The translations under genes were made by a program, and so were the position numbers. 35,117 nucleotides of DNA, from NCBI RefSeq assembly GCF_028745735.1, contig NZ_JAQZSM010000032.1, forward strand, positions 1-35,117, read 5' to 3'. The DNA is from Roseinatronobacter alkalisoli (GTDB taxonomy: Bacteria; Pseudomonadota; Alphaproteobacteria; Rhodobacterales; Rhodobacteraceae). This document shows positions 1 through 35,117 of the stretch, in pieces. Below the pieces are notes generated by a model. The model did not search any database and was not told the origin of the DNA. It was given only the letters and a program-made list of their open reading frames with translations. Each line of letters starts with the position of its first letter. The stretch's first letter is position 1.

Positions 1-2
1 GG

Positions 3-158
3 CCGCAGGCGCGATATCTGGATGAGATCGGGCATCTGCAAACCGTCAACGATATGGCAACTGCCCTGCTGGAACTGGACCCACAGGTTCTTGGGCATGG
101 CAAGCAGCAGCATCAGGCACTTTTTAGGGCATCGTCAACTTGCGGGGGCCTTCTTTGA
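3..158 (+). CDS. 3' fragment of an unrecognised CDS, interrupted by the IS
   Basis: An open frame enters from the left edge and reads without a stop to the IS boundary at 126. It then runs a few codons into the IS and stops at 156-158. The native part reads like a soluble helical protein (it contains LDEIGHLQTVND and ALLELDPQVLGHGKQQH), and its codon use looks coding. I do not recognise the family. The 5' end is outside the window and the true 3' end is missing, so it is a broken gene. It does not rejoin any frame on the right side of the IS, which fits an IS6-type deletion rather than a simple insertion. Confidence 0.35.
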   Translation, partial: PQARYLDEIGHLQTVNDMATALLELDPQVLGHGKQQHQALFRASSTCGGLL

Positions 159-890
159 AATCGTACCGATCGGCATGACAAAAGCCAAACATTCCGGTGC
201 CTTCAAAGGCCACCGTTTCCCGCCTGAGATCATTGCATATGCGGTCTGGTCCTATTTTCGGTTTCCCTTAAGCCTTCGCGATGTTGAGGTTCTACTTGCG
301 GCGCGCGGCGTCATCGTGAGCTATGAGACGATCCGGAAGTGGGTTGGCAAATTTGGTACAAAGTATGCCGCGTCCATCCGGCGGGATCGGGCTGCGCCGT
401 CTGATAAATGGCACCTTGATGAAGTGGCCATTCCTATCCGCGGGCACAAATTCTGGCTTTGGCGCGCGATCGACTGCAATGGTGACGTTCTTGATATTGT
501 GGTTCAATCTCGGCGCGACACTCGCGCAGCGAAACGTTTTTTCCGCAAGCTATTTAAACAATACGGGCGACCGCGCGTTGTGATCACGGACAAGCTCGGC
601 AGCTACAGTGCGGCTTTGAAAAGCCTCGCGCACGGCATCGACCAACGCGGCGCCGAGAAAAGATCATGGCCCGCTTCAAATCACCCAACCAAGCACAGCT
701 CTTTTTGTCTGTCCATGATCACGTCCAAACCGTATTTCGCCCCCGCCGCCACAAACTATCCGCCCCTGCCTATCGACAATCTCGCTCAGATGCTCACAGC
801 ATTTGGGATGACATCACATGTGAGTTGAAGGCCGCTTGACCAAGTGTGTGTGGCTCCTTTTCGGCAGGATCCGATAAGTTGACGATGCCC
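127..890 (+). mobile_element. IS6-family insertion sequence (defective)
   Basis: Perfect 15-bp terminal inverted repeats GGGCATCGTCAACTT at 127-141 and 876-890 enclose one transposase gene. The arrangement and the transposase sequence are typical of the IS6/IS26 family. The 764-bp length is somewhat short for the family and matches the internal deletion seen in the transposase. No 8-bp target duplication is visible: the left flank ends in ACTTTTTA and the right flank starts CGCAAGGA. This suggests the copy was left by replicative cointegrate or deletion events rather than by a clean insertion. Confidence 0.85.
175..839 (+). pseudogene. IS6-family transposase, internal deletion with frame shift
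   Basis: Translation starts at ATG 175 (MTKAKHSGAFKGHRFPPEII). It continues through the zinc-binding/HTH-like N-terminus and into the DDE domain. The first Asp (WHLDEVAI) and the second Asp (VVITDKLGSY) are present. After the IDQR motif the frame changes. From about 660 the correct C-terminus (EKIMARFKSPNQAQLF to ITCELKAA) continues in another frame and stops at 837-839. The usual KGLNNR-x-E segment carrying the catalytic Glu is missing between the two parts, so roughly 50 bases were lost. The protein should be inactive, and the copy could move only in trans. Confidence 0.85.
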
Positions 891-1163
891 CGCAAGGACC
901 GTTAATTCAGTGTTGGATACGGCAGGGCAGCAGATTGAGGCGGCACAAGTGGTCATCGCCACCTCGCCCGCGTCACTGTGGCAACATGCATCGTGAGCGG
1001 TAAGTGAGACTGCCGTTTCAGGGGCAAAGGTGCCAGTGTGCTGCGCATGGGCTTCAGCACTGGAAACGCCACCAACAGCAAACACGAGGATCAGCAGACA
1101 GGCACGGATCACTGATGTGACCGCGTATCTCGTTTGCCTTGCTCTCGCGCGTGGCACTTTCAC
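786..1163 (-). pseudogene. Cys-rich exported protein, C-terminus replaced by IS sequence
   Basis: A GTG at 1163 is preceded by a good ribosome-binding site (AGAAGG, seven bases away). The product starts with a basic region and a hydrophobic signal segment (VIRACLLILVFAVGGVSSAEAHA). After that come His and Cys residues in a CC-(x)n-C-(x)4-CC pattern. At 891 the native frame ends in ...TELTVLA and the reading runs into the IS. The last 30 or so residues are therefore IS-derived and the gene is truncated. Its pattern resembles the small protein at 4246-4653, so both may bind copper or another soft metal in the periplasm. A longer frame from 1271 is excluded because it would start beside the -10 box. 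Confidence 0.6.
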
Positions 1164-1271
1164 GTGCTGCCCTTCTTTCGATGCAGGTTTCCATTTCGGC
1201 CATATCTGCCCCAATCCGCAATGACACGGATCAAAGGGGCAGAAACCGGGGGGAAACCACTCCGTAAACAA

Positions 1272-1302
1272 CGGATAGCCCTTCTAGTATATGGAAGGTC
1301 AA
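1272..1302 (-). promoter_or_regulatory. MerR/CueR-type promoter with 19-bp spacer
   Basis: On the minus strand, -35 TTGACC (1297-1302) and -10 TATCCG (1272-1277) are separated by 19 bases. Inside the spacer is a dyad, CCTTC, nine bases, GAAGG (1280-1298). An over-long spacer containing a CCTTCC/GGAAGG dyad is the signature of promoters controlled by MerR-family metal sensors such as CueR. The promoter faces the truncated Cys-rich gene that starts at 1163, leaving about 100 bases of leader. No merR-type regulator gene is present in the window. Confidence 0.7.
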
Positions 1303-1438
1303 GCCCCCCGCCACGAGATTGCCCAGATATGACCCATGCCTGTTTGATGGCGGCAGGATATCCAGCCCCCCCATTTCCCATGCTGGGAAATGATTTCGTG
1401 GCAGGAGCGCTTAGTGCGGGGCTATCAGGTGTTGCGGG

Positions 1439-1636
1439 TCATGGCGCACCCTCCCCGTCATCGAAGGTTTTGGCGGCGCGGCGCAGGGCAAGGCCCAGCC
1501 CCAAAAACAGCACAGCCCCGAAGCCCCAGACCCAAGCATAGCCGATCATCCCGCTCCATGGGGCAAGGGCATAGGCCAGTGCCAGCGCGGCCCAGACAGT
1601 AACGACGGTGAAGATAAGTGCGATGTCGAATGTCAT
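1439..1636 (-). CDS. Small membrane protein of the oxidase operon
   Basis: The product is 65 residues with two predicted membrane helices (about residues 5-27 and 31-52) and a short charged cytoplasmic tail ending DDGEGAP. It begins 16 bases after the stop of the oxidase subunit I gene, on the same strand and with no promoter between them. It is therefore probably the last gene of that operon and may be a small structural subunit of the complex. Sequence alone does not place it in a named family. A run of Trp and Gly in helix 2 (YAWVWGFGAVLFLGLGLAL) is typical of small bioenergetic subunits. Confidence 0.65.
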   Translation of the reverse strand: MTFDIALIFTVVTVWAALALAYALAPWSGMIGYAWVWGFGAVLFLGLGLALRRAAKTFDDGEGAP

Positions 1637-1652
1637 GTTCGTTCCCTTTCGT

Positions 1653-3293
1653 TTAATGTGCGTGACCCGCGCCCACCGCCTCTACCGGCAGGGCGCGCAT
1701 TATTTCGAAACCCAGTGTGGTGGCGCCATACATTCCGATCACGATGACCAGCACAGCAAGCGGGCCGACCAGTGCAGCCGCACCGGCCTGCGGCGCGCGC
1801 GTCCCGTCCCATCGTGTTGACGCGGTGCTGGCCCGTCCGCCGATCAGCGATCCGGCGACAGACAGGGCGAAGCCGACCAGCGCCAGCGCCATGACCAGCC
1901 CGCCCGCAGCAACCCAGCCCATCAACACGGCCCAGAGTGTCGGGGCCACGTCATCATAGCCCGCGTCAATTACCCGGCGCGGCACGCCAAGATAGCCCGC
2001 CGCCACACCTGCACCGCCAAAGGCCAGAAGCCCCAGCGTCGCAAGATGCGGTGTAAAGCGCGCAAGGTTTGGCAGAACCAGCCCGCGCCCCGTCACTGCC
2101 GGAAGGATGACTGCCAGTGCCGCAAGAAAGCTAAGCGATACTGTCCCCACCGTGAAGAAGTGAAAATAGCCCGGCACGAAGAACGTGTCCGACAATAGCG
2201 GCGCAAGTTCTGCCTGAATTAGAACAAAGGCCAGAACGATGCCGAAAGCCATGTTGACGACAGCAAAGCTCGCTGCCGCCATTGCAGGCTCGCGCCAAGG
2301 CAGCATGCGTATCCAGCCAAACACCCCTCGCCCGCCACGGGCACGCGCATGCACTTCAAGCGATGCCACGATGATCAGGAAGGCCGTCAGCGTCGGCACA
2401 CTGACAAGCAGCGACAGCAACGACCCCGCAATGCGGACAGCGCCCGGCAGGTCCGGCTCAAGAAACATGTGATAGAGCGATGTCGGCGGCACGAACACAA
2501 GGTAGGCGGCAAAGACAAGCTTCGAGAAGCGCGCCCCGAAAATGGATTTCACGCCGACCACGTCCTGCATCACCACATACCAGACGATGACCGTGGCCAT
2601 CAGCGGTAGGTAATGCATGTTGTGAAACACGATGTGCCAGTTGGTGCCGTGATTCGCGGGCATCTCGCCCAGCCCCAGCGCCCATAGGAAGCCTGGTAGG
2701 AACACATAGATCATCGCGAAACCGCTGACCATCAGGAACCCGGCCCAAGTGAACAGCGCAAAACCCACCGCCGAGAGCGCGCCTGTACGCCGCACAGCGC
2801 CTAGAAGTGTGGCAACCCCCGCCGCCGGAAGTGCGATCAGGCCAAAGCCCAGCAGGATGTAGCCTGCGTTAAAGGTCGCAAGCAGTTCGGGTTCATGCGC
2901 GGCAAGTTGCGGATTGCCGTCATAAAGCAGCGGCGTTCCACCAGATGCTGCCCATAGCGACAGCACCATGCCAGACAGAACCAGCAGGAAACCGGCCCAT
3001 GCAAGTGCGGGCGCGGCCAGCCCGCGCCGGCCTTCGCCTGCTGCCAGCGCCAGCAGGATGGCCCCTTGCACCACAAACAGCCAGTAAAAGAAAATCCCGA
3101 CCCCATGCAGGGTCAGTAGGCGGTAGCCCGCCTCTGGCAGCAGGTCGATCCAACCTGCGCGTGCCAAAGCCACGCCAAGGCCCCCGGCGATGCCGACCAG
3201 AAGCACAAGCAACGATATGCCCGACATCGCCTGCAAAAGCAGCCGGTCACCCGTTGAAAGTGCGGTTAGACGGCTTTTAAGGGTGTCACTCAT
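1653..3293 (-). CDS. Divergent B-family (ba3-like) haem-copper oxidase subunit I
   Basis: The 546-residue protein has about 13 membrane helices. It aligns along its length with ba3-type subunit I; a distinctive stretch is SLEVHARARGGRGVFGWIR (311-329). The low-spin haem ligands are present: His63 in TLHGVG and His378 in GYFHFF. The CuB/Tyr motif appears as H224-NMH-Y228, where the family has HPxVY. Two expected ligands are changed. The adjacent CuB pair HH is Tyr274-His275 (SLYHMFLEP). The high-spin haem axial His of the HFH motif is Tyr376 (YFH). The chain is full length with no frame damage, so these look like real substitutions rather than decay. The gene overlaps subunit II by four bases (ATGA). 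It could be an oxygen reductase with unusual chemistry or an NO-reductase-like variant. I aligned from memory of the Thermus enzyme, so the substitutions need a proper alignment. Confidence 0.8.
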   Translation of the reverse strand: MSDTLKSRLTALSTGDRLLLQAMSGISLLVLLVGIAGGLGVALARAGWIDLLPEAGYRLLTLHGVGIFFYWLFVVQGAILLALAAGEGRRGLAAPALAWAGFLLVLSGMVLSLWAASGGTPLLYDGNPQLAAHEPELLATFNAGYILLGFGLIALPAAGVATLLGAVRRTGALSAVGFALFTWAGFLMVSGFAMIYVFLPGFLWALGLGEMPANHGTNWHIVFHNMHYLPLMATVIVWYVVMQDVVGVKSIFGARFSKLVFAAYLVFVPPTSLYHMFLEPDLPGAVRIAGSLLSLLVSVPTLTAFLIIVASLEVHARARGGRGVFGWIRMLPWREPAMAAASFAVVNMAFGIVLAFVLIQAELAPLLSDTFFVPGYFHFFTVGTVSLSFLAALAVILPAVTGRGLVLPNLARFTPHLATLGLLAFGGAGVAAGYLGVPRRVIDAGYDDVAPTLWAVLMGWVAAGGLVMALALVGFALSVAGSLIGGRASTASTRWDGTRAPQAGAAALVGPLAVLVIVIGMYGATTLGFEIMRALPVEAVGAGHAH

Positions 3294-4000
3294 GCTGCAC
3301 CCCCTTCCGTCACGCTGAGTTGCGCCTGCATGGTGTCATGCGCCGCGCCGCAATAGACAGTACAATAGATCAGGTATTCGCCAGCCTCGCTGAAGCGCAT
3401 CTCGGTGTCCACCAGTTGCCCCGGCCGCAAGCGGATCATCCGCCCGCCGCGCCCGAACTGAACCGACGCCCCATGCGCCACATCTGTGGCCATCATGCGA
3501 AAGCGGTAAGGCTGGTGCGTCGTAAGCCGCAAATGCCACGGCGCGAAGAAGAACTGACCGGCATGCAGCCAGACGTTGATCGGCGCTGTACTTTCAGCAT
3601 GCGAGGGCGTTGCGGAGTGGTCGACATGCGCGGCGGCCCCATGATCGACATGGACATCATGCGCAAGCGGCGCGTGTCCGGCATGTGCTTGATCGCTCGT
3701 TGTATCACGCGCGTCATCAACCAGACGGGGGCGCACGCTGCCATCAGGCTCGCCAAAGCGCTGGATGAAGTCCTGCACGCGCGCCTCGAACGCCTCTGGC
3801 GTGATTGCGTCCGTCTGCGGGGCCGCATGGGCGGCGTGCTCCGCGATGCCGCTCGCATCATCGGCATGTGTGGCACTGAATAGCGCAAGCGGGCCGGGGG
3901 CTGCACCATATCCGACCCAAAGGCCGTAAAGTGCTGTGCCCCCCAGACCGGCCGCCGCGATAAAGCCGCGCCGTGTGGTCAGATGGGGTTTGTCTGTCAT
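3290..4000 (-). CDS. Cytochrome c oxidase subunit II with CuA site
   Basis: The 236-residue protein is the electron-entry subunit partnered with the downstream subunit I. The CuA ligands are all visible: His176 (DVAHGASV), Cys213 and Cys217 (YCTVYCGAAH), His221 and Met224. The N-terminus has one hydrophobic segment preceded by TTRRGFIAAAG, which resembles a twin-arginine signal; ordinary subunit II proteins use Sec. Between the anchor and the cupredoxin domain lies a His-rich linker (about residues 105-135, nine His), which could hold copper near the CuA site. The start at 4000 follows an AGGAACC ribosome-binding site five bases away. The 3' end overlaps subunit I by four bases, indicating translational coupling. 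Confidence 0.88.
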   Translation of the reverse strand: MTDKPHLTTRRGFIAAAGLGGTALYGLWVGYGAAPGPLALFSATHADDASGIAEHAAHAAPQTDAITPEAFEARVQDFIQRFGEPDGSVRPRLVDDARDTTSDQAHAGHAPLAHDVHVDHGAAAHVDHSATPSHAESTAPINVWLHAGQFFFAPWHLRLTTHQPYRFRMMATDVAHGASVQFGRGGRMIRLRPGQLVDTEMRFSEAGEYLIYCTVYCGAAHDTMQAQLSVTEGGAA

Positions 4001-4012
4001 CGGATGGTTCCT

Positions 4013-4189
4013 TCAGTCTCGAAGGTTCCGGCACATCTGTGCAGCGCATCTTTCACATACGAGGTGTCTGCACAGGGCAACGGAACAGTTCTGGCAGGTG
4101 CCCTTGCGCGCAAGCAAACTGGACTTGCCGGTCCAACTTGCGCAGCAACAGGCAGGTGCATGTACGCATCAGGTGGGACGGCTGGACAT
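4013..4189 (-). other. Cys-dense small reading frame with in-frame UGA at codon 7
   Basis: ATG at 4189 follows a strong ribosome-binding site (AGGAAAGG). The frame reads MSSRPT, then TGA (4169-4171), then 51 sense codons containing ten Cys. These include a CVHAPACCC motif and a series of CxxC-like spacings (GTCQNC, CRHLVCERC, AAQMC). It stops at 4013-4015, where the stop merges with the ribosome-binding site of subunit II. The position between two operon genes, the good start signal and the Cys density suggest a small metal-binding protein. The UGA may be a nonsense mutation, a selenocysteine codon (Sec next to Cys), or evidence that the frame is not used. I see no convincing SECIS hairpin. 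Two alternative frames here are also short and open. Confidence 0.35.
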
Positions 4190-4245
4190 GCCGCCTTTCC
4201 TGTTTCGTACTACAGGCCCGCGCAAAAACTATCCGCGCCGACCTG

Positions 4246-4653
4246 TCAGACCTGAAGGAACATTTTCGGGGGTTGTTTGGCGGGCATTGAATTGCGTCCC
4301 GCTGGTAGGGCCGCTGACATCGAGACAATCAGTTCTGTAGAAAAAGGCTGAACCACGGTGGTGTAAGGGTCCGTAACTGCGCAGGCAACGCAAGGACCAA
4401 CCACAGCACAAGGTGTCGCAGCTTGGTCATGTACATGTCCGGTGCAGCACTCCGCATTTGACCCCATATCGAGATGAGCAACCGACATGGTGTGTGTCGC
4501 TTTCCCCATAGAATGAGAAAGCGCATGTGCTTTTGAAGCCGAGGCACTGACGAGGAGCAGCGCGAACATGAACACCGGCAAAACAAGCCAGCGCAGCGCG
4601 GACCATGTGGCACGCGGCGGGGCTGAATTTGTGTGTTCTTCGCTGCGTCGCAT
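4246..4653 (-). CDS. Small Cys/His-rich membrane-anchored protein, first gene of the oxidase operon
   Basis: The product is 135 residues. It has a basic N-terminus, a hydrophobic segment (about residues 20-40, WLVLPVFMFALLLVSASA) and then an exported part rich in His, Met and Cys. Motifs are SHSMGKATHTM, ECCTGHVHD and CAVVGPCVAC. This arrangement resembles DUF2946/CopL-like proteins that bind copper in the periplasm, and it mirrors the truncated protein at 891-1163. It is the first gene after the FNR-type promoter and precedes the CuA and CuB subunits. A role in delivering copper to them is a reasonable inference. The ATG at 4653 lies about 20 bases from the expected transcript start and has only a weak ribosome-binding site. 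Confidence 0.65.
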   Translation of the reverse strand: MRRSEEHTNSAPPRATWSALRWLVLPVFMFALLLVSASASKAHALSHSMGKATHTMSVAHLDMGSNAECCTGHVHDQAATPCAVVGPCVACAVTDPYTTVVQPFSTELIVSMSAALPAGRNSMPAKQPPKMFLQV

Positions 4654-4679
4654 TCCGCACCATGGTTTCAGATGCCGAA

Positions 4680-4721
4680 GTTCTAGCAGCGCACCAGCAC
4701 ATATGAATTGATGTAAATCAA
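4680..4721 (-). promoter_or_regulatory. Class II FNR/FnrL-dependent promoter
   Basis: A perfect FNR box, TTGAT-GTAA-ATCAA, lies at 4708-4721. On the minus strand a -10 candidate TAGAAC (4680-4685) is centred 32 bases downstream of the box centre. That is the spacing expected when an FNR dimer sits at -41.5. The transcript would start near 4673, about 20 bases before the first gene of the oxidase operon. In Rhodobacterales such boxes are bound by FnrL under low oxygen. Related Crp/FNR regulators that respond to NO recognise similar sequences, so the inducing signal is not settled by the box alone. Confidence 0.75.
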
Positions 4722-4846
4722 TTTATGGTGGATCGATGAGAAAATCGGAGGAGCCTGCTGATAGAGAGGTGACTCGCCGCGCTTTGCCTGAGCGGCCGCT
4801 ATCAAGAAACTTATGCGACTTGTCGACTGGCCACTTTGGGCCGACC

Positions 4847-5191
4847 CTACTCGGTCAGGTCATCCAGACTAACCGAAAGCGCACCAGCCAAGGCGCGCAG
4901 GGTTGCGACGGAGCCCCGCTTTCGGCCTGTCTCGATCTCGGCCACAGTAACGCGGTTCACGCCTGCTTTTTCGGCGAGGGCAGCTTGTGTCTTCCCGCGC
5001 AAGTCCCGGTAGACGCGCAGGGCGTTTTCGCCGTTCAGCAGGCGGTTCGCGTATTCCATGGGTATCAATTCGTCCTCGCCTGCCGCCAGAGCAGCCTTGG
5101 CGCGGTCGTAGCTTTGCAAATCGGCGAGGTCTTCTGCCGCCGCCCGCAAGCGGTCATATTCTTCGCGTGGGATTGTTACCAACTCGTTCAT
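4847..5191 (-). CDS. XRE-family antitoxin
   Basis: The 114-residue protein has a coiled N-terminal part (MNELVTIPREEYDRLRAAAEDL) likely to bind the toxin. Its C-terminal helix-turn-helix is of the Cro/CI (XRE) type (TQAALAEKAGVNRVTVAEIE). It lies directly downstream of a RelE-type toxin, in the toxin-first order common for HigBA-like pairs. An upstream ATG at 5206 overlaps the toxin stop (ATGA). The ATG at 5191 has the better ribosome-binding site (AAAGGAA), so I chose 5191. The antitoxin should neutralise the toxin and repress the shared promoter through the repeats at 5467-5515. Confidence 0.85.
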   Translation of the reverse strand: MNELVTIPREEYDRLRAAAEDLADLQSYDRAKAALAAGEDELIPMEYANRLLNGENALRVYRDLRGKTQAALAEKAGVNRVTVAEIETGRKRGSVATLRALAGALSVSLDDLTE

Positions 5192-5202
5192 GTCATTTCC
5201 TT

Positions 5203-5454
5203 TCAATCATAGATGCCGCCCCGTGGCCCAATGTTGAATACGGCCAGAACATTGCCCTGATCATCCATGATCACCCGCCAATCCCTGACACGCAGTCTTA
5301 TCCCCTCTCGGCCTTTCAGGGATTTCACGTTGTTTGCCTGCGAGGCTGGGTCTGTCGCATATGCCTCGATCTTGGTGCGGATCAGCTTGGCCGTGTTCGC
5401 GGGCATTCGCCGCAAGACCCTGATCGCGGCTTTCGTATAGCTGATCTGCTTCAT
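5203..5454 (-). CDS. RelE/ParE-family toxin
   Basis: The 83-residue protein has the compact RelE fold signature. An N-terminal strand (MKQISYTKAAIRVLRRMP) and helix are followed by the conserved basic sheet LKGREGIRLRVRDWRVIMDD and a short C-terminus. RelE-type toxins cleave mRNA on the ribosome or otherwise block growth when the antitoxin decays. The gene overlaps the antitoxin frame by a few bases. The putative -10 box ends only six bases before the ATG, so the transcript may be nearly leaderless. The gene sits between an integrase and the oxidase operon, a usual place for a stabilising module on mobile DNA. Confidence 0.85.
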   Translation of the reverse strand: MKQISYTKAAIRVLRRMPANTAKLIRTKIEAYATDPASQANNVKSLKGREGIRLRVRDWRVIMDDQGNVLAVFNIGPRGGIYD

Positions 5455-5460
5455 GGTGTA

Positions 5461-5515
5461 GCTTTAGGCGACATGCGGTGCGAAGTCAAGCAAATTGTCG
5501 CCCTTGGCGACATGC
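5461..5515 (-). promoter_or_regulatory. Toxin-antitoxin promoter and operator repeats
   Basis: On the minus strand, TTGACT (5484-5489), a 17-base spacer and TAAAGC (5461-5466) form a plausible promoter just before the toxin ATG. The decamer GGCGACATGC occurs twice in direct orientation at 5467-5476 and 5506-5515. The second copy is part of a perfect dyad, GTCGCC, three bases, GGCGAC (5497-5511). These repeats bracket the -35 box, which fits autoregulation by the XRE antitoxin. Confidence 0.55.
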
Positions 5516-5540
5516 CTGGCCGGCCTGAACCGGCCAGGCA
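5513..5540 (-). terminator. GC-rich hairpin after the integrase gene
   Basis: A perfect 11-bp stem, TGCCTGGCCGG paired with CCGGCCAGGCA, with a six-base loop lies five bases beyond the integrase stop. There is no T-run on the downstream side, so it is either a factor-assisted terminator or a structural element. It separates the integrase transcript from the toxin-antitoxin operator. Confidence 0.45.
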
Positions 5541-5544
5541 CAGC

Positions 5545-6177
5545 TTACAAATCGATCCCTTCCGACAAAGACAGCGCATCATCGAGGTCAACGCCGAGAT
5601 AGCGCACAGTGCTGTCCATTTTGGTATGCCCAAGCAAAAGTTGAACAGCGCGCAGGTTGCCGGTCTTCTTGTAAATCTGGGCGACCTTGGTGCGCCGCAT
5701 CGAATGCGTGCCATAGGCGCTGGGTTCCAACCCGATCGAGAGAACCCAGTCGCGCATAATCCGGGCATATTGGCGCGTGGACAGGTGCGGGCTGGCATGG
5801 AGACGGCTGGGCCATAGGTATTCGCTACCCATCAATTCAGGATCCTTGATCCACCGCTCCAGCGACACGCGTGTTGTGTCGGTGATCTCGAAACGAACAG
5901 GCTTGCACGTCTTGCTTTGCGTGACCGATGCGCGTTCTTTAACACGGCCCGCCGCATAGACGTCGTTCACCTTAAGGCAAACCAGATCGCAGCCCCGGAG
6001 CTTGCTGTCGACCGCCATGTTGAACAACGCGAGATCGCGCTTGTTGTCGGCCATTTCCAACCGGACGCGGATGGACCAGACATGCTTGGGAAGGAGTGGT
6101 CGCTTCTGGCCGATGATGCGGCCTTTGTTCCAAGGGGCACGCGTGGGGCGAAGGGCGGGTAAGGTTTCGATGGACAT
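5545..6177 (-). CDS. Short tyrosine recombinase (integrase catalytic domain)
   Basis: The 210-residue protein consists almost only of the catalytic domain of phage-type integrases. Visible catalytic residues are Arg61 (SKLRGCDL), His158 and Arg161 (HSMRR), His184 (LLGHTKMDST) and Tyr193 (VRYLG). The N-terminal core-binding domain is missing, so DNA specificity must come from the short N-terminus (APWNKGRIIGQKRPLLPKH) or a partner. The start at 6177 has an AGGAGAG ribosome-binding site; an upstream in-frame ATG at 6240 has none. A second copy, cut off after its N-terminus, lies at 31740-31836. Their first hundred bases are clearly related. Confidence 0.85.
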   Translation of the reverse strand: MSIETLPALRPTRAPWNKGRIIGQKRPLLPKHVWSIRVRLEMADNKRDLALFNMAVDSKLRGCDLVCLKVNDVYAAGRVKERASVTQSKTCKPVRFEITDTTRVSLERWIKDPELMGSEYLWPSRLHASPHLSTRQYARIMRDWVLSIGLEPSAYGTHSMRRTKVAQIYKKTGNLRAVQLLLGHTKMDSTVRYLGVDLDDALSLSEGIDL

Positions 6178-6520
6178 GGCTTCTCTCCTGTCCGCCAAAC
6201 CCGCCACGTCCTCGGCCCTACCGACGGAAAAGCATAGCATGAGTCGCTATCTCTGGTGCTCATCAATCGCATCAGGTGGAGAGCGGCCTGTGACATTGCA
6301 ACACTGCGCACGTAACACACGGTGAAACTTGTCTGTCGCTCTGATCTCTTCAAGCGACTGCCACTCGCTGAGAAAACCATATTCGGGCTCTTGTCCGATG
6401 CCCGCTGTTTTGAATTGCACTCCGATGCTCTGTAATGCGTTCGTTGAGAATAAATCCCTTGCCGTAGGCTGGTATCAACCGTCATAGTCATGATACCTCG
6501 CCTTGACCCGGTATTAACCC
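6178..6520 (+). promoter_or_regulatory. Intergenic region between integrase and helicase, with inverted repeat
   Basis: These 343 bases hold no credible gene. The part next to the integrase carries its ribosome-binding site and resembles the leader of the integrase remnant near 31837. Close to the helicase start is a perfect 7-bp inverted repeat, GGTATCA at 6471-6477 and TGATACC at 6491-6497, 24 bases before the TTG. It looks like an operator for a dimeric regulator. No dedicated regulator gene adjoins it. Confidence 0.4.
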
Positions 6521-9500
6521 TTGTTTTCACTCCCAAATTGGCTGCGGCACAAACCACACAAAATCGACAAGCCGGAGGTTTCTAACCACGGCAAGCCTCA
6601 CAGTGCCGTCGCGCCTAAGGTCGGGACCAATATCGACCACCCCGTTATTAACCTCTACCGGCCGCACATCACCTCGGGCGACTGCCTTATTGTGACCGGC
6701 TACCAGGACTTTCTCTCCTCGCTTGCTGTGCTTATGAAGGAGGTCAAGGACCTCAGAGACCCTGAAGCCAGCACGGACATTCGCATTCGGATATCGTTCG
6801 GGATTGATACTGCGAATTCTCGGCGGTTGGGCAAGTCTAAACCCGTTACTGAAGAGATGAAGCTATACTGGTTGGAGAAGTCAGGGCTGCAGGTCGAGGA
6901 CGACGATGACTTGCTGGCGGTGCTGGCAAAGCGCGCAATCCAGACTCGCAGGTTAGAGCTTCGTGTCTTTGACCCTAGTTTGGCCCAAAAACATCTGGGG
7001 ATCACCGGGGACCGTCGGATGCATGCGAAGATCGTCGCGTCCCGGGTAGGCGCCGTTTCGGGATCAGCGAACTTCTCCAAATCGGGCCTCTACAGCAACA
7101 TCGAGTATGCGGATGGCCTTGATGCTGGATCACACGAGCTTCAGGCAGAACGCACCCGTGCGGCCGAACAGATTTGGGAAGTTTCTGCTGACTGGACCGA
7201 TGAAGCACTCGAAATCCTCGACAAGCTCATCAAGCCCGCCACTGCCGAGGACGCCATGGCACGCATGATCGCGGAGCAGAAGGGCTTTGAACCCTGGCTT
7301 ACGGGCGAACGCAGGGAAATTACCGGTCACAAGCTTTACGGGTACCAACAAGAACTCACCTACGAGGCATGTTCAATCACATACGACCACGGCATTGCCT
7401 TCGTCGAGGCGCCTACAGGGTCGGGAAAAACCGAAATCGGTTGCCACCTTGCGGAGGCCTTATCAGATACTTTTTTGCGGGTGATACCCAGCTCTCCTGT
7501 CCATGGTGTGGCCCGGAAGAACGCGGCTGTCATCGCGCCGCCAAAAGTCATCCCGAGTTGGGAAAAGCATTCCACGAATTCTTTACGGCCAATAGCCAAC
7601 ACAAAACTTGCCAAACAGCATCTGCGAGGCGCTGGGGACGATAGCCAGTCCGGTCTAAGACTTGATCAGTATGGCGTGCTCATCATCGATGAAAGCCATA
7701 CGGTCACACCAGGCTTCGAACAGGCCTCTCAGATGGCTGCGGCCGTCGAGCTCGCGCCCCCAAGTTGGAATGTCTGTTTATCGGCCACCCTGCTGGGCAA
7801 CCGTGACGTCGACTGGCTTACCCATATGCAGGAGAAACGCGCATCCATTTTCATGACGCCAGACTACATCCAGGCCATGGGTGAGCTGTTCGACCGTGAG
7901 ATGCAAAGATCGCCCGATATATTTGATCATCAAGCGTCGCTTGCGGTACTTTCAGAACCAGAAACCGCCCTTTCCCGGCAGGCGCGTACCGAGCTTTCCG
8001 AGCTGATCTCGCCTTTTCTGACCCGCCGACAGCGCCGGTGTATTGGCCAAGACGAGGATCGCTCCACGCACAGCTACCCGAAGCTCGCCAATCATGGACG
8101 ACCCAAGACGCTGGCACTTGCCAAGCCCCAGAAGGCGCGCCTCGACGAAATTGTTACGCTATGCCATGAACTTGCGCCCGGCGGCCGGGTCACGGCTGTT
8201 GAGAAGAGCCGTTTCGGGCATGTAAAAACGCAGCAGAGCACGCAAGATCAGCTCCACATCCGAAACCTGCTGAACATTCTGCGCGTGAGCGCAGCGCAGG
8301 CCGCGTGGGAGATGTCTCATGGCGTCATAGGAAAGTGGCTGCGAGAGTTTGAACAAGGCTCCAAGAATGGGAGGAGAGCGCCACACCCGGGCCAGGCCGA
8401 CATGTTCGCGCAACTTGGCATAGACACATTGGCGACGCCTGAGACGTGCGACGCCCTAGCCCGAAAACTCAACTCGCAGTCGCTGCGTGAACTTGACGAA
8501 AAGCGATACGAAGCCTGCCTGCGAATTCAGAACAAGAAGGAGCGAGTTGTTTTCCTTGCTGAGCGCACGGATACGCTCGAAATCTTCGCTGAGGCGCTTT
8601 CCCGCCGCGGTCACCATACGAACTTCGTTGTTGGGAACCAGACCAAGGGCGATGAGAGGGCAGTGAAGGCCGTCTTTGGTAGCGCACCGGATGGTTTTCG
8701 GCGGATCACGCACGGCAAGTCTGTAGAGTCCTACTTCCGCCCTGGCGGGAAGAACGCCCCGCATGGACCGGCGTCGGTATTTCTCACGTATAAAATGGCT
8801 GAGGGCATCAACCTCCAATCAGCCGATACGCTTGTGCTTCTTGGGGTGACATCGAACCTCAAGGAACTCATTCAGGGCTTGGGCCGGATTGACCGGATCG
8901 ACAGCCAATTTGGGATCGTCAACTATCATCTTGTCGACATTCCGGTCGGTCAGTTTGCATCGGACGAAAAGGTGACCAATCGTATCGAGAATTATCGAAC
9001 CCTTGCTGGGGAAGACCTGATCGATGCCGTGCAGGAGGTCGGCTCCGAGGACGCTGAGGTGATCCTTGAAAGCGTCATCGCATACCTAGGATCAGCCAGA
9101 CGACTACGCAACGACAACTTCCACGACGTTCTCGCGCGCACCAAGGAGAGAATTTCGCCCGAACGTTATGCTCTGATCAGCGGGGCAAGAATAGAAGGCA
9201 CTTGGGGTGCGGAACTGGCGCTGCTGTCTGCTAGGGAGAGGTTCACCGCGTTACACCTGAAGGGCGTCGACAAGCCGGCCAACTTCTTTCCCCCGCGTTT
9301 ACTGATGCTGAGGCATTACGAGGAGGGCTTGGTGCTGGTCAGGGATCAGTTGAGCTGCGCCAATATCCTTGAAGCGGCCTACGAGCGCACGAGAAGCCTG
9401 GGTTTAGAACAGACCCGCATGCCCTTGGAGGATCTGTCCAACGCGCTCGAAATCATCGCAGAGCAGCTTGGAACGCTTACCGAATGGGACTTGCGTCCTG

Positions 9501-9889
9501 CTCGGGTCGAAAGCCTGATGAAAGCATGCGCGGAGTTCATGAGCCGGCGCGGCGAAAGCCGCCTCGATGATCAAGAACTGTTCGGGCACCTTTCTTTACC
9601 TGCCATCGAGATGATCTGTGAGGCATGGAGCAGACTGCTTGACCCCTTCTGGGAGCAAGCCAAGCAAGAGGTGCGGGACAGCTTCGCCTATGAGGACCTC
9701 CCAAAGGGCTATATCGCGATTCAGGCAATTCTTCAGAAGCTGGATGGTGATGCTCGCCACGCCGACGAAATTCATGAAATGATGTCGAAGGTGATCGAGG
9801 AAGCTGAGCTGCTGTCGCGGAACCACGAACCGGAGATCGGGCGCCGGGTTTCGGTGGTGTTCTTTTCTGATGGAGCAGGAGAGCATTGA
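6521..9889 (+). CDS. PLD-family nuclease fused to SF2 helicase, probable antiphage protein
   Basis: The 1122-residue protein has two recognisable parts. An N-terminal phospholipase-D-like domain (about 40-200) has one HxK motif, His168 and Lys170, followed by SGSANFSKSG (180-189). One such motif per chain implies that a dimer forms the nuclease site. A superfamily 2 helicase follows, with Walker A APTGSGKT (297-304), DESH (390-393), SAT (421-423), motif V (758-768) and motif VI QGLGRIDR (785-792). The C-terminal third (about 810-1122) is helical and unassigned. PLD plus SNF2-like helicase architecture is common in defence islands, where the helicase recognises or translocates on invading DNA. 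TTG 6521 is the first possible start after a stop at 6515-6517 and has no clear ribosome-binding site, so the true start is uncertain. No partner genes flank it, so it seems to act alone. Confidence 0.8.
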   Translation: MFSLPNWLRHKPHKIDKPEVSNHGKPHSAVAPKVGTNIDHPVINLYRPHITSGDCLIVTGYQDFLSSLAVLMKEVKDLRDPEASTDIRIRISFGIDTANSRRLGKSKPVTEEMKLYWLEKSGLQVEDDDDLLAVLAKRAIQTRRLELRVFDPSLAQKHLGITGDRRMHAKIVASRVGAVSGSANFSKSGLYSNIEYADGLDAGSHELQAERTRAAEQIWEVSADWTDEALEILDKLIKPATAEDAMARMIAEQKGFEPWLTGERREITGHKLYGYQQELTYEACSITYDHGIAFVEAPTGSGKTEIGCHLAEALSDTFLRVIPSSPVHGVARKNAAVIAPPKVIPSWEKHSTNSLRPIANTKLAKQHLRGAGDDSQSGLRLDQYGVLIIDESHTVTPGFEQASQMAAAVELAPPSWNVCLSATLLGNRDVDWLTHMQEKRASIFMTPDYIQAMGELFDREMQRSPDIFDHQASLAVLSEPETALSRQARTELSELISPFLTRRQRRCIGQDEDRSTHSYPKLANHGRPKTLALAKPQKARLDEIVTLCHELAPGGRVTAVEKSRFGHVKTQQSTQDQLHIRNLLNILRVSAAQAAWEMSHGVIGKWLREFEQGSKNGRRAPHPGQADMFAQLGIDTLATPETCDALARKLNSQSLRELDEKRYEACLRIQNKKERVVFLAERTDTLEIFAEALSRRGHHTNFVVGNQTKGDERAVKAVFGSAPDGFRRITHGKSVESYFRPGGKNAPHGPASVFLTYKMAEGINLQSADTLVLLGVTSNLKELIQGLGRIDRIDSQFGIVNYHLVDIPVGQFASDEKVTNRIENYRTLAGEDLIDAVQEVGSEDAEVILESVIAYLGSARRLRNDNFHDVLARTKERISPERYALISGARIEGTWGAELALLSARERFTALHLKGVDKPANFFPPRLLMLRHYEEGLVLVRDQLSCANILEAAYERTRSLGLEQTRMPLEDLSNALEIIAEQLGTLTEWDLRPARVESLMKACAEFMSRRGESRLDDQELFGHLSLPAIEMICEAWSRLLDPFWEQAKQEVRDSFAYEDLPKGYIAIQAILQKLDGDARHADEIHEMMSKVIEEAELLSRNHEPEIGRRVSVVFFSDGAGEH

Positions 9890-10223
9890 GGTAGCACAAT
9901 GAAGATCGCCACAATGCCTGAAATATCCGGACTAGCCGTGTCAGCGTGAGGGGCGGGAAGCCGACTGTGACATCGCGGCACTGCAGCCGCAGAGAATGGC
10001 TGAAGCGGCCATTCGCCTCCGCGCCGATCAACAGGCACAGTTGGTCGCGAGCGGTGTTTACAAAGTAGGGATGATGGGTGCTGTGACTGAAATACCTAGA
10101 ACTTTGCTGCCACTCGAGCAGCGAAGTGGTTCTTCCGCATTGGACTGGCGAGTTTTTGTACGAAGCAAATGAAGGCGCGAGATCACGCAAGGTCTGGATG
10201 GCCAATGAGCGCCGGTGAGAACA
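9890..10223. other. Intergenic region without a gene
   Basis: About 330 bases between the helicase and the importer operon. Open frames here lack ribosome-binding sites and coding character. The stretch around 9990-10030 (CTGAAGCGGCCATTCG) closely matches a stretch near 30232, so it contains a copy of a dispersed non-coding module. No promoter for either neighbour was found. Confidence 0.4.
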
Positions 10224-10245
10224 GTAGCCCGGAGAACCGGGCTAC
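10224..10245 (-). terminator. Hairpin terminator of the sugar importer operon
   Basis: A perfect 9-bp stem, GTAGCCCGG paired with CCGGGCTAC, with a four-base loop (AGAA) lies 40 bases beyond the substrate-binding protein stop. The minus-strand sequence after the stem is only mildly T-rich (TGTTCT). It is the best terminator candidate between the importer and the helicase and could serve both strands. Confidence 0.55.
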
Positions 10246-10285
10246 CTTCTGAACCTGAACAGGACCATTTCTTGGACTGTACTGC

Positions 10286-11323
10286 CTAGCGCGACGGCAA
10301 AGCGATCCAATCGGCAAGCGCAACATCTGCGTGAAGGAAGGCGGGGATTTTCTCGCCCAGCTCTTCCATATTTGTGATGTTGCCGTCGTTGAGCATATCG
10401 CGCGTGATCAGCGTGGGCGGCACGACCACCTGTTCACCTGGGTCTTCTCCGGCAAGCAAAAGCGCCAAGGCGCGCACCGAAACCTCGCCCACCACGGCAG
10501 GGTTTGTCGCGGCAGTCGCAGCCCAGGGCGAATTCGGCTCACGCATCATCGCAATGTCAGCCGTCGAGATATCGGCCGAATAGATATTGATGTTATCCGC
10601 GACACCCGCTTCCTGCGCGGCGATCATCACACCCTTGGCAAATTCGTTATAGGGGGCAAAGACGACTTCGATACCGGGATTGGCCGAAAAGACAGCGCGC
10701 GCCTGATTGGCGACCGAATTGGCGATCGGGTTATCGAGCGTTCCGAATTGCGAGACCTCGTTGATGCCCTCGTAGCGCGCCTTGAACTCGCGCCATGTTT
10801 CGTCGCGCCGATCAAGCGGCGCAATGCCCGGTACATAGACATACCCGGCCATGAACGCTTCGCCGTTGTCGGTGATGGCCTGTTCCAGCGCCAGACGGGC
10901 AAGATCGCGGTCAGATTGTTCGATTTGCGGGACAGCCGCGTTTTCCACGTTCACATCAAAGGCCACCACCTTGATCCCCGCATCGACAGCGCGCTGTGCC
11001 GCATCCTGCATGGATTCGGTCAGACCATGCTGGATGATGATCCCATCGACCCCCAGCGCGATGGCCTGATCAACCATATCCGCCTGCAAGGCGGCGTCTT
11101 GACGGCTATCAAAGACGCGAAGATTGACACCGAGGGCTGCGGCCTGTGCCTCGACCCCAGCCAGATAAGACTGAAAGAAGTCGCCTGTCGAAAGGTAGCG
11201 CACCAGTGCGACGGTCACGTCGCCCGGGTTATCGAAAGGTGCGGGTGCATCCTGCGCTAGCGCCAACGAAGGCGTGAACGCAAAAGCACCGGCTGTCATC
11301 ATTAGTATGCGTCTGGAGATCAT
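10286..11323 (-). CDS. Periplasmic sugar-binding protein of ABC importer (RbsB type)
   Basis: The 345-residue protein has a signal peptide (MISRRILMMTAGAFAFTPSLALA; the SRR start is slightly Tat-like), then the two-lobed periplasmic-binding-protein fold of the ribose/galactose group. Recognisable parts are VTVALVRYLSTGDFFQSYLAG, DGIIIQHGLTE, KVVAFDVNVEN and FAPYNEFAKGVMIAAQEAG. It captures a sugar and delivers it to the permease encoded 38 bases upstream. The neighbouring mtnK and mtnA genes suggest a ribose modified at C5, such as 5-methylthioribose or 5-deoxyribose. The family alone does not define the substrate. Confidence 0.9.
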   Translation of the reverse strand: MISRRILMMTAGAFAFTPSLALAQDAPAPFDNPGDVTVALVRYLSTGDFFQSYLAGVEAQAAALGVNLRVFDSRQDAALQADMVDQAIALGVDGIIIQHGLTESMQDAAQRAVDAGIKVVAFDVNVENAAVPQIEQSDRDLARLALEQAITDNGEAFMAGYVYVPGIAPLDRRDETWREFKARYEGINEVSQFGTLDNPIANSVANQARAVFSANPGIEVVFAPYNEFAKGVMIAAQEAGVADNINIYSADISTADIAMMREPNSPWAATAATNPAVVGEVSVRALALLLAGEDPGEQVVVPPTLITRDMLNDGNITNMEELGEKIPAFLHADVALADWIALPSR

Positions 11324-11361
11324 GGTTTCCTCCCTTTCTTCAGACTTGGTTGAACTCAGTT

Positions 11362-12375
11362 TCAGGCCCCACGGCTACCTCGCGCCGTGAAGGCAAAAGT
11401 AAACACCAAGGCAACGACAAGAACCGCGCCCTTGATGAAATCCTGTGTGTAATAAGGCGCGTTCATCATGGTCATACCTTGCAACAGCACCCCAACAAAA
11501 AGCGCACCGATGGCTGTGCCGAACGCATTGGGCTTGCCTGCGCCGAGCACTGCAAATCCGATCAGGGCTGCTGCGACCGCGTCAAGCAGAAGATTTGTGC
11601 CAGACGCCACATCCCCTCGCCCCAGACGGGCGGCCAGAAGCACTCCGCCGAAGGATGCCAGCGTGCCAGAGATCATATAGGCCGCGATCTTGTAGCGCTC
11701 GACCTTGACCCCCGCGAGTTGTGCCGCCTGCGCATTCGAGCCGATAGCATACATCAGCCGTCCATGACGGGTGAATTCCAGAAACACCCACACCAGCAGG
11801 GCCACAACCAGCAGAAAGATCACCGAAAGCGGGATCAGCCGTTCGATGAAGAAATCAATCCGGTGACGGCCCAGCATCAGGAATAATTCGGAAAATGTGC
11901 CGCGCGCGACTGTGCCATCGGGCAGGGTCATGCCGGTCGAGATCGAGCGCCCTTCGGTCGGGATGCGCTGCAAGCCAATCAGCAGGAACATCATCCCCAG
12001 CGTCGCCAGCAGGTCTGGCACACGCGCCTTGACGATCAGCAGGCCATTCACCAGACCCACACCCGCGCCCATCAGCAGACACAACGCAATCGCCACGCCC
12101 GCGCTCAATTCCCAGACCACCATCACATAGGCCGAGAGCATAAGCGCCGATGTGGCCACTGCCCCGATGGACAGATCAAACCCTCCCACGACCAGCGTGG
12201 CAGTGACACCCAGAGCAAGAATGCCGGTGATCGCGACGGACTGAAACACGAAGACAGCGCTATGTGGTGACAGAAAACCGGGCGCGGAGATGGAGAAAAA
12301 CACCAGAAGCCCCGCCATCAGCAGCAGGAAGCCAAATCTTATCGCCAGGTCGATCAATCTTGTCTGCACGCTCAT
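11362..12375 (-). CDS. ABC sugar importer permease (RbsC type)
   Basis: The 337-residue integral membrane protein has about nine or ten helices. It carries the branched-chain/ribose permease signature VGGFDLSIGAVATSALMLSAY and the later motif YAIGSNAQAAQLAGVKVERYK, the loop that contacts the ATPase. It belongs to the ribose-type permease family that works as a homodimer. Its start overlaps the stop of the ATPase gene by four bases (ATGA at 12372-12375), so the two are translationally coupled. It forms the channel for the sugar bound by the protein encoded at 10286-11323. Confidence 0.92.
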   Translation of the reverse strand: MSVQTRLIDLAIRFGFLLLMAGLLVFFSISAPGFLSPHSAVFVFQSVAITGILALGVTATLVVGGFDLSIGAVATSALMLSAYVMVVWELSAGVAIALCLLMGAGVGLVNGLLIVKARVPDLLATLGMMFLLIGLQRIPTEGRSISTGMTLPDGTVARGTFSELFLMLGRHRIDFFIERLIPLSVIFLLVVALLVWVFLEFTRHGRLMYAIGSNAQAAQLAGVKVERYKIAAYMISGTLASFGGVLLAARLGRGDVASGTNLLLDAVAAALIGFAVLGAGKPNAFGTAIGALFVGVLLQGMTMMNAPYYTQDFIKGAVLVVALVFTFAFTARGSRGA

Positions 12376-13895
12376 GCACCTTGCCTTTCTATCACAGCCT
12401 CTGTCGGACTGTCTGCAACTTCAGCCATGATCGAGGCTACGTCGATCTCTCTGTTGGGGCGGTCGCTTTTCAGGCTGCCTTCGCAAATCACCACGATGCG
12501 ATCCGCAACTTCAAGCGCCTCGTCCAGCTCTGTCACCAGCACCAATGTTGCTCGCCCCGCCGATTGCGCACGGATGCGGGCCCCGATGTCGCGCCGCGCC
12601 TGAATGTCCACACCCTGAAACGGCTCGTCGAGGATAAGAAGGCGGGCTTCTTCAGCCATCCAACGCCCGACCATCACCTTCTGCTGGTTGCCGCCAGAAA
12701 GGCTGAGAATCGGATCGGTATGGGATTGGCATTTGACCCCCATCTCCGAGATCATTCGCGCCGCGAGTGTTTTCTCGCTCTTGCGGCTGATCAGATCAGC
12801 AAAGCCGCTATGGCGACGGGTGAAAGGCAGTGTGAAATTGCGCCCGATATCGAAATCGGGGATCACTGCATTGCTCCGCCGGTCGCGAGCGGCCATGAAC
12901 ACCTTGCTCGCGATTGCCTGCGCCGGTGATTTCGGCGTGTAGCTCTGCCCATCCAGCCGCATTGTGCCCGAAACAGGGCGCGCTACCCCGTAAAGTGTAT
13001 TTGCCAGCTGCGCCTTGCCACTGCCGACCAGTCCAACCACAGCCACCACTTCATTGGCATGCAGCGTCAGATCGAAGGGCCGTGACTGGGCGCGCAAGCG
13101 CAGATCAGAAAGCTCCAGCACCGGCGCACCGCGAGCGGGAATCGTGATATCCACCTCGGTCATCTCATGGCCCAACATGGCGCGCACGGCACCAGAGTAA
13201 TCCAGCGGGACCTGGGTGAAGCTGCCTGAGATCACCCCGTCACGCATGCACAGAATGCTGTCGGCCAATCGGCGGATATCGGACATGCGATGCGAGATAT
13301 AGAGGATAGCCACACCCTTGGCCCTGAGACCTTCGAGCAGCGTGAACAATCGCTGTGCTTCCGCGTCTGACAGCGAGGATGTCGGTTCGTCAAGAATGAG
13401 GATTTTCGGATCATGTGACAAGGCCCGTGCAATTGCCACAAGCTGGCGATCAGCCAGCGACAGCAGAGCAACAGGCTGTGTCATCGTCGCCACCAGCCCC
13501 ACAGCTTTGGCAATCTCGCGCGCCTCGGCGCGCAGCTTTGCGCCGCGCAGGAACAGGCCAGACCCGGCCGCGATACGGTCGAGCATCAGGTTTGACGCGA
13601 CATCAAGGTCAGTCACAACTCCGTCATTGATGGACTGATGAACAGTCACGATACCCGCGCGCAGCGCCGCATGAGGAGTGTCAGGGGCGTAGGCCTGTCC
13701 ATCCAGCAACATCGAGCCACGATCCGCCGCCTGTACGCCGCACATGATCTTGACGAGCGTCGATTTGCCCGCCCCATTTGCCCCCATCAGCACAGTGATC
13801 TGCCCGGCGGGCAGGTCCAGATCAATGCCGCGCAGAACACTGTTGGCCCCAAAGGCCTTGTTCATATTACGGATTTCCAGCGCGTTCTGCGTCAT
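12372..13895 (-). CDS. ABC sugar importer ATPase with two nucleotide-binding domains (RbsA type)
   Basis: From ATG 13895 the protein has 507 residues, the usual RbsA length. The first ATPase domain has Walker A GANGAGKST, signature LSLADRQLV, a weak match to LSGGQ, and Walker B ILILDEPTSSL. The second has a degenerate Walker A (GLVGSGKAQ, with Ala where Thr is expected), signature LSGGNQQK and Walker B LLILDEPFQGVD. This asymmetry is typical of the family. A longer frame to 14030 is possible, but ATG 13895 has a GGGAGAG ribosome-binding site and begins at the conserved LEIRNMNKAFG. It is the first gene of the importer operon, divergent from mtnK across a shared operator. Confidence 0.92.
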   Translation of the reverse strand: MTQNALEIRNMNKAFGANSVLRGIDLDLPAGQITVLMGANGAGKSTLVKIMCGVQAADRGSMLLDGQAYAPDTPHAALRAGIVTVHQSINDGVVTDLDVASNLMLDRIAAGSGLFLRGAKLRAEAREIAKAVGLVATMTQPVALLSLADRQLVAIARALSHDPKILILDEPTSSLSDAEAQRLFTLLEGLRAKGVAILYISHRMSDIRRLADSILCMRDGVISGSFTQVPLDYSGAVRAMLGHEMTEVDITIPARGAPVLELSDLRLRAQSRPFDLTLHANEVVAVVGLVGSGKAQLANTLYGVARPVSGTMRLDGQSYTPKSPAQAIASKVFMAARDRRSNAVIPDFDIGRNFTLPFTRRHSGFADLISRKSEKTLAARMISEMGVKCQSHTDPILSLSGGNQQKVMVGRWMAEEARLLILDEPFQGVDIQARRDIGARIRAQSAGRATLVLVTELDEALEVADRIVVICEGSLKSDRPNREIDVASIMAEVADSPTEAVIERQGA

Positions 13896-13934
13896 CTCGG
13901 CTCTCTCCCTGCTCCCGATAATTGATGTAAATCT

Positions 13935-13962
13935 GCAAATGTCAATAGTATTTGACATTTGC
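13935..13962. promoter_or_regulatory. Operator 1 of the sugar regulon, in the mtnK/importer divergent promoter
   Basis: A perfect inverted repeat: GCAAATGTCAA (13935-13945), six bases, TTGACATTTGC (13952-13962). Both arms contain the hexamer TTGACA, which can act as the -35 box on each strand. In the plus direction TTGACA at 13952-13957 points to mtnK. In the minus direction TTGACA (complement of 13940-13945) has ATTATC 17 bases further on and points to the importer ATPase. A dimeric regulator bound here would cover both -35 boxes, which suggests repression of both operons. Two weaker copies with the same geometry are at 17380-17407 and 22612-22639. Confidence 0.8.
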
Positions 13963-14031
13963 TGAAAAAACGGAAAACTGACAAGATGACGGCGGCACCA
14001 GAGACGCGCCGCGCTGTGAGAGGAGGTCACG

Positions 14032-15297
14032 ATGAGCGCAACCCCTTATGAAGCCCTGACACCGGAAACGGTCGCCGCGCGACTTGGCGATATCGTGGCT
14101 GTCAGCGCGCATGCCGGCCCTTCAGAGACATGGCAGGTGTCAGAAGTGGGGGACGGAAATCTGAATCTGGTCTTCATCGTAACGGGCGCGGCCGGTCAGG
14201 TCATCGTCAAGCAGGCTTTGCCCTATGTGCGACTGGTGGGCGAAAGCTGGCCCTTGCCGCTGAAGCGTGCCTTCTTCGAATATAACGCCCTGATCCGGCA
14301 GGCCGCCCGCGCGCCGGGCATGGTGCCAGAGGTCTATCACTACGACGATGCACAGGCGCTGGTGGTGATGGAATTTCTCACCGATCATGTGATCCTGCGT
14401 CAAAGCCTGATGCAGGGCATCCGCCACGAGGGGCTTGGCGGGTTACTTGGGTTGTTTTGCGCGCGGACGCTGTTTCGCGGCTCGGATCTCAGTATGAACA
14501 CGGCCGAGCGCAAACGCGATCTTGCGCGTTTTGCGGAGAATATCGAGCTGTGTGACATCACCGAAAACCTGGTATTTTCCGATCCGTATTTCGCAGCCCC
14601 GATGAACCGCCATACGCCCGCCCTCGATCCCATCGTGGAAATGCTGCGCGGGGATCGCGATCTGAAAGTCGCGGCGCAGCATCTGAAAGCCGCTTTCGCC
14701 AATAATGCGGAAACACTGCTGCATGGGGATTTGCATACTGGCTCTGTCATGGTCTGCGGCGACAAGGCGCGCGTGATCGACCCTGAATTTGCGACTTACG
14801 GTCCGATTGGCTTTGATGTCGGGATGCTGATTGCGAATTTTCTGATGGCCGCCTGTGCCGTGCCCGGCCATCTGGCCGATACTGCGGAACAGGCCAGCTA
14901 TCAGGATTGGATTCTCGCCACCGCAACCGAGGTCTGGGACAATTTCGCGCAGGAATTTACGCATCTGTGGCGCAATGAGCGCAAGGGCATTCTCTATCAG
15001 TCTACGCTCTTCGAGGACCAGAACGACGTGCTTGGCGCAGAGCAGGCGAGGCTTGACAGACTCGCCGCCATCTGGCGCGACGCGCTTGGATTTTGCGGCG
15101 TTGAGATGCATCGCCGCATTCTGGGCCTCGCGCATATCGCCGAATATGACCAGATCGCAGATGAAACCCTGCGCGCCCGGTGCGAGGCGCGCGGGCTGAT
15201 GCTGGGACGCGCGCTTGTTATCGGGCGCGAAACCATCCGAACCATGACAGACGTAACAGATCTGGCCCGCAGCATTCTGGGGAAGGACTATCTATGA
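14032..15297 (+). CDS. mtnK: S-methyl-5-thioribose kinase (MtnK family)
   Basis: The 421-residue protein phosphorylates 5-methylthioribose at C1; relatives also accept 5-deoxyribose. It has the aminoglycoside-kinase-like fold. Lys60 (VIVKQALPYV) is the ATP-binding Lys, the catalytic loop is HGDLHTGSV (231-239), and the metal-binding motif is DPEFATYGPIGFD (250-262). These are the MtnK signatures. ATG 14032 has a very good ribosome-binding site (AGGAGG). The stop overlaps the mtnA start (ATGA). Having a kinase plus an importer, and no MtnP phosphorylase, means the pathway starts from a free sugar rather than from methylthioadenosine directly. Confidence 0.93.
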   Translation: MSATPYEALTPETVAARLGDIVAVSAHAGPSETWQVSEVGDGNLNLVFIVTGAAGQVIVKQALPYVRLVGESWPLPLKRAFFEYNALIRQAARAPGMVPEVYHYDDAQALVVMEFLTDHVILRQSLMQGIRHEGLGGLLGLFCARTLFRGSDLSMNTAERKRDLARFAENIELCDITENLVFSDPYFAAPMNRHTPALDPIVEMLRGDRDLKVAAQHLKAAFANNAETLLHGDLHTGSVMVCGDKARVIDPEFATYGPIGFDVGMLIANFLMAACAVPGHLADTAEQASYQDWILATATEVWDNFAQEFTHLWRNERKGILYQSTLFEDQNDVLGAEQARLDRLAAIWRDALGFCGVEMHRRILGLAHIAEYDQIADETLRARCEARGLMLGRALVIGRETIRTMTDVTDLARSILGKDYL

Positions 15298-16397
15298 AAA
15301 TCAACGGAACCCCCTATCGTTCAATCTGGCGCGATGCCGCGTCTGATGCGGTGCAGATCATTGACCAGCGCTGGCTGCCGCATGAATTGCGCATCGTGCC
15401 GCTGCGCAATCTAAATGATTTTGCCACGGCCATCCGCGACATGTGGGTGCGTGGCGCACCGCTGATCGGCGCGACTGCGGCATGGGGCATGGCCGAGGAA
15501 ATGGCGCGCGACCCGTCCGATACCAACCTGAACGCGACATGGGATGTGTTGCATGACACCCGGCCCACGGCGATCAACCTGCGTTGGGCGCTGGATGCAA
15601 TGCGGGCGACGCTCGCCCCCCTGCCCCCTGCCAAGCGCGCGGATGCTGCCCGCGCAAAGGCCGAAGCGATTTGCGACGAGGATGTCGAGATCAACCGCCG
15701 GATAGGGGAAAACGGTCTTGCACTGCTGCGTGACATTGCAGCGCGCAAGGGCGGCGGTCGGGTCAATGTGCTGACGCATTGCAACGCGGGTTGGCTTGCG
15801 ACGGTCGATTGGGGCACGGCTACCTCGCCCATCTACCACGCGGTTGAGGCCGGGATTGATATGCATGTTTTCGTGGATGAAACCCGCCCGCGCAATCAGG
15901 GCGCGCTTCTGACGGCCTGGGAAATGAACAGCCACCGCGTCAGCCATGATCTGATCGTCGACAATGCGGGCGGGCATCTGATGCAGCATGGCGAGGTCGA
16001 TATCGTCATCGTCGGCACCGATCGCACCACGGCGCGCGGCGATGTGTGCAACAAGATCGGCACTTATCTCAAGGCACTCGCGGCAAAGGCAAATGACGTG
16101 CCGTTCTATGTCGCGCTGCCCTCGCCCACGATCGACTGGACCGTGCGCGATGGGCTTCGTGAAATCCCCATCGAGGAACGATCAGGCCGCGAAGTGACCC
16201 ATGTGCAGGGCCGCGGCCCTGACGGGCGCGTGGTCGATGTCCAGATCTCGCCGGACGGAACGGGCGCGCGGAATCCGGCCTTTGATGTGACGCCGGCAGA
16301 GCTTGTCACGGGTTTGATCACCGAACGCGGCATTTGCGCGGCCACTCCTAAAGGGATGTCGGCGCTCTTTCCCGAATACGCGACCGCGGCGCAATAG
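15294..16397 (+). CDS. mtnA: S-methyl-5-thioribose-1-phosphate isomerase (MtnA family)
   Basis: The 367-residue protein converts 5-methylthioribose 1-phosphate to 5-methylthioribulose 1-phosphate. It has the family motifs RGAPLIG (53-59), the catalytic Cys163 in THCNAGWLAT, Asp243 in GTDRTTARGD, and NKIGTYLKA (253-261). The start at 15294 overlaps the mtnK stop by four bases, so kinase and isomerase are coupled. It ends one base before the end of the convergent regulator gene. Relatives acting on 5-deoxyribose 1-phosphate (DrdI) look very similar, so the sequence does not settle which 5-substituent is used. Confidence 0.93.
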   Translation: MKINGTPYRSIWRDAASDAVQIIDQRWLPHELRIVPLRNLNDFATAIRDMWVRGAPLIGATAAWGMAEEMARDPSDTNLNATWDVLHDTRPTAINLRWALDAMRATLAPLPPAKRADAARAKAEAICDEDVEINRRIGENGLALLRDIAARKGGGRVNVLTHCNAGWLATVDWGTATSPIYHAVEAGIDMHVFVDETRPRNQGALLTAWEMNSHRVSHDLIVDNAGGHLMQHGEVDIVIVGTDRTTARGDVCNKIGTYLKALAAKANDVPFYVALPSPTIDWTVRDGLREIPIEERSGREVTHVQGRGPDGRVVDVQISPDGTGARNPAFDVTPAELVTGLITERGICAATPKGMSALFPEYATAAQ

Positions 16398-16398
16398 G

Positions 16399-17364
16399 TC
16401 AGGCCAGAAGCGCTTGCGCCACACTGAGGCTGGTGACAAGATGGGTCGCATAGCCACCCGCGATACAGGCGCGGGTGGCAGCGACCTTGTCATGGCCGGG
16501 CGTGATGAGGATGCCGGCCTGTAAACCGATCAGATCGCTCAATTCGACCCCGATCATCCGCTCGTCCAGCGGGCCGGGGATCGCCTGGCCCTGTGCATTT
16601 ATGAAGCGCCCCGACACCACACCGACGGCCCCTTGGGCCACATACCAGGCCAACTCGTCTCGCGTGGCCACCCCGGCCCCGACGACATGACTGTCCGGCT
16701 GACAGGTGCCGACGGAGAACAGGCTTTTCGTGATATGGCCAAACTGGTCAAGCTGTGCCTTCAGGATCGGTTCGGCGCGGAGTTCGCGGGCGAGGTCTGC
16801 TCGGCTCAGAATTGCGGGTGCATGCAGGTTGTGGCAGTGTGACCCAAGCTTTTGGGCAAGTCGCGTTGAACAGGCCTCGGCTGTGAAACCATATGGGGTG
16901 GACATGGAGCCGACGAGTTGAATCACGGCCAGATCAGGCAGGTTCTGCTGTTCCAGCACAGTGGCCAGATCATAGACTGTACGGCCCCAAGCCACGCCCA
17001 GCCGGTCATCAGGGGCCAGCAGGTCCGGCAGCCATTCCGCCGCACCCCGGACAACCCGGTAAAACCTGTCCTCATCGTTGCTAGCGGCTTCATCTGGCAC
17101 GACGTAGGCCGCTTGCAGGCCGAAACGAGCACATAACTCCAGTGCCAATCGGTGCGTCGTGAAGCTCTCGGCTGCCATCGAGATGCGAATCAACCCACTT
17201 TCGCGCGCGTCGGCAAGGTAATTGACGACTGACGCACGTGATATGCCAAGCCGCTCTGCAATTTCCTTCTGGTTGAGCCCTTCCTGATAATACATCCAGG
17301 CGACTTCGATGATGACATTCTCGCCTGTGATCTGGCCAGCGGTCCTGCGTCGTGTGATCCCCAT
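16399..17364 (-). CDS. SorC/DeoR-type transcriptional regulator of the cluster
   Basis: The 321-residue protein has an N-terminal helix-turn-helix (LNQKEIAERLGISRASVVNYL, near residues 30-50). A SorC-type sugar-phosphate-binding domain follows, with LGVAWGRTVYDLA, VIQLVGSM and the later GVVSGRFINAQGQ. SorC proteins sense a phosphorylated sugar intermediate. ATG 17364 is preceded by GGGGTGAG; a GTG two codons earlier is also possible. The gene faces away from the aldolase gene, with operator 2 between them, and probably controls all three operator sites and therefore the whole block 10286-22566. The effector is likely the ribulose 1-phosphate made by MtnA. Confidence 0.88.
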   Translation of the reverse strand: MGITRRRTAGQITGENVIIEVAWMYYQEGLNQKEIAERLGISRASVVNYLADARESGLIRISMAAESFTTHRLALELCARFGLQAAYVVPDEAASNDEDRFYRVVRGAAEWLPDLLAPDDRLGVAWGRTVYDLATVLEQQNLPDLAVIQLVGSMSTPYGFTAEACSTRLAQKLGSHCHNLHAPAILSRADLARELRAEPILKAQLDQFGHITKSLFSVGTCQPDSHVVGAGVATRDELAWYVAQGAVGVVSGRFINAQGQAIPGPLDERMIGVELSDLIGLQAGILITPGHDKVAATRACIAGGYATHLVTSLSVAQALLA

Positions 17365-17379
17365 TCTCACCCCAATTCA

Positions 17380-17407
17380 ACTAATGCCAAGATGGTTTGA
17401 CATTTGT
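17380..17407. promoter_or_regulatory. Operator 2 of the sugar regulon, regulator/aldolase divergent promoter
   Basis: ACTAATGCCAA (17380-17390), six bases, TTGACATTTGT (17397-17407). Compared with operator 1 the right arm matches 10 of 11 bases and the left arm 8 of 11, with the same six-base spacer. TTGACA at 17397-17402 can be the -35 box of the aldolase/dehydrogenase gene. The site is 15 bases upstream of the regulator ATG, so binding would also affect the regulator's own expression. Confidence 0.7.
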
Positions 17408-17460
17408 GCAAGCCTATCCCATTGTCAATCACACACAGGGCGAAGACGGATAGATACAGC

Positions 17461-19497
17461 ATGATCGCAAATCTCTGGCAGGACAAGCAGGCAAAGCAAT
17501 TTCAGGATGCAGCGGGCACAGACCCGATGGCGCGCGAACTTGCCTTGCGGGTCTACACATCGCGCCTGATCGGGCAAGACCCTGATCTGGTCATGCATGG
17601 GGGCGGCAATACTTCGGTCAAGCTGCGCGGGCGCGATGTGATGGGGCGCGAGATTGACGTGCTGCATGTCAAGGGTTCGGGGTGGGATCTGGAAACCATC
17701 GAGGCGGCCGGCTTGCCTGCGGTACGGCTGGACCCGCTTATGGAGTTGCGCGCGCTTGATGCGCTCTCGGACGAGGCGATGGTGAATGTGCAGCGTGCAA
17801 ACCTGCTTGACAGCACTGCGCCCAACCCATCGGTGGAAACCCTTTTGCATGCCTGGTTACCCCCGCGCTATATCGATCACACGCATGCAACGGCGTTTCT
17901 GGCGCTGGCAAATCTGCCCGAAGTGGCTGAAGCCACGCGCGAGATTTTCGGCGACCGCATGGCGCTGGTGCCCTATATCATGCCCGGGTTCGTGCTGGCC
18001 AAGGCCGCGGCAGAGGTGTTTGAGGCCAATCCGCAAGCCGAAGGGTTGCTGCTGGTCAATCATGGGCATTTCACGTGGGGCGAGAGCGCGAAAGCGTCCT
18101 ATGACCGTCTGATCGCCCATACCAACGCGGTCGAGAGCTGGCTCGCACAGCGCCGCCCTGCGCCGCTGCATCCTGCCGCAGCGCTGCCCGCTGACGAACG
18201 CACGCAGGCCCTGCCGCGACTGCGCGCCGTGATTGCCCGGACGCTTGGTGACGGTGCCGCCATGCCCGTGATGGATGTACGGGCAAGCGGTGATGTTATG
18301 AGCTTTCTCGCCCGCCCTGATCTGGATGTGCTGGCGACGCGCGGGGTTGCGACACCAGATCATGTGATCCGCACCAAGGGTCACCCGCTCGTGCTGCGCA
18401 AAGCTGACCAGAGCCCGGACGGATTGCGGCAGGCGCTGGACGCTTACGCCGCGCGCTACCGCGCCTATTTCGACCGCCATAACCCGCGCTTTGGGGGCGC
18501 AAAAACCATGTTGGCCCCTGTGCCCGGCCTGGTCTGGGCCGAAGGGATCGGGTTGATCGGGCTGGGGGCCACGAAATCCGCCGCGCGCATTGCGGCAGAC
18601 ATTGGCGAGCAAACCCTACGCGTGATGCGCGACAGCGAGGCTTCGGGCGGGTTTCACCCCATCCCCGAAGCGGACCTGTTCGATATGGAATACTGGTCGC
18701 TTGAACAGGCGAAGCTGGGCAAGGGCAAACCCGCCGCACTGCAAGGGCGCATTGTGCTGGTGACAGGTGCTGCGGGCGCAATTGGTGCCGCCATCGCGCG
18801 GGCTTTTGCTGCGCAGGGCGCATCGCTCATGCTGATCGACCGTGAGGCAGAGGCCGTAGAGGCGTTGCGCGCCAGCATGGGGCGCGATCATTGCGCGCTG
18901 GCCTGCGACATCACGGCGGCAGGCGCGGCAGATCAGGCGATCGGGGCATGTATAGACAGTTTCGGGGGATTGGATATTCTTGTCTCAAATGCAGGTGCCG
19001 CCCTGACAGGCGACATGGCCACGCTGCCCGACACCACCCTGCGTGCCAGTTTCGAGTTGAATTTCTTTGCGCCAGTCGCCTTCGCGCAAGCCGCCGCGCG
19101 TGTGTTGCGGGCGCAAGCGCGGGGCGGGCAGTTTTTGTTCAATGTCTCGAAACAGGCGGTCAATCCGGGCAAGGGCTTTGGGGCTTACGGCCTGCCCAAG
19201 GCCGCAACGCTGTTTCTGGTCAAGCAACTCGCGCTAGAGTTGGGCGGCGAGGGCATTCGCGTCAATGGCGTCAATGCCGACCGAATCCGCTCTGGCCTGC
19301 TGACCGATGACATGATCGAAGCGCGCGCCAAGGCACGCGGATTGACCGAAGATGACTACCTGTCGGGAAATCTGCTCAAGCGCGAGGTGGAAGCGCGCCA
19401 TGTGGCCGATGCCTTTGTGGCGCTGGCGCTGTCAGACCGCACAACGGCGCATGTTCTGACAGTGGATGGCGGTAATATCGAAGCCTCCCTGCGCTAG
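17461..19497 (+). CDS. Fused class II aldolase and short-chain dehydrogenase
   Basis: The 678-residue protein has an N-terminal class II (zinc) aldolase of the fuculose/rhamnulose-phosphate type. Its features are the phosphate-binding motif GGGNTSVK (47-54) and the likely metal ligands H140-T-H142 and His201 (NHGHFTWGE). A helical linker (about 220-420) follows, then a C-terminal short-chain dehydrogenase with TGAAGAIG (435-442), NAG (510-512), Ser563, and Tyr576/Lys580 in YGLPK. The same architecture in rhamnose-degrading alphaproteobacteria (RhaD-type) splits rhamnulose 1-phosphate and oxidises the lactaldehyde formed. Next to mtnKA the likely substrate is a 5-substituted ribulose 1-phosphate, giving DHAP plus a C2 aldehyde that the dehydrogenase oxidises or reduces. 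ATG 17461 begins at the conserved N-terminus; an upstream frame to 17404 would overlap operator 2. Confidence 0.88.
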   Translation: MIANLWQDKQAKQFQDAAGTDPMARELALRVYTSRLIGQDPDLVMHGGGNTSVKLRGRDVMGREIDVLHVKGSGWDLETIEAAGLPAVRLDPLMELRALDALSDEAMVNVQRANLLDSTAPNPSVETLLHAWLPPRYIDHTHATAFLALANLPEVAEATREIFGDRMALVPYIMPGFVLAKAAAEVFEANPQAEGLLLVNHGHFTWGESAKASYDRLIAHTNAVESWLAQRRPAPLHPAAALPADERTQALPRLRAVIARTLGDGAAMPVMDVRASGDVMSFLARPDLDVLATRGVATPDHVIRTKGHPLVLRKADQSPDGLRQALDAYAARYRAYFDRHNPRFGGAKTMLAPVPGLVWAEGIGLIGLGATKSAARIAADIGEQTLRVMRDSEASGGFHPIPEADLFDMEYWSLEQAKLGKGKPAALQGRIVLVTGAAGAIGAAIARAFAAQGASLMLIDREAEAVEALRASMGRDHCALACDITAAGAADQAIGACIDSFGGLDILVSNAGAALTGDMATLPDTTLRASFELNFFAPVAFAQAAARVLRAQARGGQFLFNVSKQAVNPGKGFGAYGLPKAATLFLVKQLALELGGEGIRVNGVNADRIRSGLLTDDMIEARAKARGLTEDDYLSGNLLKREVEARHVADAFVALALSDRTTAHVLTVDGGNIEASLR

Positions 19498-19505
19498 ACG
19501 CGCAG
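19489..19505. terminator. Short hairpin between convergent aldolase and RLP genes
   Basis: CTGCGC, five bases, GCGCAG. The loop contains the aldolase stop codon TAG. The two genes converge with only 15 bases between them, so this is the only place for a bidirectional terminator. The stem is short and has no T-run, so the call is tentative. Confidence 0.3.
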
Positions 19506-19512
19506 GGGGCCA

Positions 19513-20637
19513 TCACTGCGCGCCAGCCGCGTCCACGGCGCGCCGCATCGCGGTGATACCGTCGCCGATCTGCGCGCCAAGCCGCAAGAGCGATCCGCCC
19601 AGCAGATAGACAACATCCGACCCATACATGCGCGCCATCTCGCCTGCCCGCTCGACGCTCATGCCACCACCGGGCGACGGCAGGATCGGCACGCCCGGCC
19701 CCATCGGGTCGCTGCAGGCTTCGGCAATCGCCTGACACTGCGCGACGGTAAAGCCAAACCGCCCGCCGACATTGGGGAAAACCGAAATATCGGCACCGGC
19801 CAGGCGCTGCAACGTACCGAACAAAACGCCGTGATCGATCCCCGTATCGGGGGAAAGCACATAGGGTCCAAGGAAGCTTGGATGGGCCATCACTGGCAGG
19901 CTCAGATCAGGGTCACTGGCAATCGCGTGCATCAGCCCGAAGCCCAGAAGCCCCGGCATGATCAGGAACCCGTCCGCACCGGCATCGCGGGCAAAACGCA
20001 GATTGTCGCGGATTTCCCACGGATGCCCTGCGACCGACGGGAAGTAGAGCGCGCGGCGCCCTGTTTCTTCGGCTGCGCGTGCCACGCCGGCTGCGATCTT
20101 CACGACCCGTTCACGAAACGGGGCCATGTGCTGATCGGTGATGCCGTGATCTTCCTTGACGATATCCGCCCCGGCAAGCGCGCTGCGATAGGAAATCTCT
20201 GCCAGCGCATCTGCGCCCAGCCCCTGCGGCTTGATGACGGGTGCGATCAGCCCGCCCTGTGCTCGACCGCACAAGCGCCGCAGCCCCTCTATCCCGAACC
20301 GCGCGCCCTTGTGGCGTGCAAGGATCGCCTCTCCGGGATCGACGCCCATGACTCGCAACCCCCGCTGGATTGACGAATTGCCGAACACGACATTCAGAAA
20401 TTGGGTGAATTCCGACCCGGCACTGTCAGAGCTGTAGCTGAGCGTCGCGCGAAACTGGCTGTCGCCCTCACGGCCGATCTCTTCGATCCGACCAAGGATC
20501 GTGTCCTCAATATAGCCCGCCGGGACGACATCACGGGGGATTTCCACTGTCTGTTCCAGCGCGATCGCTTCCGCCCGCGCCCGCGCCTCGGCGAGCGACG
20601 CCGCAAAGATACGGTAGGTGACGCGAAATCGGCTCAT
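19513..20637 (-). CDS. RuBisCO-like protein (form IV)
   Basis: The 374-residue protein has the RuBisCO large-subunit fold: an N-terminal domain, then the barrel with VFGNSSIQRG, GLIAPVIKPQGLG and the loop GADIVKEDHGITDQ. Lys136 corresponds to the catalytic KPK lysine and Lys161 to the carbamylated lysine. Asp163 is kept, but the metal-binding Glu after it is His164, and the usual catalytic loop residues are not those of true RuBisCO. It should not fix CO2. Form IV proteins isomerise, enolise or decarboxylate sugar phosphates. In R. rubrum one shifts the carbonyl of 5-methylthioribulose 1-phosphate to give 1-methylthioxylulose 5-phosphate, which fits the mtnKA neighbours. ATG 20637 overlaps the transketolase stop by four bases. 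Confidence 0.88.
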   Translation of the reverse strand: MSRFRVTYRIFAASLAEARARAEAIALEQTVEIPRDVVPAGYIEDTILGRIEEIGREGDSQFRATLSYSSDSAGSEFTQFLNVVFGNSSIQRGLRVMGVDPGEAILARHKGARFGIEGLRRLCGRAQGGLIAPVIKPQGLGADALAEISYRSALAGADIVKEDHGITDQHMAPFRERVVKIAAGVARAAEETGRRALYFPSVAGHPWEIRDNLRFARDAGADGFLIMPGLLGFGLMHAIASDPDLSLPVMAHPSFLGPYVLSPDTGIDHGVLFGTLQRLAGADISVFPNVGGRFGFTVAQCQAIAEACSDPMGPGVPILPSPGGGMSVERAGEMARMYGSDVVYLLGGSLLRLGAQIGDGITAMRRAVDAAGAQ

Positions 20638-21635
20638 AGCGCCTCTGCCTTGACAGCGGAATGCACCGCATCCACGCGCACTGCGCAAAGGGCTTCTTCC
20701 GTGATGCCAGTTTCCTGCCCGGTCACCCGCTCGACCGCACGCACAAGGCTAAGGGCGTCCAGCCCGTAATAGCGCATCAGATAGGGCTTTGAGCCACCAT
20801 GTGCATAGGTATCCTGAAGCCCCAGCCGCACCAGCTTGCGGGCCAGACCCGCCTCGGCCAGAGCCTCGGCCACCATCGAGCCGACCCCCCCCGCCACGAG
20901 GTGGTTTTCCAGCGTCACCACACCATGCCGGACAGAGGCTGCATGTTCCACGATCTGCGCCGCGTCAAAGGGCTTGAGCGTGCTCAGATGCAGGTGCCGC
21001 ACCGCCACCCCCGCCGCATCGAGTGCCGCGCGCGCGCGCATTGCTTCCTCGGTTGCGATGCCCGCCGTTACGACCAGAACATCATCCCCCTCGGCCAGGA
21101 CCCGCATCTGACCGATGCGCAGGGGCGTGTTGAACAGGCGTGGCACAGAGCCGCGCAAGATACGACAATAGACCGGGCCATCGACCGTATCTGCCTCTGC
21201 GACGATGCTTTCTACCTCGGTCGCATCGCCTGCTTCCAGCACAGTCATATTCGGGATTGTCCGCATGACCGAGATATCTTCGATCGCCTGATGGGTCATG
21301 CCGCCCGGTGTGGTGATGCCCGGCAGAAAGCCCATCAGACGCACCTTGCGGCGCGGATAGGCAATGGACGCCATCAACTGATCATAGGGCCTGCGATACA
21401 GAAATACGCCAAAACTGTGGATAAAGGGCCGGAACCCTGCCAGCCCCAACCCGCCCGCAAAAGACAGCATGTTTTGTTCGGCCATACCCAGCGACAGGAA
21501 CTGATCGGGGTGGCGGTCGCGGAAACCATCTATCTCGCAACTCGAGGTCAGATCGGCGGACAGACACAGCACTTCCGGGTGCTGGACAGCATAGGCCTCA
21601 AATGCCGATGCGTAGGGGCGATTAACCATTTCCAT
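20634..21635 (-). CDS. Transketolase C-terminal subunit (Pyr and C domains)
   Basis: The 333-residue protein has the pyrimidine-binding and C-terminal domains of transketolase. The catalytic Glu53, which activates the thiamine ring, is in SLGMAEQNML (48-57). Further motifs are GGLGLAGFRPFIHSFGVFL and GGMTHQAIEDISVMR. It works with the N-terminal subunit encoded just upstream, forming a two-gene transketolase like those dedicated to special sugars (for example the apulose-phosphate type). The start at 21635 follows GGAGG located inside the upstream gene and lies one base after that gene's stop, so the two are coupled. A dedicated transketolase directly preceding the RuBisCO-like gene suggests it consumes or supplies that enzyme's product. 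Confidence 0.92.
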   Translation of the reverse strand: MEMVNRPYASAFEAYAVQHPEVLCLSADLTSSCEIDGFRDRHPDQFLSLGMAEQNMLSFAGGLGLAGFRPFIHSFGVFLYRRPYDQLMASIAYPRRKVRLMGFLPGITTPGGMTHQAIEDISVMRTIPNMTVLEAGDATEVESIVAEADTVDGPVYCRILRGSVPRLFNTPLRIGQMRVLAEGDDVLVVTAGIATEEAMRARAALDAAGVAVRHLHLSTLKPFDAAQIVEHAASVRHGVVTLENHLVAGGVGSMVAEALAEAGLARKLVRLGLQDTYAHGGSKPYLMRYYGLDALSLVRAVERVTGQETGITEEALCAVRVDAVHSAVKAEAL

Positions 21636-21636
21636 C

Positions 21637-22566
21637 TCAGTGATCCTCCAGCACGATGGGATCAATCCCCAGCTCTCGTGCAATCGCGATATTCATTTCG
21701 TCCCGTTCCTGAGCGGTTTTGAAGCGCACATAGTGCAGGCGCGGGAAGCGGCGCATCAGGAAGTCCATCCCCTTGGTGGGCGAGGAATGGGCAAGGATTA
21801 TCAGCGGCTGGCCGTCATGCGGCGTGGCCTTCGCTTGACGCAGCGCATCCAGATCATGGGCGTCAACTTCGGCCACGACAGCGCCGAAATTGCGCAGCTT
21901 GGTGGCAATATCGCCCACCTTCATTACATCATCCATCGCGCCATCGCATTGCTGGCGATTGACATCCATCAGCGCCCAGAGGTTGCCGATCTCATGATGT
22001 GTGGCGGCCTGCACGGCTTCCCATGTCTGACCTTCCTGCACTTCGCCATCCGACATGAAAACACAGACCTCGCCGCGCTCGCCGCGCCGCTTGCGCCCCC
22101 ATGCAAGGCCCGCCGCCGTGGAGAGGCCAATGCCAAGCGTGCCGTTATGCACTTCCATGCCGGGACTGTGCTCTGCCCCGATCATTTCGACCGAAGACCC
22201 ATCCTGATTGAACATCTCCAGCCCTTCGGGGGCCATGCGGCCAACCTCGATCAGGCAGGCATAGGCCACCAGCGCGTAATGCGCGGGCGCAATGAACAGG
22301 CGGTCATATTCAGGTGCGGCGGGGCCGTTATATCCTGCACCTGTCACATAGTCAGGGTTCTGTGCAGACGGCACGCCCCCGAAGGGCGGTGGGATCATCG
22401 GCATGGTTGAGGGCCCAAGCGTCAGCGCCTCATTATACAGAAATGCAAGCTGCTCGGCGGCAGAACAGGCTTGTGACAGATAACCGCCATTGTTGCGCAT
22501 GGCATGTTCAAACACGCGTCGGCGAATAGCCGAGGCGATATCTTCGCTTCTGGGGGCGTTGCGCAT
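21637..22566 (-). CDS. Transketolase N-terminal subunit (TPP-binding domain)
   Basis: From ATG 22566 the protein has 309 residues. It contains the TPP diphosphate/Mg site SDGEVQEGQTWEA (172-184) with DVNRQQCDG (201-209), the conserved His97 in PAHYALVAY, and GTLGIGLS (142-149). It is shorter than a full transketolase and is completed by the product of the next gene. ATG 22566 has an AAGGA ribosome-binding site seven bases away; the earlier in-frame ATG at 22590 has none and would lie almost on the predicted transcript start. It is the first gene of the three-gene operon ending in the RuBisCO-like gene. Confidence 0.92.
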   Translation of the reverse strand: MRNAPRSEDIASAIRRRVFEHAMRNNGGYLSQACSAAEQLAFLYNEALTLGPSTMPMIPPPFGGVPSAQNPDYVTGAGYNGPAAPEYDRLFIAPAHYALVAYACLIEVGRMAPEGLEMFNQDGSSVEMIGAEHSPGMEVHNGTLGIGLSTAAGLAWGRKRRGERGEVCVFMSDGEVQEGQTWEAVQAATHHEIGNLWALMDVNRQQCDGAMDDVMKVGDIATKLRNFGAVVAEVDAHDLDALRQAKATPHDGQPLIILAHSSPTKGMDFLMRRFPRLHYVRFKTAQERDEMNIAIARELGIDPIVLEDH

Positions 22567-22593
22567 TGTAAATTCCTTACTGTTCTGCATCGG

Positions 22594-22639
22594 AGATAAC
22601 TACGAACACAAACAAAAGTCAATGTCGTCTGTCTTTTGT
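22594..22639 (-). promoter_or_regulatory. Operator 3 and promoter of the transketolase/RLP operon
   Basis: ACAAAAGTCAA (22612-22622), six bases, CTGTCTTTTGT (22629-22639), with the same 11-6-11 design as operators 1 and 2. On the minus strand TTGACT (complement of 22617-22622), a 17-base spacer and TTATCT (complement of 22594-22599) form a good sigma-70 promoter. The start point is near 22587, about 20 bases before the ATG. The -35 box lies inside the operator arm, as at the other two sites. Confidence 0.7.
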
Positions 22640-23078
22640 AATATAGCGGTGAGTATAGGCGTCCGCCATTGTCGATGGCGGACGATCACTCCCGCAATAT
22701 GCTGCGAATGCAATGTCACTACTTCGCAGTCGGCTTCCTGCCCTGTATGATGAACTCTCAACGCATCCCGTATCCTTCGTGATCATCCGCAATGAGGCTG
22801 GCTGCTGTCGCATGCTGCGCCATTCCTGAGCGACCGCTTTGACGAACCCCATGCAAAATACCGACCGGTCGGTTTGGGCCGATCACGACGTTGGCACGAT
22901 CCGCGAGCGTCATGAGTTCGATCCTGCGAAGCAGCTCGACGTGGGGGCCCAGAGCGGACGGTCATTTGCTCGTTCCGCCGCCGTGATGCGCATGACCGCG
23001 ATCCACGCCCAAACTGAACGAAAGCGGCAGGACAGGTCTGCCCGCTGCGCTGAAAAACACTACCGCCGAGCCAGAACA
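22640..23078. other. Non-coding, degenerate region
   Basis: No credible gene in about 440 bases. Overlapping frames on both strands are Arg/Ala-rich in the manner of antisense GC-rich DNA and have no start signals. The stretch GCAGCTCGACGTG near 22933 recurs near 28621 with similar flanks, so this is probably a decayed copy of a dispersed non-coding module. Confidence 0.35.
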
Positions 23079-23225
23079 CGGCGGCTTCGCGGTCTGATCC
23101 GCCCTGTTCCAGCAGCCCGCGCGACCGCAGAGGCCGCTGCGCGCGAAAAACCTTGCCCAATAGAAGGATTCTAGCGCTTTTCACGTCAGTCGGCACGCCA
23201 CTTGGGGAATGTCGGTTTCTTAGCC
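23079..23225 (+). repeat. Left arm of a long diverged inverted repeat
   Basis: This stretch pairs, in inverted orientation, with 24228-24376. The best part (TTCACGTCAGTCGGCA, then GCCACTTGGGG) differs by only a few bases from its partner. The rest (GGCGGCTTC, GCGCGACCGCAG, GCCGCT) is clearly related, with small gaps. The arms enclose about 1 kb that holds the DUF1353 gene. Confidence 0.7.
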
Positions 23226-23521
23226 CATTCGACTTGTTGATTTTCGTGCCTATTAAAGGGGGCATTGCCCATGACGTCTTCAGCCGTGACTTTGCGGACC
23301 TTCAAACTACGGCAGATCAGGCGACCATAGACGACATGATCCGCGCTCGCTCTGACGATCAACCGCGCGCGCAGATCGCGTCTTGCCTGATGTCCCGCGC
23401 TGCACTGTTCAACAAGGAAGATAACACCATCCCAGACTTTGCCCTCGGCACGGTTATGCAAATTCTAGGGGACCGGGCACGAAAACCCGAGCGGATGAAA
23501 GAAAAGCTGGCGCAACCACGT
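23226..23521 (+). other. Unresolved open stretch, possible gene remnant
   Basis: Both strands are open here. The plus frame includes DFADLQTTADQATIDDMIRARSDDQ and ALFNKEDNTIPDFALGTVMQ and has fairly natural composition. It starts inside the repeat arm and then runs antisense into the DUF1353 gene. The minus frame (23186-23461) is also open. I cannot recognise either and cannot decide which, if any, is real. No ribosome-binding site was found. Confidence 0.2.
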
Positions 23522-24208
23522 TTAGAATTCCTGAGCACCACCGAGTGTTCCATCTGTGTTTGTAAGAAATATGTCATCAGGCATCAGCCTCCGGAGCAGT
23601 TCAACAACAGGTATAGGTGCGGAAAGACCCTGCGACAGTATTTCTGCTCGGGCTTGCTCGAAAAGCTCAGTGTGTCTGGGTGTACCAAATATCGGTGATT
23701 TTATGATAAGCACCTCATCCTCGACGCCTTCCAAATTTATGCAAGCCACGCCAGTAATGGTTGGGCAAGGCTTACTCGCTTTCGCTTTCAGCCATTTCCC
23801 TGAACCGATCAGCACTCCTGCATAAAGGATCGCTGCTTTGCTTTCTGAAACCCCGCTGGCGATCAGCACTTCATAGAACATTTTCTGTGTTTGATACCAG
23901 CCACGCACAGGCCGAACAGACTTCGAGTAGTGATCGTGCAGTATCGCTGCAGGAAGGTATGTCTCCTCAAACGGTTCCCCAGCAAAGAACTGCGCCCATC
24001 TGGGAATCGATGCGCCATCGGTGACATCACCTTTATCGGCCTCCCACCCGATGTTTTGTTTGTCGATATACCCGAAATTGTCGCCAAGAGTACATTGCGC
24101 GGTTTTCTGACAGCCCGGTGGCAACAATACAATCTGACCAGAGAACTCAGCCCTTGCTGGGTGGCTAGAAAATACAATTATAACAAGGAGTAAAAACATC
24201 TTTTCCAT
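23522..24208 (-). CDS. Exported DUF1353-domain protein
   Basis: From ATG 24208 (AGAGG ribosome-binding site) the protein has 228 residues. A signal peptide (MEKMFLLLVIIVFSSHPARA) is followed by a DUF1353 domain with the characteristic TDGASIPRWAQ and AAILHDHYSKS motifs, then YQTQKMFYEVLIASGVSESKAAILYAGV. DUF1353 proteins are small, often phage-related, and without a known biochemical role; the conserved Asp and His pairs suggest a metal site. The tail after about residue 150 is not recognised. AT content is higher than in neighbouring genes, and the gene is enclosed by the inverted repeat arms, so it probably arrived as a unit. Confidence 0.75.
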   Translation of the reverse strand: MEKMFLLLVIIVFSSHPARAEFSGQIVLLPPGCQKTAQCTLGDNFGYIDKQNIGWEADKGDVTDGASIPRWAQFFAGEPFEETYLPAAILHDHYSKSVRPVRGWYQTQKMFYEVLIASGVSESKAAILYAGVLIGSGKWLKAKASKPCPTITGVACINLEGVEDEVLIIKSPIFGTPRHTELFEQARAEILSQGLSAPIPVVELLRRLMPDDIFLTNTDGTLGGAQEF

Positions 24209-24227
24209 TCTGCGCCTCTTGGTTCTG

Positions 24228-24376
24228 GGCCCCAAACGGACATACCCCAAGTGGCATGCCGACTGACGTGAAGATCGCCTGAACCTGCCCGCCGAACAAG
24301 CCTTTTCCGCACCGAGCGGCGTCTGCGGTCGCGCAGGCTTCTGGAACTGGCCTGAACAGACCAAGAAGCCGCCGCG
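24228..24376 (-). repeat. Right arm of a long diverged inverted repeat
   Basis: The partner of 23079-23225, roughly three-quarters identical by eye. It lies immediately upstream of the hypothetical gene at 24377 and covers the 5' side of the DUF1353 gene. The arrangement could mean two copies of the same gene-upstream region in opposite orientation, or the ends of a decayed mobile unit of about 1.3 kb. Confidence 0.7.
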
Positions 24377-24916
24377 ATGGACTTCTTTTCACCCGCAGCG
24401 AACGACAGAAAAGTCCCGCATGATCCCTATGCCCTTTCGGATGCCGTCTTCGAAGCCGGGTATGAAGATGCGGTGATCGGCACCGGCAACCCGCGCCTGC
24501 TCGGGGTTGAGATTGAGGCCGAGGGAGAGGATGCCGAGAGTGTCGTCCTGACGGCAGCGCGTATGATCCTGAAAGGCCTGACCGCCGGTTCGAAACTTGA
24601 TGAAGTGCGCCCGGACCTGGTGAGCCTCGCGGAAGTGGCGGAGAAGTTGAATGTGAAGCGCCAGGCATTGCAACAGCGTGAGATGCCGTTGCCGATCGCA
24701 GGCGGCCTCTACCGGGTTGATGACATGCTTGCTGTGTTGACAGCGGCGGTCGAGCCGGGGCCGGGGCGGCGCCGCGCACGCTTTGATCTGGACGCATCCC
24801 GCAAATGGTTTGTGGCAGGTGCCGCCGCGCGGTGGGTCAATGCCAAGCTGATCATCCAGCAGATCGATCCGGTCACCGCCGAACCCTTCGAGACGCAGCG
24901 GACGACCGCGTCGTAA
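24377..24916 (+). CDS. Hypothetical protein with helix-turn-helix-like segment
   Basis: The 179-residue soluble, acidic protein was not recognised by name. The first half (DAVFEAGYEDAVIGTGNPRL, then VEIEAEGEDAESVV) looks like a small alpha/beta domain. The middle (LVSLAEVAEKLNVKRQALQQR, about residues 85-105) reads like a helix-turn-helix used to recognise DNA, as in excisionase or AlpA-type proteins. It is followed by a winged-helix-like GGLYRVDDML. The composition is clearly coding. The start directly follows the right repeat arm and has only a weak ribosome-binding site. It may belong to a decayed mobile element. Confidence 0.65.
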   Translation: MDFFSPAANDRKVPHDPYALSDAVFEAGYEDAVIGTGNPRLLGVEIEAEGEDAESVVLTAARMILKGLTAGSKLDEVRPDLVSLAEVAEKLNVKRQALQQREMPLPIAGGLYRVDDMLAVLTAAVEPGPGRRRARFDLDASRKWFVAGAAARWVNAKLIIQQIDPVTAEPFETQRTTAS

Positions 24917-25118
24917 CAGCCCCCATTCCGTAAATTATTCACAGCCCGGCGCGGAAGCTGGGCGCGGCGGATTGTCATGCACCCGGCGAGCCGCCATCCT
25001 GTTTCGCGAAAGGATGCGGTGGACATGACCCCTCATGAAACCCTCCGAAGAAAGCGGATCATTGCAGTTGATTTTCCTATCGATTTTCTTCCATACTGCT
25101 GAGAAATCGCAGGAATTC

Positions 25119-25721
25119 ATGATGATAGAACTTCAGCCTACCACTCTGACGGGGCGCTATGTTGAGCTCGTTCCCTTGGAACGCCACCACCATGATGAGC
25201 TTGTCGATGCGGTCAAGGACGGCGAGCTTTGGCGTCTGTGGTATACCAGCATACCAGAGCCTGCGGCGATGGCCGCTGAAATTGAGCGTCGCCTGGGCCT
25301 TCAGGCGGCGGGCACGATGCTACCATTTGCGGTGATCGAACGTGCCACAAACCGAGCCGTCGGTATGACGACATATATGAACATCACCCCGCAGGGCCCA
25401 CGGATGGAAATTGGATCGACGTGGTATGCACAGCGTGTTCAGCGAACCCCGCTGAATACCGAAGCGAAACTTCTCCTGCTTGCACATGCTTTCGACACCC
25501 ATGGCTGCATCGCTGTCGAGTTCCGCACCCACTTCCTGAACCAGCAGAGCCGACGTGCGATTGAACGGTTGGGTGCCAAGCTTGACGGTATACTGCGCCA
25601 GCATACGCGCATGGCTGATGGCAGTCTTCGTGACACCTGTGTTTACAGCATCCTTCCATCTGAATGGCCGAGCGTGCGATCGGGGTTGGAATGGAAACTG
25701 GAGAAATTTGGCACTGAATGA
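25119..25721 (+). CDS. GNAT-family N-acetyltransferase
   Basis: The 200-residue protein has the RimJ/RimL-type fold: TLTGRYVELVPLERHHHDEL at the N-terminus, FAVIERATNRAVGMTTY as the central sheet, and a C-terminal region with VEFRTHFLNQQSRRAIERLGAKLDGILRQH. The latter is the acetyl-CoA and dimer region of acetyltransferases that modify proteins or small amines. ATG 25119 (or 25122) has an AGGAA ribosome-binding site; the open frame extends upstream to 25035 but without one. It is monocistronic, with no functional link to its neighbours. The substrate is unknown. Confidence 0.85.
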   Translation: MMIELQPTTLTGRYVELVPLERHHHDELVDAVKDGELWRLWYTSIPEPAAMAAEIERRLGLQAAGTMLPFAVIERATNRAVGMTTYMNITPQGPRMEIGSTWYAQRVQRTPLNTEAKLLLLAHAFDTHGCIAVEFRTHFLNQQSRRAIERLGAKLDGILRQHTRMADGSLRDTCVYSILPSEWPSVRSGLEWKLEKFGTE

Positions 25722-26021
25722 CGGCCTCTGACTCCTTTCGTCGGTCCAGACGCAACGCTGAACCCCGGGTTGGCCCCACTTGCCAACGGCGCTCGTGTGT
25801 CGGCTAAGCGGGACCTTTCTGCCGTTCACGCCATCCACCTGATGACCCTTCGTTCTTGCAGCACCGCCGACCTAGAGGGCGGAAAGCGGTCCGTGGTATA
25901 TTCAGCTTCCCTGCCTCTCGCATATGAAGAGAGTTTTTGGGTGGGTCGGCTTCCAATTACATACGCGTGCCGGGCGCCGAGGTCTCAGATCGCTCATGCG
26001 CCCGGGATTGAACTGACTCCG
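25722..26021. other. Intergenic region, nothing recognised
   Basis: About 300 bases between the acetyltransferase and the convergent methyltransferase. No open frame with coding character, no clear terminator and no repeat were seen. Confidence 0.4.
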
Positions 26022-26618
26022 TCAGGTCGGGATGCGACGGATTGAGTAGACAGAGGCCGGCGGCAGGTTGCGGAGTGTGCGGCCAATGCAGTCGAACCTC
26101 AGCCCCAGTCCCCTCGCCACGGCCTTGTCCACTGGCGGGACGTGTCCGTAGGTGAACTGGACGAATGTTCCGCCGGGACGCAATGCGCTGAACGCCGCAG
26201 TGAGTATCTCCTGCTGGTCCAACCGTGACATCGCCAGAAGTGGCAGGCCCGAGACGATTGCGCCGGGAGATCCCGGAAGCCGCGCCCTCGCATGGTGGTC
26301 CAGCCTTTGTGCAAGGTCGCAGACGATGTCCAGATCCGGAAATCTTTCGCGCAGAAGCAGCGTGAAGGCCGACGAACGCTCGATGAGCAAGAGGTTCTCG
26401 GGCGCAACCCTTCGGGACAGCAACGCCCGCGTGAAGACGCCCGTTCCGGGCCCGAGTTCGATAACCGGGCCGGTTTCGGGCCCGATCCCTGCGGTCATGA
26501 GCCGCGCCAATGTCCGTCCGGACGGTGCGACCGCTGCGATGGCCAGGGGGTCGGCCAGCCACGCCCGCAGGAAGCGCGCCGTGTCGCCTGCTTGCATCGC
26601 CTGCTCGGGACCGCTCAT
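26022..26618 (-). CDS. SAM-dependent methyltransferase, phospholipid N-methyltransferase-like
   Basis: The 198-residue class I methyltransferase has SAM motif I VIELGPGTGVFT (52-63), motif II in ENLLLIERSSAF, then DIVCDLAQRL and AIVSGLPLLAMS. The N-terminal FLRAWLADPLAIAAVAPSG is typical of the PmtA/rRNA-adenine-like group that methylates phosphatidylethanolamine. The specific lipid substrate is inferred from the family only. The start overlaps the stop of the upstream epimerase-like gene by four bases (26615-26618), so the two are an operon. Together they may modify a membrane lipid or isoprenoid. Confidence 0.78.
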   Translation of the reverse strand: MSGPEQAMQAGDTARFLRAWLADPLAIAAVAPSGRTLARLMTAGIGPETGPVIELGPGTGVFTRALLSRRVAPENLLLIERSSAFTLLLRERFPDLDIVCDLAQRLDHHARARLPGSPGAIVSGLPLLAMSRLDQQEILTAAFSALRPGGTFVQFTYGHVPPVDKAVARGLGLRFDCIGRTLRNLPPASVYSIRRIPT

Positions 26619-27691
26619 GCTTCAGCCGAAGCGTTCAGGGCGTCCTGTCGCAACCCGGTTGCGCTGGCGCTGCCGCAGGCGTGAAAGGCGGGCTGTGCCA
26701 TCATGCGCAACCCGTCGTCGGGTGACAGGACCGGCGCATATCCAAGATCTTTCCGCGCCCGAGAGATGTCGACCGTGAAGTCCTTGCCCATCAGCCGCAG
26801 CATCTGCCGGGTGAGTGGCGGCTCGCCCTTCAGGCGCAGGAGGCGCCAGACTGCGCCCATGATGCCCGCCATCGTCCAGGCGATCCCGAAGGGGACGGCG
26901 CGGTTGCCCGGCTGGACGCTGCGGGTCGCCAGAAGGCGCGTCAGGAAGGACTTCAGGGTTGTGTCGACATTGTCCGACACGAAATAGGCAGCGCCGTCCT
27001 GTCCCTGGTCGGCCGCCAGGATCAGCGCGTGGCACAGATTCTCGACATGACAGGTTGACATAGACTGCCCGCCGCCAGCCACCCACCGGAACTGCCCGGC
27101 CTTCACAGTCTCCACCATATGGTCGAGCATTGGCATGTCCGGCCCCCAGATAAAGGGCGGACGGACCGCGACGGTCGAGAGGCCCTTGCGGCGTCCGCTT
27201 GCCGCCCGCAGGAGTTCTTCGGCGTCGGCCTTGCTGGCAGAATAGGGTGCAAATCCCATGCGTTGCATGGGAAGGTCCTCGGTCACACGTTGCTGCGGTT
27301 CGGGATGTCCCATGACGACGGCTGCGGCGCTGACATAGACGACGCGCCTGACACCCGTGCGCTCGGCGGCGGTCACCACATTGCGAGTGCCATCGACATT
27401 CATCGCACGAAACACCCGGAGCGGCCCCCAGAGCTTGAAATGTGCCGCAACGTGGAAAACCGTGTCCACCCCCTCCATCGCCCGCTCGATCGCGGCGGGG
27501 TCGGAAAGGTCAGCGTGGTGCGGCTCGGCCCCCAGCGCAGCAACGGCGGCCCGGCTCGAGGCCGACCGGCCAATGGCGCGGACTTGCCAACCGGCCTTCA
27601 GAAGGCGCGCGATGAGATGGCCACCGACGAATCCGGACCCTCCGGTGACGAGGGCGGTGCGGCGAGTAGGACTGTCGGAAATCGGTGTCAT
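26615..27691 (-). CDS. NAD-dependent epimerase/3-beta-hydroxysteroid-dehydrogenase-like protein
   Basis: From ATG 27691 (AAGGGAG ribosome-binding site) the protein has 358 residues. It is an extended short-chain dehydrogenase: the NAD site is TGGSGFVG (16-23), and the catalytic residues are Ser121 and Tyr150/Lys154 (PYSASKADAEE). The sequence between and after (VDTVFHVAAHFKLWGP, RPPFIWGPDMPMLD) matches the sterol/isoprenoid dehydrogenase and hopanoid-associated sugar epimerase group. It is the first gene of a two-gene operon with the methyltransferase and is divergent from a TetR regulator, which probably controls it. Confidence 0.85.
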   Translation of the reverse strand: MTPISDSPTRRTALVTGGSGFVGGHLIARLLKAGWQVRAIGRSASSRAAVAALGAEPHHADLSDPAAIERAMEGVDTVFHVAAHFKLWGPLRVFRAMNVDGTRNVVTAAERTGVRRVVYVSAAAVVMGHPEPQQRVTEDLPMQRMGFAPYSASKADAEELLRAASGRRKGLSTVAVRPPFIWGPDMPMLDHMVETVKAGQFRWVAGGGQSMSTCHVENLCHALILAADQGQDGAAYFVSDNVDTTLKSFLTRLLATRSVQPGNRAVPFGIAWTMAGIMGAVWRLLRLKGEPPLTRQMLRLMGKDFTVDISRARKDLGYAPVLSPDDGLRMMAQPAFHACGSASATGLRQDALNASAEA

Positions 27692-27807
27692 GGCGGAGCT
27701 CCCTTGCTTGCAAGAGCTACATTGCAGATTAAAGGATATAACACAATACAAAAAATGAAATCTGTTACATGTTGCCTTTTACCAACCCTTGCCCTAGACC
27801 TTTGCAC
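27692..27807. promoter_or_regulatory. Divergent promoter region between epimerase and TetR genes
   Basis: An AT-rich 116-base gap in GC-rich surroundings. It includes a spaced dyad TAACA (27739-27743) and TGTTA (27763-27767) around an A/T-rich centre, which could be the TetR operator. The arms are short, so the exact site is uncertain. Confidence 0.4.
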
Positions 27808-28443
27808 ATGGAAAGCCACGCCTCTGACCCACGCGACCGCATCCTGGAAACAGCCAGGGATTTGATCCGCCGATTTGGTGGGGCGAAGACAAATGTGGTC
27901 GATATCGCCCAGGCCATGGGCCTTTCGCACTCAGCGATTTACCGACACTTCCGGTCCAAAGCCGAAATCTTCGACGCACTCGCCGCCGCAACGATGGCCG
28001 AGGAAGCCGCGCTTGCCGACGCCTTCGTCAAGGCGGATGCTCCTGCTGCCGAGCGGCTGGCAGCCCTTGTCCTGACGCTCCACCGCAGCAAGCGCGCCAA
28101 ACTCGCCGACGATCCAGAGATGCACGCCCTGTATCGCCGCATCGTGGAGGAACGTCCGGATCTCATTTCGGACTATGCACGCCGCATGACCGGCCTCCTC
28201 CGCCTCATCCTCGCCGACGGCGTCGCGCGGGGGGAGTTCCGCACGATGGATCTCGACGCGGCTGCAGGCGCCGTCCGCGACGCCTTTATAGTGTTTGTTC
28301 ATCCCGCGCATGTAGAGGCCGCGACAAAGGCCGGACTGGATCAGGAGGCAGGCTTGCAGACCTTGATGGGCCTGGTTGTCGGTGGTCTCGTTGCAGGAAG
28401 CATCCAGGTCGGCACGGTTCAGGCGGAGAGCCAGAACGAATAA
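27808..28443 (+). CDS. TetR-family transcriptional regulator
   Basis: The 211-residue protein has an N-terminal TetR helix-turn-helix (TNVVDIAQAMGLSHSAIYRHF, then RSKAEIFDAL) and a helical ligand-binding domain typical of the family. Start ATG 27808 (MESHASDPRDRIL) begins just before the first helix; a longer frame to 27769 would overlap the promoter region. It is divergent from the epimerase/methyltransferase operon, the classical arrangement for a TetR repressor and its target. The ligand is unknown but is likely the substrate or product of that operon. Confidence 0.88.
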   Translation: MESHASDPRDRILETARDLIRRFGGAKTNVVDIAQAMGLSHSAIYRHFRSKAEIFDALAAATMAEEAALADAFVKADAPAAERLAALVLTLHRSKRAKLADDPEMHALYRRIVEERPDLISDYARRMTGLLRLILADGVARGEFRTMDLDAAAGAVRDAFIVFVHPAHVEAATKAGLDQEAGLQTLMGLVVGGLVAGSIQVGTVQAESQNE

Positions 28444-28876
28444 CTCGGCCTAGAGCAAGTTCGACGACAGACCCATGCCGACCAGCAGCACGGTCTGCCG
28501 AGAGTACCTACCCAAACCACAGGCGCACAGCTGCGGTTGAGTATTTGCGAACGTCCGCTACGGGCCGGGCACGGTGCTGACACGGTCCAGGCAGGAGTGT
28601 CGTGAGGTCGATGGTGCGACGCAGCTCGACGTGAGAAGCCCATTGGTGACATTCATGCACATCGCAGCATTTTGCGCCGTTTCGTAGGTGCGGCAACATG
28701 ATCGGCCTAGAGTTGTCTTTCGATGAGTTGTGCAGCGCTGGCTTTAACCACGCACACGGACGGCAGCTCGTGTTGGGTAACTGCTGGACGAATTGAGAGA
28801 TACGTTCCAAATATTTTTCTCATGAGTGAACCTTTTGTCGCCTAAGAAGCACCTGAAGGGTGAAAGGGGGACGAAG
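28444..28876. other. Intergenic region with dispersed non-coding module
   Basis: No gene in about 430 bases. The part 28550-28700 contains pieces that recur elsewhere in the window (GCAGCTCGACGTG also near 22933; a CCGCTA-GGGCCG stretch also near 34952). It resembles spacer repeats seen at other junctions here. The last 50 bases presumably hold the promoter of the sigma-factor gene; I could not define it. Confidence 0.35.
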
Positions 28877-29419
28877 ATGGATCGGCGCGAGAAACTGCGC
28901 GCGTTGCTGGCGCTGCATGTCGCCGGGGCGCGAATGGGCCGGTCGCGAGACTTCCGCGCGCTGGTCGATCTGGCTGGCCCGCGCCTGTTTGCTCATGCCC
29001 GGCGGTTATCGGACGATTCCGAAACTGCGTGCGATCTGGTGCAGGAGGCTTGGGCGGCTATCATACGCAGCCTGCCTGCCCTGCGCGACGACAGAGCGTT
29101 CTTGCCGTGGGCTCTGACCATCGTGACCCGTGCCGCCGCTCGCGAAGTGGTCCGCCGCGTCCGGGCGCGCGAGACTGCGGCCGAACTGACCCGCGCCGCT
29201 GATGAGCCCGGCGCCGACCCGCCCGACCTGCGCGCCGCCATTGCCGAGTTGCCCGCCGGGCAGAGGGCGGCGTTGGCACTGTTCTATCTGGAGGGGTTGT
29301 CGGTGGACGAGGTCGCCACCGCGCTCGCCGTTCCGCCGGGGACCGTGAAGACCCGGCTTATGCACGCCCGCACCCGTTTGCGGGCCTTGATGAAAGGAGA
29401 CGATCATGGACGAATTTGA
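28877..29419 (+). CDS. ECF-type RNA polymerase sigma factor
   Basis: The 180-residue protein has sigma region 2 (FAHARRLSDDSETACDLVQEAW, core-binding and -10 recognition). Region 4 follows: AELPAGQRAALALFYLEGLS, then VDEVATALAVPPGTVKTRL for the -35 box. Spacing and length are those of group 4 sigma factors. ATG 28877 has a GGGGGA ribosome-binding site. The 3' end overlaps the next gene by 14 bases, so the two are co-translated. That next protein, a small membrane protein, is the likely regulator of this sigma factor. Confidence 0.9.
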   Translation: MDRREKLRALLALHVAGARMGRSRDFRALVDLAGPRLFAHARRLSDDSETACDLVQEAWAAIIRSLPALRDDRAFLPWALTIVTRAAAREVVRRVRARETAAELTRAADEPGADPPDLRAAIAELPAGQRAALALFYLEGLSVDEVATALAVPPGTVKTRLMHARTRLRALMKGDDHGRI

Positions 29420-29765
29420 CCGCCGTATCGCCGAGGCCCTTGCAGAAGATGATCTCGGTTTACCGGAAGACGCGCGTGAACCGGGCTTCTTCTCGCTTGC
29501 ATTCTCCACGATGCGAGGCCCACAGGGTTGGGTGACCTGGGTGATGTTGGTCATGCAGACTGCGATGTTTCTGATCGCGATCTGGGCTGGATGGAATTTC
29601 TTTGCCGCGACTGAAGAGTTGTCCGCGATCAAATGGGGTTTGTCAGCGGCAACGCTGATGATCCTAGCCACGCAAATGAAGCTCGCGCTGATGCCCCATA
29701 TGCAGGCCAACCGGGTGATACTTGCATTAAGACGGCTTGAACTGCGTCTCGCGGTGAAGAATTAG
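29406..29765 (+). CDS. DUF6768-family membrane protein, likely partner of the sigma factor
   Basis: The 119-residue protein has an acidic N-terminal cytoplasmic part (MDEFDRRIAEALAEDD) and two membrane helices (about 42-66 and 78-98). The C-terminus is MQANRVILALRRLELRLAVKN. This layout matches DUF6768, a family regularly encoded directly after ECF sigma genes in alphaproteobacteria. An anti-sigma or co-sensor role is inferred from that context only; no zinc-binding anti-sigma motif is seen. The ribosome-binding site AGGAGA lies inside the sigma gene. Confidence 0.8.
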   Translation: MDEFDRRIAEALAEDDLGLPEDAREPGFFSLAFSTMRGPQGWVTWVMLVMQTAMFLIAIWAGWNFFAATEELSAIKWGLSAATLMILATQMKLALMPHMQANRVILALRRLELRLAVKN

Positions 29766-29777
29766 AGATTCTTCACC
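29753..29777 (+). terminator. Hairpin over the stop codon of the DUF6768 gene
   Basis: A perfect 10-bp stem, GGTGAAGAAT paired with ATTCTTCACC, has a five-base loop containing the stop codon TAG (29763-29765). No T-run follows. It probably protects the 3' end or stops transcription of the two-gene operon. Confidence 0.45.
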
Positions 29778-29978
29778 TGGTGAATAAGCGCATCGAATGA
29801 TCGTTTCCGCTCGCCATTTCAGCAATGCCGCGACTGCAAAAGGCTTCCCTGAACGTGCCGCGAACGCCCGCTCCGTCCCGCACTGCTGACACACCAATAC
29901 CAAAAAAGCTGCGGTAATCCTGAGTGACCGGTTCGGGGAAGCCGCGCTGCGGCGTCGCTGATCGCCCGACCGACAGCA

Positions 29979-30016
29979 AAGGGCCGAGACCGGAGTCGGG
30001 GCTGCCCCCGATGCAG
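29979..30016 (+). repeat. Dispersed 38-bp repeat, copy A
   Basis: Matches 34958-34995 with one mismatch. The core GGGCCGAGACCGGAGTC is followed by a dyad, GTCGGGG, four bases, CCCCGAT; in copy B the dyad is perfect, ending CCCCGAC. It resembles REP-like intergenic elements. It lies in the 260-base non-coding gap after the sigma-factor operon, next to a small inverted-repeat element. Confidence 0.7.
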
Positions 30017-30026
30017 GCGGAGTATT

Positions 30027-30184
30027 CTGTTGAAAAACTCTGCAGGGCCTGAATCATCCTGAAAAATCGGAAATTTGTTCTCGCACGATGCTGCTCTGAA
30101 AACGCCGTTTCCATAAACACCCTTGCCAGGGATGGTTTCCTAGCAAAACGACCATCCTGAGCGCGATGGTGAGTTTTTCAACAG
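30027..30184. mobile_element. Small inverted-repeat element, MITE-like or IS remnant
   Basis: Perfect 14-bp terminal inverted repeats, CTGTTGAAAAACTC at 30027-30040 and GAGTTTTTCAACAG at 30171-30184, enclose 130 bases with no gene. Ends of this kind (GTTTTTCAACAG) occur on several IS elements, so it may be a miniature derivative mobilised in trans. No target duplication is evident. Confidence 0.5.
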
Positions 30185-30523
30185 CATCGGCGGACATTTG
30201 CGGCGATGCGGCAGAGCCGCCTCAGCAGCCAACTGAAGCGGCCCTTCGTTTGTTACGCAGTATGCTCGGCCATCAGACCGATGTGGCAGAGTTAAAGTGA
30301 CCTGACAGCAGCGCGGCATGGCGGCCTCAGGAGATAAATGAACATCGCCACCGCATGGGCGGGGGGGAGGGCAACGACGGCCCAATGAGATACCTCTGAA
30401 ACATCTCGATGGTTATAATCAAATCCCGGCTCTCCAGAACAAAAGTGGCTTTCAGGGAGCGCCCGCTTTCGCTACGGCTGCTGGAAGACAACAACATGAC
30501 CACCCAGCAGCGAAAGGCCATCG
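30185..30523. other. Upstream region of the uppP-like gene
   Basis: About 340 bases with no convincing gene. It includes CTGAAGCGGCCCTTCG near 30232, a near copy of a stretch at about 10000, which marks a dispersed module. An open frame (30409 on) runs into the uppP-like gene out of frame and is not supported. The promoter was not identified. Confidence 0.35.
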
Positions 30524-31390
30524 ATGACCTATCTGGAAGCAATTGTATTGGGGCTGGTGCAGGGCATATTCATGTTCGTGCCGGTCAGTTCCACCGCGCA
30601 TCTGGTGCTTACACAGCATCTGATGATCGCGGGCGGGTCGCAGATGCCCGCGCCGGAGAGCGCGGCGATGATCCTGTTCGATCTGGTGGTGCATGTCGGC
30701 ACGCTGGTGTCCATCGCGGTCGTGTTTTGGCAGAGCCTTAGAACCCTGATGCGCGCCACAGTGAGCGAAACTCTGGTGATGCTCCGACCAAAAGACCAGT
30801 CCGCCGGGTTGGGGCCATTTTCGAAACTCATGCTAATGGGCGTGATCACTGTCGGCGTCACGGGCGTGCTTGGCTTGCTCTTGAAACGTTCATTTGAAGC
30901 AGTGTTCGGATCGCCGCAGATTCTCGTTGTGACACTGCTCATCACCGCGATCCTGCTGTTCCTGACCGACCGGCTGGGCAAACGCCCTTTGGGCATCAAA
31001 AGCATCGGACCCCGCATCGCGGTGATCATCGGCGTGGCGCAGGCGCTGGCGCTGATTCCGGGTATCAGCCGCAGCGGCATTACGATCATCGCAGGGTTGT
31101 TCACCGGGCTGAAGCGCCGCTGGGCCGCCGAATACAGCTTTCTGGTCGCGATCCCGACGATCCTTGCGGCGGGGCTGTTGCAGGGGGTCGAAGTCTATCG
31201 CGGCGAGGGGATCGAAGGCATCGGTGCCGGGCCGATGCTCGCGGGCTTCATCGTCGCCGCCATATCCGGCACGATCGCGCTGCGCCTCGTGCTGGCGCTT
31301 CTGTTCAAGGCGCAACTCAAGGTCTTCTCAGTCTATCTGATCTGCATCGCTGCGTTGATCGGCTTCGGAGTGCTTGACGGGGTGATCTGA
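30524..31390 (+). CDS. uppP: Undecaprenyl-diphosphatase-like protein (UppP/BacA family)
   Basis: The 288-residue membrane protein has about eight helices. UppP removes a phosphate from undecaprenyl diphosphate at the cytoplasmic membrane so that the lipid carrier of cell-wall synthesis can be reused; extra copies give bacitracin resistance. The family motifs are visible: EAIVLGLVQGIFMFVPVSSTAHL (residues 5 to 27) and PGISRSGITI with the conserved Arg. One oddity is that the (E/Q)xxxE motif reads Q13-GIF-M17, so the second, normally catalytic Glu is Met. ATG 30524 follows GAAAGG. The gene converges on a broken mgtC gene. The protein could be a special subclass or an inactive copy. Confidence 0.85.
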   Translation: MTYLEAIVLGLVQGIFMFVPVSSTAHLVLTQHLMIAGGSQMPAPESAAMILFDLVVHVGTLVSIAVVFWQSLRTLMRATVSETLVMLRPKDQSAGLGPFSKLMLMGVITVGVTGVLGLLLKRSFEAVFGSPQILVVTLLITAILLFLTDRLGKRPLGIKSIGPRIAVIIGVAQALALIPGISRSGITIIAGLFTGLKRRWAAEYSFLVAIPTILAAGLLQGVEVYRGEGIEGIGAGPMLAGFIVAAISGTIALRLVLALLFKAQLKVFSVYLICIAALIGFGVLDGVI

Positions 31391-31400
31391 GCGGCGAGGG

Positions 31401-31739
31401 TCAGGCGGTCGCGACCCGCCATCGCGCGGCAGTCACGGCGGGCTTAAGGCTCAGACGCCCGACGATCTGCTCCATCCCGCTGTCGGATGAACCTTCGGCA
31501 TTCAGTTCAGCCATGACCTCGACCCGATCGGTATCCTCGATGTTTTCCGATTTCAACGCGGTGAGGTGCAGCCCTTTCTCAGCTAAGCCTTACAGCATCA
31601 GCGCGCGCACATACGCTTCCTGACTGCCTTTGCAGATGATCTCGACGCGGTAGCTCCGGTTTAGCTCGGTCTGATCCAGCGGCTGGCCGTTCAGCCGGGC
31701 CACAATCGGACGCAGCGCCTGATTGACGAAGATCACAGA
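31401..31739 (-). pseudogene. mgtC: 3' fragment of an MgtC/SapB-family gene with a nonsense codon
   Basis: The minus-strand reading gives the C-terminal part of MgtC. It starts at VNQALRPIVARLNGQPLD (end of the last membrane helix) and continues RVEIICKGSQEAYVRALML, stop (TAA at 31590-31592), GLAEKGLHLTALKSENIE, DTDRVEVMAELNAEG and EQIVGRLSLKPAVTAARW. It ends at TGA 31401-31403. The frame is unbroken apart from that single TAA, which replaces a Gln codon of the family. The N-terminal membrane domain is gone; at about 31739 the sequence switches to an integrase fragment in another frame. MgtC proteins modulate membrane ATP synthase and magnesium homeostasis; this copy cannot. Confidence 0.8.
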
Positions 31740-31836
31740 TGTGTTTTGGTTTGAGCGGTCGCTTCTGACCGACGATGCGGCCTTTGTTCCAAGCGGGGCG
31801 AAGCGTGCGAATGGCCGGTAAGTTTGGTGTTTGCAT
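31740..31836 (-). pseudogene. 5' fragment of a tyrosine recombinase gene
   Basis: The frame from ATG 31836 reads MQTPNLPAIRTLRPAWNKGR then IVGQKRPLKPKHI. This is nearly the same as the N-terminus of the complete integrase at 5545-6177 (PAL, then APWNKGRIIGQKRPLLPKH). The DNA match is about three-quarters and extends into the leader, and the orientation is the same. After about residue 33 the homology stops at the mgtC junction. A ribosome-binding site (GGAGGAT) is still present, so a short out-of-frame product could be made. Confidence 0.8.
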
Positions 31837-32243
31837 GACTGATCCTCCGATCCGCCATACCCTCCCACATCGACAACCCGACGTTGACGGATCATTGTAT
31901 CACAAGATGCTGCGCTGCCTCCGAGGTCGGCTCCGAGTCCCAAACTACCCGCGAAGTTCCGGACCGGTTTTGCGCGCAGCGAAACCAGCTTCGTCGTGGG
32001 CGGACCGTCGTAGGGCGGTGTAGAAACCGCAGCGATCGTGAAAAGCGACAGGCATCACCCAACCACAATGCATTGCTATTGAAGAAAATAATCCGACCCA
32101 AGACACGCAGATCGTCTACACGTGGCTTTCCAGCAGACTTCGGAAAACAGGGTGCCAAACACCGCCTGCGCATCGCTCAGCTCAGCCAGAGAAGATCAAA
32201 CATATGACCGCTCTGGTTCCCGCCATCAACATCACTATTACTA
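31837..32243. other. Intergenic region, nothing recognised beyond the integrase leader
   Basis: About 400 bases. The first 60 resemble the leader of the complete integrase. The remainder has only short frames without start signals on either strand. It ends at the stop of the lysozyme gene. Confidence 0.4.
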
Positions 32244-33071
32244 CTACCTGCGCCAACGGTTCCAGTTATTTACCGAACCGGCAAAAGTATTGATATCCAC
32301 AGGCCCGCGAATGCCGGGGACAATACCGGTGCTGGTATACTGCCAAAACGCCCAACGCTGTCCGGGATAGACGGTTGATGGATGGCCCGCGACGGACCGC
32401 AACCAGAATTCGGTTCCCGGCAGATTGCCGATCCCCGTTTCACGATAGAAATCCACCGTCGTGTAGATGACAGGTCGCTGGCCGTAATAGGCTGTCAGAA
32501 TATCAAGAAACTTCGCAGCTTCTGCTTGCACCACGGCCGGGCCGGGTCGGTATGGGCAGGTGCGCGATTGATGGTTCCATTCCAGATCCAGCACATGGGG
32601 CAGATCAGAAGAATAGCGTGGCACATTCTGGATGAACCAGCGTGCCTGTTCTTCGGCAGGGCGGCAGAAGAAATAGAAATGATAGGCCCCGCGCGGTATC
32701 CCGGCGCGCGCAGCACCCTGCCAGTTATCCTTGAACGCTGGGTCGATGTGATCGCCGCCTTCCGTCGCCTTGATGAAGGCAAATGAAATGCCCGCCTTGC
32801 GCACTGTTAGCCAGTCAATGTCACCCTGCCAGCGCGACACGTCGATCCCGTGAACCGCATAGGCGGATGGCGCGCGCCCGTCCCACGGATGTGGTTTGCT
32901 ATCGCCAAAGGCTGGAAAGCTGATCTCGACAGGGCGGGCTTCCGATATCACCGGCACTGCTGCCCGCGCGACGCCGGGTGGGGCGCTGTAATATTGACGG
33001 CCCGGACTGGCGCAGGCCAAAAGCAGCAGCGGCAGTGAAAGTTTCAAAAACCGGGATAGTGCCAAGCGCAT
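32244..33071 (-). CDS. GH25-family lysozyme-like lipoprotein
   Basis: The 275-residue protein has a lipoprotein signal peptide (SLPLLLLACAS, lipobox Cys20). A glycoside hydrolase family 25 domain starts at YAVHGIDVSRWQGDIDW. Catalytic residues of the family are seen at Asp77 (GIDVSRWQG) and Asp162/Glu164 (HVLDLEWNH). FAFIKATEGGD and GAYHFYFFCRP are further signatures. GH25 enzymes cleave the N-acetylmuramic acid-N-acetylglucosamine bond of peptidoglycan. As a lipoprotein it probably acts in the periplasm, in wall remodelling or as an effector. ATG 33071 has an AGGAAA ribosome-binding site; the frame is open to 33170 but without one. Confidence 0.88.
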   Translation of the reverse strand: MRLALSRFLKLSLPLLLLACASPGRQYYSAPPGVARAAVPVISEARPVEISFPAFGDSKPHPWDGRAPSAYAVHGIDVSRWQGDIDWLTVRKAGISFAFIKATEGGDHIDPAFKDNWQGAARAGIPRGAYHFYFFCRPAEEQARWFIQNVPRYSSDLPHVLDLEWNHQSRTCPYRPGPAVVQAEAAKFLDILTAYYGQRPVIYTTVDFYRETGIGNLPGTEFWLRSVAGHPSTVYPGQRWAFWQYTSTGIVPGIRGPVDINTFAGSVNNWNRWRR

Positions 33072-33358
33072 GCGTTTTCCTGCCCATCTATTTTTTCGCC
33101 AACTTTGCAAAGCCTGAATTGCAATGTCACGAAGCGACTGCATGGCGCAGATCACATCCGCGAGATGCACGTAACCAAAACGCTTGGCGGTGCAACAGAA
33201 AAGGGACTCGTGGGATGCATCACCCGGCTTTCAAAACAGAACTTCGCCGGTCATCAACTCCGCCGCCTAAACCCACACCACGACGTAGGACACTAAGCTT
33301 GCAAAGCTGCACCGAAGCTTCGGTGGTCAAGGTCAGCAATGGGCCGTCATCCCCTGAA

Positions 33359-34825
33359 CTACGTGGGCCTACGGTACCCACTGGTTTGTGGTGTCTCTGG
33401 CTCCTCATCGCCGACTCGCATCCAAAATCCTGATTTGCGTGGATGAGCTTCCTTCAGCTTGGCAAGATAGGTGGTGTGATCGATCATTGACCTGGGGCGA
33501 GTGGGGTCCGTTTCCTGGGCCAGCAGGCCCAGTTTCCCAAGATACTTCGCGCCATGGCCATAGGCCTTGGACCGTGCGCGATCCAGAATGTCGTCGAGGA
33601 GCGCCCGGTAGAGGATCGTCGCCGCCAGCGGATAATCGTGCTCCAGAAGCGACGCGACTTTGGGCAGGATGTGCCATTTGCCCCCGTCCCAACGGTCCGG
33701 GTGCATGACGATCAGCTTTGCCACTAGATCGAGGCGCGGCCAGTCAAGGAAGAACTGCAGCGCCATCTCCGGCTCTGCCTTTTCCAGCGCAAGCGCATGG
33801 GCGCGGTCTTCGGCCTCAATATCTTCAAAATCAGGCAGCTGGTTAAGGTAATCCCGCAGAATATCGGCGGACAGTCTCGCCTCGAAGCAACGCCAGCGCA
33901 GGGCCTGCGCGGCAGCTTCGTCACCCATGGCGTCAAGAATGCGTGCCTCAAGGCTCACGCGCTCCGGCGAAAGTTCACCATCGGACTCGCCAAAGGGGCG
34001 CCGCCCTGGTTTGCGCACCCATTCCAACGCCTCTGCACTACGCCCGACCTCCAAAAGCTGCGCGGCGATCCCCAACGTATCCTGCATATGCGGCTTCTTC
34101 TGGACCTCGAGCGCAATGAGCAGGTCGAGGTCGCCCCGCGCCAAGGCGAGGACCTGGCGCATCTTCGCCCATTGAGACGTCATGGAATAGAACCAACCAT
34201 CCGCCTCACGCGCTGCTTCCTCGGTCTGCCTCTCGACTATGGCAGATTTCAGATCACCATCCCAGCGGTCCAGACTGTTTTGCGGCAGATGCGGGGCCAC
34301 GGCGTCGGTCACATCCACCAGATAGCCATGCGTGCTTTCACCAAGGGCGGTCATGATCTTGTCGGGGAGCAGATCCGCATCGGGTGCGTTCAGGTTCTGC
34401 GCCAGATCCCCGGCTGCGGTAATCGCCTGACAATAAACGTCCTGAACGCGGCCCGAGGAATCGTCAACGCGATCAAACACCTGCTCATGGGTGGCAATGA
34501 AGCGCAACAACCGGTCGATAGCCAGCGCCGGGGCCGCAGGGCCAAGCTCGGACGTGATTGTATCGGACAGACTGCGCAGATCGTCGGCAAAGGCGCGGGC
34601 CTTGTCCCATTCGATGAAGCTCTTTGCCCGCGCCAGCCCTGACAGGCGCCGGTCAATCAACTTGGCGATGGATTCGGGGCCGGATTTCCCGGCCAACGCA
34701 GCCTTGACCTGCCGCCGGAACCCGGCATTGCGCTCAGCTTCTTCGAAAACCAGCTGCGCAAGTTTGTCAGTTCCGAGGTCTTTCAACTTGTCGGCGGACA
34801 GGGCGGGGTTGCGGGCCATGGGCAT
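33359..34825 (-). CDS. DUF6880-family helical-repeat protein
   Basis: The 488-residue soluble protein is made almost wholly of helices. Recurrent units of 30-40 residues (for example LEVGRSAEALEWVRKPGRRP and RWRCFEARLSADILRDYLNQL) suggest a tetratricopeptide-like solenoid. The sequence matches DUF6880, common as a single gene in alphaproteobacteria and related to the C-terminal part of some SWIM zinc-finger proteins. The zinc finger itself is absent. Function is unknown. ATG 34825 and a second ATG two codons later are both possible, with weak ribosome-binding sites. No operon partners. Confidence 0.78.
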   Translation of the reverse strand: MPMARNPALSADKLKDLGTDKLAQLVFEEAERNAGFRRQVKAALAGKSGPESIAKLIDRRLSGLARAKSFIEWDKARAFADDLRSLSDTITSELGPAAPALAIDRLLRFIATHEQVFDRVDDSSGRVQDVYCQAITAAGDLAQNLNAPDADLLPDKIMTALGESTHGYLVDVTDAVAPHLPQNSLDRWDGDLKSAIVERQTEEAAREADGWFYSMTSQWAKMRQVLALARGDLDLLIALEVQKKPHMQDTLGIAAQLLEVGRSAEALEWVRKPGRRPFGESDGELSPERVSLEARILDAMGDEAAAQALRWRCFEARLSADILRDYLNQLPDFEDIEAEDRAHALALEKAEPEMALQFFLDWPRLDLVAKLIVMHPDRWDGGKWHILPKVASLLEHDYPLAATILYRALLDDILDRARSKAYGHGAKYLGKLGLLAQETDPTRPRSMIDHTTYLAKLKEAHPRKSGFWMRVGDEEPETPQTSGYRRPT

Positions 34826-35117
34826 ATCTCATAACGGAATGTTGCCCCAATACCTGCCTATATCAGATCATAGAAGCAAGTATTGGTTGCGCTATGAATG
34901 AATGGCCGGTCTCCTGAAGCTACTCCGCAGCGCTCGACGATGAAGTCAACGGCCGCTAAGGGCCGAGACCGGAGTCGGGGCTGCCCCCGACGCAGAGGGC
35001 GGAAACCCGACCAATGCACATGCCGCAGGGCGAACATAGCATCGCGCCACTGCGGACTTTCGAGGGATGTCACCCCCGGGACCGCGCTTGTTGCTCTGGC
35101 GCCGCATGGCTGGGCGT
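34826..35117. other. Non-coding end of the window
   Basis: No gene is supported up to the right edge. Apart from the 38-bp repeat copy, the stretch 34990-35060 resembles spacer modules near 28650. A gene could begin beyond 35117. Confidence 0.35.
34958..34995 (+). repeat. Dispersed 38-bp repeat, copy B
   Basis: Same sequence as 29979-30016 except one base. Here the dyad GTCGGGG, four bases, CCCCGAC is perfect, so the element can fold as a hairpin. It lies in non-coding DNA in the same orientation as copy A. Confidence 0.7.

Follow-up and report, generated by a model that had tools for sequence, protein, structure and literature searches.

Methylthioribose and 5-deoxyribose derive from near-universal SAM chemistry, and the ways in which bacteria recover carbon and sulfur from them are only partly understood. 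In the published DHAP shunt, MtnK and MtnA are combined with a class II aldolase (PMC10986504, PMC12632272, PMC6079011), and the E. coli enzymes MtnK, MtnA, and Ald2 act on both sugars (PMC10986504). The first half of the MTA-isoprenoid shunt consists of MtnA followed by a RuBisCO-like protein (RLP) of the DeepYkr group (PMC5893883). PMC11659671 describes a sulfo-transketolase pathway in which the split transketolase (TK) SqwGH dismantles sulfoquinovose and leaves a C2 sulfur aldehyde; other literature cited is PMC6302742, PMC8217296, PMC7895386, PMC7325909, and PMC8102628. A sequence-only reading of a 35,117-nt stretch of Roseinatronobacter alkalisoli DNA (the window, that is, the whole stretch analysed) had held that no described pathway uses its gene set. 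This stands in part: importer-MtnK-MtnA-aldolase and MtnA-RLP combinations are published, whereas RLP-TK coupling appeared in no paper found by a search that reached mostly literature outside subscription journals. The new part is the TK partner of the RLP, and the cluster is apparently an undescribed variant of methylthioribose/5-deoxyribose salvage. We lean towards reading the locus as a regulated system for the salvage or catabolism of 5-substituted riboses with two exits, in which the RLP would feed a diverged TK that replaces the cupin methylsulfurylase; every catalytic step in R. alkalisoli is predicted from sequence, as are the substrate and what becomes of the C2 unit.

All ten proteins of the cluster are long open frames at 10286-22590, confirmed by the ORF list, Pfam, and NCBIfam, and the gene set can indeed be read directly, as had been claimed. 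The cluster end given earlier, 22639, lies 49 bases past the last start codon. An ABC importer is encoded on the reverse strand by a methylthioribose-binding-like sugar-binding protein (10286..11323; PF13407), a permease (11362..12375; PF02653; the nearest NCBIfam model is ribose permease, under its cut-off), and an ATPase (12372..14030; PF00005; sugar-importer ATPase models under their cut-offs) whose real start is probably downstream of the GTG. The best PDB match of the binding protein, both by phmmer (234 bits) and by Foldseek (39% identity), is 4ry8, titled '5-methylthioribose transporter solute binding protein TLET_1677', and this nearness in sequence and fold supports the predicted place of the importer in the salvage set. 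On the forward strand follow a kinase of the 5-methylthioribose/5-deoxyribose type, MtnK (14032..15297; TIGR01767, 480 bits, cut-off 275), and 5-methylthioribose-1-phosphate isomerase, MtnA, from the ATG at 15294 (15294..16397; TIGR00512, 422 bits, cut-off 279). A SorC/DeoR-type sugar-responsive regulator (16399..17370, reverse strand; PF04198) resembles E. coli YjhU/MtnR (34% identity over 323 aa), and a class II aldolase domain is fused to a short-chain dehydrogenase (SDR) at 17404..19497 on the forward strand (PF00596 + PF13561; NF006192, 889 bits, cut-off 639), with a likely start at about 17461 and a substrate predicted only from its family. The importer would bring in the sugar, MtnK would form the 1-phosphate, and MtnA the ribulose 1-phosphate. 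The first exit would be the DHAP shunt, in which the aldolase half would yield DHAP and (methylthio)acetaldehyde; this aldehyde is probably the substrate of the fused SDR, which would oxidise or reduce it. The imported sugar is most likely 5-methylthioribose, perhaps with 5-deoxyribose besides. That it is 5-deoxyribose and not methylthioribose seems to us rather unlikely: the E. coli enzymes take both sugars (PMC10986504), but the closest structure to the binding protein is annotated for methylthioribose.

The second exit would begin with a form IV RLP of the DeepYkr group, TK-linked branch (19513..20637, reverse strand, start likely at 20637; PF00016). Its best PDB match is 3qfw from R. palustris (226 bits), which we take, by elimination, to be RLP1 of that species. 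In trees made by a quick method with one support measure, and with a DeepYkr root that rests on long branches, the window RLP groups with 3qfw and cupin-linked relatives, and the cupin-linked RLPs form one clade nested inside the TK-linked RLPs. All 46 TK-linked RLP rows carry His at the RuBisCO E204 position, a residue common to 3qfw and the cupin-linked kin, whereas MtnW (2zvi) and 17/17 other RLPs carry Glu. Tree and signature place the RLP in one group with the methylthioribulose-1-phosphate isomerase of R. palustris. The possibility that it is MtnW, the 2,3-diketo-5-methylthiopentyl-1-phosphate enolase of ordinary methionine salvage, is extremely improbable, and we rejected it on NCBIfam scores, tree, and His signature. 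The nearest NCBIfam models are indeed those of MtnW (178 and 132 bits), but the scores fall far under the cut-offs of 409 and 513.6, the RLP stands apart from the long-branched 2zvi and differs from it at the E204 position, and MtnB, MtnX, and MtnD were unrecognised among the 30 window proteins scanned. An apiose-type RLP (OiaX) was also discarded, the score on that model being 69 bits where the cut-off is 700. The RLP would shift the carbonyl from C2 to C4, a 1,3-isomerisation whose product would be 1-(methylthio)xylulose 5-phosphate or, with 5-deoxyribose as the sugar, 1-deoxyxylulose 5-phosphate. The two exits proposed from the sequence, by aldolase and by RLP carbonyl shift, are consistent with these protein families.

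The RLP gene is accompanied on the reverse strand by a split, diverged TK, comprising TKC, the pyrimidine-binding and C-terminal part (20634..21635, start likely at 21635; PF02779 + PF02780; best PDB 6yaj), and TKN, the thiamine-diphosphate-binding part (21637..22590; PF00456; best PDB 6yak). The TKC/RLP and MtnK/MtnA gene pairs each overlap by four bases, the pattern of translationally coupled genes. Fold family and split architecture are as in Carboxydothermus 6yaj/6yak, as might be expected of an ordinary pentose-phosphate enzyme whose presence here is accidental or serves general carbon flow. We consider this very improbable and rejected it on clade identity and pocket residue changes: the TK clade is 46-97% identical to the window TKN, against at most 37% for the others compared, it is tied to the RLP, and a pyrimidine-binding domain occurs in seven further genes of the genome, of which two align as full-length TK-like proteins. 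In E. coli TK numbering, the alignment, in which rows L045 and L150 are the same genome, keeps the thiamine diphosphate/metal residues Asp155 (60/60 rows), Asn185 (60/60), and Glu411 (58/58) as well as His473; His26 is replaced by Tyr (59/60, one gap), His100 by Ile (60/60), and His461 by Leu (58/58). In ordinary TKs, His100 recognises the C1 hydroxyl of the ketol donor. Of their phosphate-orienting motif, for which PMC11659671 supports the residue roles, the clade retains Arg520 but has other residues at Arg358 and His461, so that a 5-phosphate need not be bound. The diverged TK would cut the C2-C3 bond to release glyceraldehyde 3-phosphate and a C2 fragment bearing the methylthio or methyl group, and would thus occupy the place of the cupin methylsulfurylase of R. 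rubrum and R. palustris. For 5-deoxyribose as the sole sugar speak the match of TKC to the DXP synthase model (157 bits, under the cut-off of 466) and the non-His residue at the His100 position in the genome's own DXP synthase.

One relatives set comprises 34 loci, 11 of which carry all ten genes as a group; several other loci are too short to judge, and the aldolase of the 11 is sometimes cut by the stretch end. The full set is also found on named Rhizobiaceae plasmids, and one further plasmid stretch ends before any regulator. The order TKN-TKC-RLP is kept from Rhodobacteraceae to Spirochaetota, Bacillota, Myxococcota, and Synergistota, phylum names following record titles and many of the relatives being MAGs. 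In sets that share some genomes, it was seen in 27/34 loci (relatives set), 18/18 (order sample), 2/2 (class sample), 8/12 (phylum of the Treponema genome), 6/7 (class of the Eubacterium genome), and all three plasmids covered in full. A neighbourhood confined to this genome, which the sequence-only reading had named as evidence against itself, is therefore not what we found: Rhodobacteraceae-type loci and Rhizobiaceae plasmids share the full set, and several phyla the TK-RLP core. The RLP ortholog is present in 19 of the 244 genomes of the order sample, all 19 of which carry the special TKN; three additional genomes carry this TKN without the RLP, and none of the 11 with only other RLP types has it. 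In the class sample (385 genomes), the three strong RLPs, R. alkalisoli included, are all TK-positive, with six genomes of weak RLP matches left out; L064, six low-scoring genomes, and G858, whose RLP is split in two by contig ends, were left out elsewhere. In one Eubacterium-class genome (L202), the roughly 9 kb upstream of the RLP contain no TK.

RLP and TK are linked to MtnA by gene order and, in one relative, by fusion: MtnA and TKN form a single gene there, with TKC and RLP behind it; a contig labelled Acetivibrio (flagged UNVERIFIED_CONTAM) has TKN-MtnA-TKC-RLP. MtnK and MtnA each occur in 13/18 TK-RLP stretches of the order set, where three of the five misses are stretches of only 4 kb, in 1/7 and 2/7 of the Eubacterium-class set, and in 1/12 each of the spirochaete set; it counts against the preferred route that most of the distant TK-RLP loci are without MtnK or MtnA within the stretch covered. 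The substrate may vary, because an FGGY kinase adjoins the core in Vibrio. Five clusters (L133, L134, L135, L209, L219) hold the TK clade without the RLP, and the pocket changes are identical in the four of them aligned and hence independent of the RLP. An aldolase-family gene lies beside the TK in four of the five (for L219, on the strength of an epimerase annotation within that family). Aldolase and TK might work in series, the C2 aldehyde without an alpha-hydroxyl being the TK's ketol-unit acceptor. The aldolase also accompanies the TK in complete loci and in a Treponema gene run, and the clade has Gly where DXP synthase has Asp beside the TH motif, a position at which the residue alignment gaps, DXP synthase included; we take this Asp to be Asp469 of E. 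coli TK, said to read the alpha-hydroxyl. A series arrangement would, however, give the RLP nothing to do, although no gene is more tightly tied to the TK, and it sits poorly with the uniform loss of His100; we hold it to be improbable. In two Eubacterium-class loci the genes between aldolase and RLP encode TPR or unassigned proteins, and those aldolases may thus be unrelated; the weak aldolase matches in L052 and L159 are explained by the SDR half, and aldolase tallies across sets were not used.

The preferred RLP-to-TK route also draws on the distribution of cupins. The 14 intermediate RLPs of the class sample are all TK-negative at E 1e-40, and 12 of them adjoin a cupin gene (Pfam confirmed five of six scanned, the sixth having been scanned in the wrong frame). 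A cupin gave no match in the TK-linked loci among 123 loci searched, and a cupin methylsulfurylase was recognised neither among the 30 window proteins scanned nor in the R. alkalisoli genome by one sequence search run without a positive control. RLP-linked TK and cupin are mutually exclusive in the alphaproteobacterial sample, and the published cupin route may have branched off later from a more ancient scheme.

In one Treponema gene run, TKN-TKC-RLP stand together with shell, PduL, PduS-like, and aldehyde dehydrogenase genes, the last of the PRK15398 type, presumably EutE. We considered a run without aldolase, its aldehyde supplied by RLP and TK, but the next contig stretch (outside L205) shows that the run opens with a class II aldolase gene, which rules this out, and TK-RLP is therefore not simply an aldolase substitute. 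The dehydrogenase and PduL would suit 5-deoxyribose as the sugar; sulfur-metabolism neighbours in some relatives argue against it. A CysK-like gene precedes TK-RLP in L189 and, inferred by position only, in L190, and two of 12 spirochaete loci, or three counting the unscanned L190, have a gene of the CysK-like or Cys/Met PLP kind next to TK-RLP; the remaining spirochaete neighbours scanned are unrelated. The PLP gene of L058 proved to be a D-serine ammonia-lyase and was not counted. In Ponticoccus, a DMSO-reductase-family gene lies between MtnA and TKN, and an O-acetylhomoserine sulfhydrylase, the enzyme type that captures methanethiol in the MTA-isoprenoid shunt although not specific to it, is encoded elsewhere in the R. 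alkalisoli genome (579 bits, cut-off 495.1). Phosphoketolase expels water and sulfoacetaldehyde acetyltransferase sulfite; a speculative and on balance unlikely extension is that the diverged TK is a sulfur-releasing thiamine-diphosphate lyase, whose methylthio enamine would expel methanethiol by beta-elimination and so turn 1-methylthioxylulose 5-phosphate into glyceraldehyde 3-phosphate, methanethiol, and an acetyl unit. Hints in this direction are the TK in the cupin's place, the CysK-like/PLP neighbours, the PduL of the Treponema run, and the nested cupin clade. If true, oxygen-independent salvage of sulfur and carbon would extend over several phyla, with the R. rubrum cupin shunt as a later replacement.

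Whatever its chemistry, the pairing of RLP and altered TK across several phyla points to a possible reaction for RLPs of a group whose function, in the literature consulted, is based on two purple bacteria, and supplies candidate enzymes for an unassigned microcompartment in a Treponema genome. Metabolosome-type microcompartments are shared only through this relative and its shell, PduL, aldehyde dehydrogenase, and PduS-like genes; no shell genes were recognised among the window proteins scanned. D-apiose/apionate catabolism employs RLPs (OiaX) and an apiose transketolase, so that RLPs and TKs both serve unusual-pentose catabolism there, but the window differs by the MtnK and MtnA in its cluster. 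SqwGH and the window TK are both split; SqwGH, however, moves an unsubstituted ketol to glyceraldehyde 3-phosphate, whereas the window TK is without the presumed ketol-reading residue and is accompanied by an RLP isomerase. With the DHAP shunt (E. coli mtnK-mtnA-ald2; Bacillus thuringiensis drdK-drdI-drdA) the window shares kinase, isomerase, class II aldolase domain, transporter, and MtnR-type regulator, but it adds the RLP and split TK, fuses the aldolase to an SDR, and uses as importer an ABC system with a methylthioribose-binding-like protein. With the MTA-isoprenoid shunt of Rhodospirillum rubrum and Rhodopseudomonas palustris it has in common MtnA, a DeepYkr RLP, signature residues, and tree neighbourhood, whereas it has a TK in place of the cupin and MtnK instead of MtnP.

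The chief interest of the cluster at 10286-22590 lies in the partnership between a form IV, DeepYkr-group RuBisCO-like protein (RLP; 19513-20637, minus strand) and a diverged split transketolase (TK), encoded on the same strand as a thiamine-diphosphate-binding part (TKN; 21637-22590) and a pyrimidine-binding plus C-terminal part (TKC; 20634-21635). In an order sample of 244 genomes, an ortholog of this RLP occurs in 19, the window genome counted (54-100% identity, the next RLPs reaching at most 33%), and all 19 encode the diverged TKN (73-100% identity); three further genomes possess this TKN but lack the RLP ortholog, and none of the 11 having only other RLPs encodes it. In a class sample of 385 genomes, the three RLPs scoring at least 498 bits, window included, are each accompanied by TKN, as are none of the 14 at 336-390 bits (E 1e-40). 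A cupin gene adjoins 12 of those 14 RLPs (L097 lies at a contig end and L071 has none); a search of 123 loci gave no cupin of this kind in the TK-linked ones.

Fifteen of 17 genomes with a distant RLP locus carry a TKN of 47-55% identity, the ordinary transketolases of distant genomes showing 27-36% identity to the window TKN. The other two are G628, with only a 57-residue TKN piece at a contig edge, and G630, with only ordinary transketolases, whose TKC-RLP contig stops short of TKN. In four of these 17 genomes (loci L052, L060, L061 and L065) RLP and TKN lie on separate contigs, the RLP contig of L061 ending 452 bases upstream. The order TKN-TKC-RLP is kept in 27/34, 18/18, 2/2, 8/12, 6/7 and 3/3 loci of six overlapping sets, the order set excluding the window genome. 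The misses arise from contig ends (L044, L053, L191, L192), a TKN piece at a contig edge downstream of RLP (L051), stretches without TK (the four loci on separate contigs, L159 and L202) and a 2.7 kb separation of TKN and TKC (L194). Of 20 plasmid records listed with this TKN, 18 recur in the RLP list (24 records in each list overall).

Some loci link this core to MtnA, or to MtnK and MtnA. In G443, MtnA and TKN share a single frame of 699 residues, with TKC and RLP next in order, and an Acetivibrio-labelled contig, whose own title flags possible contamination, has the order TKN-MtnA-TKC-RLP. Rhizobiaceae plasmids carry codirectional MtnK-MtnA-TKN-TKC-RLP next to an importer and the aldolase/SDR fusion, and the genes ahead of TKN-TKC-RLP in Ponticoccus encode a purine-nucleoside phosphorylase, an amidohydrolase, MtnA and then a DMSO-reductase-family protein (608 bits to 1eu1). 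The sparseness of neighbouring MtnK and MtnA in spirochaete loci (1/12 each) and Eubacterium-class loci (1/7 and 2/7, respectively) counts against the link, and two loci of the order set (L146, L147) have neither within 19 kb. The MtnA-TKN fusion gene lies at 7152-9248 of the alphaproteobacterial locus L091. On a Vibrio nigripulchritudo plasmid (L216, 8890-11551), TKN-TKC-RLP is followed by an FGGY kinase, with genes for an SDR and an ABC-type sugar importer nearby; MtnK and MtnA are not among the annotated genes of this stretch, whose gene table is incomplete, and the core may have another entry module here.

Two trees, one of 83 and one of 85 RLPs, place the window's RLP among other TK-linked RLPs, adjoining the cupin-linked RLPs (support 98 in the first tree), which form a single clade with 3qfw of R. 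palustris (support 100 in the second). Since 2qyg carries the name RLP2, 3qfw is by elimination RLP1, described as a 5-methylthioribulose-1-phosphate 1,3-isomerase in vivo (PMC5893883). Apart from a single gap at His294, every TK-linked row retains the equivalents of Lys175, Lys201, Asp203 and His294. At the position of E204, 46/46 TK-linked rows, 14/14 cupin-clade rows and 3qfw have His; MtnW has Glu, as do 17/17 other RLPs, a mix of several types. The RLP match at L137 (G087) contains one in-frame stop, perhaps at the gene start or marking a pseudogene.

The transketolase clade (60 TKN and 58 TKC rows, window included and one genome represented twice) keeps the cofactor residues Asp155, Asn185 and Glu411 (E. 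coli numbering) invariant. His26 is replaced by Tyr in 59 rows, with one gap, His100 by Ile in 60, the GDG motif by SDG in 60 and His461 by Leu in 58; His473 and Arg520 are kept and Arg358 is lost. Beside the TH motif the clade has Gly, against Asp in the genome's own DXP synthase. In ordinary transketolases His100 recognises the hydroxyl on C1 of the ketose, and Ile in its place would fit a substrate whose C1 carries CH3-S- or CH3-. Four clade members from RLP-less clusters carry the same changes, which therefore mark the clade and not the RLP link as such. The RLP-less loci (L133, L134, L135, L209, L219) are candidates for a second use of this clade; where the neighbours were read (L133, L135, L209 and, by annotation, L219), they include a molybdopterin oxidoreductase and a zinc dehydrogenase, in some loci joined by an FGGY kinase, a class II aldolase, a SorC-type regulator and a taurine/nitrate-type importer. 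The window genome has another split transketolase (L157, on G000:C61; 33-37% identity to the window's), sharing Tyr26, SDG and Leu461 with the clade but with Ser at 100.

The genes named by the sequence-only reading were found at their places by ORF, Pfam and NCBIfam analysis of the window, which is contig C57 in a genome of 4.84 Mb and 130 contigs. MtnK, MtnA and the aldolase/SDR fusion score above curated NCBIfam cut-offs; RLP, TKN, TKC, importer and regulator are recognised by Pfam but fall below every NCBIfam cut-off among the matches listed. The nearest named-record relative of the RLP is from Natronohydrobacter thiooxidans (93% identity). To the left of the cluster lie a transposase, a phage-type integrase and a large helicase (22-828, 5545-6240, 6521-9889), which, together with plasmid-borne copies elsewhere, suggests horizontal movement. 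The binding protein (10286-11323) matches 4ry8, titled as the binding protein of a 5-methylthioribose transporter from Thermotoga lettingae, best among solved structures by sequence (234 bits; runner-up 129), and its confident model (pLDDT 88.6) gives the same best Foldseek entry (E 6.5e-34 versus 2.5e-25 for the second). The regulator shares 34% identity over 323 residues with E. coli YjhU, now called MtnR, repressor of the DHAP shunt (PMC12632272).

One Treponema genome (G634; L205 and L206 on contig C245) has a run of aldolase, binding protein, ATPase, permease, MtnK, MtnA, PduL, EutN-like, aldehyde dehydrogenase (PRK15398 type), PduS-like, two BMC shell, two EutN/CcmL-like, fused TK and RLP genes, a candidate methylthioribose/5-deoxyribose microcompartment. 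The main text of a microcompartment catalogue (PMC8217296) lacks the terms 'transketolase' and 'methylthio', and describes a large number of metabolosome loci without an obvious aldehyde-making enzyme.

Because its phosphate sits on C1, the MtnA product is unfit as a transketolase donor. The published RLP reaction would bring the carbonyl alongside the carbon that bears the substituent, with the phosphate remaining on C5, giving a transketolase-like substrate. The acyl-anion unit released from it might be protonated, transferred or lose methanethiol, which the genome's own O-acetylhomoserine sulfhydrylase (579 bits), a common enzyme, could catch. In spirochaetes, a CysK-like gene directly precedes TK-RLP at L189 (L190 has, by position, a frame of equal length in the same place) and a Cys/Met PLP enzyme directly follows RLP at L192; these neighbours lean weakly towards sulfur release, the remaining scanned spirochaete neighbours being unrelated.

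An importer with a kinase, an isomerase and a class II aldolase makes up a DHAP shunt, which is already known (PMC10986504, PMC6079011). The observation of the sequence-only reading is confirmed, and its interpretation, which took an imported 5-substituted ribose through MtnK and MtnA to an aldolase exit and an RLP exit, is supported in part. The SDR half of the fusion would process the C2 aldehyde, by analogy with rhamnose-type fusions (TIGR02632). Transketolase and aldolase would break the same C-C bond, the former yielding glyceraldehyde 3-phosphate and an acyl-anion equivalent, the latter DHAP and an aldehyde.
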